From Pyropia yezoensis (Eukaryota > Rhodophyta > Bangiophyceae > Bangiales > Bangiaceae): DNA of 64,000 nt. The DNA is taken from contig CM020620.1 in NCBI GenBank assembly GCA_009829735.1, positions 24,774,020-24,838,019 on the forward strand, read 5' to 3'. The notes beneath the pieces are model-generated. The model did not search any database and was not told the origin of the DNA. It saw only the letters and a list, made by a program, of their open reading frames with translations. The position numbers and the translations under genes were made by a program. Below, piece after piece: positions 1-64,000 of this stretch. Position 1 is the first letter of the stretch. Each line of letters opens with the position of its first letter.

Positions 1-139
1 ATTGGTGTGGGTACGTCAGCCCACTCGAGGTCGAACTGCAATCAACAACGTAACACGCTTTCAAAGAAAGCATTATTCCAATACATTGTTCCCAGAAGTG
101 AGGTTCAGGCAGAGTCGGCGACATTGCGCTGGCCACAGT

Positions 140-1215
140 GCCTCGAGCGGCCGCCCCAACCCCCCGCAAGAGCCCCCGGGGGCCGATTCTGGGGGGGGGG
201 GGGGGCGCCAGAACGGCCGCCGGAGATTTGGGCGCGCAATATTCGCACCCAAAAGAGCGCCAAAACATGCGGCGGAGGGGGAGGCGCCAGCGGTGCCCGA
301 TTGACCCCCCCACCCCCCCCCCCAGAGCCCCCGGGGGCCGATTCTGGGGGGGGGGGCGGGGGCGCCAGAACGGCCGCCGGAGATTTGGGCGCGCAATATT
401 CGCACCCAAAAGAGCGCCAAAACATGCGGCGGAGGGGGAGGCGCCAGCGGTGCCCGATTGACCCCCCCACCCCCCCCCCCAGAGCCCCCGGGGGCCGATT
501 CTGGGGGGGGGCGCGGCGCCAGAACGGCCGCCGGAGATTTGGGCGCGCAATATTCGCACCCAAAAGAGCGCCAAAACATGCGGCGGTGGGGGAGGCGCCA
601 GGGCGGTGCTCGAGCAACCCCCCCACCGCTCCCCCCCCAGAGCCCCCGGGGGCCGATTTTGGGGGGGGAGAGAGCGCCAGATCAGCCGTCGGAGATCTGG
701 GCGCGCAATATTCGCACCCAAAAGTGCACGCAAATGAGCGGTCGAGGAGGGGGCGCGAGGGCGGTGCCGGAACGCCCCCCCCCCCCCCTCCAGAGCGCCC
801 GGGGGCCGATTTTGGGGGGGGGGAGAGCGCCAGAGCGGCCGCCGGAGATCGGGGCGCGCAATATTTGCACCCAAAAGTGCACCAAAATCAGCGGTGGAGG
901 AGGGGGCGTTAGGGCAGTGCCAGGACGCCCCGCCCCCCCCCAAGAGCCTTTTGGGGCCGATTCTGGGGGGGGGGGGGGCCGCCATAATGGCCGCCTGAGA
1001 TTTGGGCGCGTAATATTCGTACCCGAAAGTGCGCCAAAATGAGCGGTGGAGGAGGGGGCGCCAGGGCGGTGCCGGAACGCCCCCCCCCCCCCCCCCAGAG
1101 CCCCCTGGGGCCGATTCTGGTGGGGTAGGGGGAGCCAGATCGGCCGCCTGAGATCTGGGCGCGCACTATTTGTACCCAAAAGTGCCCGAAAAAGAGCGCT
1201 GGAGGGGGGTGCGAC
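140..1215. repeat. Tandem satellite, ~155 bp unit, seven copies
   Basis: The landmark CCGATT(C/T)TGG recurs at about 183, 338, 495, 653, 806, 957 and 1111, giving spacings of 151-158 bp. Each unit has a C run, GAGCCCCCGGGGGCC, a G run, a GCCAGA-CGGCCGCC block, a conserved GCGCGCAATATT core, CACCCAAAAG and a GC-rich tail. Copies 1-3 are nearly identical and divergence grows to the right. Length change is mostly in the homopolymers. All six frames are open over long stretches here only because the unit lacks stops; no coding signal is seen. Confidence 0.93.
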
Positions 1216-1539
1216 GGGGCGCTGGGGGCTCATACCGTCCAGATCGCTGAAACCTGAACATCTCAGGACAACTGTCGGACACTGGAAGGGGGGCCACCTC
1301 CTTGGTCTACCCCAGGGCAAGTGAGGGGTCGCACTGTACCCCTGCGCACCCACTTTCGCGCACCCTCTTGGCTGCGGCGCGACCGGCGCTCCCCTGGGGT
1401 CTCTCCCAGTGGCTGTCTATTTGGCGACGGTGAGCACCGCCGGTGTATGTCCGACGTGCCCTGGAGGAGGGGGTGTGCAGGGGACGAGTGGGGGGAGCAA
1501 GGTGGGGGCACCGGCGGCGGCGGGTATGTGTCCAACACA

Positions 1540-3375
1540 CCCTGGAGGAGCTGCTGGTGCGGCTGCTACCGGTGGGGAGGCGGCTGATGCTGGCGGGGGT
1601 GCAGCTGCTGCCTGGGGTGGCGCTGCTATCGGCGTGTGGGCGGCTGCTGCCTGTGGCGGGGCGGGGGGGCGGGTGTTACCGGGGCGGGGGGCCGGCTGCT
1701 ACAGGCGGGGGGGCGGCTGCTACCGGCGGGGGGTCGGCTGCTGCCGGCGGGGGGGGTGCTGCTGGTGTGCAGCCGGCCGGGGGGGAGGCGTCCGCTGGTG
1801 GGGGGGCGGGGCGGCTGCTGCTACCTGGGTGGGGCAGCGGCTGCTACCGGCGCGGTCGGCCGGCTGCTGCTGTGTGGGTGCGGGCTGCTACCGGCTGGGG
1901 GTGCGGCTGCCTGGATGGGGAGGCGCCTGCATACGGGGCGGGTGGGCGGCTGCTGCCGGCGGGGGGGTGGGGCTGCTACCCGGGCGGTGGGGCGGGCTGC
2001 TGCTGCTGGGGGTGCGGGTGCTACCAAGGGGGCGCGGCTGCTACCGGGCATGGGGCGGCTGCTGTCGGGTGGGGGCGGCGGCTGCCGGCGGGGGGGCGAC
2101 CGTAGGGGGGGCGGGGGGGCGGCAGCTGCCTGTGCGGGGGCTGCTGTTGGCGGTGGGTGGGCGGCTGCTACCGGTAGGGGGGCGGCGGGGCGGCTGCTGC
2201 AGGTGGCGGGGCGGCTGCTACTGGGGCGGGCGGGCGGCTGCTGCCGGCGGGGGGGGGCGAGCTGCGGCTGCGGGGTGGGGCCTGGTACCGGCGGGGTGTC
2301 GGCCGCGAAGACAGTGCTGCTGCTGCGGGAGGTGGGCTACTACCGGCTAGGGATGCGGCTGCTACGGGTGGGGGGGCTGCTGCTGCCGTTGGGGGGCTGG
2401 GTGGCGGCCGCTATCGGCGGGGGGGGGCGAGCTGCGGCTGCGGGGTGGGGCCTGGTACCGGCGGGGTGTCGGCCGCTACCGGTCGGGGGGTGAGGGGGCA
2501 GCTGGTACCGGTGGGGGGGCGAGGGTGCGGCTGCTGCCAGTGGGGGGGCGGCTGCTACCGGTGGGGGGGCGGCTGCAACCGGGGCGGGGGGCTGGCTGCT
2601 GCTGCTGGGGGGGGGCTTGTATCAGCTGTGGGGGCGGTTGCTAACGGTGGGTGTGCGGATGCTTCCGAGGGGGGGGGGGGGGCTGCTACCGACGAGGAGG
2701 CGGCTGCGAGGTGGGGTGGCTGCTGCTGCCGGCGGGGGGACGGCTGCTGTCGAGGCTGGGGCTGTCCGGTGGGGGGGCGGCCCCTACCTGTGGGGGGGCG
2801 GAGAGCGGCTGCTGGCGGCGGGGGGGCTGCTGATGCCGGCGCTCGGGCGGCTGCAGCTGCTGGGGGTGCGGCTGCTACCGGCGGGGGGGGGGTCTGCTAC
2901 CTGTGCAGGGGGGCGGCTGCTACCGGTGGGGGGGCGGCTGCTGCTGCTGGGAGGGGGCCTGCTACCTGGGCAGGGGGGCGACTGCTACCGGTGGGGGGGC
3001 GGAGGAGCGGCTGCTGCCGGTGGGGGGGTGGGTACTCCCGGTGTGGTGGGTGCTGCTGCCGACGGGGGGACGGCTGATGTCGGCGGCGGGGCGGCTGCTG
3101 CCGGTGGGGGGGCTGCGACCGATGGGGGGGCGGCTGATGCTACAGGGGCGGGGGCGCGGCTGCTGCTACAAGGGCGGGGGGGCAGGTGCTGTCCCCTTCA
3201 TGCTGGCAGCAGCCGCGAGTGCTGGGAGGGCGGGGGGGCGGCTGCTGCTGGTGGGGGGGCGGCTGAGACCGGTGGGGTGGCTGCTGCTACCGGCGGGGGC
3301 GCGGCTGGTACCGTGGGGGAGGCGGCTGCTACCTGTAGGGGGGCGACTGTCACCGGGGTGGGGGGACGGGCAGCT
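1540..3375 (+). repeat. Degenerate GGCTGCTACCGG-type minisatellite array
   Basis: About 1.8 kb of imperfect repeats of a ~18-24 bp unit close to GGCTGCTACCGGTGGGGGGG. Unit length and order vary, with CTGCTG sub-repeats. Three overlapping frames stay open together over hundreds of codons, as expected for stop-poor satellite DNA rather than a gene; the translations are only runs of Gly, Ala, Leu and Arg. Confidence 0.88.
2245..2476 (+). repeat. 62 bp exact direct repeat inside the array
   Basis: The stretch 2245-2306 recurs identically at 2415-2476, an offset of 170 bp, in an array whose other units have diverged. This looks like a recent segmental duplication by unequal exchange. Confidence 0.85.
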
Positions 3376-3384
3376 GCTGCGCAC

Positions 3385-4130
3385 GCCAACCGTCGGCCAA
3401 CCACACCCAGGTAGCAGCCTTCGCCAGACCGGTGGCAGCCGCCCCAGCCACGGTAGCAACTGGCCCCCCCCACTGTAGCCGCCTCTCACCCGCACGGTAG
3501 GGCTGTCCTCTCGTAGCAGCAGCCCGTCTATTGCCAGCCCACCAACCCGCCACGACAGCCGCCGCCCACCCAAAGGTAGGGCCGCCCCCACGAAGCAGCG
3601 CCCCCCCCTCCGCCACAGTACCAGTCGCCCTACTCGCAGCAGCAGTCTGCCCCCCCCCCACTGCAGCGGCATGCCCTCCCGATAGCCGTCGCCCCCTCGC
3701 AGCAGCAGCCCGCCCCCCCGGCTCGGAAGCCGCAGCCTCCACCCCTGTAGCAGCCCCCCCCCCGAGCCCCGGTAGCAGCCGCTCCCCCCTGTATCTGCAG
3801 CCAGCACCCTGGTAGCGCCCACCCCCGCAACAACAGCCGGCCCCCCGCCGGTTGCAGCTCCCCTCTCAGCAGCAGCCATCTACCCCCCGCCGGCAGCAGC
3901 CGCTCCCACAGCAGCAGCCGGCCCACAGCGCCAGTAGCAGCCGCCGCTCCCCCCCTGTGGTAGCAGCCGCACCCTCGACCGGTAGCAGCCCCCCCCCCAC
4001 AGTACCAGACCATCCTACCGCCCCTGTAGCAGCAGCTGTCGATCAAGTAGCAGTCGCACACTGGCAGCCCCCCCGCTGGCACCAGCCGCCCCCCCGCCGG
4101 CACCAGCCGCCGCCACCGGGAGCGTCAGCC
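3385..4130 (-). repeat. Same minisatellite family in inverted orientation
   Basis: From about 3385 the motif switches to its reverse complement (CCGGTAGCAGCCGCCCCCC-like units), so this block and 1540-3375 form a large imperfect inverted repeat with a junction at about 3365-3400. No conserved protein is visible in any frame. Confidence 0.85.
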
Positions 4131-4950
4131 GCCCGACTTGTCCGCCAAGACCACACTTGTTCCCGGTCGTCACAGACCGGGCGGTCCCTTACGAAGCGGC
4201 ATGTGCCACAGACGGGACGGGAAAGATACATACGGCACTCATGCATTATGGGCACACCATTTGTGTCATGATGAAGAAGTCGCATGCTCAGAACAGCACT
4301 GCTACAAGGCTGCAGGAGTGGCACCGTTCTGATTTTCCTGTGCTCAACTCTGTCCGACCTGATGCCAGCTCTAAGCCCTGAGCACAGAGGAGGTGGCACT
4401 GTGGTGACTCATAAGGATAAAAGACGTTCCCAGGAGCACAGCGAGCCCAAGAAACCCCTGGGGCGTTGCTCTATAGCCTAGGACGAGGGGCAACAAGAGG
4501 GGCAGTCGAGACCAAATTTGGGCGCGTGGAAGTACTATTGGCCTTGCACTGTACTGTAGACGGAGGCCAGGCGGCGCCGCGGCTGCTCCTCCCGCTTGAC
4601 CCAGACCGCGCCACGCCGCCGCCAGCCCGCCGCTCCGTCCCCCCCCCGACAAGGGCGCGTCTGGCGGGGCCGTGTGCTGGCCGATTGCTACCGGCGCGCG
4701 CGCGGCCGGCCAGCAGGCGGCCCGCCTCCCCGGTTGGTACAGTACAACTGGTTTCGCCACGCGCAAGTACACCTATGTATGTACAGTACAGTACAGTACA
4801 TACAACCAGTACGCTGCCCAAGAGCTCTGGGGCTCAACAAGGCCTGGCCCGACCCCGCGCGGGCTGTCGCCCCAAAACGAGGACCAGCAATGTACCTACT
4901 GGACGGGCACACGCGTCCCCACCACACCACTGGCAAAAAAAAAAAAAAAA
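4131..4950. other. Gene-free unique sequence between satellite and low-complexity DNA
   Basis: Base composition becomes mixed at about 4140-4480, including an A/T-richer stretch near 4220-4300. A GTACAGTACAGTACAGTACA tetranucleotide-like tract lies at about 4778-4800, and a 16-base A run at 4935-4950. Short ORFs exist but none resembles a known family. The A run may mark an old retroposed 3' end, but no source gene is recognisable. Confidence 0.5.
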
Positions 4951-6266
4951 CGTCCCCACCGGTCGGGACCGCCGCGCCGCCGCAGGCGCACCCCCCCCCG
5001 CGCGAGCGGCCACGCGGGCAACCGCCGCCGGGGCGGGGCCCCCGCTCAGCGGCGGCGCGCGGCGCCCGTGCCGCCGGCGTCCACCCCGCCGGCGGCGGCG
5101 TGGGGAGGGAGGGACAGCGCACCCAGCCAGCCCTGCCAGACCTGCCCGGGGGGGGGTCGTGACGGCCCCACCCCCCCCCCCCCCCCGCCTGGTCGAGGCC
5201 CTGCCCAGTGGGGGCGCCTCGCCCCCCGCCCGCCGCTGGTCATCGCCCGCCCAGCGTCCCGCTGGCGGCCGCCCGTCGGCGCGCCCAGTGTGGGTGGCGG
5301 ACCCCGTGCGTGCGCGGGCGCGCCCCGCCGCGCCAGGCAGACCACCACCACCCACCACCCCCCGTCCCTCCCCACTGGCCACGCTGCGCAGCGGCGGACA
5401 GCGCGCCCCCGGCGGCGCCCGCTGTGGGTGGCCGCGGCGGGGCACCCGCGGCGGGGCCGCCCCGCCGGCTCGCGGGCGGCCCCGCCCGCCCCGCCGCCCC
5501 GCCCGTCCGTACGGCCGTGTCCGCCCCCACCACCCGCCCGCCCCCGTCTGTCCCCGTGTCCGTCCCCGTCCTTCCCCGCCCGCCCGGCCGTCCGTCCCCA
5601 CATTGGCCGGCTGCGTCCCCTCCAGCCTGGCCGGCCGTTGCCGCCCGCCGCCTCCCTCCCCTGCCGCCCGTCTGTGCCCCCCCCCGCCAGGCGTTCCCCG
5701 TACACCCTGCCCCCGTCGACGCGGCCAACGGGGTCCACACGCCCACCTACGTACGATACGTACTACCTCCCCCGGTCCACCACCCCCCCCCCCCCCGCCC
5801 GCCCCCCCCCACCCCGCCCCGCCGCCTGTCCTCGTCTTTCCCTCCCCCCTCTTCCCCCTCCTCTCCGCACCCCGGCCCCCACTCCCCCCCCCCCCCCCCC
5901 TCCGTTGCCGGCACGCGCACTCTGCACGCCGCCGCGGCAGCTGCGTGACACCGAGGGCAACCCCACCCCCCACCCCTCCCCCACCCCCCCCCCCCCCCCC
6001 GCGCCACGCCCTGCCTCTCCCCTTCCCCGTCACTGTGGCGGCGCGGCGTGCGACGGCACGCTCGTTGACGGCGCCCATCGCGTGGACAGAGCAGGGCGGG
6101 TGGGAGGTGGTGGTGGTGGTGGTGGTGGTGGTGGTGGTGGTGGTGGTGGTGGTGGCGGGCCGCGGGTGGCCACAGGGGACGGTGTTCCCCCCCCGCCGCG
6201 GTGGCCGCCGCCCCCGCGCATTGGGCCGTCCCGTTGCGGGGCGGCGTGAGGGGCAACGGCGCCACC
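4951..6266. other. C-rich low-complexity region, no recognised gene
   Basis: Pyrimidine-rich on the plus strand with many C runs. Long ORFs exist on both strands (for example across 4466-6463 and antisense to it), but they encode only Pro/Arg/Ala-rich shadow peptides. It may contain the promoter of the membrane-protein gene that starts at 6267. Confidence 0.5.
6106..6154 (+). repeat. (GGT)n microsatellite
   Basis: Sixteen consecutive GGT/GTG triplets, ending about 110 bp before the next putative start codon. Confidence 0.95.
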
Positions 6267-7137
6267 ATGCAGGTAGGCGGGGGGGGGGCGGGGGCCGGGG
6301 GGGGTTCGTCCTCCCCCCCTCCCCCGCACCCCCACCGCGGCGCCGGCAGTGGCGACCGTCCTCGCAGCAGCAGCGGCAACAGCAGCAGCGGCAGCAGCGG
6401 CAGCAGCGGCAGCAGCGGCAGCAGCGGCAGCAGCGGCAGCAGCGGCAGCAGCGGCAGTGGTAGTGGTAACGGCAGCGGCAGCGCCGGCGGCGGCGGCGGC
6501 CGTAGGCGCGCCGGCGGCGGTGGCCATCCCGCCCGCCCGCCCGCCCACCAGGGCGCCCCCCCCCGCCGGCGCCGGCGCCCCGCCGCCCCACGGGCGGCAC
6601 GGGTGCTGGCGTCGGCGGCGGCGGTAGTCGCGGCGGCGGTGGCGGCGGCGGCGGCGGCGGCGACGCCCGCCGCCGCCGTCTGCGCGTCCCGCCTGTGGTC
6701 GCACCCCGAAGAGTTTGGGCGGTGCCGCAACGGCACCACCTGCTTCTTTTTCCTGCTGGAAAAGCCCATCATCACGCTCGAGGCGGGGGTGGACGTGCCG
6801 GGGAATCCGCTCAACCCGCGGCGCCTCTTCCCGTGTACCGACTACCGCCGGCGGGGACTGGGGGGCCTCGGCTGGACCCTCCACGACACCCTCTTCCCGG
6901 GCAATAACGACTGGTGCGCGCTCGCCGCGGGGGCGGACGGCGAGTGCACATTTAACGAGCTGGTCCAGCTGTTTGCCGACGCGGCCGCCGACGGGGCCCA
7001 CCCGGGGAGTGGGATGGGCCTCGCCGCGTCGGGGGCGTGGGTGTTTACCGAGTGGCGCGCCCCGCGGGCGACGGCCTCTGATGCCATATTCGAAGTACGC
7101 CCCCCGCCGTTTGCTGCGGCAGGAGGGGGGAGGGGGG
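6267..7137 (+). CDS. Putative membrane/secreted protein, 5' part (cut by assembly gap)
   Basis: Unidentified family. The ATG at 6267 sits in a strong GCCACC context. The product opens with a Gly/Ser tract (GSS repeats encoded by a 9 bp DNA repeat) and an Arg/Pro-rich basic segment. A hydrophobic Ala/Val stretch at about residues 118-140 could be a signal anchor. A less biased region with six cysteines follows (for example RCRNGTTCFFF, FPCTDYRRR and NDWCALAAGADGEC), as expected of a luminal or extracellular domain. The reading frame runs into the N gap at 7138. GTACGC at about 7094, after GCCATATTCGAA, is a possible splice donor. The ATG is followed at once by CAGGTAGGC, a donor-like site, so a very short first exon is also possible. 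The exon at 7914-8910 is probably the 3' part of the same gene. Confidence 0.5.
6363..6463 (+). repeat. 9 bp (GGCAGCAGC)n coding repeat
   Basis: About ten imperfect copies of a GGCAGCAGC unit. In the frame of the flanking membrane-protein gene they encode Gly-Ser-Ser repeats. Confidence 0.9.
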
Positions 7138-7637
7138 NNNNNNNNNNNNNNNNNNNNNNNNNNNNNNNNNNNNNNNNNNNNNNNNNNNNNNNNNNNNNNN
7201 NNNNNNNNNNNNNNNNNNNNNNNNNNNNNNNNNNNNNNNNNNNNNNNNNNNNNNNNNNNNNNNNNNNNNNNNNNNNNNNNNNNNNNNNNNNNNNNNNNNN
7301 NNNNNNNNNNNNNNNNNNNNNNNNNNNNNNNNNNNNNNNNNNNNNNNNNNNNNNNNNNNNNNNNNNNNNNNNNNNNNNNNNNNNNNNNNNNNNNNNNNNN
7401 NNNNNNNNNNNNNNNNNNNNNNNNNNNNNNNNNNNNNNNNNNNNNNNNNNNNNNNNNNNNNNNNNNNNNNNNNNNNNNNNNNNNNNNNNNNNNNNNNNNN
7501 NNNNNNNNNNNNNNNNNNNNNNNNNNNNNNNNNNNNNNNNNNNNNNNNNNNNNNNNNNNNNNNNNNNNNNNNNNNNNNNNNNNNNNNNNNNNNNNNNNNN
7601 NNNNNNNNNNNNNNNNNNNNNNNNNNNNNNNNNNNNN
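7138..7637. other. Assembly gap, 500 N
   Basis: Exactly 500 consecutive N, a conventional placeholder, so the true distance is unknown. The flanks are G-rich homopolymeric DNA. The gap interrupts a probable gene. Confidence 0.99.
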
Positions 7638-7877
7638 GCGGGGAGGGGCGTGACGGGGAGGGGGCGGCCTGAGGGGGGCGAGGGTGGGGTGGGGAAGCTT
7701 GAGGGGGCGGAAGACCTGGGCGCGAAAAGGGTGATCAGTGGGGAGAGGACGCTTGGGGGAGAACGGTAAGACGGCGGATACCGTTGGAGTGACTGGTGAG
7801 CTGACGCTGACGACGCGTGTGTGCTTTTTTGGTGCCACCCATGTTCTCGGCTCTGCTCCGTATGGTGTCCCCCCTCC

Positions 7878-7909
<32 letters not shown>

Positions 7910-7913
7910 ACAG

Positions 7914-8791
7914 CATCCGTATCCTCCTTGGCGGGGAGCTCCGCCCCTCTGAGCGGCACTTTGCCCCCGCCCGGGCGCTGCTGCTGGGCACCTTCCTCGC
8001 CGTTGCGACGATCGTGCTGCTCTTTTACGAGGCCGCCTTTATCCTTGGCTCCATCGGCACCGGCCTGACCAGCCCCGTCAGCGGCCTGACCAACGAGGAG
8101 ATGTGCCGCTGGACGGTCCTCCGGGGCGCCGCGACCGAGGACATCTTTGTGGGCATGGTCAACGCCGGCCGCGGGGACGCGGCCTCCCACGCGACCACCG
8201 CCCGGCGGTCGTGGTCCACCTGCGAGACCGTCCCCGAGTGCATTGGGCAGGTCGCGTCGGCGGCGGCGGTGGCCGCCCCCGCCTGTGCGGCCGCGTCGGC
8301 GCGGCAGACCGAGGTGTTCCTGTCGTGGCGGACGACCATCCTTGCCGCCTTCCGGGCCGACCCGTCCCTGTGCGACACGCTCGAGGTGGTGGACGCGGAG
8401 GAGGAGCTCTTCTTCTTCTCCGTCGGCTGGCAGTTTGCCAATGCCAACGGCTCGGCGGCCGCCTCCCCGGCGGCGGCGGCAGCGTTTGCCGCCCGCCGGG
8501 CGGCGATCAATGGGCGCTTCCGGCGGGCGCGGCTGGAGCGCACCACCGAGGCGATTGTGGAGCGGGAGGCGGGGCGGGGCCTCCCCTGCGCGGGCGCCCG
8601 CCAGCAGGTCACCGTCGGGCTGCTGCTGGTGCCGGTGCTGGTCGTGCTGCTGGGCGGCACCGCCGCGGCGGTGGCGGCGGTGGTGGCGGTGCCCGCCCTC
8701 CACCGAGCCCTCGCGGGGGGGGTGGCGCGGGAGGCCGCCGCCGCCGCCGCGGTGACGGGGGGGGGGCGGGTAGGGGGGGCGACCGCCGCCG

Positions 8792-8825
<34 letters not shown>

Positions 8826-8910
8826 CTGGTCATGGCCCCGCCGGGGGCGGCCGCCGCGGCCGCCCACCCCGACAGGGCTCCCGCGTGGGGGTGAGGGCCG
8901 CAAAAAATAA
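7914..8910 (+). CDS. Putative two-helix membrane protein, 3' exon
   Basis: Unidentified family. A 31-base C run at 7879-7909 followed by ACAG at 7910-7913 looks like a polypyrimidine tract and acceptor, with the exon opening at 7914 in the frame of SIRILLGGELRPSERHFAP. The product has a hydrophobic helix (about 23 residues, LLLGTFLAVATIVLLFYEAA), then a ~170-residue cysteine-containing region (MCRW, CETVPEC, SLCDTLE, LPCAGAR), then a second long helix (VTVGLLLVPVLVVLLGG and onward), an Ala/Gly tract coded by G runs and a short GRKK tail. This predicts a luminal/extracellular loop between two membrane spans. No usable ATG opens this frame, so upstream exon(s) must lie in or before the gap; 6267-7137 on the same strand is the natural partner. 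G runs at 8797-8825 may hide indels near the C terminus. Confidence 0.5.
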
Positions 8911-9909
8911 CAATGGAACGACCTCCTTGACTGCTCCATTCCCCTGTCCCTGTGCGGCTCCCGCGGTTGCTCTTTGTCCTGCTGTTGTTGGTCGGGCGTA
9001 CCCCCACCGCTGGGGCAGGGTGTCCCCCAGGGCTATGACGCGCCCCCTGCGCAAGCGCTGTGGGCCCAGGGCGCCCTTTTGGGGCGCAAGACGGCGTGTA
9101 GAGCGAGAGCGCCTCCACGGCTGGAACAGCTGCACGCAGGGAAACGCGGCGCAGGGGCGCGGGCGCGCCCCTCTGAGAAAAACGACAAGAAAGACCGCGC
9201 CTCGGTCGTGCACGGCAGTGGCAGGAGGCAAGCCACGCGGCTCGGGGGTCGGCGTCGCGCTCCCCCGCCCCCGACCGAGCCACCGCCGCTCCTGCTGCCG
9301 TTGCGCCCGCCGCTGCCCCCCTGGCCAGCGCAGTCTCCCACGCGACTGGGAGCGGGGCGTGACGGCGGCGGGACGCGCGGGGGCCCGCTCGCCCGCCCCC
9401 GCATCGTCAGTGATCCCGCTGTCAGCCGCCCCACTCCAAGGCGCCACCCACTCACCGCCGCCGGGGGTACACAGATGCCTCTACCCAAAAGGGCGAGCTC
9501 TTTTTGTATTTTTTTTTTTTTCGTCAACTCTCCAAGCAGGAGAGGACAGAATCGTTGTGCGTGAAGGGCCTCCGCCGCGGGGCAAGGACTCCACGTCGGA
9601 CGCGGCCCCACCTCTCACGGCCACACAGAGTGCGGGACACGACACCACCCCCCCCCCCCCCCCGCGCTCTCACCGTCGGCCGCTGCCTCGTCGTCGCCGC
9701 CCGCGGTGGCTCCCCCCCCCCCCGGCCGCCGCCGCTGCCGCCGCCGCCGCCGCCCCTGCCGCGCCCACCGCCGCCTGCGCTGCGGTCGCCTGCGGCTACC
9801 GCGGTAGCTCCGTTGCCGTTTTTTTTTTTTTTTGGCAGCGGAGGGGGAGGGGCCGGCGTCGGCGCGGGTGCCGGGGGGGGGCGGCGGCAGGGCGGCGCGG
9901 CCGCCGCTC
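8911..9909. other. Intergenic region upstream of the hydrolase
   Basis: No conserved gene is seen. T runs lie at 9509-9521 and 9819-9833. The second is followed directly by GGCAG (9834-9838), which resembles a splice acceptor, so the hydrolase transcript may have an upstream non-coding or short coding exon. C-rich low-complexity DNA fills 9645-9760. Confidence 0.45.
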
Positions 9910-12036
9910 ATGCGCGCCCCCGCCAGCGCTGACCCGGGGGGGGTGACGCCCCCGCCGCCCGCCGCGGCGGGGCCGGCGGCCCCCCAGCCCCCGCCGCAGC
10001 GGAGGGCGCTGCGGTCGGCGACGGCAGGGGCGGCGGCGCGGCCTCTGTCGACGACGGCCCCTCTGTCGGCGGTGGCCCCTCTGTTGGCGGCGGCCCCTCT
10101 GTCGGCGGCGGCCCCTCTGTCGGCGGCGGCTCCTCTGTCGGCAGCTCCTCGGCTGTCGGCGGCTCCTCCGCTGTCGGCGGCTCCCCCCCTGTCGGCGGCG
10201 GCCCCTCTGTCCGAGGCGCCGCCTCTGTCGGCGGCACCGGCGGGGGCGGCGCTGTCCCGCGTGTCGGCGCCGGCAGGGCCGCCTCTGCCGCCCCGCTCTC
10301 AGCCGGCGGCAGGCGTCTCCACCGCGGGCACGCCTCGCTCGCCCCCGCCTTCACCCCCGACGGCACCACCCCGTCTGTTGGCGACAGCAGAGACCAGGCC
10401 AATGACGCATGGGGCCGGGGCATGCCGCCCACCTACGGCTGCCGCGGTCGCTGCGGCGGCGCCCGCCGCCTCCCCCCCCCCCCCACGGCCACCATCCCCT
10501 TTTCTGGCTGCAGCGGCGGGGGGGGTGGGGGCCGAGGCGGCGGTGGCGGGGACGAGCGCGGGGGCTGCAGGGGCAGCGGCGCCGCCGCCGCTCTCCCCCT
10601 CTGCCCCCCCCCCCCCCACCCGCGTTGTCCGCACCGCCACGGGCGTTGGCGGCGTGCGCATCGCGTACGAGGTGCTCGTTGGGCGGCCGCCACCGGCAGC
10701 GGCGGCGGCTGCGGCGGCGGCCGCGGCGGGCTGGGGAGGGGGGTGGGCGGGCGGCGGTGACGGCGGCGGCGGTGCTGCCTCCCCCCCCGCCCCGCCCCCC
10801 GCCGCGGCGGGGAGCGCTGCCGCACGCGGAGTGGGGGACGCCGCCCCCCCCCTGGGCGTAGCGGTCCTGCTGGCGGGCATGTGCGTGCCGCGGAGCATGT
10901 GGTCGTCTGCGTCGGCGGCGCTGGCCGCCGCCGGCTGGACGACCATTGCCATTGACAACCGCGGGGCGGGCGCGTCGGCGGGGGTGCCCGCGTCGCCGTG
11001 GTCCGCCCCGGGCTACTCGGTCGCCACGCTCGCCGCGGACGCGTGGGCGGCCGTTGACGCGGCGGCGGCGGCGGTGCCCGCCGCCTTCCCCGCCGCCAAC
11101 CCCCACCCAGTGTTTGTTGGGCACAGCATGGGCGGCATGGTTGCCCTGCGGGCCACCCTCCAGCGCCCCGGCCGGGTGGCGGGGCTGGCGCTTATCTCCA
11201 CCCACGGGGGGGGGGTGGTGAACCGGGTACCCAGCACGGGGGTGCTCCGGGCGGCCGCCCGGCTGCTCGCCGCGGGCTTTGACCCCGCCGTCGCGGCGGG
11301 GGTCAACCTGGACCTCCACTTCACGCCGGCCTACCTCGCACAGCGGCTGGGGGGGGGGGTCCGCCGGGGGGTCGCCGCTGCAGAGGCGGCGGTGGGGCGT
11401 GCGGTGGGCGCGGCCGAGGCGGCGCTGGGGGGGGGCGGGGGGGGGGGCACCCCGGTGCCGCCCCAGCGTGGGGCGGAGAGGGCTGGCCATAGGACGGGGG
11501 GGGGCGGGGACACTGACAGCAGCAGCAGCAGCGGCGGCAGCGCCGCTGACGACGGCGCTGACGCGGTTGGCGGCGGCGGCGGTGGCGACGGCGATGACCC
11601 GGCCGGACGCCCGTCGGCGGCTGCGGCGTCGTCAGCGGCAACGGCGGCGGGCATCCTCCGCCGCGACGCCTACTTTGCGCGCTACACGGCCAACGACGAG
11701 GGGGCGGCGGAGAAGGCCGACGGCTCAACGTTTTGGGGCCACCTCGCAACGGTCGCGTCCCACCGGCTGGCGGCCGACGAGCTGGCCGAGCTCCGCAGCC
11801 CCGCCCGCCCCGTGGCGGTTGTCTACGGCGCCGCCGACGTGGTCGTCCCGCCGGCATCGTCGCGGGCGCTGGCCGCGGCGGTCGCCGCGGAGCGGGTTGT
11901 GGAGGTGTCGGGCGCCCACTTTGTGGTGGACGAGAACGAGGCCGCCGTCGTGGACGTGACGCTCGACGTTCTCCGCCGCGCCGCAGCTATTCACTCACGG
12001 GGGGGGCGCCAGCGGGGGCTGCTGGACCTGTGGTGA
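9910..12036 (+). CDS. Alpha/beta-hydrolase fold protein
   Basis: A serine-hydrolase-type protein of unknown substrate. The core runs from about residue 245 (GVRIAYEVLVG, first strands) to the C terminus. The nucleophile elbow GHSMGG puts the catalytic Ser near residue 406, VVYGAADVVVPP gives the acid Asp near 643, and SGAHFVVDEN gives His near 670, so the triad is complete and in the expected order. The segment LLAGMCVPRSMW fits the oxyanion-loop strand, and a TIAIDNRGAGAS block follows, as is usual in this fold. The family is normally ~260-350 residues; here a ~230-residue Ala/Pro/Ser N-terminal tract and a Gly/Ser/Asp insert (about 505-585, in the cap position) swell it to 708. The first in-frame ATG is 9910; 10402 (MTHGAGAC) is a good alternative start. 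The tail GLLDLW ends at TGA. The fold is sure; the substrate is not. Confidence 0.85.
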   Translation: MRAPASADPGGVTPPPPAAAGPAAPQPPPQRRALRSATAGAAARPLSTTAPLSAVAPLLAAAPLSAAAPLSAAAPLSAAPRLSAAPPLSAAPPLSAAAPLSEAPPLSAAPAGAALSRVSAPAGPPLPPRSQPAAGVSTAGTPRSPPPSPPTAPPRLLATAETRPMTHGAGACRPPTAAAVAAAAPAASPPPPRPPSPFLAAAAGGVGAEAAVAGTSAGAAGAAAPPPLSPSAPPPPTRVVRTATGVGGVRIAYEVLVGRPPPAAAAAAAAAAAGWGGGWAGGGDGGGGAASPPAPPPAAAGSAAARGVGDAAPPLGVAVLLAGMCVPRSMWSSASAALAAAGWTTIAIDNRGAGASAGVPASPWSAPGYSVATLAADAWAAVDAAAAAVPAAFPAANPHPVFVGHSMGGMVALRATLQRPGRVAGLALISTHGGGVVNRVPSTGVLRAAARLLAAGFDPAVAAGVNLDLHFTPAYLAQRLGGGVRRGVAAAEAAVGRAVGAAEAALGGGGGGGTPVPPQRGAERAGHRTGGGGDTDSSSSSGGSAADDGADAVGGGGGGDGDDPAGRPSAAAASSAATAAGILRRDAYFARYTANDEGAAEKADGSTFWGHLATVASHRLAADELAELRSPARPVAVVYGAADVVVPPASSRALAAAVAAERVVEVSGAHFVVDENEAAVVDVTLDVLRRAAAIHSRGGRQRGLLDLW
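10045..10250 (+). repeat. ~18 bp coding minisatellite in the hydrolase N terminus
   Basis: About ten imperfect copies of CCCCTCTGTCGGCGGCGG, with 12 and 15 bp variants. In the hydrolase frame they encode repeats of AAPLS. All length variants are multiples of three, so the frame is kept. Confidence 0.85.
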
Positions 12037-12382
12037 GCTTCCCCCCCCCTTCGTTGGATGTGTTTGGGGGGGGGGGGGGGGGTTCGGGGGCTGTGACGCA
12101 CTCCCACTGCCGTGGTCTGTTGCTTTGAGAGGGGGGGCCGAATGCCGTGGCGGGAGACTGGGCGAGGGCGGCCGACACCCTACCCACCCGCCACGGTCCC
12201 CCCCGTGCCTATTATTCCCGCCGGCGTGTGCGCTCGCCAGCGTAGCGGCCGCCGCCTCGCCCCCCTCTGCCGCCCGCCACCGCCGTGCCTGCCGTTGCGG
12301 CGCCCTGCGACAGCCGTAATTCTTGCTGCGTGTACGTCAGCCACTCCTACGACGGCCGTAGCCGCGCCCCGCTGCGTGGCGG
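12037..12382. other. Convergent intergenic region
   Basis: Lies between the 3' ends of the hydrolase (+) and the transporter (-). It has a G run at 12067-12082 and a degenerate second copy of the transporter's C-terminal coding end (see the repeat at 12297-12474). No other gene is visible. Confidence 0.6.
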
Positions 12383-12474
12383 CTACCGCCCCGTCCCCCC
12401 CCCGCCGGCCGCCGCCGAGCCTGCCGCCGCGGCGCGCTGCGACAGCCGCAGCTTCTGCTGCGTGTACGTCACCA
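12297..12474 (-). repeat. 132 bp-offset duplication of the transporter 3' end
   Basis: 12429-12474 encodes the transporter's TYTQQKLRLSQRAAAA (minus strand). 12297-12342 is a diverged copy that would encode TYTQQELRLSQGA. The copy lies beyond the stop codon at 12383, so it is probably 3' UTR. It records a local tandem duplication of the last coding segment. Confidence 0.8.
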
Positions 12475-13712
12475 CCCCGGTGATGGCAACCACCAGGCCC
12501 GTCGCATTTGCCCACTCGAGGGGCCGCCCAAAGGCTACATAGTCGAGCGTGAGCAGGGTGGTGGTCTTGGCGTGGCCGAGCACATTGTAAGACACGGCGG
12601 ACGTCCGGCCAATGACCCAAAAAATGCTGACGTTGACGCAAAAGGCGAGCACCCCCGTCAGCGCAATGAGGCCCACCACCCCGGGGGTTGGCGTCCACGC
12701 CCAGATGCTGGCCGGCGAAGACCGCCGGTAGTCGTCGAGAAGGGGCACAAACGGCAGCAGGCCCACCGCGCTCATGGGCGCAATGTACAGCTGCAGTTGC
12801 AGCGGGTTGGCGCCGAGCGACCGCTGCAGCGCGCCACACCAGATCTGGTAAAAGGCGGTGAAGACGACATTGAGCACCGCACACACCGTGCCCGTCACGT
12901 TGAGCTGAAAGTCGGTGGCGCCCGTGATGGCAATGCCGACGCACAGGCACGCGACGGGCGCACACAGCGGGCGGGGGAGCACCCGCCGAAAGACGACCGC
13001 CTCAATCGCCACCACCGCCGCGACGGTGAGGTGCTTCATGACCTGGTAAAACCCGACGCTGTTAAACTGAAGGCTGAGGTTGGAGAAGACGACAAAGCCC
13101 ATGCCGGCGGCCGCCAGCTTGGCCGCCTTGGCCGCGTCGAGGCGCTTGAAGGGGAAGGCACCGGCCTTCATGGCAATGAGCAGGCCCAAGGTGGTGAACA
13201 CAAAGTGCAGCTACCCACAGCAACGACAGCAACAGAGCCACACATGGAGAGGGATGAGACGAGGAAAAAGACAAAGCCACTGGCAGAGGGACAGACAACA
13301 CAGCAGGTGTGAGCAGCGCCGACGCCAAGAGTGGGCGGACCGCACCGGCCACAAAGTGGGCAGACGCGGCTGTCCACCCCAAACCCCAACGGGAGAGGCA
13401 GCCAACAGGCGTTGCGGAAGGGGAGCAGCCGGGTCCACACAGCGCCGCCACCGCGCCACGCCAGCCGCCCCCGTCTCCCCTCACCCCGCTTGTACCGATG
13501 CCGAGACGCACGACGGCCACCCGCCCAACAAGCCCTCCCTCCCCCCCCCTCCGCCCCCCACAGCCGCGCCTGCCTCCGCTCTCTCCCGCCGGCAGGCCCC
13601 CCCCCCCCGCCCCACCTACCAGCGTCAGGGTGGTGGCGAAATGAAAGCCCCGGTCAAAGACCAGCTTGTTGGCCGACACAATGCCCGTCGACGAACAAAA
13701 GTTGAACGCCAT
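12383..13712 (-). CDS. SLC35E3-like/TPT-family sugar-nucleotide or triose-phosphate-type transporter
   Basis: A multi-span antiporter of the drug/metabolite transporter superfamily, expected in Golgi/ER or plastid membranes. Exon 1 ends at 13620 and exon 2 runs 13210-12383; the intron 13211-13619 starts GTAGGT, ends GTAG and is phase 0. Splicing joins ATTLTL to LHFVFTTLGLL and restores the family's first two helices. Hallmarks: FNFCSSTGIVSANK (helix 1), GFVVFSNLSLQFNSVGFYQ, TVAAVVAIEAVVF, FTAFYQIWCGALQ, QLQLYIAPMSAVG, FCVNVSIFWVIGRTSAVSYN, LGHAKT and VVTYTQQKL. The order and spacing match human SLC35E3 closely. The start shown is the first in-frame ATG (13712, just before helix 1). The frame stays open upstream through a Gly-rich stretch and RSWDPETVAA to at least 13949 without an ATG, so the N terminus may be longer. 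Substrate cannot be told from sequence. Confidence 0.85.
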
Positions 13713-13749
13713 AGCCGCCACGGTCTCGGGGTCCCACGACCGGGTGCCC

Positions 13750-13780
<31 letters not shown>

Positions 13781-13949
13781 CGCCCCCACCGCCACCGCCA
13801 CCGCTGCCGCCGCCCGTCAGACCGCCCCCCCCGCCCCCCTCGCCATTGGCAATGGCGGCGCCTTTGTCCCCGCCGCCCGCCACACCAGCGGGCGGGGGGG
13901 GCAGCAGCGGCGGTGCGGGGCCACCCCCGCCGCCCCCCGCCAAGCCCAA

Positions 13950-15911
13950 CGCGGCAGCACGTGCGTCTCCCCCCCCCCAGCCGTGGCCACCCCCCCCCGA
14001 GGCAAGGCGTCGACGGCCATGGCAGAGGCCGAGCGACGCAGGAGAGGGGGTGAGGGGCAGGGGGGGGGGGGGGAGGGGGGGGCGGGAGCGGAGCAGAGGG
14101 GAGGGGAAAGGGGTGGGGAAGGCGCCCTGTGACGCGGGGAGGAATGGGGAAAAGCAGGGGGCGGGGAAGGGAGGGGGAAGGGGGCAGGAACTCGGATGAC
14201 GGCAGGCGCTGCGGCCCGTGGGGAGGGGGGAAGGGGGGGGGGAGAAGGAGAGAGAGACGCCGACTGCTGAGTGCAGGGGGCAAGGTGGCGGTGACGCCCG
14301 GGATACGAGGGGGAAGGAGGGGGGGGGTAGCTACGACCGACGGTCCGCGCCCCCGCACAGAGGGAGTCCCAACCCGCGCCGGCTACGAGAGGGGGGGGGG
14401 GGAGGCTGATAGCCAGCAAGAGCTTAAGCACGGGGCCCGCCTCTGTCAACAGCAGGGGGTGCGGGGCGGGGGGCCGAGGGGCAGCGGCGCTACAGTAGAG
14501 TACGATGGAGCGGGGCGTCGGCCACGCGGGGTGGCGGACCAGTGGGCGGGGTCAACGACGTTGGGGCGCGAGAGGTGTGTCGTCGACCACCGCGGAGGGG
14601 GAAGGGGGGTGGGGGGCGTGTGCGTCGGCCATGACGCGTCGACGTGTGGCGGCCGCGGCGGGCCAGGCGCGTAGGCCCCTCTGTCTGGGGGCCATTCGTC
14701 ATGATCCCGGGATCCCACCAGCCGCGGCGCCGGCCGGTCGCGCTGCTCCACGGAGGCGGGCGGCGGGGAGGCGGCGGCTGTAAGGCGGTCTGTAGGATAC
14801 AGTACCCCCTGTTCCACATGCAACCTGTTTGCCAGTATGTATAGATAGTTCGCTGTCCCAGGGGGAAAATTGAAGAACGAGCACCGCGCTCAAACTCTCA
14901 GTCGATGAGCACAGGGTCCTTGGAGGAAGCGGGCCTATTCTAGAACCACATGGCGTGTCGCGAGAGGTGTTTCATAAGCTACGGGCACACTAGCGCAGCA
15001 CGCGAACACCTGGTGTTCAGTCGGCTAGTATTCGTGCCCAGACCGTCTCTCCGCTCGATCCCTCCTCTTCTCCTGTGATCGTCGTAGCTGCGGTACTGGT
15101 ACGGGCGGGAAGCCCGCATCCTTTGGCTTGAACGGGGCGTGTATGCGCAGGCCTGTCAGACGCATAGAAGGACCCAACAGCACCGATGAATTGTGGTGTT
15201 GAAGTGGGAAAGCGACTGGGAGATGGAAGTGGGGGGCAGCATCCACGCAGGATACTGTAGACGGGAACAGCCTAGCGCGGCGCCGCCGCCCCCTTCCCAC
15301 GCCGCCCGTGCCGAGCCCCCCTCACCCCCGCCTTCACTTCATGCCGACAAATAGGGGGCACCCTCCCTCGCGGGGATTGCGCACTCGCGCGTCGGGGGCA
15401 CGACCACCAACAAGGGACTCCTTTGTTTCTTCGACAAAGGGCTGGACAACGAGAGTCGGTCACAGATTGACAATGGCTTCCAGACGTCGGTACAGACAGG
15501 GCGGGAGGCCTGCGGGTGCGGCGGCCGGGCGAAAGCAAAAACGACAAGAACAAGAACAAGCACCCACACCCGGCCCGGGTTGGGGTCCAGGGGGACAGCG
15601 CCAGCCCGCTGCGCGGGGTGAGGCTGCACGAGTCGACAGATGGAAAAACCGTGCGCGGGAAAGGGGCCGACAAAACCGGCCGGCGGAGCCCGTCGACCGA
15701 CGACGCCACGCGCGGCCGCGTCCGAGGCGTGGATGGCGGGCTCGACGGGACGGGCGGCGAAGCAGGGGCTCCCCCCTCCCTGCGGAGCACATACAGGGGC
15801 CTACGCGGCCCGCAGCAAACGTCAATAGCGTGGACGCGCACGCACCCCGCCCCAACCACCCCATGGCCTGGGGCGCAGAGGGAGCGGGAAGGGGAGTGAC
15901 CTCGGGTGCCG
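13950..15911. other. Gene-poor region between transporter and RCR-FBA ligase
   Basis: 14040-14450 is G-rich with long runs. 14790-15250 is closer to balanced composition, with no recognisable ORF. 15300-15911 lies downstream of the minus-strand ligase gene and is probably its 3' UTR and flank. Several 100-200 codon ORFs overlap on both strands here, but none has a conserved motif. Confidence 0.45.
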
Positions 15912-17047
15912 CTACCACGCGGTCGCGACCCACCCCCCCCGGGGGGCCCCGCGGCGGGGGGCGTGCCGCCGCCGCTGCTCCCGCACCCGGTTCAGCGCAA
16001 AGGTGGACAGCAGCCGCGCCGTCAGCCCCGCCGGCAAGGGGCCGGTCGGGTCGCCAACGCGGCGGGGCCGCCCGCCACGGACCCCCTCCCTGCTGCTGCT
16101 GCCACCGGGGCTCCCACCGCCGGCCGGGGCGTCCCAGAGGACCTCCCCCTCTGGGCGGTCTCCCAGCAGCACCCGCACCCCACACGCGGTCGCTTTGGCG
16201 CCGTACCACCCCGCCCACCCCCGGGAATCCTGCCCCCGCAGGCACACCACCACCCACCGTGCGCCCGCCACTGGGCCCAGCACGTGCTGCACCGGCTCCC
16301 AACAGTCGGCGGGCGCGGTGGCCGCACCGGTGGTCGCGTACGCCACCTCCACCCCCCCCGCGTCGTACAGCGCCGCCTCCAAGGTGTACCGCGACGGGCA
16401 GTCGGTGCGGGCGCGAAAGGCGGCCGACACGGCGACGGCCACCCCCGCCGCTGCCGTAGCCGCCGCCGCCGCCGCCGCCGTCGTCGGGCGGACGACCGCG
16501 TCTAGGTCCACCACCTGCGCCATCACGCACGGGAGGTAGGTGCTGACAAAGTTGTGGCGCCCCCCCAGCGGGTAGGGCACCTCTGACGCCTCGGTGGACC
16601 ACCCCGCCGCCGCGGGGACCCACCCCGCCTGCTGCCCAATGATGGGGAGGGGGTGCCACCCGGCGGTGCCCTCCGCGGCCGACGGGTTCACCAACAGGTT
16701 GCGGGAGAGGGCCAAGGAGGGCGCCGCACCCCCCCCCGACGCGCACGCGCCGCAGCCATACAGCTGCTCACAGGCGGGGCCGACGCCGTTGCGGTGGGTG
16801 ACCTGCCCCGGCGGCAGCGGCTGCGCGCACGTCGGTCGCCCCGGGCAGGGGGTGGGGGCGGGAAGCGCATCCGCGCCCCCGCCGGCGGGCAGCGCCGCGT
16901 GGCAGGCGTCGCAGTAGTGGGTGCGGCCAAAGCAGACCCACGCAGACGGGCGGCAGCAGGTGCGGCACTTCCAAAGATGGTGGGGTGCGTGCTCCGGGTC
17001 GGCGCACACGGTGGCACTGCCGGGAGTGGCCGCCCCCCCCTCCGCCG

Positions 17048-17078
<31 letters not shown>

Positions 17079-17615
17079 CGCTGCCGCCGCGCCCCCCCCT
17101 GCTCCCGTCCCCGCCGGTGCGCCAGCCCCTGCCGCCGCCGCCCCCCGCACCACACACGGCGGACACTGGCGCTCCTCTGGCGACAAGGAGTCCCCCGCCC
17201 CGCCCCCACAGGCGGCTTCTCCCCCGTAAAAGGGGTCCCCGCAGACCGAGCAGAGGTAAAAGGCCGCCGCGCGGCGCGCCGCCGCAACGTCCGCGCCCGG
17301 CCCCAGCCGCTCCCGCAGCAGCGCATCCACCGCGGCCCGCACCGCTGCGGGGATGGCGGCCACGTCGCGGAGGTCGGGGTGGTCGGCCCACGTGCCACAC
17401 TTGGCGCACGCGGCACCGGCAAACGCCAGCCGCCGGGAAGGGTCGGGCGCCGCGTGCCGCAACTGCGCCCTCACGCACTCTGTGTGCCACCGGTGGCCAC
17501 ACGCGAGGGTGAGGGTGGGCGCAGCGGCGAGGGGCGACAGGCAGATGGCGCACTCGTCCGATGTGTCGGAAAACGGTGGGTGTGGGGACAGGGGGGGCTC
17601 CTCTGGGTGACTCAT
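15912..17615 (-). CDS. RING-Cys-relay (MYCBP2-type) E3 ubiquitin ligase fused to an F-box-associated (FBA) domain
   Basis: A 567-residue predicted ubiquitin ligase. The RING is C22-C25-C39-H41-H44-C47-C70-C73 (CAIC ... CGHRWHTEC ... CAKC). The tandem-cysteine region follows: FYLCSVCGDPFYGGEAAC, PEERQCPPC, KCRTCC, WVCFGRTHYCDACH and a last cluster ending YGCGAC. Aligned with human MYCBP2 (remembered residues), C136 and C228 match the relay cysteines C4520 and C4572, E148 matches E4534, H239 matches H4583 and F229 matches F4573. F4578 is Tyr and F4586 is Leu. An Ala/Gly insert splits the region at about 158-195. Residues about 305-485 read as an FBA domain: NLLVNP, GRHNFVSTYLPCVMAQVVDL, YTLEAALYDAGG, WEPVQHVLG, GARWVVVCLRGQDS and WAGWYGAKATACGV. 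In Fbs/FBXO2-type proteins this fold binds N-glycans. The tail is basic. No F-box is seen, and none is needed if the relay catalyses directly. The start is the ATG at 17615 (MSHPEEPP); one exon. Confidence 0.88.
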
Positions 17616-18584
17616 CTCGGAGAAAGCGGTGGATGGGTGGGGCGTAGAAGAGGGAGCGGGAGACACCCACCCAAAGGGAAGGTCGTGGGGAAAGTGTCGT
17701 ACGTACGTTACAATGCGGCCAGGTGGGTAGAAGACAGCCAGAGGGGGGTGCGGGGGACAGGGGTTGGAAGTCTAGGAAAATGGACGTGTGCGGTGAAGAG
17801 GAAAACAGGGGGGGTGAGTAGAAGAGGAAAGGGGGGGCGCGGGTACACAGAAGAGGACGGGACGCGTACAAGAAAGAGGAGGGGTGCGGCAAAGCAAGGG
17901 CGGCTGGGGGAACCCGCCTGAGTTGACGAGGCCTCGCCTCTGACGATGATGGACACGCAACACGTACAGTATACATACATACTTACAGTACAGCGGTGCA
18001 TCATCATGTCGCGTCACTCGCGGTGTCCGACGTTCAGGTCCTGAAATAATGGGGCGTAGGCAGCAAATAGGTATACATTGGCGAGTCTAAGTACTCTATC
18101 CTATCCTCTGACGGGCGACGACTCTGCTCACCCAGCTCCCAGCTGAGCTGCGCGCCGGCTCTCGTGGCATCCTTGTTTGGCGTGTAGCCTGTCTGCCCCA
18201 ATAACTAACCACCTCACCAGACGAGGTGGTTCTCTACGGCTCCTCAAAGAAATAAAAACACCGCTGGAGAGAGGAGAGTGACGTCAGTCCCATGGTGTTT
18301 TTTTTTTTTGTCCTCTGAGAGTGAGCATCTCGTAGCGCGGCCCCCAACATGGGGCTGCCACGTGTAGTGCCCCTAAATCAACCAGCTCCGCAATGGGCCT
18401 TCGAGGCCCATCTCGAGTACGATACGTGTCAAGAGAATTTCCAGTACGGCTCAGTGTTTACTCTTCCCTCGCATAGTCGAACCGTTCTGCCCTACGGAAG
18501 CACTGCCAAACCCAAGCGCATCCGCTGGCGGCGCGCACAAGCTCGGAGACGCTGTTTTTTTACTGTTTTGATTGGTCCCCTCAC
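17616..18584. other. Intergenic region upstream of the RCR-FBA gene
   Basis: Contains the probable ligase promoter (17616 to about 18020). Repeated GTAC/TACATAC motifs lie at about 17695-17710 and 17960-17995. A perfect hairpin (18207-18231), an AATAAA at about 18247, a TGACGTCA palindrome near 18279 and an 11-base T run near 18299 follow. No coding frame is recognised up to about 18480. Confidence 0.45.
18207..18231. repeat. Perfect 9 bp hairpin
   Basis: AACCACCTC (18207-18215) and GAGGTGGTT (18223-18231) pair perfectly around the 7-base loop ACCAGAC. A T run follows about 70 bp downstream. It could be an RNA structure or chance; the arms do not match a histone stem-loop or a tRNA arm. Confidence 0.7.
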
Positions 18585-18857
18585 CCGCCGGTCCCTGGCG
18601 ACGAGGGCTTCTCGAGCGCGATTATCCGCGCGCTCCTCCTTCTCTGCCGCCTTGCGCGCCGCCTCCTCGAGCTTATCAGCATCCTCAGTCATGCGAGACA
18701 GACCGGGGATGGCCAACATCAACTGGGAAGCCAGGTTTTTACCACATAGAGAAGGAAAAAGCTCACAGGCCCGCGCAGACGGGTCCACAGGGGGAGGCTC
18801 CCTCCCTGGCGACGACGCATGCCCCCCCCCTTGCTGGGAGAAACCGCCTACAGCCGC
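18585..18857 (-). CDS. Candidate internal exon of an unidentified gene
   Basis: An open minus-strand frame bounded by an acceptor-like CTGTAG (exon from about 18857) and a donor-like GTGAGG (18584 downward). It encodes a segment with SARACELFPSLCGKNL, LMLAIPGLSRMTED and a charged helix DADKLEEAARKAAEKEER followed by ADNRAREALVARDRR, probably a coiled coil. Its composition is unlike the Pro/Arg/Gly shadow ORFs nearby. No flanking exons could be placed, so it may be a fragment of a mobile-element gene. Function unknown. Confidence 0.3.
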
Positions 18858-19535
18858 GCCGCATCAGGTCCTGAGGAAGTTCCAGCTACATGGCCGGCTC
18901 CGCCACGGGTAGGCGACATTGTTGGGTGGGGGGGGCGGTGCGGGGCGCGGGGTATGTGTGGTACAGTGGGGGGAGAACAACACAGACGGGTGACCAGTAC
19001 AGCTCGTACCGCGACAGAAACGCCTACGAAGTGCCATGTCATGGCCGCTGCCGTCGCCGACGCCACCGCTCCCGCCGACGCCACCGCCGCCGCCGCCGCG
19101 CCCCTGCTCATTCCCCGCCCCCTCTGCCACCCCCCGCCCTCTCAGCAACCGCTGCCGCGCCTCCCCACCCTTCCTGCCCCACGTATCAACCCCTGCCCTC
19201 TCTGCGACCCCCGCGCGGTCGCTGCCAGCCACTCCATAGGCGAAAGGAATGCACCCCACGTGGACGTTGTGCCGCCACAACAGGCGGGCGGGCAGGCGGG
19301 CGCGAGAGGAAGCGACGAGGGCGGGACGGCGGAGCGGGCACGAGGGGGGAAGCGCACACTTATTTACAGTCAAAGACACACGTGCCGGCACGCGGGGCGG
19401 GGAGGGGCGCCGCGCGGCACGCGCATACGAAAAAGAAAGAACAAACGGGCACCAAGAGCAGAAAAAAAGCACTCGACGGGCGACACTCCCCTCCCCCCCC
19501 ATTCACCGACGGCTACGGCACCAGGGACCCTCATT
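18858..19535. other. 3' flank of the BRUTUS-like gene
   Basis: No conserved ORF. 19030-19180 is Ala/Pro-codon-like low complexity. 19360-19480 is A-rich on the plus strand (GAAAAAGAAAGAACAAAC-like) and probably lies in the 3' UTR of the minus-strand gene that ends at 19536. Confidence 0.45.
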
Positions 19536-22397
19536 TCACCGCCGCGGCCGCTTGCGGCCACTGAGTGTGGCCACCCGGCCGGTGCGCGCGCGCGCCTCCG
19601 CCAACAGGGCGGGCGCGCCGGCGGTGGGGCTCTCCACAGCCGCCATCTGGGCCACCGACGCTGGTGGCATGGATGTGGCCGACAGGGCGGGGGACACGGA
19701 CGGAGACGCCACGGGCGACGCAGCTGCTGCGAGTGGCCCGTGAGGATGGCTGCCGCCGCGGGCAGAGGCGGAGGCGACCGGCGGCGGCGGCAGCGCACCA
19801 CGCCACCGGCCAGCAGCTACCGTGGCGCTGGCGGCAGTGGCAGCACCAGCGACCAGCGATGACGACGCGGCGATGGTGCCCCTCGGGGGGTGCGCCAACA
19901 GGCGCATTGGCACCGCCGGCAGGCGCGAAGCCGATTCTGCGGGCAGCCGCTCCGGCAGCGATCCGCGATCACGCCCCCCATTCGGGTCCACCGAGTTGAC
20001 CCGCGTATTGTAGCTGCAGCAGAACCCACACCGGTTGTACAGAAAGTGGTAGGGCACCACCGACGGCTTGCTGCAATCGTTGCACCAGACGTCTGCCCTG
20101 GCTGATCGGTACTCAACGGGCATCTGCTCGCCCGCTAGAAGGTAGTCGAGGCGCTCAAAGTAGGTGCTCATGTCCGCAAGCGACTTGGCACAGATGGGGC
20201 AAGAGTAGGATCGCCTTGCGTACTGCCGATAGCAGCTGACGTGCATCAGGTGGCCACACCGCAGATACTTGACGGGGGAGGTGGATGTGAACAGGAACTG
20301 GTGGCACACGGGGCAGTCCGACTCGAGCGCCCGCTCGACGCACCGATGCTCGCGTGCGTACTTCATGTTCATGCACGCGTTGCACTTCATGCAATGGAAG
20401 AAGTCAATGCCCAGTCCCCGGCCTACGCGGCACACATTGCAGCTGTGGCAGTGGTAGATGGACCGTGACGTGTCGTCATCAAAGTATTTGCAGACAGAGC
20501 AATAGTAGCGGGCCAGGAGGCGGCCGCAGGTGTCCACCGCGCACTTGCCCGCCACGGGCTGAACAGTGCCGCAAAAGGTGCACAGCATCTCTTCCGTCGC
20601 CGACCGGTCCATTGTGTGCCCACATTCAGCGTCATGGCAGAGGCGGCAAGGGTAGATGCGGTCGCAGCACTTGGCGCGGAGCTTGGCGGCGCGCAGGTAG
20701 TGGGTGCAGCCGCGCACGCGCTGGCCGTCGGGAAGGGTACGAAAGACCGGCTCCAGCTCCCGCTGTGTTGGTGCACGCACGTACCCGGGCACTACCTTCC
20801 CAGCAGACGGTACATCCATACCATCTCCAGACACCCCCGACGCCGCATTTTGCCGAACCAGTCCACGGGTGACTGGCCACGCGCCGGTCGAAGGGACCAA
20901 TCTGGTGCCGGCAGAGCCGTCACCCAACGAGCTGCCAGCGCCAGCTGCGGAGTCTGCGTCGCTTGCACCAGACGTTTCCGCCAGCCCCGCTGATGCACCG
21001 CCGCTGGCACCAGGGACGCTGCCGGGGTAGCACCGGTCCGCCGCATCCCGCGCCGCGTCTTTTGAGCGTGCCGCTGCGGCGGTGGTCTGCACCCACGGCG
21101 CAAGCAGCAGCTGGTGAATCATGCGACCACGGGCCTCGACCGGTAAGCTGGCGTCGCGCCCAATCTCTCGGATGGCCGCCTCCATGTTGACCTTGCCTTT
21201 GAGCAACACCAGTGCGGCTGCCGCCGACGCCGTATCCGTGTCGTTGAGGATGGCGGTGGTGGGCCTGGGGCTCGTCGCTGGTGCACCGGGGGAGGCGCCT
21301 GCGCGACCCGCAGAGGAAGAGAAGGGTGGGTGGTGGGTGGGACTGGATTGCGTGGCCACAGCAGTCACTGAGGCGTCATTGGCAGACCGGCCACCCCTCG
21401 CCGAGTTGCCGCCAGCGCTGCCCAAGGGCGCTGCTCCACCGCTGCCACTGCCACTGCCGCCACCACCGCCGCCGCCACCGCCGCCACCGTCGCCTCTGCC
21501 GCCGCCCCCACTCCTGCTACCTATACTCGCGCCGCGTGGCTCCTCTGTCGCCACCCCCCCAGTGCTCACTGGCGACGCAACAAGGTCTTTGGGCATGGGA
21601 AACCAAGACTTGAGCCACGTTTCAAACATAGTCGACCGGGTCACCTGGAAGATGTGCGACATCATCTCGGCCTGCTCCGACGCCGACAGCACGCGCACCA
21701 TCCATGGGAGCATCTCCTGCAGGTGCTCCGCCGGCATCGTGCCAAATATCCGTGCCACAATCTCCGCCGCCTCGTCCTTGGTAAAGTGTGTGACGAGGAG
21801 CGGCCACAGCTGCGCCTCTTCCTCTGCCAGGTGGGACACCATGCTGTCCCGCAGCGCACGGGTCACCTCCCGGATGGACTGGACAAGACGCTCCGACTCG
21901 ACCGCCGACGGCAGGCACTCAAGGCGCACAAAAAGGGCAGAGAGCTTCTCAAAGAGGCCCCGCTCCACAACGTGCTCGTTGCTGTACTTTTCCACCAGCC
22001 CGTGGACACGCTCCTCCAGCTTGGGCAGCACCACATTGTCTTCTGCCTTGGAGTGCTCCTCCACCATGCGGCGGAGAAAGGACACACGCTCGGCTAGGGC
22101 GGTCACCTCCCGCGGGTTGGCCGTCGTCGCCGAGCCTTCCCCACATGGCAGCAGGTCCACCCGCTGGAGCACCAGGTTCAGCTCCATCCGGATGGCCTTG
22201 TGCACGCGGAGCACCTCGCTGACAGGGCCATCGTCGTCGGCCGTCGCGGGCGGCGCCGCCGCCCCGCCACCGCCGGCGCTGCCCGCTACAGGCGCCGTCG
22301 CCGCCGAGTGGCGTGCCCGGCCCGCAACTGGGACCGGATCCGGCAGGGGCGGCAGGGCTGGGACGGCGTCCGCACCCCCCCGGCCGCCCCCATCCAT
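19536..22397 (-). CDS. BRUTUS/HRZ-type hemerythrin-CHY-RING E3 ubiquitin ligase
   Basis: A 953-residue intronless protein. In plants, BTS/HRZ proteins sense iron (or redox state) through hemerythrin domains and ubiquitinate iron-response regulators. One N-terminal hemerythrin/HHE domain is seen (about residues 60-215): EVLRVHKAIRMEL, EEHSKAEDNVVLPKLEERV, NEHVVE and SHLAEEEAQLWPLLVTHF, which hold the expected His/Glu ligands. Low-complexity Ser/Gly linkers follow. The CHY zinc finger (about 553-625) has GCTHYLRAAKLRAKCCDRIY, CHDAECGHTMDR and CTFCG. The CTCHY finger has YYCSVCKYFDDDTSRSIYHC and FHCMKCNACMN. The RING-H2 (about 695-740) is CPVCHQFLF, CGHLMHVSCYRQY, CPICAKS. A zinc ribbon follows (VWCNDCSKPS, CGFCCSYN), then a disordered tail. 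Plant BTS usually has three hemerythrin modules, so this is a reduced form. The start is the ATG at 22397 (MDGGGRGG); a second ATG lies 4 bases downstream, out of frame. Confidence 0.92.
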   Translation of the reverse strand: MDGGGRGGADAVPALPPLPDPVPVAGRARHSAATAPVAGSAGGGGAAAPPATADDDGPVSEVLRVHKAIRMELNLVLQRVDLLPCGEGSATTANPREVTALAERVSFLRRMVEEHSKAEDNVVLPKLEERVHGLVEKYSNEHVVERGLFEKLSALFVRLECLPSAVESERLVQSIREVTRALRDSMVSHLAEEEAQLWPLLVTHFTKDEAAEIVARIFGTMPAEHLQEMLPWMVRVLSASEQAEMMSHIFQVTRSTMFETWLKSWFPMPKDLVASPVSTGGVATEEPRGASIGSRSGGGGRGDGGGGGGGGGGGSGSGSGGAAPLGSAGGNSARGGRSANDASVTAVATQSSPTHHPPFSSSAGRAGASPGAPATSPRPTTAILNDTDTASAAAALVLLKGKVNMEAAIREIGRDASLPVEARGRMIHQLLLAPWVQTTAAAARSKDAARDAADRCYPGSVPGASGGASAGLAETSGASDADSAAGAGSSLGDGSAGTRLVPSTGAWPVTRGLVRQNAASGVSGDGMDVPSAGKVVPGYVRAPTQRELEPVFRTLPDGQRVRGCTHYLRAAKLRAKCCDRIYPCRLCHDAECGHTMDRSATEEMLCTFCGTVQPVAGKCAVDTCGRLLARYYCSVCKYFDDDTSRSIYHCHSCNVCRVGRGLGIDFFHCMKCNACMNMKYAREHRCVERALESDCPVCHQFLFTSTSPVKYLRCGHLMHVSCYRQYARRSYSCPICAKSLADMSTYFERLDYLLAGEQMPVEYRSARADVWCNDCSKPSVVPYHFLYNRCGFCCSYNTRVNSVDPNGGRDRGSLPERLPAESASRLPAVPMRLLAHPPRGTIAASSSLVAGAATAASATVAAGRWRGALPPPPVASASARGGSHPHGPLAAAASPVASPSVSPALSATSMPPASVAQMAAVESPTAGAPALLAEARARTGRVATLSGRKRPRR

Positions 22398-23552
22398 GGC
22401 ACGCGACCGCCCGGGGGGGGGCACGACAGGAGGACGTCAAGGGGGTGGGGGCAAGCGCAGGGGGGGTGAGGGCGAAGGGGGCGGCGAGGAGGATGTGGCG
22501 GGGGGGTGTGCGGCGGCGTGCGGGCCGTGGCCGCCGAGAAGCGGCGGCCGCCGTCGTCGGTGCGCGTGCGGCACCGCGCACCGGCGGTCCGTGGAGGTCC
22601 CCGTGGCGGCGGCAGGGAGACGACCGCGACCGCGTCCACGCCCGGCTGGGGGGGAAGAGCGTGGGGAGGGGGGCGGGGGGGGGGCGGGGGAGGGGGAGGC
22701 GGCCGCGGTGGCGCCTGTGTGCGTGACGCGCGGCGGGGGGGGGAAGCCAAAGAGCGGCAGCGACCGTCCACGGACGCAACCTGACGGCGATGCGCGGCGT
22801 TGCGGGGGGTGGGGGGTTGGAGAAGGCGAGCGCTGGGGTCGCGGTCGCGGACCACGCGGTCTCGGCCGCGGACGCGGCCGGAACTGCGAGGCGGCGCGTG
22901 TCGGGCCGGCCGTGGGGCGCGGCGGGGGGGGGCTTGGACGCGCATGGGGCAACCATACCCTGGGGCCACGCGACCCACAGCCCGCCCCCTTCCCCGCGGA
23001 GGCCGACGCATGGGGTTGGCGGGGTGGGGCGTGCGCGCCGCGTCAGGGGGTGCTGCGGCGGAGACGCGTGACCAACTGGGGTATTCGACCAGACTTCGTC
23101 CGGCCTGCCAGCGGCTTGGACACGTGTGATGCACGATCACGCAAAGTACCCATGCGAAGGACAAGAACACTTATGTATATATGCCCAGATGCTCTTGGCT
23201 CTGGAAATCGATCTAATTCCAACCATCTATCGCAGCCATTAGCACTTTCCAAGCCTTCGCATTGGCCAAATCAAGGAACACAATAGTTTACGAGCCCGAT
23301 CGAGCGGTTCAAGTTGGAGCGGGAAAAAAATAGGGCAACCGCCCGCAGGCGTCTGACGGAGGGTGTTATCATCGTCACGTTCGTTCCGCTGACGACCTCA
23401 TGCTCCTGCACTTCTTCGCCTCCCTTCCCCGCTTTGCTCGGCTTCATCACCTTCGGCTGGGCAGGTGCTTCTTGTCTTAACTCACCAGACGTCCGCTGTT
23501 TGGCGGCACTCCGTCTGTGCTTCCCTGCGACTGGCAGCAGCGGTGGGCGACC
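22398..23552. promoter_or_regulatory. Divergent intergenic region, BRUTUS-like / Tra1
   Basis: 1.15 kb between two divergent genes. 22430-23060 is GC-rich with G runs. 23150-23340 drops in GC and holds TATGTATATATGC near 23172, a TATA-like tract suited to the Tra1 promoter about 380 bp upstream of its ATG. ORFs crossing this region show no conservation. Assignment as a shared regulatory region rests on gene orientation. Confidence 0.45.
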
Positions 23553-26500
23553 ATGCTCACCCCTCGCAACTTTGTGGCGCACGTCACGCGGCTGGTGGAC
23601 CCCGCGACCCCCCCGGAAGAGCGGCTCCTGTTGGTCACTTCCATTCGTGACAACATTGAGGTGGTCTACACCCAAGAGTACAACTCCTTCCTCTCCCACT
23701 TTATCCCCGCCCTCAAGCGGGTGCTCACCGATGTGACCTCCCCCCAGACCGTCGACAATGAGGTACACAAGGCACGCAACGTGGTGCTTGAAGTCCTCAA
23801 CCGGCTCCCCCACATCGACGCCCTCCGGCCGTACGTGTCGGACCTGCTGACGCTGGCGCTGCTCATCCTCCGGACGGATAATGAGGAGAACGCGGTCACC
23901 GCCCTGCGCATCATCTTTGACCTCCACAAGAACTTCCGCCCATACCTCGAGGCGCATGTACAAGAGTTTCTTGTGTTCGTCGCTCAGCTGTACCGCAACT
24001 TTACGCGCACGGTCAACGCGGCGTTTGCACCCCCCGCGACGGGGGGCGTCGGCCCGGGAGGGCCCGGCGGGCCCCCGGGCGCGGCGGGCATGGCTGGCGG
24101 GCAGCCGGCGTTGATTGCATCGACACACTCGTTCAAGGTTGTCATTGAATGTCCGCTCATTGTCATGTTCCTTTTCCAACTCTACCCCAAGTTTATCGGG
24201 GAGAACATCCCCGTTCTACTGCCGCTGATGGTGTCGGCCATCGAGGTGACGGTGCCCCCAACTGCGGTGGCCCCGCCCGCACCGGGCGTCGCGCGCGCTT
24301 CCCGCCACCGCCTGCTGCACGACTTTATCGCCGCTCAGGTCAAAACCGTCTCGTTCCTGTCCTACCTGCTCAAGCAGTTCCACGCTCTGATGAAACCACA
24401 CGAAGCATCCATCCCGCGGTCCGTGGTGCAGCTGCTGCTGGCTTGTCCGGGCGATGCGGTGGCCATCCGCAAGGAGCTCCTCGTGGCGGTGCGGCACATC
24501 CTTGCGACGGACTTTCGGGCGGGCTTTTTTCCGCAGATTGACCTGCTGCTGGACGAAAAGGTGCTCGTCGGCACTGGTCGCGTCGCGTACGACACGCTTC
24601 GGCCTCTGGCCTACTCCTTTCTCGCCGAGCTGGTTCACTATGTGCGCCACGACCTGACGCTCCCTCAGCTGTCGCGGGTCATCTACCTCTTTGGCACCAA
24701 CGTGCACGACCCTTCGCTGAGCTTCTCCATGCAGACTACCTCGGTACGGCTGCTACTCAACCTGATTGAGGGCATTCTCGGGGACGACTCAGAGGTCAAG
24801 GCGCGGCAGCTGCTCATCCGTATCATGGATATCTTGGTGTCTAAGTTCGCAACCATCAAGGCGCAGGTGCCGCGGCTACTCAGCCACGTGGCCACCCTTC
24901 GTGCCCGGGGGGACGTCTATGCGGCGGGCCGTCCTCTCTCTGAGGACCCAGTCGTCGACCCCATGAAAGAGATCAATGAGTGCAAGCACCTGATCAAGAC
25001 TCTGACACTCGGCCTCAAGACCGTCGTGTGGTCGGCCAGCAACATTAAGGTGCAGCCGCCGCCGCCGCCCACGGTGTCCGCGCCGGGTGCTACAGCGCCC
25101 GGCGCCGGGCTACCGGGCGCCCCTCCAGGGACCGCGGGTGCAGCGGCTGGTGGCGCACACGGGGTTCACGGTAGGGGGGCGGGTGGCGCCGATGGTGGTG
25201 GCGCCCCGCCAGCGCCGCCGCCACGAAAGGGACTGACAGAGGACGAGTGCGCCATCCTGACGCGGCTCCTCGAATCGGCCATGGACTGCTTTCGTCTTTA
25301 TGGGCGGGAGGCCAGTCTGGACTTGCCACCCGGGATGGTGGTGGCCCTCGCTGGGCCGCCAGGGGGTGCTGGTGTGGTGGATTCCTCAGCACCCAAGAGG
25401 CGGGCGGAGGCGGCTGCGGCGCCCCCTGCCCAGGTTCCTCCACCGCGGGGTAGTTCGACCGCAGCTTCGGTCGCCCGTCCCGGCTCAGCTGACCCATCAC
25501 AGACAGGGGGGGCTGCGGCCGCGGCTGGTGTTGCCGGCTCTGGGACGGCAGGCCTGGCATCGAGGTCAGGACCCGCTGCCGGCGTCGTTGCCCCCGTGGC
25601 GGCGGCGACGGCGGCGTCAACGAGTCATGCAGGTGGAGGTCGACCTGCCCTGCCAGAGCGGACGGTGGCTGTGGCTGGCGGCGGTGGCGGCGGCAGTACT
25701 GTCTCTCTTCCCCCCCTGGCGTCGGAGAAGGAGATACTGGACCAGTTTGCACAAATCTTCACGGTCCTTGACGCGCGCAACTTCCAAGACGTCTTCGGCC
25801 TGCGCATGCCAGAGCTGTTCGATGAGATTGTGCGCAACTCAGCGGTGCTGGCGATCCCCCAACACTTCCTTGCCAACGTGAACATCTCCAAGTACTTTGC
25901 AGACATCCTTCTGTCGTTTGTTGTATCTCAACTACCACAGCTGGGCTCGGTCGCGTCTACCCACGCCCGCCGCGCGCCCGCACTGCTACGGCTCTTCAAG
26001 ATTTTGTTTGCGTCTGTGACCCTCTTCTCGGACAACGAGCCGGTGCTGCACCCGCATCTGGCGACGATTGTCCGCGGCTGCTTGACTCACGCGGCAGCCC
26101 AGCTGGAACCCGGAAACTACCTCCAACTGCTGCGAGCACTGTTCAAGTCGCTGTCAGTGGGCAAGCACAAGCTCCAATTTGAGCTTCTCTACCGAGACCT
26201 CATGCCTCTCGTCGAGTCCCTGTTCCAATCGTTGTTGAAGCTGCACGAGGGCCCTCACCGGCTGGCTCATCGGGACATCTTTATTGAGCTGTGTCTAATC
26301 GTGCCCGCCCGGCCTTCGACCATCTTTCCCCACCTGAGCGACCAGCTCAAGCCCATCACCCTTGCGCTGTCGTCGGGCAGTGACCTCATTGCGCTGGGCC
26401 TGCGGACGCTCGAATTTTGGGTGGACACCCTCCAGCCCGACTACTTAGACCGGCTGCTTACGGCGGTGGAGCCAGGCCTGACGCGGGCGCTCTTTCGTCA

Positions 26501-29500
26501 CGTTCGGCCGGCTCCCTACCCGTACGGCAGCGCGGCTCTGCGGATATTTGGCAAGCTGGGTTCGAGGATGCGGCGATTCCCTCACTCCTTTGTGGACCTG
26601 TCTGCGTTCCCGCTGCATGCGCACCCGGCGCTGCGGCTACATTTCAAATGGAACTCAGTAATGTCCGCATCGGGGATGCCGGCGCCCGCTGGGGCAGTGG
26701 CGTTGGGCAGCGCCGGCCCGGCGGCCGCGGCCTCAGCGCCAGCAGCATCCGCGTTCGGTGGGTCTTCTCGCCCGGGTAGTCCCATGATCACTGACGGTAG
26801 CCCACCATCGCCCTTCTTTGGCAGCTTCCAGCTGCCTTTGGACGATCTCGTCCAGCTGGCCACCGAGGCTCTTCTTGATGAGCGTCCACCCGGCAACCGC
26901 GCGGCTGACGGGTCGCACAAGAAGCGCGCGTACGAGCTGCTCAAGGCGTGCCTCAGTCCCTTCCTGGACCTGGACGAAGCAACGAGCCTCGTCGAGCGCG
27001 ACGACGCGGCCGTCCCTGTGCTCACGGTGCCCTGCGATGCACCGCCCGCCGCTGCTGTGCCGTGCGCTCCACCAGGAGCCATCGCGGCCGCGTCAGCCAC
27101 AGCAGCGGGTGGCGCCCGCCCGGCCTCGGCAGGCACGAAACGGCCGGAGTCATCGCGGCGGCCAGGCGTCGGACCTGGCCGTCGTCGTCGTACACGGGCT
27201 ATTCACCACTCGGAGGTAGTAACCGTGACGCGGCTACTCGTGGGGCTGCTTGCTGCCCCTGGCGACACGGACCTGCTCCGTGCATTTGACGCCGACCTCC
27301 ACGACGCCAATACGGCCCATGCGGGAGGGCAGCCAGGCTCTAATGGCGGTGGAGGCCGCACAGGCGGCGGAGGTGGCGCGGGCGGTGGAGACGGGGGCGG
27401 CACCGGCGGTGGCGGCGGTGACAACCCTCATGGCTCGTCCTCAGCTGTCCCCCCCGTGGCGTCTATGGGCCCTCGCGCTTTTGCCGACGCCCTTTGCCGC
27501 CACTTTGCGCTTCTGGAGGTCCATCGCCTCGGATCCTGCTCGGTAGGCGTTGGCCCAGATGTGGACCGTGCTTCGCTGCCGTCGGGGTCGGATGTACGAC
27601 CACCAGACCGGCTTGAGCCGGACCTCTTTGTCGCCGCCCTCGTACAGGTGCTCGCTCGTGAGCGACGGGAGCACGCGGCGGCGGGGCTTGATGCGCTCCG
27701 CGCCTATGTCGACGCGCTGGTGGCGTTTGAAGCTGCGCGCCGCTGCAGCGAGGTACAGGCGGAGCGGGCGGCTGCAGCTGCGCAGACAGCCATGCAGGGC
27801 GTTTTCTTGGCGAAGGGCAGCGCTCACGTTAGCTGCGGCTCCGCTTCCACTCCTGGCCTGGCGGCGGGCGTACCAGGTGCCAGCGACGAGCCGTCGTCCA
27901 GGGACAAGGACGGAGATGTGGTTATGGCGGGTGCCCCCTCTAGCGCGGCTATGCCCGCTGTCGTCAGCGCGGCGGCCGTTTCTGCAAAAGGCAAGGGACC
28001 CGCCACTGCGGCAAGCGGCCGCGCCGGTGGTCACGCAGGCCCGGCGGGCGCGCGAGAAACCATGTCGACACCGTCGGGGGTCCGGTCGTCTGCATCGTCG
28101 GCGTCGCCCGCTATGGCCGGTCTTATAGAGCGTCTCTGCCATTGCTGCTACGAGCGGACGTGGTACCAGAAGTGGGCGGGTGCGGCGGGCCTGGGCATTG
28201 TCGCCCGTCGTGCTCCGCCCTCGCTGATGCGGGACCGGACGTCAGCGTGCTACGAGGTCCACGTCGTTTGCGCGCTGCTCTTTGTCGAGCGTGATCTAGC
28301 GCCCGAGTTCGGGATTGTCGCCTCACAGGAAGCTGCCTCATCGCTCGCGACCGTGCTGGAGGTGATGCACGGGAGTGGTCGCCACAGGGGGCGCTTCCAC
28401 CGGTCGGCCGCGACTCAAGAGGGGGTGGGTGGCCCCAACACTGCGGTGCCAGGAGGCGGCAGCGAGTCTACCGGAGGTGCAGGCACACCCGCAACTGTGG
28501 GGGCCAATGCACCTGTGGCGGCAGCGGCAGCGGGCACCCCCTCCCGACCGGCGGGGACGGGTGGGGTAGCCGGCGCTGAGCAGCCTCCACTTGCGGTGCC
28601 GGCAGGCGATCCCTCTTCAGGAGGCGACGGCAGCAGTGGCGCCGGTGGCGGCGGCAACGCACCCTCTCAGCCTACCCCTCCCCTTACGCCCGAAGAAGAG
28701 GCCGAGGCTGAAGACGAGCTGTACACGTTGCGGGAGGTCACCAAGGTCATTGAGGTGGAGCTTTTAATGGATGCGCCGCTCGCGCGGGCGGCTTCCCGGC
28801 GGGCGCTTGAGGTGCTCGCCCGTGTCCTTGGCTGCACCGTTTCCGACGTACTCATGCCCGTCCGAGACTCGCTGCTTAAGCCTCTGTCTCAGAGGCAGCT
28901 GCGGCAGCTGCCGTTTCCTGGCCAGATTGCGTACGTCCACGCAGTCACGTACTGCCTCAGTCTTCGGCCGGTGCTGCTGGGCAAGGAGCTTCTCGTCGGC
29001 GTGCTCCGGGACTTTTTCTTCATCCCGCTCATCGAGGTGGCCAATGACATGACGATGGAGAAGCTGACCGAGGCGGAGGAAGGGATCCGTCACAAGCTTG
29101 TGGAGAACAAGCTCATCCAGGTCAAGACGGTGGACGAGCTGCTGCAGCTCCGCCGACAGGCCGTCGAGTTCCTCTGCGCAATTGTGACGTCGTGCCCGAC
29201 GGAGCTGCAGGCCCCCGAGAACGAGGACGTGTTTCGTAACGTTGTCGCAGCGCTATTCCGCTCCCTTCAGTCTCGCGACAAGGAGCTGGTGGCGGCAGGC
29301 AAGAGAGGCCTTCCGTTGGCCATTCAGGCTCACCCTGCGCCCAAGGAGCTGCTGCAGACGAACCTCCGGCCTGTGCTGGGTAACCTTGTTGACTATAAGA
29401 AGCTGACGATCCCGTACTTGTGCGGCCTGTCGCGCGTCCTCGAGCTCCTGTCTGCTTGGTTCAACGTCAACCTCGGAGACAAGCTGTTAGAGCACCTGGT

Positions 29501-32500
29501 GAAGTGGACCGAGCCCGAAAAGCTGGCAGCCACGAAGAAGTGGGTGCCAGGTACCGAGTCTTCGGTGGCGGCCGCCATTCTAGACCTCTATCACTTGATG
29601 CCGCAGGGGGCGTCCAAGTTCTTCGAGCCGTTCGTGTTGATGGTGCTGCGTCTCGAGGCTGTACTGACGGTTACTGCCCCTGGGACTGCTCATCTAGGTC
29701 TCCGCGGCGCTCACGCGGCGTCCACCTCACCTTACCGTGAGCCTCTCCTGCGGTACAGCAACAAGCACTCGGCGGTGGCGGTGGATTTCTTCCTATCTCA
29801 CCTGCACCGCCCGCCGCTGCGAGGCCTTTTCATGACTCTCCTCCGCGCTGAAGGTGCCGACCCATTGCGTAAGGAGCTAATGAACTCGCCACAGAAGCTT
29901 CTCTCCGCCACCTTTCGGCTGGCCGTCCCCACCGATGCTGGCGGTGCGGTAAGTGGCGTTGTTAGCGCCGCTGCCATCTATGGGGTGCTCATTGTTGACG
30001 CACTGGAGCGAGAATGCCCTGGCTGGCTGGCATCGACACCTGCTGTCTTTTTGTGTCTTTTGGAGGTTTGGCGCTCTCCTGGGCGGCGGGAACGGCTGGC
30101 ACGGGAGCAGTCGCTGCCTTTGGAGCACCTTCAAGAGTCGCGCATCCTGGCCTCTCTGCTGCTCACGTATGTCCGCGCCCACCCTGAAGCAGTGGAGGTC
30201 TTATTTGCGTTACTCTCCATTTTTTCGGTGCGTACGCTCTCAGACTTCACTTTTGTGCGCGACTTCTACACGGATGTCGTTGGCGACCGCTATGCGCCGC
30301 AGTACAAGCGGGCTATCATGGTCTACTTCCTCAAGTTTTTTGCCATGCCAGACGTGTCACAGGAGCACAAGGTTCACGCGCTCCAGCTGTTGGTGACGCC
30401 CATGTTGGAGAAGCACCTCAGCGCGCGCAGTGCGGAGCGGGAGCGCCGGCGTGCTGCTGTGGGGGCAGGCGGGGCCGCTACGGCTGACAAGGAACCGGGT
30501 GCTGCGCGAGCAGACGCAGTGCCAGGCGCCCCCGTGGCGGGAGCACCAACGGCCGGAGGTGTGGCAGCCGCTCCTGCGGTAGCCACAGCCGGGCCAGCCA
30601 CTGCCAGGCCGCAGCCGGCTGGCCCGTCCGCGCCGACTCCGGGAGCTGCGGCGGCGCCGGCGGGAGCTTCGTTGCCTCCGGGTGCGGATGGCTTGCCAGT
30701 CGGCTCCGCTTCCACAGTAGCGGCTGGTGCGGCTGCAACCGTCGCTACACCCGCGACGACAGGGCAGGTCGTCCCTGACATCGCGGCTGCAGCTGCACCG
30801 GCTGTCGCTCCTGCCGGTCATGTGGCACCAGGTGCCGGTTCCGCAACCGCAGCGCCGCCTGCAGCAGGTGGCGTCGCCGGTGCTGCGGCTGGCGCAGTTC
30901 CTTCTGCCGCCCCCGCCCCTGCTGTACCTGGCACGCCCGGCCCACTGCCGGCCGAGGTCGTGACCGTTGGAGAGGGTGGCCCGTCGGCAGTCAAGATGGA
31001 TGCGGACGACGTGCTGGATACCGAGATGATTGATCGCATCATGCGAGAGCTTTTGGACCAGCCCGACGAAGTGCTCCGCGTCCACGACGAACCGTTGAGC
31101 GCGGAGCTGCTGCAGTTGGCAACGCTTCTTCTGAAGTTCATGCCCGTGGAGCTGAGCCGCTACCGCAAGGAGGTGATCAAGTTTGGTTGGAACCACCTCA
31201 AGCGGGAGGACTCGGTGGCCAAGCAGTGGGCGTTTGTCAATGTCTCCCGCTTTATCGAGGCGTACCAGGCGCCCGATAAGATTATCCTTCAAGTGTATGT
31301 GGCGCTGCTGCGGGCGTGTCAACAGGACGGCCGGGCGTTGGTGCGCCAGGCATTGGACATTCTGACGCCCGCACTGCCGAGGCGGCTGGTGCACAACCCT
31401 GTGGACCACAAGTACCCCATCTGGATCCGGTATACCAAGAAGATCCTGCTCGAGGAAGGCCACTCGCTGCCCCACTTGGTCCACATCTGGCAGCTGATTG
31501 TACGCCACTCGTCCTCATTTTACGCCGCCCGCGCGCAGTTTGTGCCGATTATGGTCAACCTGCTGAGCCGGATGAGCGCGAGCTCCTCCGCGTCGCTCCC
31601 CGAATACCGAAGGCTGGCGGTGGACCTCGCTGACCTGGTTATCTCGTGGGACATCCAGCGGATCGCTGCGTCCCGGAAGCGGGCCCGGCCTGTCGACATG
31701 GAGTCGGAGTCTGGAGGGGGCCGCCCGCCGCAACTGGCCCGGGTGGAGGCTGGTGCGGTGGTACCTGGCGGCAGTGGGGGCGCTGGTGCTGGGCCCACCG
31801 CAGTAGGGGCTGCCGGCGCGCCCATTGCAGCTGGCACAGCCGCGGCTGCCGGTGAGCCTGCTGCCGGTGCGGACGCGGCCGCCGTTGGGACTCCGGCCGC
31901 GGCGGCTGCAACGGCTGCGACCGCGGCGGCTGCAGCGGCTGCGGCCGCTGCAGCGCGCGCGGAAAACGCTGAGGAGTTCCGCCCCACCCCCGCCATGACC
32001 GAGATGGTGGTCAATTTCTTAGCGCGCGTGGCGTTTACTAACAATGAGGCGCGGGAGCGGAAGGTTCTCACCCGCCGCTGCCTCGCGCTCATTGACAAGG
32101 CGCTGGGCGTGTGGCCAAACGTGTCGGTGCGGCTCGTGTACCTGGAAAAGATCCTCGACGCCAACGCTCCCGACGCGCGCGGTCCTGGCGGCTCCGCCAC
32201 CCCGTCGGGGGGCAGCGGCGGGGGCGGGGGCGGGGGCGGCCGCGGTCACGCAACGCAAGCCCGGGGGGCTGCTGGGGGGGGGAGCTCCGGCTCGGCCGGC
32301 AGCAGTGCGGCCGACGGGAGTGGCAGCGGCAGCGGGGGCGGCGGCGCGCGCCCCGGCGGTGCTGCCGGTGGATCATCGGCGGCAGCGGCGGCTGCTGGGT
32401 CCTCGCCCATGAACAGCGAACGGGCGGCTGCGCAGGCGGCGGCGCTTGCGACCGCCCTTGAGCTGGCCCTTGTTCTCCTGCGTCGGCAGGGCGCCGCGTT

Positions 32501-35500
32501 TACGCGCGCGAACGCGGCTGCGCTGCGGGCGATGGTGTCGCCGTCGCTGGAGGAGCGGTCGCCCCGGGCAGCGGCGATGTTTGCACAGCTCCTCGCTCGG
32601 CTGCTGGTTGTTTCACCTCCAGAGGACTCGCCGACGGCTGCCGCCGCTGCGGCGGCTGTTGCCAATGCGGGCGGCGGGGGCGACAAAGGGGTTACTCCTG
32701 CGGCGGCTGGCGGCGCGGGCGGAGGCGCCGCCGCTGCCGCCCCGGGTGGACAGGCACCTTCCGCGGATATGGCACTGGTGTACACAACGGTCGACACGGT
32801 ACTCGACCGGTGCCTCCGCACGTCAGACACGGTGCAACAGTACAACGCGCTGGTGGTTTTGCGTGCGGTTGTGAACGTGCGGCCTTCGGCGCTGCGGCGT
32901 TACATTGACCCGCTGGTGCGCGCCCTCCACCGGCTCACGCTGGAGATCATCTCGGTGCACCACGCGGCCAAGGAGTACGGGTCGGGCCGGGGAGGGGGCG
33001 GTATGCCTGGTGGTGGTGGCCCCATCGGGGGGGGCAACGGCGGGGACGTGAGTATGGACGGCAAGCCGCTGATGCTATGCCTGAATCTGTTGGGCAACGA
33101 CCTGAGCGTGTTGAGCTACGAGAGGCGGCGGGCCTTTTTCCAGATCTTTACGAACCTGCTGCTTGAGCGATGCCATCATGTACCGGTGCTTATCGAGGCG
33201 GTGCGGCTGGTCAGCACGTGGGTACTACCCGCAGCCGCGGCGGCGACCGAGTCGCCGGTTGTACCCGCCGGGGCAGAGGCCGCCGGTTCCCCTGCCAGCA
33301 CGGCGGCGGCATCTCCGGCACCCGATGCCCGCAAGGAGGCACCTCCCCCCAAGGAGGTGGTGTCACCTAAAGAGAAGGTCACCCTCATGATGAAGCTCGT
33401 CACGTTGGATCGCGTGGGTGGCTCCGGCTCCCGCCGACTCCAGGCGTCGGTGCTGGACCTGGTGTACCGACTCTTTGCCGGGGAGTCGGGCCGTCAAACC
33501 CGCTTTGAACTGCTGCCAGGCAAGACCGAGCGCCTCTTCTTGGACGGTCTGCGGTCGACTGATGTGCCGACTCGGCGCCGCTTCTTTGCGCTCTTCACCG
33601 CGACCATGCCGTCGCGGCCCCTGGAGCGGCTGCTGTACATCCTGGCCAAGCAGGACTGGGAGCCGCTGTCGGATTCGTTCTGGATTCGCCAGGCGTTGGA
33701 TCTTCTACTGGCTGTCGTGCTGGAGCCGTCGCCACTAGTGGCAGACGCTTCGCTTGCGCGGTTTCCGGCCATCCGGCTGGCAGCGTCGCCGCCGGCTGCA
33801 TCAGCGGTAGAGACTGGGGCGCGCGCTGGCGCTGCTGGTGCGCGCCCGGCGGGGCCACGGCTGGACCCTGTCGAGTTGGGGCGCACGTCGGTGGAGAAAG
33901 AGGAAATGCGTCGCCTTTTCATGCGAACAGTCGCGACCGGCGGGGGCGACGCGAGCCGGCGCGGTCGGCGGGTTCGCCCTCTTGCAAAAGAGCTGTCGCT
34001 GGCCACGTCTGGGTCAGTGGCTTCCTCGTTGCGGGAGCTGACGCACCTAGACTCGTCGCTCGCTCATCGACTGTGGGTACGCCTTTTTCCCCAGTTGTGG
34101 GCGTCAGCGACGGAGCAGGAGCGAACGGCGGTCGAGGCCGCCCTTGGCGAGCTGGTCGTCAAGGAGTACCACCTGGCGCAGGCATCGTGGCGCCGCAACG
34201 TTGTACAAGTGCTGCTCGAGGGCGCGGCCGCCTGCGGACCCGACGGACCGATCCTTCACCCGGCGGTGCTGCTGCATGTGGCTCGGCGTTGGAACGCGTG
34301 GCACGCGGCAGCCCCTATGCTGGAAGCTCGCATCAAGTCGCTGAATGCCGAAGTGGGCGGGCGGGGGCGGGTGGAGCTTGCGAAAGAGCTGGTGAGCACG
34401 CAGGACGCGCTCGCGGCGCTGTACCACGGCCTCGGCGAGTTTGACTGCCTTGCTGCCCAGTGGAAGATGCGAGCGACGAACACCAGGACGGTTGCTGCGC
34501 TGGAGCTGGAGCAGCGCGGTGAGTGGGCAGAAGCCCAGGATGTGTACTGTGATGTGATGGCGCGCGGGCAAGCCATGATTGGACAGTACAGCTTGGGTGG
34601 CGTGGCTGGTGCAGAGTCCCAGGCAGAGATGTGCTTATGGCAGGAGCGGAGCATTGTGTGCGCGAAGCAGCTGAGCAAGTGGGATACTCTTACCGAGTAT
34701 GCACGCACGGTCATGTCCACGGAGCTTCTCCACGACTGCGTGTGGCGCATCCCCGACTGGTCCAGCCTGAAGGAGCTGCTGCACACGCATCCGGTGGAGG
34801 ACTCGCTGCAGCTCAAGATGTACGAGGCGTACAAGAACCTGCAGGAAAATAAGCTGGATGCCGCCGAGCAGGTAATTTTGGTCGGCTTTCAACGTGCGCT
34901 GGAGCGACTGGCGAGCGTGCCTGAGTCGGCGGGCTGGTGCTCCGTGTCACCCTCGCTGACGCACTTCCAGCAACTGGTGGAGCTGCAAGAGTCGGTTAGG
35001 ATTCTTGCAGAGCTCAATGCCATTTCCTCTGGCGCCACCGCGGGCGGCCCGGCGGGCGGCGGCGGCGGCGGCGGCCCGACCTCCCACGGCGCAGGCGGCG
35101 TTGGCGGTGGCGGTGGTGCTGCCAGTGGTGCCGGTGGGGGTGGCGCTGGCCGGGGCGGCGGCGCAATGGGGGCGAGTGGACCTGTGGCGGGTGTTCTCTC
35201 CATGGACGCTCGGGTGGAAAACGTGCGTGTCATCTTGGCAGGCTGGCGGGACCGGCTGCCCAACGACTTTGAAAGTCCCTCTGTGTGGAACGACCTGCTG
35301 ACGTGGCGCAACCACATGCATCAGGTGGTGGTCAACGTGCTGCAGGCTATGAAGGACTCGGCCGCGTCGTCAGGCGGCCGCTCGGACGTCTCTCAGCAAG
35401 CGCTCGTGATTGGTGTCAACGAGACAGCCGCGAACGTGCACCGCTACGCGCGTGCACTGCGCAAGCAGAATCTGCCCGAGGTTGCCATCCACGCCCTTCA

Positions 35501-38500
35501 GCGGCTCTACCCGTTCCAGACGATGGAGCTCAACGAGTACTTTGTCAAGACTAAGGAGACGGCCAAAGCCTTCCTCGCGTCCCCGCGTGAGTACGGAGGC
35601 AACGCGTTTCACGTCGGCCTGTCCCAGCTCAACGGGACAAACATGGACATGTTCAACGACCGGCAAAAGGCGCAGCTGTTCACACTCAAGGGGCGCCTGT
35701 TCGACGCGCTACAGCATCCAGTATCGACAGTCAACATGCAGTACGCGACGGCGCTGGCGCAAAGCGAGGACGTTGGCTCTGCGTGGCTCGCCTGGGCCCA
35801 CCAGTGTGACAAACTCCACGAGGCCGCGGCGATTGCTGGGGCGGGGTCGGCGGCAGCTTCGGCGTCTCCTGCAGCAGCCGCCGGGTTGCCGTCGATGAGT
35901 GGAGCCACAGCCGGCACGCCCGACGCGCCCGTGCCTGCGGGTGGCCCTCGGCCGCCCGGGACCCCTGGGCTGGCGACCGCTGACCCGCGCGTGGCGGCGG
36001 CGGTGGCGGCGTCGTCGGCTGAGAGCTTGGAGCAGGAGCTCCAGTGGCGGGAGGCGGCAGCCAATTGCTACCTCGCGGCCGTCCGTTTTGGCTCCCGCAA
36101 GGCCCGCACTTTTCTGCCTCGCGCGCTGCGCTTGCTTAGTGTGGACGTGATTGTCCGATTGCGCCGCCACCGACCGGCTTCGCCGGTGGTGTGGACTTCC
36201 CCGCCCCCCGCAGGCGCACCTCCTGCTGCTGCGGATGGCAGTCGCAAGCCTTCGTACAGCCCATCCACGGGCATTGGAGTCGAGGGCGTCTTTGCAGTGA
36301 TGGTCCCGCAGCTGCCCATGTGGGTGTGGCTGCCCTGGCTCCAGCAGCTGGTCCCGATGCTGGCGCGGGCCGAGGCCGCCCAAGCGCAGCAGATCCTTTC
36401 CCGGATGGCGCAGACCTACCCGCAGGCGCTCTTCTTCCTCCTCCGCTCATTCCTGGAGGAGCGCTTCTCCATCGATCGGCCGACGCGCAACCTCACGTAC
36501 GACGCGCTCAAGGCAGCGCGCCCCAACACAGTTGCCGTGCTGCCCGCCGAGGCCTCGGCGCAGATGCAGCTGTCCCAGGCGTCCAAGCACATGCAGTCAG
36601 TCCAAGGAGTGGCCTTGCAGGCCAAGAGCCGGCTGACCAACCTGGACAAGGTGTACCACACGGTACGGGCGTCGGCGGCGGCGGCAACGACGGAGCCCAA
36701 CAAGTCAGTGGTGGCAGCGAATGCGCAGGCCGTGCTCGTCGAGCTCCACAAGGCACGGCGGATGTACGAGCGCACGCTGGATGCGTTCAAGGAGGCGCAG
36801 CGCTCGCACGCGGCTGCCGCCGCAGCTGTGGCGGCAGCGTCTGCTGCGCAGGCCCAGCACAGCTTGGACGCGTCCCCGCACCAGAGGCGGTCGGCGGACA
36901 AGGAGCAGGGGCCGGTGCAGCCGGGGCAACCTGGGTCGCAGCAGCAGGGGCGGCCCGGGACGCCGCTGCAGAACCGTGCCAAGCCGCCGTCAGCGTCCCC
37001 ACAGGTACCTCCTGGCGTGGGCGGTGTCGGCGCCGATACCAAGCCCCCCAAGCCGACGCCCCCCCCGTCGCGGGCGGGCGGGCCCCGCACCCGAGACGTC
37101 CTCTCCACGTCTGCACACGAGCACGGGGACACTGTGATGGCCATCCTCGTGCAGGCGTTTCACCCGCTGTACGTGGAGATGGAGCGGGTGGCACAGGACC
37201 TGGCGCAGCGGACCAAGCCGCAGCAAGAGGAGCAGCTGCTCGGCTTGATGAACGCCCTGTTGCATCGGTGCTATCAACTGTCCACCTCCTCTGGCAGCGA
37301 CGTGCAGCAGTCGCTGCGGGCGGCGCTGGAGGAGGTGTCTCGCATGTGCTTCGCAACGCGGCCACCCGACGCAAAGGGTGGCGCCGGTGCTGGCGGCGGT
37401 CCCAGCAGCGGCCGGGCTGGCGCGCCGGCGGCGTCGGCGGGTAAGGTGCAGGCGTCCATCTCAGACCTCAAGGCGGCGTTTGAAGCGGAACTGGCACCCC
37501 AGACCGCGACGGACTTTCCGACCCAGATCGAGCCGTTTATCGCGCGACTGCGCCGATGGAAAAATGTCTTTCAGAGGCGCGTCGACTCGATGCCGGAGGA
37601 GCGCAACCTGGAGCTCCTCTCTCGTCACCTCATGGACCTGCACGAGTCAGAGGTCGACGTTCCCGGCCAGTATCTGATGGCCATTGCGACGGAGCCGTCG
37701 CCCGATCGGCACGTTAAGATTGAGCGCTTTGGCGCGTGCGTCCGCGTCGTGCGGCGGCACTCGGTGGCCTCTCGTGGGCTGACGCTCCACGGCAATGACG
37801 GCAAGCAGTACCGCTTTGTGCTTGAGACGTCGGTCAACGCCGTGTGCCAGCGGCAGGAGGAGCGGTCGGCGCAGCTGTGTCGCCTCTTTAACGCTTCCTT
37901 CTTGTCCGCCCACTCCGAGGCGCGGCGACGGCGGCTCGCCCTCCACGTGCCGGTGCTGGTGCCAACGGGCTACCACACCCGGCTGGTGTCGGACAATGTA
38001 CCGCTGTGCAGCCTCTCTGAGGCGCTCGAACGCCACTGTGAGGCGCAGGGCGGCGCGATGGATGACCCACTGGTGGCGTTCCGGCGGCTGTGCACGGTGC
38101 CCGTCGGCGCCAGCCGGGAAGAGGTCAATGCCGCCCGCCACCAGGCGTTTCTAGAGGTCTGCCGGCAGGTGCCCATCACCTGCTTGTCGACATTTATCGG
38201 TGGCTCCATCGCGAGCCCTGCCGAGCTGTTTGCTTTTAAAAAGCGCTTTGCCGAGACGCTGGGCATTGCGAGCATTGTGAGCTACGCGCTAGTGGTGGGC
38301 GCGCGGCGGCCGCAGAACTTGTCCTTCTCGTGGACGTCCGGCGCGGTCGTGCACGGCCACATGCGGCCGCTGGTGTCGGCGCGCGGGCTGCTCGAGTGCG
38401 ACGAGACGGTGCCCTTCCGCCTCACCCGCAACATGTACGCCTTTCTCGGCCGCACTGGCGTCACTGGGGCGCTCTTTGGGGGGATGGCCGCGACGGTGGC

Positions 38501-39041
38501 GGCGCTCCAGAGCAACGACGACCTGCTTGACGTGTACCTCCACGCGGTCGTCCGGGACGAGCTGTCCATTTGGGCCGCCTCCCAGACGCGGGCGGCGACG
38601 CTGTCGGCCGCGTCGGCAGCGGCCGCTGCGCGGGCGGCGGCCGCGGCGGCGGCCGCGGGGGCGGCATCCCCTGCGGCCGCCGCCGCCGCCTCTGCCGCGC
38701 CGCCCGGCACGCCTGGCACGCCTAACACGCCCGGCGGGGTGACGCCTGCTGCGACCGCCGCCGCTGCCGCCCCTGCCGCCGCGGCGGCGGCAGCGGCGCG
38801 GGCGCCCGGCGGCGGGCCCGGGAGCGGCCTCTCCCCCGGCGCGGTGACGGCCATCTCCGAGTTTGACCTGGTGGAGGAGCGCCTGCAGGAGAGCGTGCGG
38901 ATGGTGTTTGGCCGCCTCCGCCCCGCCGTCGGGCCGACCATTTCCGACGGCGTCGCTTTCCACGTGCGCGCGCTGCTGCAGCTGGCGCAGTCGGACGCGG
39001 CGCTGGCGCAGATGGTGTCGAGCTGGCACGCCTGGTTTTAA
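23553..39041 (+). CDS. TRA1: Tra1/TRRAP, SAGA/NuA4 activator-binding pseudokinase scaffold
   Basis: A 5162-residue PIKK-family protein in one exon. Tra1/TRRAP is the docking subunit for activators in SAGA and NuA4/TIP60 histone acetyltransferase complexes. The first ~3450 residues form HEAT/TPR-like helical repeats, with the family signature LRPLAYSFLAELVHYVR, LFGTNVHDPSLSFSMQT and LLLNLIEGI near residue 350. The FAT domain lies at about 3480-4320. The kinase-like domain (about 4715-5010) begins IERFGACVRVVRRHS. The catalytic loop reads VVGARRPQNLSFSW where active PIKKs have GDRHxxN, and HGHMRP stands where DFG should be, so it is a pseudokinase as in yeast and man. FATC ends the protein at SSWHAWF. 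Known orthologues are ~3700-3900 residues; the excess is Ala/Gly/Pro/Ser inserts (for example about 510-750, 1160-1300, 2290-2500, 2720-3090 and 5020-5100). ATG 23553 has a GCGACC context and is followed by LTPRNFVAHVTRL. Confidence 0.97.
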   Translation: MLTPRNFVAHVTRLVDPATPPEERLLLVTSIRDNIEVVYTQEYNSFLSHFIPALKRVLTDVTSPQTVDNEVHKARNVVLEVLNRLPHIDALRPYVSDLLTLALLILRTDNEENAVTALRIIFDLHKNFRPYLEAHVQEFLVFVAQLYRNFTRTVNAAFAPPATGGVGPGGPGGPPGAAGMAGGQPALIASTHSFKVVIECPLIVMFLFQLYPKFIGENIPVLLPLMVSAIEVTVPPTAVAPPAPGVARASRHRLLHDFIAAQVKTVSFLSYLLKQFHALMKPHEASIPRSVVQLLLACPGDAVAIRKELLVAVRHILATDFRAGFFPQIDLLLDEKVLVGTGRVAYDTLRPLAYSFLAELVHYVRHDLTLPQLSRVIYLFGTNVHDPSLSFSMQTTSVRLLLNLIEGILGDDSEVKARQLLIRIMDILVSKFATIKAQVPRLLSHVATLRARGDVYAAGRPLSEDPVVDPMKEINECKHLIKTLTLGLKTVVWSASNIKVQPPPPPTVSAPGATAPGAGLPGAPPGTAGAAAGGAHGVHGRGAGGADGGGAPPAPPPRKGLTEDECAILTRLLESAMDCFRLYGREASLDLPPGMVVALAGPPGGAGVVDSSAPKRRAEAAAAPPAQVPPPRGSSTAASVARPGSADPSQTGGAAAAAGVAGSGTAGLASRSGPAAGVVAPVAAATAASTSHAGGGRPALPERTVAVAGGGGGGSTVSLPPLASEKEILDQFAQIFTVLDARNFQDVFGLRMPELFDEIVRNSAVLAIPQHFLANVNISKYFADILLSFVVSQLPQLGSVASTHARRAPALLRLFKILFASVTLFSDNEPVLHPHLATIVRGCLTHAAAQLEPGNYLQLLRALFKSLSVGKHKLQFELLYRDLMPLVESLFQSLLKLHEGPHRLAHRDIFIELCLIVPARPSTIFPHLSDQLKPITLALSSGSDLIALGLRTLEFWVDTLQPDYLDRLLTAVEPGLTRALFRHVRPAPYPYGSAALRIFGKLGSRMRRFPHSFVDLSAFPLHAHPALRLHFKWNSVMSASGMPAPAGAVALGSAGPAAAASAPAASAFGGSSRPGSPMITDGSPPSPFFGSFQLPLDDLVQLATEALLDERPPGNRAADGSHKKRAYELLKACLSPFLDLDEATSLVERDDAAVPVLTVPCDAPPAAAVPCAPPGAIAAASATAAGGARPASAGTKRPESSRRPGVGPGRRRRTRAIHHSEVVTVTRLLVGLLAAPGDTDLLRAFDADLHDANTAHAGGQPGSNGGGGRTGGGGGAGGGDGGGTGGGGGDNPHGSSSAVPPVASMGPRAFADALCRHFALLEVHRLGSCSVGVGPDVDRASLPSGSDVRPPDRLEPDLFVAALVQVLARERREHAAAGLDALRAYVDALVAFEAARRCSEVQAERAAAAAQTAMQGVFLAKGSAHVSCGSASTPGLAAGVPGASDEPSSRDKDGDVVMAGAPSSAAMPAVVSAAAVSAKGKGPATAASGRAGGHAGPAGARETMSTPSGVRSSASSASPAMAGLIERLCHCCYERTWYQKWAGAAGLGIVARRAPPSLMRDRTSACYEVHVVCALLFVERDLAPEFGIVASQEAASSLATVLEVMHGSGRHRGRFHRSAATQEGVGGPNTAVPGGGSESTGGAGTPATVGANAPVAAAAAGTPSRPAGTGGVAGAEQPPLAVPAGDPSSGGDGSSGAGGGGNAPSQPTPPLTPEEEAEAEDELYTLREVTKVIEVELLMDAPLARAASRRALEVLARVLGCTVSDVLMPVRDSLLKPLSQRQLRQLPFPGQIAYVHAVTYCLSLRPVLLGKELLVGVLRDFFFIPLIEVANDMTMEKLTEAEEGIRHKLVENKLIQVKTVDELLQLRRQAVEFLCAIVTSCPTELQAPENEDVFRNVVAALFRSLQSRDKELVAAGKRGLPLAIQAHPAPKELLQTNLRPVLGNLVDYKKLTIPYLCGLSRVLELLSAWFNVNLGDKLLEHLVKWTEPEKLAATKKWVPGTESSVAAAILDLYHLMPQGASKFFEPFVLMVLRLEAVLTVTAPGTAHLGLRGAHAASTSPYREPLLRYSNKHSAVAVDFFLSHLHRPPLRGLFMTLLRAEGADPLRKELMNSPQKLLSATFRLAVPTDAGGAVSGVVSAAAIYGVLIVDALERECPGWLASTPAVFLCLLEVWRSPGRRERLAREQSLPLEHLQESRILASLLLTYVRAHPEAVEVLFALLSIFSVRTLSDFTFVRDFYTDVVGDRYAPQYKRAIMVYFLKFFAMPDVSQEHKVHALQLLVTPMLEKHLSARSAERERRRAAVGAGGAATADKEPGAARADAVPGAPVAGAPTAGGVAAAPAVATAGPATARPQPAGPSAPTPGAAAAPAGASLPPGADGLPVGSASTVAAGAAATVATPATTGQVVPDIAAAAAPAVAPAGHVAPGAGSATAAPPAAGGVAGAAAGAVPSAAPAPAVPGTPGPLPAEVVTVGEGGPSAVKMDADDVLDTEMIDRIMRELLDQPDEVLRVHDEPLSAELLQLATLLLKFMPVELSRYRKEVIKFGWNHLKREDSVAKQWAFVNVSRFIEAYQAPDKIILQVYVALLRACQQDGRALVRQALDILTPALPRRLVHNPVDHKYPIWIRYTKKILLEEGHSLPHLVHIWQLIVRHSSSFYAARAQFVPIMVNLLSRMSASSSASLPEYRRLAVDLADLVISWDIQRIAASRKRARPVDMESESGGGRPPQLARVEAGAVVPGGSGGAGAGPTAVGAAGAPIAAGTAAAAGEPAAGADAAAVGTPAAAAATAATAAAAAAAAAAARAENAEEFRPTPAMTEMVVNFLARVAFTNNEARERKVLTRRCLALIDKALGVWPNVSVRLVYLEKILDANAPDARGPGGSATPSGGSGGGGGGGGRGHATQARGAAGGGSSGSAGSSAADGSGSGSGGGGARPGGAAGGSSAAAAAAGSSPMNSERAAAQAAALATALELALVLLRRQGAAFTRANAAALRAMVSPSLEERSPRAAAMFAQLLARLLVVSPPEDSPTAAAAAAAVANAGGGGDKGVTPAAAGGAGGGAAAAAPGGQAPSADMALVYTTVDTVLDRCLRTSDTVQQYNALVVLRAVVNVRPSALRRYIDPLVRALHRLTLEIISVHHAAKEYGSGRGGGGMPGGGGPIGGGNGGDVSMDGKPLMLCLNLLGNDLSVLSYERRRAFFQIFTNLLLERCHHVPVLIEAVRLVSTWVLPAAAAATESPVVPAGAEAAGSPASTAAASPAPDARKEAPPPKEVVSPKEKVTLMMKLVTLDRVGGSGSRRLQASVLDLVYRLFAGESGRQTRFELLPGKTERLFLDGLRSTDVPTRRRFFALFTATMPSRPLERLLYILAKQDWEPLSDSFWIRQALDLLLAVVLEPSPLVADASLARFPAIRLAASPPAASAVETGARAGAAGARPAGPRLDPVELGRTSVEKEEMRRLFMRTVATGGGDASRRGRRVRPLAKELSLATSGSVASSLRELTHLDSSLAHRLWVRLFPQLWASATEQERTAVEAALGELVVKEYHLAQASWRRNVVQVLLEGAAACGPDGPILHPAVLLHVARRWNAWHAAAPMLEARIKSLNAEVGGRGRVELAKELVSTQDALAALYHGLGEFDCLAAQWKMRATNTRTVAALELEQRGEWAEAQDVYCDVMARGQAMIGQYSLGGVAGAESQAEMCLWQERSIVCAKQLSKWDTLTEYARTVMSTELLHDCVWRIPDWSSLKELLHTHPVEDSLQLKMYEAYKNLQENKLDAAEQVILVGFQRALERLASVPESAGWCSVSPSLTHFQQLVELQESVRILAELNAISSGATAGGPAGGGGGGGPTSHGAGGVGGGGGAASGAGGGGAGRGGGAMGASGPVAGVLSMDARVENVRVILAGWRDRLPNDFESPSVWNDLLTWRNHMHQVVVNVLQAMKDSAASSGGRSDVSQQALVIGVNETAANVHRYARALRKQNLPEVAIHALQRLYPFQTMELNEYFVKTKETAKAFLASPREYGGNAFHVGLSQLNGTNMDMFNDRQKAQLFTLKGRLFDALQHPVSTVNMQYATALAQSEDVGSAWLAWAHQCDKLHEAAAIAGAGSAAASASPAAAAGLPSMSGATAGTPDAPVPAGGPRPPGTPGLATADPRVAAAVAASSAESLEQELQWREAAANCYLAAVRFGSRKARTFLPRALRLLSVDVIVRLRRHRPASPVVWTSPPPAGAPPAAADGSRKPSYSPSTGIGVEGVFAVMVPQLPMWVWLPWLQQLVPMLARAEAAQAQQILSRMAQTYPQALFFLLRSFLEERFSIDRPTRNLTYDALKAARPNTVAVLPAEASAQMQLSQASKHMQSVQGVALQAKSRLTNLDKVYHTVRASAAAATTEPNKSVVAANAQAVLVELHKARRMYERTLDAFKEAQRSHAAAAAAVAAASAAQAQHSLDASPHQRRSADKEQGPVQPGQPGSQQQGRPGTPLQNRAKPPSASPQVPPGVGGVGADTKPPKPTPPPSRAGGPRTRDVLSTSAHEHGDTVMAILVQAFHPLYVEMERVAQDLAQRTKPQQEEQLLGLMNALLHRCYQLSTSSGSDVQQSLRAALEEVSRMCFATRPPDAKGGAGAGGGPSSGRAGAPAASAGKVQASISDLKAAFEAELAPQTATDFPTQIEPFIARLRRWKNVFQRRVDSMPEERNLELLSRHLMDLHESEVDVPGQYLMAIATEPSPDRHVKIERFGACVRVVRRHSVASRGLTLHGNDGKQYRFVLETSVNAVCQRQEERSAQLCRLFNASFLSAHSEARRRRLALHVPVLVPTGYHTRLVSDNVPLCSLSEALERHCEAQGGAMDDPLVAFRRLCTVPVGASREEVNAARHQAFLEVCRQVPITCLSTFIGGSIASPAELFAFKKRFAETLGIASIVSYALVVGARRPQNLSFSWTSGAVVHGHMRPLVSARGLLECDETVPFRLTRNMYAFLGRTGVTGALFGGMAATVAALQSNDDLLDVYLHAVVRDELSIWAASQTRAATLSAASAAAAARAAAAAAAAGAASPAAAAAASAAPPGTPGTPNTPGGVTPAATAAAAAPAAAAAAAARAPGGGPGSGLSPGAVTAISEFDLVEERLQESVRMVFGRLRPAVGPTISDGVAFHVRALLQLAQSDAALAQMVSSWHAWF

Positions 39042-40236
39042 GCAGGCCGTGCGCGTCCCGCGAGCCCCCGCCCCGTCCCCCGCCGTGGCGAGTTCGCGGG
39101 ACGGATCCGGCGGTGGGGCGGACGGCCCCAGTCTGTCTGCCCTGCTGCTGCAGCCCCTTATGCCACCCGATCTGCTGCTGTGCCTTGACTGTGCTGTTGA
39201 TTCCGCTGTTGTTTTTTCCCCTTTCACTGCCCTTGTTCTTCACTGCTTTCGTGTTCTTGTGGGGGTGCGTGTCCTTAAGTTCACGCCGGGCACGGCCCGT
39301 GCCGCGTCATCGAGTGCACCTGGTCGTGTCTTTCAAAAAAAAAAATCCTTTGGATGTGGCGGACCGTCTCTCCTCCGGGGCCCCGACGAACCCCTCGCCC
39401 CGCTCCGCACTGGCCTTATCCCCGTCAGCCCCACGTCTGCCCCGTCCAGAGCCAACCAAGCTGCCGGCGCTGACGGCGGTCGGGTGGTATGGGTAATGAT
39501 TGCCGTGGCGGGAGGAGGATGTGGGGTCGTGGCGGGGCGCTGCGTCCCCCCCGCGTGACCCGCCCTCCACGGCCACGGCCGCCGTCTGGCAGCATGCCTC
39601 GCCACCGCTGTGGCGCATGGCGGCAGATGCGAGGTGGTGGCATCCAGAGGCGGGGGCGCGCCGGGGACCACGAGCGGCCGCGACGTCGTGGGTGTGGCGA
39701 CGGTAGGCGCGTGGCCGCCGGTGGCACCACCCGCGAAGGGCGGATGTGCAGCTGCTGGAAACATTTTTGCGGGCGCGAGGGTGGAAGTGCCGTCGGCGTA
39801 CTGGCCACCGCGGCGGTCGTGGCGTCTGCGGTGGCGGCGGCGGCGGCGACGGCGGCGGCAGGAAGGGTGGGGAAGAGTTTGTGGTAGGCTGACTGCTTCG
39901 CCGCGCGCGAGACGGGTCCACCACCAAAGGGGCGCGCGGCGGCCCGACGTGGCCATCGCCTCGCTGTTCACCGCCACCGCCGCGGCGGCGGCGGTCAGGA
40001 AGGTGATGAACCCCCCCCCGCCGCCTCCGCGCCCTCCTCGCTAGCCCCCTGCCCCCACAACGGGCAGGACATCGGCGGAGGAGGGGATGGAAATGCGCCG
40101 CGAAAGTGGCGCCTAGCACACGGCTCACAACCGGGCCGGGTCACCCGCCGCCATCGCTGCTTAGCCCCGCCAAAGGCAGTCATGGCCCCCACCACCTCCC
40201 ACGTCCGCCGCGGCCGGGTGCCAACGTTTCCCCGTC
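39042..40236. other. 3' region of Tra1 and convergent flank
   Basis: Plus-strand 3' UTR sequence of Tra1 probably occupies the first few hundred bases. It includes a T-rich stretch at 39180-39260 and an 11-base A run at 39335-39345. 39480-40230 is GC-rich. A minus-strand stretch near 39890-40010 (FITFLTAAAAAVAVN) is protein-like but too short to call a gene. Confidence 0.45.
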
Positions 40237-43002
40237 TCATGCCCCTTGGAGCGCCGCGCGCACGGGGCGCATCCAGTCGGCCCCGGCCGCCCCGGCCGCC
40301 ACCGCCGCGGCCTCGTGCTCGAGGCACTCTACCAACTGCAGGGCAGTCACGCCGTCGTAGTTCTGCGTCACCGCGTCTCCGCCGGCGGCCAGCAGGCCGC
40401 TCATAATGCGCGCAGCGGCCGCAACGCAGCCTACTGGAGCGTCCGTCTTGTACCACGGACACGCGTTTGTATCCTTTGTTGCTTGTTTTTCTTGTATGCC
40501 GCAACCCAAAGAATAAAAACGCTGTCAATGGCTACACGGCGTCGCCCCTGCTCTACCTTGTTAGCAACAGATGCCCGGTTGGCCGAAGCCGCCGCATGCA
40601 AAGGTGTCCACCCCTTGGCATTGCCTGGGCTGAGCTCATATGAGCGTGCTTCTGCGGTTTGCAGCAGAGTAACAATCCTTTGGTGGCCCGCGGCGGCGGC
40701 GACGTGGAGGGCAGTGTTGCCCTCACTGTCAGGGAGCTCCGAAAGCTGCCTGGTAGTCGCCAGGTCGTCGACCAAGCTGGGCGGCTGCGCCGCGCGCCGT
40801 GACTGGGTTAGCGCAACCATATGCCGAATGGCCTGGGCGGAGGGGTCGTCCCCCAAGGTCACGGCCACGTCCATCGCGAGCGCCAATGATGCGTCCACGG
40901 CGTCGGGCGCGTCGCTGTCCATGCCGTCCTCGTCGGCACCGGCGGCACGGCCTCTACGCCCCCTATCTCGCAGATTGCATGGGCAAAGGGTCTGGCTCAA
41001 TAGTTCCTCGTATAGGTCAATGTGCCCGCCCGACACTGCCTCGTCGAGCGCGCAGGTCAGGCTCCGGTACTGCTGCAGGTGGGGGTCAAAGGGGAAGAGT
41101 GCGGCCGCCGTGGCCGCAGCCAGGGGTGTCACCCCCGGCGCCATTGTGACGCCCTCGTCGGTCTGCTTCACCTGCGGTAGCCCCAGCCGACGCAAGTTGG
41201 GCAGGCGCACGGCGAGGGCTTCCAGGCTGGGCGCCGCCCGCTCGCGCGCCACCGCCATCATGGACAAGACCAGATCCCGCCGTCCGCGCCGTGCTTCAAC
41301 GTGTAGAGGAGTCATCCCGGACGTGTTGTCCGCCAGGGGGTCTGACCCGGCGGCCAGCAACAGGTGCGCAATGGCCTCGTGGTCGTGCTTCACTGCAAGC
41401 AGCATTGCCGTGGCGCCTTTGTGCGTGCGGGCGTACACATTAGCAGGAGGGAACGCCCGCACGCCTGCCCCCACAGACATGTGGTTGTCCCCGGGTGGCG
41501 ATGCCTCACCCGACACGTCAGTGAGCAGCGCCTCGACGACTGCCACTCTTCCAGTGAGCACTGCCATGTGCAGTGGCGCGACACCGTCCTCATCAGAAGA
41601 GTTGACCACCGCACCGGCTACGCGCAGTGCTCGCACTAGGTCGGCGTTGCCCGCCTGTACTGTTGCTCTCAGCGGCGTGGCATCCCGAGTGCCAGAATAC
41701 CCGCCGGAAGAAACCCGCACGTGCGCTCGCCCGCGGATGCTACCCAGCAGGGCGCGCGCCCCGGAGGCGCCGGCCCCAGACGGACCCTTGTCAGAGGCGC
41801 CATCGGAGCGAATCGCTAGCGTCAATGCGTGCTGGCCACGCATATACGTGAGCTTGCCTGTACAGCCAGTGGCCCCCAACCCTGCTAGGTACGTCAGCAT
41901 GGGCACGTGCACGTCCTCCTGAGAAGCGGCGGCGTTGAGGAGGTCGTCCGCCTGGGTGCGGCTAAGGGTGAAACGCCCCGGCCCACCCGACGCACATGCG
42001 TCACCTGCTGGCACCGGGGAGGGGGGGCGGGCGTCGGCAGCACAAACGCGGTCGCCATGGCTCACTCTGGGACGCACGTCACCACAACCCGTGGGTGACG
42101 TGTGCGCCAGCATCGCACTCATGGCCTCCACGTTTCCGGTCGTGGCAGCGGCATACAGGGCGACGATGCACACGCCCGCGGTAGGCTGTGCGAGCAGCAG
42201 CTCAACGAGTTCGGAGCGGCGGTGTTCAACAGCCAAGGCCAGTGGTGTGCAACCGCCTGTGTCTCGACGCGCCGGATCAGCGCCTGCCGCCAAGAGGGCG
42301 CGAGCAACCACCACAGCGGGTTGAGGGCGCGACACATCTCCGTCGCGCACACGGACTGTCGTGCTGCACACGCCGTGAAGGGGGGTCCACCCTCGATAGT
42401 CTGCAGCGTTCACCGCCGCGCCCGCGGCCAACAGCACGGGCACCACCTCCTCAAATAGTAGCTCCGCTGCCACATGGAGCGCCGCCTGGTCTCGGCAGGT
42501 GGCGTCAGACACGTCTGCTCCCGCCGCGAGCAGGGTGGCCACCATTGATAGGTCAGGCGACTCTCGCATGGCACACAGTGCATCAACGAGGAGCCCCGTC
42601 CTGCTCCATCCTGAGTTCACGACCGCGACCCGCGCCGAAGCGCCGGCGGCCAGCAGAGCGCGCACCACGTCCCAGCGCCCATTGCGGACTGCCGATTGCA
42701 GCGGGGAGGAACAGTAGGCAGGGGAGTCCAAGGGGGCCCCTCGTGCAAGCAGCGAGGCCACAGCACTTGTAAACCCCGCCGCGGCAACGAGCGACAGGGG
42801 CAGGTCCCAACCGGGAAAAGGTGTGGTAGGGAGGGAGGCTGTCAGACCCCCCTTGCCCAACCGTCGCCAAGTCGGGCGACGCGTCGGCGGCGGTCAGCGC
42901 CGCGGCGGCCGCCGCGTCCCCGGCGCAGCACGCCTCAGACAGCTGACGAAGCGCGTCGTGGAGCGGGGCAGGCAGACCGCCATTGTTGGCCTCCGTCGCC
43001 AT
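40237..43002 (-). pseudogene. Ankyrin-repeat protein A (frameshift at a G run; one intron)
   Basis: A protein of about 14 ankyrin repeats (for example AALHVAAELLFEEVVPVLLA, CTPLALAVEHRRSELVELLL, ATAMLLAVKHDHEAIAHLLL, NTALHVAAAAGHQRIVTLL), likely for protein binding. The ATG at 43002 gives MATEANNGGLPAPLHDALRQ and the start of repeat 1. The frame must shift at the G6 run near 42850-42856: reading one G fewer joins DLATVGQGG to LTASLPTTPFPGWDLPL and completes the repeat, so this is a real 1-nt frameshift or an assembly error. The frame then stays open to an intron, probably 40447-40556 (donor GTAGAG after SVANK, acceptor TACAAG, phase 0). The last exon, 40446-40237, supplies the missing half repeat (MSGLLAAGGDAVTQNYDG, VTALQLVECLEH). 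The acceptor is weak. Related to ankyrin gene B at 55374-58151. Confidence 0.75.
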
Positions 43003-45591
43003 GTGGGGTCGCGTCTCGTCGTGCGCCTCGGCAGCCGCCTGCCACCACGGACAAGACAAGCGACGGCCCCCGGCAGTGCCGCGCCCTGTGTCGCCTCCCG
43101 GAGGGAGACGCGGGGCGGAGACGGCCGCCCTGCTCTGCCACGCGGCCACCCGCCAAAGCGGCGCGCCACCCGACGGTGGGTGTCGACCACAAGCTCGGCT
43201 GCGCGGACGCGGGCTTGCACCGGTTGGCACCAGCCGCCCCCCCGGCGAGCGCGTCCCGTGGGCGGCGACAAGCAGCAGGGAGGCAGTGGTCCCCACCCCG
43301 CTGTCCGCAAAAGAGGCGCACTGTGGCTCAACCCAGCTGGGCCAGGGGATCAGACCGCAGCCGGCCCTTTTTCGATAGGCACACTGCCGGGCGTGACGGC
43401 CCGACTGGTCCACGATGCCTCTAAGCCACCTCGCAAGGACCCACCAGCCCCACGATGGCTGCAGCCCGCTGGCCGGCGAGGAGGTGGGGAAAGCCACGGG
43501 CGCCGCCGGTGCGACGCCCGCAATCCCGCGCGGGTGGGCAGCCGCTCCGGTGCGCGGTGCGGCGGCCCGGCGCTCACGGCGGGTCACCCGACGGCCACGG
43601 CGGCTGCGACGGCCCAGCCTGCACGGTAGTACTAGACTATAGTCTCGGCAGCCGCGGCCGCCCGCGGCGAGGTGTCCAGCGCCCCAGAAAGGCGTTCCCG
43701 CCATGGCAACGCGGCGTGGCAGCTGCCGCGTGGGATGCGCCAGGCATTCCCGGCACCGTTGGGAGTGTCCCTGAATCCGGCCCGCTTGGCGGGGCGGCGC
43801 GGATCACACCGACGGGGGGGTTCATCACGAAATACATGGTGGCCTGCTGGCCTGCACGCTGCGCCACCACCAGCCGGCTGCACGACCGGCAGACGCCTCG
43901 GGCGGCGCTTCATCCGGCGGCGGCGCCGCCGTCGCGAAAGTGGATGCGGCCTGTGGATGGGCCGTCAGCGGCGGTGGTTCCTGCGGCAGCGGCGGTGCAG
44001 GGCGCTGGTGTGTGCGCCAGTGACAGGTGGTGTCTGCAGCGGTCACCGGTGGGGGGGCGGGCGGATGGGGCGCACCCGTCGGCGCCCACCCCGCTGCCAC
44101 CACCGGTGCCGCTGCCACACCTGTCCCCATGGTGGCCCAGCGGTGAGTGGCGGCGATGACGGGGCGGTGACGGCGGCCGGCCGCAGCCGCGCATGGCACG
44201 TCGGTGGCGGTCGGCGGCCGCGGGACGGCGGACGCGGTCTGCGCCAGGCGTACCGAGCTGGCGGCCGGCGGGGTGGGCGGGGGCTTGGATGGCGGTCGCG
44301 GGGGGGGGGGAGCGGTTGGTGCGAGCGGCTGACCCCTGCTCGGCTCGCTGCCACGCCACGGCCAGTGTCGTTACGAAGATGCCGCGGCGGGCCGCGACGC
44401 CGGTGCGGCCGAGGCAGCGGCCGCCGCTTGCAGCGGCAACCGCCTCCTGGGGCGCGCCTCTGGTGGTCGCCAATGGCGCGGCGGCCGTGTGGGACAGGTG
44501 CAGTGGCGGTCGTCGGTCGGGGGGGTCTGGGGGCTGTAGAGGAGGTGGCGGGGGGGGGGGGGGGGGGCGTGACGACGGCCGCTGGGGGCCTGCCCGTCGC
44601 CGGCGGCCGCCCCCACGGCCGGTTCCGCCGCCACCCCCCCCATGGGCGCCCATGCAAGCTGTGACGCTGGCGCGGCGGGGGCGACGGGCAACCGCCGCCC
44701 GCGGCGCGCCGCTGGTGGGTGCCGGCTGCGCGTCTCCCGGGGTGGACATGCCAGCGGCGGCCGTCAGTAGCGTGTCTGGTCGCGGTGGCGGCGGGGGGGG
44801 GGGGGGGGGGGGGGGGGAGCCGATGGGCGCGGGGGACCTGCCTTTGGCCGTACACCTACCTCTCTCCCGCGGCCGGTTCCGCCGCCTTGTGCCCCCACTT
44901 GGTCGCTGAGTCTCGCGGCGCCATCGGGGCGGGGGCGGTGGCGGCGGCCACCGACGGTCAACGGCTGGCGGTCGTTGGGGGGCGCGTTGGCGGTGGCGGG
45001 CGGTCGAGCGGCGGTGGACGTGCCGACGCTACCACCGCCTGCCTCCCCACCACCCCGGTATTGCCGACGCCACCCCTCGCCACTGCTGTGCGGCAAAGTC
45101 ATGGCGCCAGAGGGGCGGTCGTAGCGGCAGCCGCTGCCCGCTGCACGTTGCTGGTGCCGCTGTGGCCGCGGTAGCTGAAAGGGGTGTAGCGGAGGTCAGG
45201 CAGGTGCTGTCGCTTGGCGGGGTAGGCGGCCGGTGTTGGCGGTGGCGGGGGGGGGGGGGGCAGCGATGTAAGGGGCTGGGCCGACGTCTCCCCACCCTCC
45301 TCCCCGCCATTGCAGGTCTCTCCGCCGCCACCGCTACCCCCCGCGCCGTGGTGAAGAACCCCCGAGGGCGACCGGCTGCTGCTGCGAAAGAACCTCGCTG
45401 AAGCCGAGAACGCTCGTTGACCGAGGGACTACAGCAGCCACCGGCACCTGCCAGCCCCGACACCTCCGCACGTCCACCCCCACCGACGCCGCCGCGGCCT
45501 CCTGCCACCGCTACCATCGCCACCGCCACATACCCGCCCCCCTCCCGTCCGCGTGATGCACAGGTGCGGGGCGGGGCCGACGGCGGCGGAC
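43003..45591. other. GC-rich low-complexity region upstream of ankyrin gene A
   Basis: 43640-43830 matches the sequence upstream of and around the start of ankyrin gene B (see repeat entry). 43950-45400 is G-rich plus-strand low complexity with runs at about 44566-44579, 44790-44817 and 45248-45261. Open frames of 100-330 codons occur on both strands but carry only biased composition. No RNA gene is seen. Confidence 0.45.
43785..43830 (-). repeat. Segment shared with the 5' end of ankyrin gene B
   Basis: The stretch holding GCTTGGCGGGGCGGCGCGGA and then TCACA-CGACGGGGGG recurs at about 58170-58212 near the start of ankyrin gene B. On the minus strand the two copies read PPVGVIRAAPPS and PPVAVIRAAPPS. 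A second match lies closer in: GALDTSPRAAAAAE here (about 43650-43690) against AALDTSPRHHLAMPS in gene B. Confidence 0.75.
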
Positions 45592-46080
45592 ATGGTGAAT
45601 GGGTGGTCGGAGGCGGACCTCGAGGAGCTCGACTGGCGGGGGACTGCCGCGTCGATTGTCACCGCACGGGTCGCTGCGGTGGCGGCGGGGCGGGTCGGCC
45701 TTACAATAACCGCCGAGCTGGCGGCGGTCGTCGTGGGAGGCCGCCGGCTTAATGAGCGCCGCGTCTGCCGGGCGACACTCATTCTCCAGGCGCTGCAGAT
45801 GGTTGTCAATGCCGAGGCCGCTGCCGTCGCGGCGCTCCCGCGGATTTTGGACTGCGTTTCGCCTGAGGGCGTCGCGGCGGTTATCTCCGTCCACTCGCTG
45901 GAGGACCTGGAGGTGAAGCGCGTGTACCGTGAGGCCGGGGCGCGGGGCAAGGTGCCTCCGTGGGGGGTAGCGGCGGAGCCCGTCGACCCGTCGGTCGTGG
46001 TGCCGGGAGCCGTGGCCGCGACTTGCGGGCTGTTTTGGCCGCCCACGTCCCCCCCACGCATGGTCCCCGCACAGTCGTAG
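45592..46080 (+). CDS. Hypothetical protein, 162 residues
   Basis: An open frame from the ATG at 45592 (45556 is an alternative) to TAG. The product is less biased than the surrounding shadow ORFs. It has an acidic/aromatic N terminus (MVNGWSEADLEELDW), Ala/Val-rich helical stretches (ITAELAAVVVGGRRLNERRV, LILQALQMVVNAEAAAVAA) and a charged segment (VHSLEDLEVKRVYREAGARG). No membrane span or known motif is visible. The last ~40 residues run into the 83 bp repeat array, so the natural end may differ. Family not recognised. Confidence 0.4.
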   Translation: MVNGWSEADLEELDWRGTAASIVTARVAAVAAGRVGLTITAELAAVVVGGRRLNERRVCRATLILQALQMVVNAEAAAVAALPRILDCVSPEGVAAVISVHSLEDLEVKRVYREAGARGKVPPWGVAAEPVDPSVVVPGAVAATCGLFWPPTSPPRMVPAQS

Positions 46081-46086
46081 CGCCTC

Positions 46087-46418
46087 GCCCCCCATCGCCA
46101 AGGACATGCAGGCTGTTGCGAACGCCGTTGTCCCCCCCGGCACGGCCCTGGGCAATGCCGCGGCGCCTCGTTCCCTCCGACCACGCACGTGCAAGCTGTC
46201 GTGGTTACCCCTGTCCACCCCCGCATCATCCTGGGCACCGCAGCGGCGCCCCGCCCCCTCCCGCCAGTTTCGTGCAGGCTGTCGTGGTGGCTGCTGTCAC
46301 CCACCCAATGGACCTGGACATGACAGTCGTGTCCACCTTCTCCTGGCCGAGGACGTGCCAGCCGCCGTTGTCTTCCGTGTCCGCCCCCGCTTCCACATGG
46401 GCGCCGCCGCGGCGCCTC
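46087..46418. repeat. ~83 bp degenerate tandem repeat
   Basis: About four units, at 46087-46169, 46170-46252 and 46253-46418 (two units). Each holds a (G/C)CA(G/A)GCTGT-GT core (for example ATGCAGGCTGTTG, GTGCAAGCTGTCGTGG, GTGCAGGCTGTCGTGG, GTGCCAGCCGCCGTTG) and ends near GGC(G/A)CCGC-GCGGCGCCTCG. A partial unit precedes the array, overlapping the 3' end of the hypothetical gene. Confidence 0.75.
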
Positions 46419-47153
46419 GCCCCCCCCCCGCCAAGTGCGCACGCTGTCAGTTTGAGATTAATACACACTCATGTGCAAATCGCGTATCTCGACACCCCCG
46501 CTTGAAAGAAGCGGTGGAAGGAAGGAGGGGAGTGTCGCCCGCCACTGCGACACCATGACGTGCATCGCTGCCAGTGGCCGGCAGAGCGACGGGGCTGCGT
46601 CCATGCAAACAGGCTGCTGGTGACCCTTGCGTCGGCGTCGGCGCAGCGGTCGTCGGGGTGCGGCGGGAGGGGGGGGTGCGGGGTGAGGGTTGGGGGGCGG
46701 AATGGCGGGCTGGGCATGTGCCGGGGACGGCGGGCTAGGCACTCAACAGCGGCCATCGGTGTGAGGAGATTACCCGGTGCCACCGGTAAGTAGATTGGGC
46801 ATGCAGCAGCCTGGCCGCTCTGCCATCGATGGGCGACCGGGGCAGAGGAGGCAGGGCGGCAAAGCAACAGGCGGCGCACGGGCTTCCCGTCGGCAGGCGT
46901 TTGCGCAAAAGGCTGAGGCCATGCCCATGACGTCGTGCAAGCAGTACGAGGTGCTGCGGAAAAAGTTGGGCGAGCGTAACCGCTCACCATACCGGGGGTA
47001 GGCGAACAGGAGCCGCGTCCCCCCTTCCAAGAGCCGCGTCCACCTTCCTGCTGCTGCCCACACACTCCCACCCCCCCGAGCTCCAGCCATCTTCCATCGC
47101 TGCCACTGTCCCGTACAAACCCGCGTTCCAACGGGAAGCCTGCTTTACGATTG
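46419..47153. other. 3' flank of the Crinkler/RHS-like gene
   Basis: Mixed-composition DNA with no conserved ORF. A minus-strand ORF covers most of it, but its product has no recognisable motif. It is most likely 3' UTR and spacer for the minus-strand gene that ends at 47154. Confidence 0.45.
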
Positions 47154-49964
47154 TCATTCCGAGAACTCCGCACGCGTCAGGTCAATCACCTGCGTTCCAA
47201 AGGCAATGGCAGACGAGCGGATGAGTGCGTGAAGACCGGGCCCAAAGGTAGCTTGCAGTCCTGCTTCGTCGACGACTAGAACAGGAAGATCTGTCGCACC
47301 CAGGTCCACATTCCGCTGCAGGGTCTGCTCTTGGCAAGAGAGAACAACAAAAGCACACCGGGATGTCCATGACGGGTCATCAGCGGCAGCCTTGAAGAGC
47401 TTTGAGGCTGTAAGGGCGCTGTCGATGACGTCCTTCTTCACGGTCACGTTCTCTTTGTTCTTCATCTGTAGAAAGACGACAACGAGTTGCCCGCGGCGGG
47501 GTCCAGGCCGAGACTCGCATCCAGTACACAGGTAGAATAGAACGCCGTCCACCGCGGGGAAGTTCGTCTTGTCCGCCTGCCACACAAAGCTCACCAACTC
47601 CTCGTCATTCTTGTCCAGCAGTGAGCTGAAGGAGCTAAAGAGACGGACGCCGGCAAGCGCACGTGATGCATCGACTGTGGCATCTTCAAGCCAGGCTACG
47701 CTGCTCACATATGGTGGAGAAGCGGGAAACAAGTCGAGGAGGGTTAACTGGTCCAGCGGTCGCTGCTCGCGCCCATCCCTCTCAAGCTTGCCGAGCTTTT
47801 GGGAGCAAACACGCCGCGCCTGACTCACCGCCGTGAGCCCCGAGAATACAAACCGCTCCCAAGCGACGGGGGCGAAACCAGTCTCCAGTGCAGCACTGAC
47901 GCCTTGGAGAGATGCGTAGATGTCCTCGTCCACGACCGCGGCTCTCTGCAACCTCTCGCCGGCCGCGGTGTTCACTCTCGGCGTCAACGCCTTCCGATTG
48001 ATGACCTCCAGGAGAAAAGAAACGCTGAGGCGGGTGTTGTAGATGGCCTTAGGCGGGTCCCTGGAACGAGAAGCCGACCTCGTGGCCCGTCCGCGTGCAC
48101 GGCCAAGCACACCCCTCGTCAGCGCCCCTTGAGCATACACATAGTCCCAAAGCATGTCACCATGAACGGACGTTGACGGATCAGCTTCGTACCCCAGTAG
48201 CCCCACAGCCACGACGATAGGGTATCGAGATAGGATATCAACGCTTGCCGCTGCTAGGGACAAACTCTCCGGCTGAAGCATTGACATAAAGCTGCCGAGG
48301 AAAGGCTCGCCGTCGCGACTCTTCTCAATGGCGCCAATAAGGATCTCCGCCGTTCTTGGGTGGCCGCCGGACAGCGCACCCAAGCACACCCCAATCGACT
48401 CGGAAGGCATAACGCTGGCCGAGCCGGCCTTTGAAGTGACCTGGAAGCCCTTCTTTCGATCGCCCAGCACCACTCGCACCGCTTCCGCCACACGGCCAGG
48501 CTCTACGAGCTGTAGGACGCCGATGGGGACTGGCGTAGACCCAGATGCTGTCATCTCGCGCTTGATGAATCCCTCTGAAAGAGAGCTGACGCACAGCCGC
48601 ACAGAGAACTCGCGGGCTATGGAGCACAGCGCGCTGCGGGCCAACTCCGCCATTGGCGGGCCATGTGTCACAGACACGGAGCCCGCAGGGTCGGCCACCG
48701 GCCCGCCGCTTACCGGCAATGACTCTCCAGGCGCCAAAGTCGGCGGCATCTCGGGAGAGCCACTCAGAGACGAATCACCGCTACTGTGCCCACCACTTGA
48801 TGACGAAGACGAAAACAGCGGCACCCGTGCTCCGCCCTTACCGCGGCTTCGAGACAGACGGCGTGAAAGCTGACGAATACGGGACGGGCATGGAGGAGGG
48901 GCTCGTGCCAGCTGCACAAGCTCGTCGGCGAGCCAGACTCGACTAAAGACCTCCTCCGAACGCACAGGCCGACACCTCGTGCGAAACACGTACCCCGCAA
49001 GCGCTAACAGAGTGCTCGTAGCCAGCTTGTTCTTTTCCACGTTCTCCAGTACGGCCGTGCAAAACTCGGCGAAACCAGGGGCGCCAGGGGCCTCCTGCAT
49101 CTCGATGTACAAGAGACGCACAACAGCAGGAAGCTTGGTGTGCACCGACGCCAGCAACAAGTCATCGGTGGAAGCCGGCGTGATGCCGTTGAAAGAGATG
49201 ACAAACACCGGCAGGGACATCCACCAAGACATCATCTTGGCGTACGTCCCCTCCGCGTCCTCTGGCGCGACAGGCTTCGGGGCGGCTTGTGAGTCCAGAA
49301 GCAGACGCATCAGGTAGGTCTTGCCCATCCCGGGAAACCCAACGACGGAGCCAAAGCCCCGGAAGTCATCCTGGGAGTTGTACAACGACCGCACCTCATG
49401 CCGCACCTGCTCACGGTCAAGCTCTGCGCTCTTCAGGGATGCCCTAGTGGGGTTCGAGCGCAGCAGGTTGCGGAGCTCGGCGACACGCGTCTTGACCGAG
49501 CGGTAGAGCAATGCCTTGTGATGAAAGAGTGGCCACAGCGGCGAGGGCAGCAAGTCCTTGGCACGCTTCGTAAGGTGGTCAACATCCAGTTTCAGCTTCG
49601 CCCGCTCCGCATGTGTGTCGATCTCCACGTGCTCTGCCACGCCCACTGGTCCGTACAGACGGCGACGCTGCAAAGGCGCAAGACGGCTGAGCACGTCCTC
49701 CACAGGGAGCACCGCTACGTCTGGCTCATCCACTTCCGATGGCGACACGCTCTCAGGTCCACGTGGCGAGGCCACCGGCGCAGTGTCCTGACGAGCGGCG
49801 CAAGCGAGTGGCTCATCGCGGCTAGCTGGCTCCACGACATCATATACGTCGTCAGCCGGCCCCTCGGGAGATTGGAGAACGCCCCCCGCACTATGTGCGA
49901 AGTCGCCCCCTGCTGCCGCCATTATCCCAGGCTCCCCCACACGCAGCCGCTTCGGGGCCGACAT
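47154..49964 (-). CDS. Crinkler/RHS-like P-loop NTPase with C-terminal nuclease-fold domain
   Basis: A 936-residue intronless protein. An acidic N terminus (MSAPKRLRVGEPG) and a helical segment precede a Walker A, GFPGMGKT, with Lys near 215. A Walker B-like strand VFVISFNG follows near 245-252, which resembles the strand typical of Crinkler/RHS NTPases. A Ser/Gly-rich linker is inserted at about 370-430. The C-terminal ~140 residues look like a PD-(D/E)XK restriction-endonuclease fold: FPAVDGVLFYLC supplies the Asp and LVVVFLQMKNKENV the (Q/E)xK strand, then a long helix. NTPase plus this nuclease type is the architecture described for Crinkler-RHS-type proteins of oomycetes, fungi, trypanosomes and various protists and algae, where roles in mobile-element conflict or as effectors are proposed. 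The assignment is by motif and order only, and the nuclease call is the weaker part. It lies between two damaged ankyrin genes. The start is the ATG at 49964; a second is 42 bases on (MAAAGGDF). Confidence 0.6.
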   Translation of the reverse strand: MSAPKRLRVGEPGIMAAAGGDFAHSAGGVLQSPEGPADDVYDVVEPASRDEPLACAARQDTAPVASPRGPESVSPSEVDEPDVAVLPVEDVLSRLAPLQRRRLYGPVGVAEHVEIDTHAERAKLKLDVDHLTKRAKDLLPSPLWPLFHHKALLYRSVKTRVAELRNLLRSNPTRASLKSAELDREQVRHEVRSLYNSQDDFRGFGSVVGFPGMGKTYLMRLLLDSQAAPKPVAPEDAEGTYAKMMSWWMSLPVFVISFNGITPASTDDLLLASVHTKLPAVVRLLYIEMQEAPGAPGFAEFCTAVLENVEKNKLATSTLLALAGYVFRTRCRPVRSEEVFSRVWLADELVQLARAPPPCPSRIRQLSRRLSRSRGKGGARVPLFSSSSSSGGHSSGDSSLSGSPEMPPTLAPGESLPVSGGPVADPAGSVSVTHGPPMAELARSALCSIAREFSVRLCVSSLSEGFIKREMTASGSTPVPIGVLQLVEPGRVAEAVRVVLGDRKKGFQVTSKAGSASVMPSESIGVCLGALSGGHPRTAEILIGAIEKSRDGEPFLGSFMSMLQPESLSLAAASVDILSRYPIVVAVGLLGYEADPSTSVHGDMLWDYVYAQGALTRGVLGRARGRATRSASRSRDPPKAIYNTRLSVSFLLEVINRKALTPRVNTAAGERLQRAAVVDEDIYASLQGVSAALETGFAPVAWERFVFSGLTAVSQARRVCSQKLGKLERDGREQRPLDQLTLLDLFPASPPYVSSVAWLEDATVDASRALAGVRLFSSFSSLLDKNDEELVSFVWQADKTNFPAVDGVLFYLCTGCESRPGPRRGQLVVVFLQMKNKENVTVKKDVIDSALTASKLFKAAADDPSWTSRCAFVVLSCQEQTLQRNVDLGATDLPVLVVDEAGLQATFGPGLHALIRSSAIAFGTQVIDLTRAEFSE

Positions 49965-50037
49965 TTCAGGTCCAGTCGCGCAGCAAAAGACGACGCACGA
50001 ACGGGCGGGGCGGCGGCGGGGCGGCGACAGCCGGCGG

Positions 50038-50195
50038 CGGCAGCGCACGGCCGCGGGCGGCGGGAGCCGGCAGAAGCTGCGGCCCGCGGCGACAGCCCAC
50101 GGTCGCGGCGGCGGTAGCCGGCAGAAGCGGCGGCTCGCGGCGGCAGCACACGGCCGCGGCGGCGGCAGCCGGCAGTGGCAGTAGCCGCCGGTCGC
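50038..50195. repeat. ~52 bp GC-rich tandem repeat, three copies
   Basis: CAGC(G/C/A)CACGG(C/T)CGCGG recurs at about 50040, 50092 and 50144, each followed by GCCGGCAGAAGC-like sequence. The array sits 75-230 bp upstream of the Crinkler-like start codon, so it lies in the presumed promoter or 5' UTR. Confidence 0.85.
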
Positions 50196-51429
50196 GGCGG
50201 AGCGGCGGCGGGGCGGCGTGATGGGGGGACATGTTCACCATCGCGGGCGCACGGATGGATGCTTCACCCACGGTCGAAGCCGCCTCACACAGCACGTCAA
50301 GCAGGGGCTGCGGCGGTGACTTACATGTACTGCGGACTCCATGATTGAAAGCGCGTTCGCGAAAACACCCTAGCCTTGGATTTTTTCTTAGTTCTTGGGC
50401 ACACAGCTGTAGTGTTGGTTGCAGAGCGGACAGGTAGCGGACGGCTGCCATTGGCTGAGCCGGGCCCGTGCGGGCCCGGGCCTTCCTGTCCCCCCTCTGC
50501 GTGTGCGCTGGCTCCGCCGGCAGAGGTCTTGAGTGCCAGCGTGCGCGCGGCGGGACCGGCCGACCCCGGTCGGCACGTTTGTCTTCCTCGCCGTGTGCGC
50601 ATTCCCTCCCACCTCCCTTGCGTTGCGCGTTTTCCGCGCTCTGCCACGATGCCGCTCGTCTTTGCCTCTCTCTGCCCGTTTGCCTTCCTCTTCTTTCTTG
50701 CTTCGAGCGCGGGTCATCGCCCGCTTTGTTTGTCTCATCCGGTCGGTTTTCTCTCGGATGCTGGAGCCAATTAAACAAGTATCAATTGGCAGTCCGCGGT
50801 CAGTCGAGCGGCGTAATGTTCACAAGCACGAGTCAGCACGCTCCCAAAACATCGCTTCGGGCTGGTCCACGCACCCGCCCGACCTGCCCTCGGACATGGC
50901 GGGGTGCACCCCACCATGTCCGCTCGCCACGATAAAGTTTTGCGGTGCTGTGTGGCTGTGGGAGCGGCGCGCACCAAGCCGGGGCGCGGCGGCCGCTATG
51001 TACATGGGGGACGGCACGGCCGCCCGAAGGGGGCGGCGGCGCCACTGCTGGAGGAAAGGCGGCGCAGCTACTGGTGGTGGGGCGACGCGACTGCTGACGG
51101 AGGGGCGGCGTGGACGCTGGAGGGTAGCGGCGGGGTGGCCGGCGGGGAGCCCACCGCATGGGGGCCGCCCGGCTGATGACGAGGGTACACCCGTGTAGCA
51201 GCTGGTAGTGGACTGAGGGCGGCGAGCACGGCGAGGGTCAGCGGCTCGGTAGGATTATGCCGTTTTTGTTGCACCAGCTGCATGTCATCTTCATCAAGTG
51301 GCAAGAGACCTCACCCCAAGAAGAAGAGCATCAACGAACAAGAAACCGCCAGCAACCCCTGCCTCAACGCAAGTCACGCGCACGACCGACTACCCCGCCC
51401 GCCACTCACCAACGGACATGCTAATAGCG
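50196..51429. other. Intergenic region upstream of the Crinkler/RHS-like gene
   Basis: No convincing gene. 50330-50420 and 50640-50830 are relatively T-rich, and CCAATT/AATTGG occurs at 50767-50789. A near-perfect 30 bp palindrome lies at 50892-50921. Confidence 0.45.
50892..50921. repeat. 30 bp near-perfect palindrome
   Basis: The outer arms GGACATGG and CCATGTCC flank a perfect 12 bp palindrome GGGGTGCACCCC; only the single C/A pair between them fails to match. It could extrude as a cruciform, bind a dimeric protein or be the tip of a small inverted-repeat element. Confidence 0.85.
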
Positions 51430-52345
51430 CCCGCCACCCGCCCCGCCAGCACCGCACCGCGCCTCAAGCGCCACCTCTCTCCGCCACCAGCAGCCGTCCC
51501 GCCGCTCACTGCCGCCGCCCGCTACCACCAGCGGCAGCACAAGCTCCCAACGAGCTGCACAACGCCGCCAGTGCACATTCCCCCCAGGTAGAAGACATCC
51601 CGCACCCCCCCGCCAGCACTCGAGCACTCGTCCTCCACCAGCAGGCGCCCCTCTCCCCCGCCAGCAGCCAAGCCCCAACAGTGCAGCCGCCACCATCTGC
51701 CAGCGCCCGCCCCCCCCACCATCCGCCGCCCCGCCCCTACCAGCAGCCCTCCGCCCACCGCGCCACCAGCAGCGGCCCCCAATAGCAGGCGCCTCGTACC
51801 CCCGTCATCAGCCGCGTCCACGCACAGAATCCCCACCCCCACCAACAGCCTCCGCCACCCCCCAGGAGCCCCGCCCCCGCCAGCAACCCGCCCACCCCAG
51901 CCAGCAGCTGCCGCCCCCCCCGACAGCGTGCCGCCGCACCCCCGCGTCAGCACGCTGACCCCCTCAAGTGGCTGCGGCTCACCCGCCCGCTGCAGCCCCG
52001 CCCCCGCCAGCAGACGCCCCACTCCCGCCAGCAGCCGCCGCCCCCCCGCCAGCAGCCGCCAGCGAAGGCCCCGCCCCCCCACCAGCAGCAGCCCCGCCCG
52101 ACCACCAGCAGCGGTCCCGCTCCCCCACCAGCAGCGGCCCCGCCGCCCCCCCCCCCCAACGGCCGCGCCGCTTCCCTCACAGCGGCCGCCGCCCCTCCAC
52201 GCTGGCAGCCGCCCCGCCTCCCCGATGGTAGCTGCCCCGCCCCCATCAGCTGGCGGTCGCGTCGCCCCCCCCCCAGCCGCCACGGCCCTCCGCCAGCCGC
52301 CAACCCACCGGCTCCCCTCAGTGTCCTTGCCGCCCCCCGCCCAGC
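51430..52345 (-). repeat. CCGCCAGCAGC-type minisatellite array
   Basis: Degenerate repeats of units such as CCCCGCCAGCAGCCGCC over about 0.9 kb, rich in CCAGCAG cores. The composition and unit resemble the inverted-orientation array at 3385-4130, so both may belong to one satellite family. Frames are open on both strands without protein-like content. Confidence 0.75.
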
Positions 52346-52491
52346 GGCCGCCGCCCCTTCGCGGCGGTTGCCCACGAGGACGCCGCGTGGCTGGCCGCCC
52401 GCGCGTCCGAGGCGGGCCTCCGCCTTGCCCGGACCGGCGGTGCGGGGGGCGCCGCCGCAGGGCGGCGGGGTGGTGGCAGTGGTGGGGGCGA

Positions 52492-52527
<36 letters not shown>

Positions 52528-52971
52528 TGCCGCTGCCGCTGCGGCCGCTGGGGGTATGGCGGGAGGGGGTGTAGGAGCGGGAGGGGGACGGGGAGGCGGT
52601 GGCGGCGGCGGCGGCGGCGGCGGCGGAGGCGGCGGCGGCGGCGGCGGCAGCGGCGGTCCAAGCAACAGGGGCGCAAGAGGGGGTGGCGGCGGCGCCGCGT
52701 CGGCGGCGGCGGCGGCGGCAGCGGCGGCAGCGGCGGGTGGCGGGGTGCTTGGCCTCACCGCCGCGGCGGCGAGCCTCGCCGCGTGCCTCGGCCGCGCCGC
52801 CGCGGGCGGCGGCGGCGGCGGCGGCCGCGACACGGGGGGCGGGGGGGGAGCTAGCAAGCTGGGGGGGGGGGGCGCTGATACATTCGGCGGCGGCGGCATG
52901 GGCGCCATGGGCGGTGGCGGCATGGGCGCCATGGGCATCGGCGGCACTGTTGGCGTGGGCGGCGGCCTCGG

Positions 52972-53002
<31 letters not shown>

Positions 53003-53471
53003 GGGGGGATGCGGGGCGGCGGCGGGCACCCCCCCCCCCCCCCCCCCCCCCCCGTGGCGGACCTCCCCCCCCCCCTCACCACCGTCTGGGCGTTTATGTT
53101 TGTGTGCCAAAAGGCGTGGGCCCGCTTCCCCGCCGCCGCCGCCGCGGCGGGCACCGCACCCCTCCTCTCCCCCCCCCCACCCCCTCCCTCTCCTCGGCGT
53201 TGGTGGCGGCGGCGGTGGCGGTGCCGGCGGCGGCGGGTTGAACCCCCTTCCCCCCTCCACCCTCCCGTTGGGGCTGCTGCAACCCCCTCCTCCCCCCCTC
53301 CACCCGCCCCCCCACCTCGGGTATGGCCAGCTCCCCCACCACCACCACCCCCCCCTCCCCCTGCCGCACTCCCATCACCCCCAACTTGCCGGCATGGGTG
53401 GCCTCCCCCACCACCCCCCTTCCACCTCCGTCACCTCCCCGCCTCCTCCCCCCCCTACCTCTGCCTCCTCT

Positions 53472-53509
<38 letters not shown>

Positions 53510-53584
53510 CCCCCCCCCCCCCCCCCCCCCGTCCCCTCTGTTGTCGGCTCCTCGACCAACACCCGCTCCACCAGCGCCTCGTAG
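52346..53584 (+). CDS. Possible low-complexity protein gene (Gly/Ala-rich)
   Basis: Weak candidate. One plus-strand frame (52346-53584) has islands that look coding: AHEDAAWLAARASEAGLRLA (about 52370-52430), GVLGLTAAAASLAACLGRAA (about 52744-52803), GGMGAMGGGGMGAMG repeats and VWAFMFVCQKAWARFPAAAA (about 53085-53145). The rest is poly-Gly, poly-Ala or poly-Pro from triplet repeats. The first ATG in this frame is 52556, and CCGCCCAG at about 52336-52343 could be an acceptor for an upstream exon. Homopolymers at 53031-53053 and 53511-53530 make the frame unreliable. No family recognised. Confidence 0.25.
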
Positions 53585-53684
53585 GTTTTCATTGCCGCCC
53601 CCCACCGACAGACAGATGCCTGCGCGCCCACCCACCCTCCCGGCCGCCCACCCCTCTCCACCCACGTCTACCCACCCCACCCCC

Positions 53685-53818
53685 ACCCACCCCCCCCCCC
53701 CCCCCCCCCCCCCCCAACCCCACCTCGCCCCGCCCCCCCCCACCCCACCCCACCCAACCCCACCGCACCCCACCTCGCCCCGCCCCACCCCGCCCCGCCC
53801 CGCCCCGCCCCGCCCCCC
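53685..53818. repeat. C run and CCCCAC/CCCCG pentanucleotide tract
   Basis: C-rich simple sequence: CCCACC-like units, a run of about 26 C near 53690-53715, then (CCCCAC)n passing into (CCCCG)n at about 53770-53818. Confidence 0.85.
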
Positions 53819-53834
53819 TCGAGGCCTTTCCCAT

Positions 53835-53836
<2 letters not shown>

Positions 53837-53884
<48 letters not shown>

Positions 53885-53902
53885 CTCTCTCTCTCTCGCT
53901 CT
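53837..53902. repeat. (CT)n microsatellite
   Basis: About 33 CT dinucleotides with two CG interruptions near 53880 and 53897. Confidence 0.95.
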
Positions 53903-55373
53903 CCCCATCCAAACCCCCCTCACCCCCCCCCCCCCCCCCCCCTCACTCTCTTGCCCACCACCACCCCCCCTTCACCGCCCACCGCCACCAGCCTCAGCGG
54001 GTGGGCCTACCAGGCAGTGCCTCGCGCGGCCTACCGGCGGGACGCCCCTGCCCACCCACCCCCCCGGCGGGCCGGCCGGCCGGCCGCCCCCCCCCCCCCA
54101 CCCCCCGTCGATGCGGCCGCGAGGGTTTTGGAGCGCCGGCGGGGGGGGGGGGGGGGGGGTGGGTGGGGGGAGGCGGCGCGGGTGCCTCGCGGCCCCTATC
54201 GCGCGCACCCACGTAGGGGGGGGGGCGGCCCGGCGGCGTGTCGCCACTGCCGTCTCTCCCCCTTTCCCCCCCTCTTACGCCGGGCTGCCACGGTCCCGGT
54301 GGGCCTTTTTTTTGTGTCCGCCACGCCTCTCCATCTCCCCTTGCGTCCTCCTCCTCGTCGTTGTCGGCGGTGAGGTCGTCTTGTTTCCACGCCCGTCACC
54401 CCGCGGCGCCCGCCCCCCCCCTCCCCACCGCCGTCTGCGTGCTGTACGTAGGGCTACGTACGCATCCCCCCCCCCCCCCCCCACGTGCGCCGCCCCGCGG
54501 CAGCCACCCACGCCACATGGACGTCCCCCGCGCTTCCCGTTCCGGGCCCCAACGCCCTCCCTCTGCGGCACTTGGCACAGACAGGAGAACGGCAGCGGCC
54601 CCGCTCCTCCGCAGTGGTTCGCGGCGGCGACGGCTACGGGGACGGTGGCCACGGGGGTGGCGGTGCCGGGGGGGGGGGGGGGGGGGTTGGCGGCGCTTGT
54701 CCATTACGGGGCGGCGGCCGGCCCCCATCCCCGCCCCAGAGGTCCGCTTTGGTTGCCTTTGGGCGCTCCTGACGCGGGGATGGGAGCGGGGGGGGTGCGG
54801 CGCCGGACCGTCACCGCCGCGGCAGTGCTCGTTGGTCAGAGGAGTGCGTCGCATCCAGATGGGGCAGCTTGCGAGGCACTTCTTTGCGTTGTGCGCCCGA
54901 CGCGGTGACATCTGTCACCATGGTGGTGGCGGCGTCGACTTCACAGGGCGACCGCCGACAATGCGGGCAACGCGGGGAGCGTCTTCCGCGGCGCCGGGAG
55001 TGCCGGCCCAGGGGCGCGCAGGCCCGAGGCGGGCTCCATTGGCGGGGGCAGCGCGGCGGATCGTGACGTCGTCGAGAAGATGGCCGTGGCCCCCGCCGCC
55101 CGCGTCGCGGTGGCGGTGCTTCTGAGCGCCGTGGCGGCGGGATTGTGCACGACACAGGCGTCTCGATGAAAGAACAGACTAGCCATGGAGGTCCCCTTGA
55201 CGTGCTCTCAACCACTCTATATCCAGACTGCTGTTGCCAGTCCCACCCAGGCCAGACCAGTAGTTTCCGCCGCCCTCATTTTGCCGTGTCCCGCTGCGGC
55301 CCCCCGCCCACTCCTTGCTGTAGGGGACGGCACGCCGCCCTCCCTGCTCTACCCACCCAGCAGGCGCACAAGG
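53903..55373. other. Low-complexity region downstream of ankyrin gene B
   Basis: C runs at about 53926-53942, 54084-54099 and 54464-54481 and G runs at about 54140-54159 and 54668-54686. 54750-55370 is more complex, but no ORF there shows a known motif. The last part probably holds the 3' UTR of the minus-strand ankyrin gene. Confidence 0.4.
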
Positions 55374-58151
55374 TCATCCTTTTGCGGTGTTGGAAAAAGG
55401 GTGTCTTGCAGTGGAATAGCGCCCGGAGTCCCACTCGGGGCGCTCTCGCGCAACGTCGAGCGGCGTCTGCCCGTCTGCGTCGACCGCAGACGGGTCTGCA
55501 CCCGCGGCCAGCAGCGCGCGGACGACCGCGACATAGTCGACGGTTGGGCGGAGTTGTACGCAGCCCGCCTGGCTCACCGCTTCCCCCCGCGGGAGGCCAA
55601 CCGCCGCCAGGTGGAGGGCAGTTTTCCCCTCATCGGTCGACCGGTTGGCCAGCCGCCGGCGCGCCGCGGCGTCGGCTGGTGACCTGGTGAGAGGGAGCTC
55701 TGACGGCGGTACCGTCGGTGAACCCGCTCCATCCGTAGTCCCAGGAGTGGCGGACGTCGGCTCCCTCTTCGACGCCTCCGTCCCTACCGACGGCGTGGCG
55801 ATCACCTCCATTCGGTCACCGCCCCGTACGGCACCCTTTGCCTGCCGCGACCCGCCAAGCAGCATCCGGACCACCTCGTCCGCGCCCGCCCGAGCCGCCA
55901 CTTGCAGGGCAGTCTCGCCGTTGGGGGCAGCCCCCACCGGGCAGGCGCCCGCCAGAAACAGTGCTGCCGCAGCCCCTGGATGGTTGTATTGAGCTGCCAA
56001 ACTCAGTGCGCTGTCGCCCCGATCGTCGACCACGTTGAGGTCCCCCGTCGTGGCCGCGCGCGCCACCAGCGCAGACACCATGCGTGTGTGACCGCGGAGT
56101 GCCGCCGAGTGGAGGAGCGTGAAATCCTTGTCGTCTGATAGAGCCACCTCCGTGGCAGGGTGCGCCAAGAGGGCGTCGGCGGCATCCTCAGCCTGATAGG
56201 CGGCGTCAAAATGAAGTGGAGTCTTTGACTGTGGCCCCTAACGCTCGTTGGGGTCGACCCCGGTGGCGAGGAGGAGGGCCACCAGCTCGTGGCGGTTCCA
56301 TCTGGCGGCGACGCTCAGCACTGTCAAATCAGCCCGCTCGCTGTACAGGCCATTGTACGTGGGAGGCGGGGGCATCCCAGGACCTGCCCATTCGACCAGA
56401 AACCGGGCAATCCGCAGATGGCCCGCCCCGGCAGCAACACCAACCAGCATAGACGCCAAGTCCCGCCGGGTGTCCCCACTTAGCGGCTGAGGCTCGAGGG
56501 CATCCAGAGGGATGGTCAGCACTTTGAAGTGGCCCCGACTCGCCGCGTCGCGCAAGAGCGTATGCCGCGGCCTGGCTCCCGCATCCCCAAGCAGCGCACG
56601 GACCACACGCGCCCGTCCAGCCTCGACTGCCAGGTCCAGGCTCGACGATCGCGGCTTATTCCATGGCAACAGCTGACCACGCGCCGCATGATCCAGCTGC
56701 TCCCGCACCACGTCGACGCGGCCGCCAAGGACCCCGGCGATGAGAAACGACCGCCACAGCACCGGCCGGTCCTGCAGCCTGAACCAACGGAGGGAAAGCG
56801 CATTGAGAAGGTCGTGGTGGTCCGAATGATTGGCCAACAGTGCCTCGTGACAGGCCGTCAGCCCAAGAGTGTTTCGAATTCACAGCGCAGCGTCAAAAGC
56901 GTCCGACCTTACCAACTCCTTCAGCGCCCCCGTGTGGCCGCCGTTGACGGCAAGGTGCATGGCACTCTCCCCCGCACCAGTCACGGCCCACACGTTTGCA
57001 GGAGAAGTCATGCCCTCACCCCCCCTGCTCTTGAGGACGAGCAGCTGCTTCACCACTGTGTCCGCGCCTGTGGCGGCCGCCACGAGCAGCGGCGTCGTGC
57101 CGTCTGCTCCAGCCACATTCACCGGCGGGCAATCTTCCAGATCCTCGGCGGGGCCCAAGATGGTCTCCGCCACTCCGGTATGCCCACCCCTCAGCGCCAA
57201 CGTCAGGGCCGTCTCCCCGTCGGAGGCAGACAAAGCGACGACCGTTGAAGCGAGAACCTGGACGAGGAAGGCCACGGCCTCCTGATGACCCGCCGCGGCA
57301 GCGGCCATTAGGGGGGTGCGAGGGCAGCCGCCGCCGGCTATGGGCAGCTCCACCAGCGACCAAGCGCCGACGTTCAGCAGCGCCTCGACCTGCTCCGTGT
57401 CGCCCGCGGCCGCCGCGGCAAAGAGGGACGCGTCCATACCCGCCGCGCCAAGCCGGCCGTCCCCGCGACGGCTGTTGTCACCGCCGCCACTCTCACCGCC
57501 GTCGGCGTCGTCACCGCCCGTCGTAGACGTGGCAGCGGCCGAGGCAGGGGGGTCTGTCCGCACACTGCCAGGTGCGGTGGCTCCTCCCATCCCTTCGCTG
57601 CCGTCGCAGCGCCCGGCGGGCACCGCGTACGCACAATTTTCCATCCTCACCCCCTGACCCCCGATGCGTGGGACACGGGCGCTACTCCCCCACGTTGGCG
57701 CTACTCGTGCGGCCTCGGCCAACGCTGCGAGGCGCTCGTCGTCGGCAGGGAAGAGCAGAGGCCAGGGGGTCGCCCACAAGGGTGCATCGAGAGTGCCGGC
57801 GGGGAGGGGGGGAGAGCGTTCTACCGGCGGGCAAGGGGGAGGTCCAGGTCCAAAAACCCTTGAGGGATTCCCACACGATACCCAAACAGATTGGGAAGCG
57901 TTCTGTGGGAGCTCACCCAGCAAGAGACAAGCAGCCCGCGATGGTGGGCGACGGTTGCCAGCAGCGCACACGTCGGCGACTGCGCTGGGCAGTCTCCCCC
58001 TTGGAAGGAGACTGGCCAGCTGGTGAGCCAACCAGCTCGGCATAGCCAGGTGGTGGCGCGGGGAGGTGTCAAGCGCCGCTGTGGTCTTCCCGCTACGGCC
58101 ACACGTGGCCGCGCTGGGCTTCGCAGGCAGCGTTGGGCCCCGCCCCCCCAT
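55374..58151 (-). pseudogene. Ankyrin-repeat protein B (two in-frame stops, frame otherwise intact)
   Basis: One reading frame runs from the ATG at 58151 to 55374 and encodes ankyrin repeats throughout, but two stops interrupt it. The first is TGA at 56880-56882 (after RSDAFDAAL, before IRNTLGLTACHEALL); the second is TAG at 56238-56240 (after ATGVDPNER, before GPQSKTPLHFDAAYQ). Both fall inside ankyrin repeats, and the repeat consensus continues across each without a shift. Clear repeats: RTPLMAAAAAGHQEAVAFLV, ETALTLALRGGHTGVAETIL, TTPLLVAAATGADTVVKQLL, ESAMHLAVNGGHTGALKELV, FTLLHSAALRGHTRMVSALV, ETALQVAARAGADEVVRMLL and KTALHLAAVG. The N-terminal ~240 residues are not repeats (MPSWLAHQLASLLPRGRL; PSRAACLLLGELPQNASQ). 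Best read as a recently inactivated gene. Readthrough or assembly error is less likely but not excluded. A paralogue of ankyrin gene A. Confidence 0.8.
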
Positions 58152-58617
58152 GGGCGGGCCCCTGATGCGGCGAGCTTGGCGGGGCGGCGCGGATCACAGC
58201 GACAGGGGGATCATCCCATGACGGTGGGACGCGGCTACGGCCAGTAAGTTTTTAGTACAGTATCCAGGAGGGTGTCATCCGCGCGCCACGCTCGGCGAAT
58301 TTTGACCTCAACCAATGTCAAATATTGATTGAAAGTAGAACATTTTCGTCGTTGACTTCTTTCGTCCAGTTTTCATATATTGTTTCGTGCTTCAACTTTG
58401 TTGGTCACCGGCGGGGTCTTCGACGTCTCGGTGGCCACGCGTCACGCCTCCTCACGCTTTCGTGCTTCGTACACGCTCTACGCCCTATCTGTTGGCATCC
58501 GGTCCTTCTCCCTTCCCCTTCCTCCCCTTTGGCATCAATCCCCCCCCATTCTCATCACTTTCCTCCCTTCCCCCTCCCCCCCCGCTTCCGTTTCGGTTCT
58601 CCCGGGCGGCGACCACC
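58152..58617. promoter_or_regulatory. Divergent promoter region, ankyrin B / Cgr1
   Basis: 466 bp between divergent start codons. 58235-58400 is markedly A/T-richer than its surroundings, with ACCAATGTCAA (CCAAT box) near 58310 and TTTTCATATATTG near 58370. The region just before the Cgr1 ATG is a pyrimidine-rich leader (58490-58600). The first ~65 bp match sequence near ankyrin gene A. Confidence 0.5.
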
Positions 58618-59424
58618 ATGGTCAAGACCCCCCGCCCGTGGAAGGGCGCCCGCACCTCCCGCGCGTCTGCCATGGCCGTCCGCTTTGGCGCCGACGGCCG
58701 CACGTCGTGGGCGACCAAGATGGCCCAGAGGGAGGAGCGGCTGGCACTCGTCGCAGCGTCTGCAGCTCGCGCCGCTGCGTACGGGGCGGCGGCCAAGGCC
58801 GAGCGGGAGCGTCGGCAGGCCAAGCGCGAGCGCAAGGAGGCTAATCGCCTGCGGTCTGCCAAGTCCCAAGTGGTGCGTTTTTTTTTTTTGCTTTTTCGCT
58901 CGCGGAGGGTGTGGTGGGGAGCGAGAGGGGACGGGTGGGAGGGGTGGGGTTGTGTGTGGAGCGGGGGGCTTGCCAGATTGAGTTGTGGCGGGTGAGAGGG
59001 GGGGGGAGTGGGGGGGGGGGCGGGGGGCGGTGGGGTTGACGTGGCGGATTACGTACGCACCGGGCCAGGTGGGTGTCGTCGCGGGGACCATCGTCAGTGC
59101 TGAGGGAGGAGCTGGTCTGGGGAGATGAGCGCGGCACGTCCTTTTGAGCATTGTTGCTGTGACAGTGGCGCCGCGGGGGGGGCGGGCGACAGCGTGCCCG
59201 CCAGCGGGTTGCTCGGTGTGTGGGCTTGCGCCGACCGCTGACTGACCCACTTCTTCTGCTCTGCTTGCATGTGTTCCGTACCCGCACGGTTTCCCTTTGC
59301 TCTGGGCGTGCACGCGCGGCCATCGTGACCCCTTCCTCCTCGGTGGGCACGCCGACAGATTAGCAACCCGAAGACTATCAAGAAGATGAGCAAAAAGCAG
59401 CTGTCGTATCTGCGGCGGGAGTGA
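58618..59424 (+). CDS. CGR1: Cgr1/CCDC86-family rRNA-processing protein
   Basis: A small basic nucleolar protein family needed for 60S ribosome biogenesis (pre-rRNA processing). Exon 1 is 58618-58872 and exon 2 is 59359-59424. The intron 58873-59358 begins GTGCGT followed by a T11 run and ends GACAG; it is phase 0. The product is 106 residues. It has the family layout: RPWKG near the N terminus, RTSWATKMAQREER (the conserved TSW-KM--R block), a charged Ala/Arg/Lys/Glu helix, then SQV joined to ISNPKTIKKMSKKQLSYL, matching the conserved QVI-NP-K-K--KKQLR end of human CCDC86. The start codon has an ideal GACCACCATGG context. The length is close to yeast Cgr1 (about 120). Confidence 0.88.
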
Positions 59425-59949
59425 GGCCCCGCCTCGGGGGGGCGACGGTTCTTGAACAGGGGGGGAGGGTAGACCATTGGCCCCCTATCCGCCCCGTCCA
59501 TGTCAGACGGGGGAAGTTGCGTGGGCGTGTAGGAGGCTGTTTGGTATGCTCTACCTCTCGCCAGTGGCCGCCATGCTGGGCGGCCAACCAGTCCGTGGCC
59601 ACCCGGGCGCCCCCACACGGGCCGGAGACGGGGGTGGGGTTGGGCAGGTGTGTATGTACTGTAGCCGTTTTTGCCGCTCCTGTCCGCAAGTGGCACTGGC
59701 GGGGCCAAGCGCTGGTATCCGCGTGAGGGCCTCTCACTGAGCAGTTGCGATGAGCAAAGGGGGGGGCGTCCTCGCCGTGTTCTTCCTTACGTGGCTCCGT
59801 GCTGCAGACGTGTGGCTCACATTGGCCCTGTTGGTCTGTACATTTAGGGTGCGACTACAACTACATACGCAACAGTGCCCCACCGCCAGCAGGTCCCGCG
59901 ACCGCGCCAGTCAAAGCGCGCCCCAGAGTAACCGCCTCACGCACCCCCC
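59425..59949. other. Convergent intergenic region, Cgr1 / FkbM
   Basis: Tail-to-tail spacer of mixed composition with no conserved ORF. It probably holds both 3' UTRs. Confidence 0.5.
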
Positions 59950-61277
59950 CTACACTCGTGCCGGGTCCGGCACGGGGGCAACGCCCCTCCGCCGAAAGAT
60001 GGCCTGCGTTTCGCGCTTCTCTGGCGCCACCACCCGCTCCAGCTCAAAGCCCAGACGGGTCATGAGCGGCAGCCAGTCAGCCTTGAGGTTGTTGTGCACA
60101 CCCACGTAGTCGCTGTGGCCCATGTCCACTTCTGCCTGAAGGCGGTTCACCCGCTTCACCGCGTCGCCGCCGCCAAGCACAATGTCATAGTCCATGCCCT
60201 GCGCGTCAATCTGGGGAGAGAGAGCAAGGGGTCTCCGATAGAAGCACAACAGCAGCGCCACGGACAGCAGCAGAAAAACACGCAGTCGTCAGTCGGCTGT
60301 GAAGTGGCACACCCAGAGCTTGATAGGGACACGCGGCGGAGCTAAACGAGAGGGTCTGCTGCACACAAACAATGCCACCGTTCACATCCCAGTCACCAGG
60401 TCCCCGAGCAAACCACCACCAAGCCACCTCCTGTCCCAACCGAGAAGCGCCCACCCCGCTCGCTCGTAAGCATCCCGCCCCACCCCCCTTCCCCTCCATC
60501 TCGCTACCATACCTTGAGCATCGGCAGCACGATGCGCGGCGAGATGGCATTCAGCAGCTGCCGGAGGGTGAGCTCGGCGACAAAACCCACCGCTCCCTCC
60601 GTCGCGCCTGGCCCGTCCCGCGCAAACGCCAGCTCGGGGTTCACGTGCTTGGCAAGCGACGACGACCGCCCGCGGAGGCCGTAGGTGTGGAAGCTCCGCA
60701 CTCCCCCACCCGGGACGCCTCCTGGTGACGACGGCCCCACCACCGCCGCGGGGAGGACAAAGAAGCGGCCCGGGTACCGGGGTACGGTCGACGCCAGCAG
60801 TTCTGCCGCCACTGCCGGATGCGCCTCAACACACAGGACGCTGGTGTTGGCAAGCCCCCGGGGGGGCACCAGCGACGACAAGTGCGGGCCAATGTTGATG
60901 AGCAGCGCCGCCGTCGTGCCAGGGAGCGCCATGTAGGATGCCGCGGCGGGGGGGCGGGGCGGGGGCGCCGCCCCCTTGCCGGCCGCTCGCCCACCCCTTT
61001 GGCCACCACCACCGCCCTTGGCCACCGCGGGGGGGGGCGCCTCGGACGCACCCGCCGTGCGGCCACGGGGCGTGCCGGCGGCGGGTGAGCCCGCGCCCGC
61101 AGACCGGCCATCGCCGCTGTCGCCGCTACTGCCGCCGCGGCCAGCACGGCTGCCGGCAGCCACGTAGCCACAAAAGAAGGCGGCGCCGACGACGCCGACG
61201 CGCACGGCAATGGTTCGCCACGGCGAGAGGCGCGCCGACAGGGACGGTCCCCGCAGGCCGCGGGTGAGAGATGCCAT
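59950..61277 (-). CDS. FkbM-type methyltransferase with N-terminal signal anchor
   Basis: A 341-residue protein from two exons: 61277-60513 and 60210-59950. The intron 60211-60512 starts GTATGG, ends CCCCAG and is phase 0; it joins RIVLPMLK to IDAQGMDYDIV. That join rebuilds the FkbM motif, in which K-DAQG/VEG follows the LP-LK strand. Earlier signs are NTSVLCVEAHPAVAAELL (SAM-binding acidic residue after a strand), RFFVLPAAVVG and SSSLAKHV. A hydrophobic helix near the N terminus (VGVVGAAFFCGYVAAGS, after SPWRTIAVR) predicts a type II membrane anchor, and a Gly/Ala/Pro-rich stem precedes the catalytic domain, a layout typical of Golgi enzymes. Sugar methylation of cell-wall glycans is plausible but inferred. 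The ATG at 61277 (MASLTRGLRG) opens the frame. Confidence 0.85.
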
Positions 61278-62380
61278 ACCGCGTCGGCGTTAAGGCTAGG
61301 CAAAGCGGAGGGGGAAATGGCGGGGGGTGGGAAGGGCAAAAGCTGGCAACGATGAGGACGTGGGGGGGGTACGGGGGGGGCGGGAAGCGCAGGATTGGGG
61401 AGGTGGCCGGTGCAACGATGACGAGGGGGGGCGACAAAGAAAGAGGACAAAAGAGAGGCCACAGCGGGCACCACCAGAAGCGGGGGGGATTGACCCACGG
61501 GGGGGGGCTGACCAACGGCCGGGGCTGACCAACGGGACGTGACAGTGACGACGGCTGTGGAGCGCCGCGGGTGGTACAGGGGGGTGGGAGGGGGAAAGCC
61601 TAAAATGCGCCGCCTCTCCCCCGCCCCCCCCCACTTCAACTCCCTCCCCCCCCGCTCTCCACTGCCGCCAGTGCTCAGCCGCCGCCGCCCGCCACAGGAG
61701 GTTGGCTGCGGCGCTACACCGGGCGGGAACGCCCCCCCGCAGGGGGAGCTTCCATGGCGATCGGAACCACCATGGCAGGCATGTCAGAGGGGAGGGCGTA
61801 CGGGAATCGAAGTGGCGACGGGGGGGGGTGGGACGGGGGAGGGAGAAGAGAGGAGGGGGGAGGAGGGTGGTGGATGGCGGCACTGCTCGGAGTCTGTTGT
61901 GGCCCTGCTCGGCGTCCGTGGCGGCCTGGCGGGCGTTCGTCGGGTTCTGTTCTCAAGTCACAGCGCAGGTCAAGCGTTTGCCCGTGACCAGGACTTGGCG
62001 GTGTAGTAGTCCTCTTCAACGTTCAAGAAGTGGGATGGTCACATGGTCAAATGCGGTGGCCTGTTGATCATGCATGGCACCCATAAAATCGATGCATTAA
62101 ATTAATACAATTAATAATCGTGTAATAATATACGTCTGGTAAAGTCGTGTTAAGATCTTGGGGCGTGCAGGGTGGGATGAACTCTTGAGGGCGAGCTTGA
62201 GACGTGTTTAGGGGGTGTCACGCCTGCACGCCCCCGAAAAAGGGGCATGCAGCAAGCCTACGGCAGCGGCTGCCCCATCGAGATTTAATCGATTAATCTA
62301 TCTGGAATGAAAAGAAACCCTTTTTTTTCATCCTTGCTGTTGATCTGTGCCGCCACGTAGGAGGATGGCCAAATGCGGAT
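61278..62380. other. Intergenic region with an AT-rich island
   Basis: 61280-61880 is G-rich on the plus strand and is the presumed FkbM promoter side. From 61985 GC content falls sharply: 62076-62140 is dominated by A and T (ATTAAATTAATACAATTAAT and similar), and 62283-62298 repeats TTTAATCGATTAAT. A 12 bp inverted repeat, GGGGCGTGCAGG (62160-62171) and CCTGCACGCCCC (62223-62234), flanks a 51 bp spacer. No ORF of note. Confidence 0.6.
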
Positions 62381-63298
62381 GGGCTCTCTGTCCCGGGCGG
62401 TCTAATACGCGCCACATTCATTTGGCGCAGCGAGTGTGGCGTGGCAGTTTCATCGCCACATGCCGTCGGGCAGTCTAAGACACAAACGAGTGTGACGCGA
62501 GGACTGCCTTCAAAATTTACAGTTGATACGCAAGTCGCCACCAGTCACCTCACCTCCTTGACGAAGTGATGGAATGAGCACCTCGCCAACCCCTTTGTCC
62601 TCCTGGCCTGCGGTCTGGCGCTCTGCATGGACGCCCACGCTACCCGCCCCAAGGTGGCTGCCGTCGGATGACATGGCGTTACTGGCCACTGACCACATCG
62701 CCCAGGCTCAGTTCCTTGTGGACGGTTCTGCAAACTGCAGAGCTGTGTCAGCGCGTGGAGAGCGCGAGCTGATGTATGGCTCACCCCCCCCATTCACCCC
62801 GTCCCCACAGACTGCCTCGTCATCATCGCCAAAATCCCTCCTCATCAACCCGCCCCCCCCCCCCCTTATTCGAAGGCAGGAGCCAGTCCTGCTACACGTG
62901 TGAATTCTGCTTCTCGTTGACGGCAGCGGCGCTCGACAGCCCGTACTCCCAGAATGCTGATGGCACCGAGGAGGCGGGCAAAACGAAGCGTTGATGTTGG
63001 GTCGGGGAAGAGGTCGTGAATTGCGCATTACTAATACGTGAAACCGGGCATCAGTCCCTTTGATGCACCAACTACTACAACAGTGCACCACACTTGAGGC
63101 TCGTAAGTGCCGTGCCTCCCTTTGTGGCGTGATGCGCCACATGGCTTAGGCCAAAGCCATGTGGTGGTGGCGTCGAGTTTGTGGCGCTGATCCGGCATAC
63201 ACGTGGCGTGCTGGAGCCAATCAAGTCGTGCCACGGCGCGCCACAAACTCAGCGCCACATGTGGTACCGTGTCTTAGACCGCCCGTCACAGACATCCC
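62381..63298. mobile_element. Inverted-repeat-bounded element with nested palindromes (MITE-like)
   Basis: About 0.92 kb. The left end (62381-62445) and the reverse complement of the right end (63298 down to about 63230) match imperfectly for about 60 bp. Shared landmarks, in order, are TCTGT, CGGGCGGTCTAA, CCACAT, GGCGC and TGTGGCG. A third copy of the motif, CGGGCAGTCTAAGACAC, lies inside at 62467-62483 and matches the right end (63269-63285) at 16 of 17 bases. The right part holds perfect hairpins: CCACATGGCTT/AAGCCATGTGG (63137-63147/63154-63164, 6-base loop) and GAGTTTGTGGCGC/GCGCCACAAACTC (63175-63187/63238-63250). No transposase is coded and no target-site duplication is obvious, so it would be non-autonomous or decayed. 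Confidence 0.6.
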
Positions 63299-63634
63299 GT
63301 CGCCGACCTAGATCGGCTCGACGCATTCTGGCCAGCCTGGAAACTGGCGATCTGATTGGCTGCTGATGTTGACTGACTGCGCAGGCTACAACTGCGTGAA
63401 ATTGGGCCTCGTGGATTCTGGCGGGAGGCTTCCGGATTTGACCTGGTCACACATACGTTTGAAAGCGTGCTGTGTTCGAGTCGGGCACGCGCCGGGGTTG
63501 CCGATTGACTCGACACGCACCGTCATGGGCGGTGTGTCTTGCCACCCGTGCAGCCCTATTCCGCCGACTGTGTTCGCGCTCGTGTTGCGTGCCCGGCATC
63601 TACTCCATGCAGCCGCTGGCACCCAGAGCCGAAC
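63299..63634. other. 5' region of the right-end gene
   Basis: Balanced-composition DNA between the inverted-repeat element and the ATG at 63635. No separate gene is supported. Confidence 0.45.
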
Positions 63635-64000
63635 ATGCCCACACCGCTTCCTGGTGCCGCGGCCGCCGCGGCGGTTGCAGCCGCGCAGGCAGCAGCGGCA
63701 GCGTCCGCTAGCGTGCGCGCCCGTCACGAGGTGGAGCTGCGGACATCTATTGCTTCGACACGAGCGGCATGGGTGGAGCAGGCAAGGGGAACGACCCCAA
63801 TGCTCGGTCGCAACCCGTACCTCGCCGCTGTACCGCAGGACATCCTGGAGCATCCGGACACCGACCTCGACATGCTCAAGGGGTACTGCCAGGAGCGCGG
63901 CATCACGTACGGAGAGTGTCCGTCGCTGCAGGTGTTGCGCGCCAAGCTGATGGCGTCTAATGCGGACGTGCAGACGGTGTGGAGCTTGCGGATGACCACG
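63635..64000 (+). CDS. Unidentified protein, 5' part (runs off the window)
   Basis: An open frame from the ATG at 63635 through the last base (122 codons, no stop). After an Ala-rich start it becomes protein-like: RARHEVELRTSIASTRAAWV, GRNPYLAAVPQDILEHPD, DLDMLKGYCQERGITYGE and SLQVLRAKLMASNADVQTVW. The DLDMLKGYCQERGI ... LQVLRAKLM stretch has the helix-turn-helix spacing of a SAP-like motif, but this is only suggestive. The frame is not part of any longer upstream ORF. Function unknown. Confidence 0.5.
   Translation, partial: MPTPLPGAAAAAAVAAAQAAAAASASVRARHEVELRTSIASTRAAWVEQARGTTPMLGRNPYLAAVPQDILEHPDTDLDMLKGYCQERGITYGECPSLQVLRAKLMASNADVQTVWSLRMTT

Follow-up and report, generated by a model that had tools for sequence, protein, structure and literature searches.

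Does a red alga encode a small ubiquitin ligase in which a RING-Cys-relay (RCR) module, as in MYCBP2, is joined to an F-box-associated (FBA) domain as its own substrate reader? An earlier note on DNA of Pyropia yezoensis had claimed such a protein from the letters alone. The DNA analysed here (the window) is a stretch of 64,000 nucleotides, i.e., C3:24774020-24838019 of a 107.5-Mb genome in 11 contigs, and the probable alga that the note assumed as host is a red alga. In the translation of the window, the open reading frame of 567 residues was recovered on the minus strand as described, with ATG at 17615, a TAG stop ending at 15912 and no internal stops. The features of the gene are listed in Table 1.

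By domain matches in the window, the neighbours of the gene were ordinary nuclear genes, including an ankyrin protein and an alpha/beta hydrolase. Scans of the 64-kb window for tRNA and Rfam families gave no match. Tra1/TRRAP was found as a single frame of 5162 aa at 23553-39041 of the window (+). Another E3-like gene, with hemerythrin, CHY, RING and zinc-ribbon domains, was found at 19536-22397 (-), and we take it to resemble plant BRUTUS/HRZ.

Table 1. Positions in the window of the RCR-FBA gene and of its domains and key residues. MYCBP2 and Fbs1 residues are the aligned places; counts are of family members having the column.
Feature	Position	Strand	Basis or count
RCR-FBA gene, 567 aa, one open frame	15912..17615	-	ORF analysis of window
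RING domain, residues 20-80; C22, C25, C39, H41, H44, C47, C70, C73	17376..17558	-	Pfam RING_11, MYCBP2 match
Tandem-cysteine (TC) zinc domain, residues 118-292	16740..17264	-	MYCBP2 RCR alignment
C136, upstream relay cysteine (MYCBP2 C4520)	17208..17210	-	Cys in 128/128
E148, triad acid (MYCBP2 E4534)	17172..17174	-	E 38, D 59, neither 31 of 128
Ala/Gly-rich insert in TC domain, residues 156-203	17007..17150	-	translation
C228, downstream relay cysteine (MYCBP2 C4572)	16932..16934	-	Cys in 127/127
F229 (MYCBP2 F4573)	16929..16931	-	F 3, Y 118 of 127
H239, triad histidine (MYCBP2 H4583)	16899..16901	-	His in 127/127
FBA domain, residues 303-482	16170..16709	-	Pfam FBA, FBXO2 match, genome search
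Y360, at Fbs1 Phe177 (sugar pocket)	16536..16538	-	alignment
G466-W467, at Fbs1 Tyr279-Trp280 (sugar pocket); Gly replaces Tyr	16215..16220	-	alignment

RING, tandem-cysteine and FBA modules

In the Pfam search, RING_11 (E 6.7e-7, residues 21-48) and FBA (E 8.8e-12, residues 303-482) were found above their curated cut-offs, and no F-box was among the matches up to E 10. In the sequence search of PDB, the top match was the RCR of MYCBP2 (6t7f, E 2e-13), aligned in two stretches, i.e., residues 13-155 and 207-292. After a second MYCBP2 entry, the next was FBXO2 (1umi, E 1.4e-9, residues 304-480). The break in the MYCBP2 match coincides with the Ala/Gly-rich insert, which holds a run of 12 Ala at 17055-17090 and is shortened or missing in the aligned relatives P0002 and P0005. 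The C-terminus is a basic tail without a hydrophobic segment.

Against MYCBP2, the RCR half scored 56.0 bits. Of 500 full shuffles, 308 gave any match, with a top score of 7.0 bits; of 500 in which Cys and His kept their places, 413 did, with a top score of 18.7 bits. A profile of 124 family members, window protein included, matched the MYCBP2 RCR structure in one contiguous stretch with E 5.3e-36 and FBXO2 with E 1.5e-25; the best RING-only PDB chain gave E 4.4e-6. A chance likeness of cysteine-rich proteins was ruled out by the Cys/His-fixed shuffles and by this gap between MYCBP2 and the RING-only chain. The profile searches thus excluded the lack of a significant FBA or TC match, and the RING and TC module of RCR type, the FBA domain and the missing F-box all came out as the earlier note had described them. 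As an observation made by sequence comparison, the RCR-FBA protein at 15912-17615 is confirmed.

The Pfam FBA profile matched the 107.5-Mb genome once, at the window gene. When P0005, a distant relative, was searched in the genome, its three match pieces all lay within the same gene. One RCR-FBA locus was found, and a second FBA or RCR gene was rejected on these matches. The F-box-like model PF12937, the one F-box model applied to the genome, gave at least 18 matches, none of them at the window gene.

Family members among Porphyra-like red algae and diatoms

With the window protein (P0001) as query, 4 matches were obtained among 8000 candidates scored. P0005, a distant match of P0001 without long tracts of low complexity, had 158 matches among 4535 candidates, 120 of which were listed. 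An alignment of the Bangiales proteins as query gave 26 matches among 8000 scored, five of them new (P0125-P0129), including P0128 from Cylindrotheca closterium. Here, Bangiales is a label for the window protein and P0002-P0004, of which only P0003 carries an organism name. All of these searches depend on shared words and on a length within 0.55-1.75 times that of the query, so they do not show an absence of the fusion from other groups. Full-length relatives had about 425-750 aa.

The closest relatives were P0002 (metagenome), P0003 (Porphyra umbilicalis) and P0004 (transcript); identity to P0002 was 88% for P0003 and 69% for P0004. The fusion was thus present in another red alga, i.e., Porphyra. 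Among the 120 listed of the 158 matches of P0005, all 11 with an organism name were diatoms, and F-box was absent from the precomputed domains of all 120. The diatom genera were Cyclotella, Thalassiosira, Skeletonema, Stephanocyclus, Fragilaria, Seminavis, Cylindrotheca and Epithemia. The Seminavis protein has the database name 'protein ligase MYCBP2', and P0005 is named 'F-box associated region/RING-like zinc finger' by JGI.

The earlier note knew of no described protein of this architecture. This held in part: a shallow literature search, with the primary RCR papers outside its reach, found no description of an RCR-FBA fusion, but databases already hold the fusion and its relatives occur in diatoms. 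On the present matches, RCR-FBA is an unnamed family of Porphyra-like red algae and diatoms rather than an isolated protein; judged by similarity, its modules are homologous to known ones, and the family has no description in the literature searched. Enzymes of the RCR type probably occur outside animals as well.

A quick, unrooted IQ-TREE built from 41 of the 129 family proteins placed the four Bangiales proteins together (SH-aLRT 100). These four with P0108, P0118, P0125 and P0126 were split from the other 33 rows (100), within which all named diatoms of the tree fell. In a FastTree of 128 rows, the same eight proteins were split from all rows bearing the hydrophobic tail described below. 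Inheritance from a red plastid ancestor and lateral transfer would both fit this distribution. By tblastn, no viral or prokaryotic relatives were found among the pattern-matching stretches, i.e., 21 stretches in viral_contigs and 120 in genome_contigs.

Some members differ in single features. In P0125 (711 aa, metagenome), a second FBA-like copy was seen by eye after the first, where Pfam reports one stretch. The same protein ends with CAIM, presumably a CaaX-like prenylation motif. P0060 (Thalassiosira profunda) has an FKBP prolyl isomerase domain after RING and FBA, as a real fusion or a merged gene model. The public model of P0003 (BU14_0166s0036) is without the second TC part, which bears the second relay cysteine; because P0002, 88% identical, has this part, a mis-called intron is suspected and is perhaps the cause of the gap. 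The metagenomic P0127 departs from the frame in the Ala run (window 17055-17090), by a repeat-length error or as an allele.

In 43 of the 129 members, the last 45 residues contain an uncharged, strongly hydrophobic segment with a length of 15 residues or more; in 1 of 129, such a segment lies elsewhere in the chain. Shuffled tails gave a mean of 0.8 and a maximum of 4 in 200 rounds. A loose rule had given 52 of 129 with false matches, and a strict rule, by which only the best window was charge-tested, had given 18. The final rule behind the count of 43 was set after missed tails were seen, and it still misses P0036, the tail of which is similar by eye. The tail was not found in P0001-P0004, P0108, P0118, P0125 and P0126. 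In the 128-row tree, one branch separates these eight from all 43 tailed members, which lie on the diatom side. The tail is present, among the named diatoms, in P0077 (Cylindrotheca) and P0092 (Epithemia) and absent from P0030, P0039, P0049, P0056 and P0066. The segment looks like a tail anchor, and if this is true, RCR-FBA would sit on a membrane in these members, facing the cytosol.

Relay residues, proposed mechanism and rival readings

The residues of the window protein were compared with MYCBP2 over an alignment of 129 proteins, and rows without a column were left out of its count, i.e., P0004 at C136, and P0003 and P0127 at C228 and H239. MYCBP2 residues were numbered by counting along chain 5o6c, and the numbers which we take to be those of its relay site (C4572, E4534, H4583 and F4573) agree with this count. 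As the earlier note had placed them, C136, C228, E148, H239 and F229 aligned with their MYCBP2 equivalents, and the window protein has the whole Cys-His-Glu triad (C228, H239, E148). The loop behind C136 varies in length and letters; C136 itself is invariant. P0127 is identical to the window protein over the first 182 residues and is therefore not independent, so that C136 counts as 127/127 without it. The acid is E or D in 97 of 128 members, and the F229 column also holds His in 4 and Ser in 2 of 127. The relatives were picked by similarity, which inflates all of these counts.

In this alignment, most of the TC cysteines presumed to bind zinc vary about as little as the relay pair, so the case for a relay rests on the equivalence with MYCBP2. 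Sixteen other Cys/His places of the TC domain are common to MYCBP2 and the family and nearly invariant. By arithmetic, these 16 would suffice for four tetrahedral zinc sites and leave C136, C228 and H239 over. C263 is a further invariant cysteine, without a MYCBP2 partner in the alignment.

Both homologous modules were observed on one chain, with invariant relay residues, at one locus of the genome and with presence in diatoms. The gene likely encodes a compact, probably cytosolic RCR E3 ligase with a substrate reader on the same chain. In the mechanism that we infer, the RING would bind E2~ubiquitin, and ubiquitin would move to C136 and next to C228. C228 with H239 and E148 would pass it to a hydroxyl, of Ser/Thr or another kind, and the FBA domain would hold the client during transfer. 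In MYCBP2, according to the accessible part of PMC9527308, a Cys-His-Glu triad esterifies Thr, with a preference for Thr. MYCBP2-dependent ubiquitylation of a cysteine is also reported (PMC12664034, accessible part), so that even in MYCBP2 the acceptor need not be a hydroxyl. The chemistry may also differ from that of MYCBP2, because 31 of 128 members have neither E nor D at the place of the acid, and 118 of 127 have Tyr at that of F4573.

What the FBA domain would hold was considered from the sugar pocket of Fbs1, where contacts of Phe177, Tyr279 and Trp280 with GlcNAc-GlcNAc are essential, as given in the accessible text of PMC4603797. This trio (F177, Y279, W280) is not complete in the window protein, which has Tyr, Gly and Trp, and it reads YCW, YGW and FCW in P0002-P0004. 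N-glycan reading, which the earlier note had suggested by analogy with SCF-Fbs ligases, is therefore not supported for the window protein in particular, with Gly466 at the Tyr279 place. From these residues, glycan reading by the window protein would be the less probable case; for the diatom members either reading would fit.

There is close to an even chance that the FBA domain of the relay ligase binds protein and not glycan, as reported for FBXO44/FBG3, so that clients need not be glycoproteins, a reading that is compatible with the relay mechanism. It is favoured by the loss of the essential Tyr279, replaced by Gly in the window protein and by Gly or Cys in P0002-P0004, and by FBXO44/FBG3, which in the available part of PMC4603797 has Tyr, Tyr and Trp at the pocket yet binds no sugar. 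On the other side, the W280 and T215 places are kept in the window protein, and all three pocket places are F, W or Y in 102 of 124 members. Because FBG3 has YYW without sugar binding, the pocket residues alone decide neither way. A conserved Cys at the Fbs1 A217 place had been considered as a sign against sugar binding and was dropped: A217C alone has no effect and T215P lowers binding (PMC4603797, same part), and the window protein keeps Thr (T404) at the T215 place.

A one-chain, glycan-directed oxyester ubiquitin ligase is a doubtful but possible form of the relay reading. On the cytosolic side, the FBA domain would dock on a misfolded glycoprotein through its N-glycan or the GlcNAc stump left of it, and a sequon Ser/Thr close by, or a sugar hydroxyl, would be esterified by the relay site. 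Such a ligase would be soluble in Porphyra-like algae and C-terminally membrane-anchored in many diatoms. One STT3 match, split over two adjacent pieces, and two GH85 (ENGASE-type) matches in the genome make it likely that the host has N-glycans and a GlcNAc-leaving enzyme.

It is unlikely that the protein is a plain RING ligase, in which TC would be a structural zinc scaffold, E2 would transfer ubiquitin directly to lysine and FBA would choose the client. In favour of this reading are a recognisable RING (Pfam RING_11), a family in which 31 of 128 members lack the triad acid, presumed zinc cysteines conserved as strictly as the relay pair, and a relay chemistry that is predicted from sequence. 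However, the relay cysteines and His are invariant where present, and C136, C228 and H239 align with catalytic residues of MYCBP2 (PMC9527308, PMC12664034, both in their accessible parts). In the latter source, C4520 is named as a catalytic residue and C4520S is inactive. The place after the last RING ligand (74) also speaks against a plain RING, with a basic residue in just 6 of 119 members (Gly 86, Lys 5, Arg 1, others 27). In canonical RINGs, a basic residue there favours direct transfer. As support for the relay itself this observation was dropped, since MYCBP2 has Lys at this place, and it stands as a further difference between MYCBP2 and the family.

It is very improbable that an assembly or gene-model artefact fuses two genes: the high GC with long chance frames on the opposite strand, the P. 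umbilicalis model without the second TC part and P0127, identical for 182 residues and then out of frame within the Ala run, would fit it, but the window frame is free of stops, order and frame are the same in P0002, P0005 and seven proteins of the mmetsp/eukprot transcript sets (P0011, P0014, P0018, P0023, P0035, P0037 and P0070), and because each of these seven ORFs spans the RING ligands, the relay residues and those of FBA, the split into two genes that the earlier note had considered is unlikely. The transcript ORF of P0004 likewise spans the second TC part into FBA.

Taken as a whole, the earlier reading was partly supported, i.e., for RCR, the five residues, FBA, the absent F-box and the algal host, and was not supported for glycan reading by the window protein.

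Comparison with known systems

If the relay reading holds, a compact single-chain family in red algae and diatoms would make the relay mechanism older or wider than animals. Its members would serve as small proteins for structures and assays, and their natural variation would probe the active site, i.e., Phe or Tyr beside the esterifying cysteine, and Glu, Asp or neither as the acid. The FBA fusion suggests a mode of client choice. Non-lysine ubiquitylation, on which nothing was found for red algae or diatoms in the literature searched, would become testable in these organisms.

The window protein resembles MYCBP2/PAM/Highwire/RPM-1 (PHR) proteins in the RING and TC domains, both relay cysteines, and the triad His and acid. 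It differs in having 567 aa where PHR proteins are giant, in the FBA domain on the same chain and, as a family, in Tyr at the F4573 place in 118 of 127 members. Since RING_11 and FBA are its sole domains above the Pfam cut-offs, the RCC1-like and PHR domains of those giant proteins are not seen in it. With SCF-Fbs1/2 (FBXO2, FBXO6) and FBXO44 it shares the FBA domain, at E 1.4e-9 to FBXO2. In contrast to these, RCR-FBA has no F-box, and therefore no sign of Skp1-Cul1 recruitment, and its FBA domain is joined to RCR. The sugar pocket of SCF-Fbs1/2 is altered in the window protein and P0002-P0004.

The earlier note had seen a functional logic in MYCBP2 working with an F-box protein. The likeness stands in so far as both are an RCR ligase with a client receptor. 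However, FBXO45, the partner of MYCBP2, is a separate protein for which the accessible text of PMC12664034 gives F-box and SPRY domains and no FBA, so the analogy is loose. As an analogy drawn from accessible parts of the sources, SCF-FBS2 with ARIH1 is a closer parallel to RCR-FBA than MYCBP2-FBXO45. Mammalian SCF-FBS2 and ARIH1 attach ubiquitin through oxyester bonds, both to GlcNAc and to the Ser/Thr of N-glycosylation sequons (PMC13270118, accessible part). An FBA-type reader and a cysteine-using, oxyester-making ligase are common to both, the function of RCR-FBA being the predicted one. There, several proteins and an RBR ligase do what one chain with an RCR ligase would do here.
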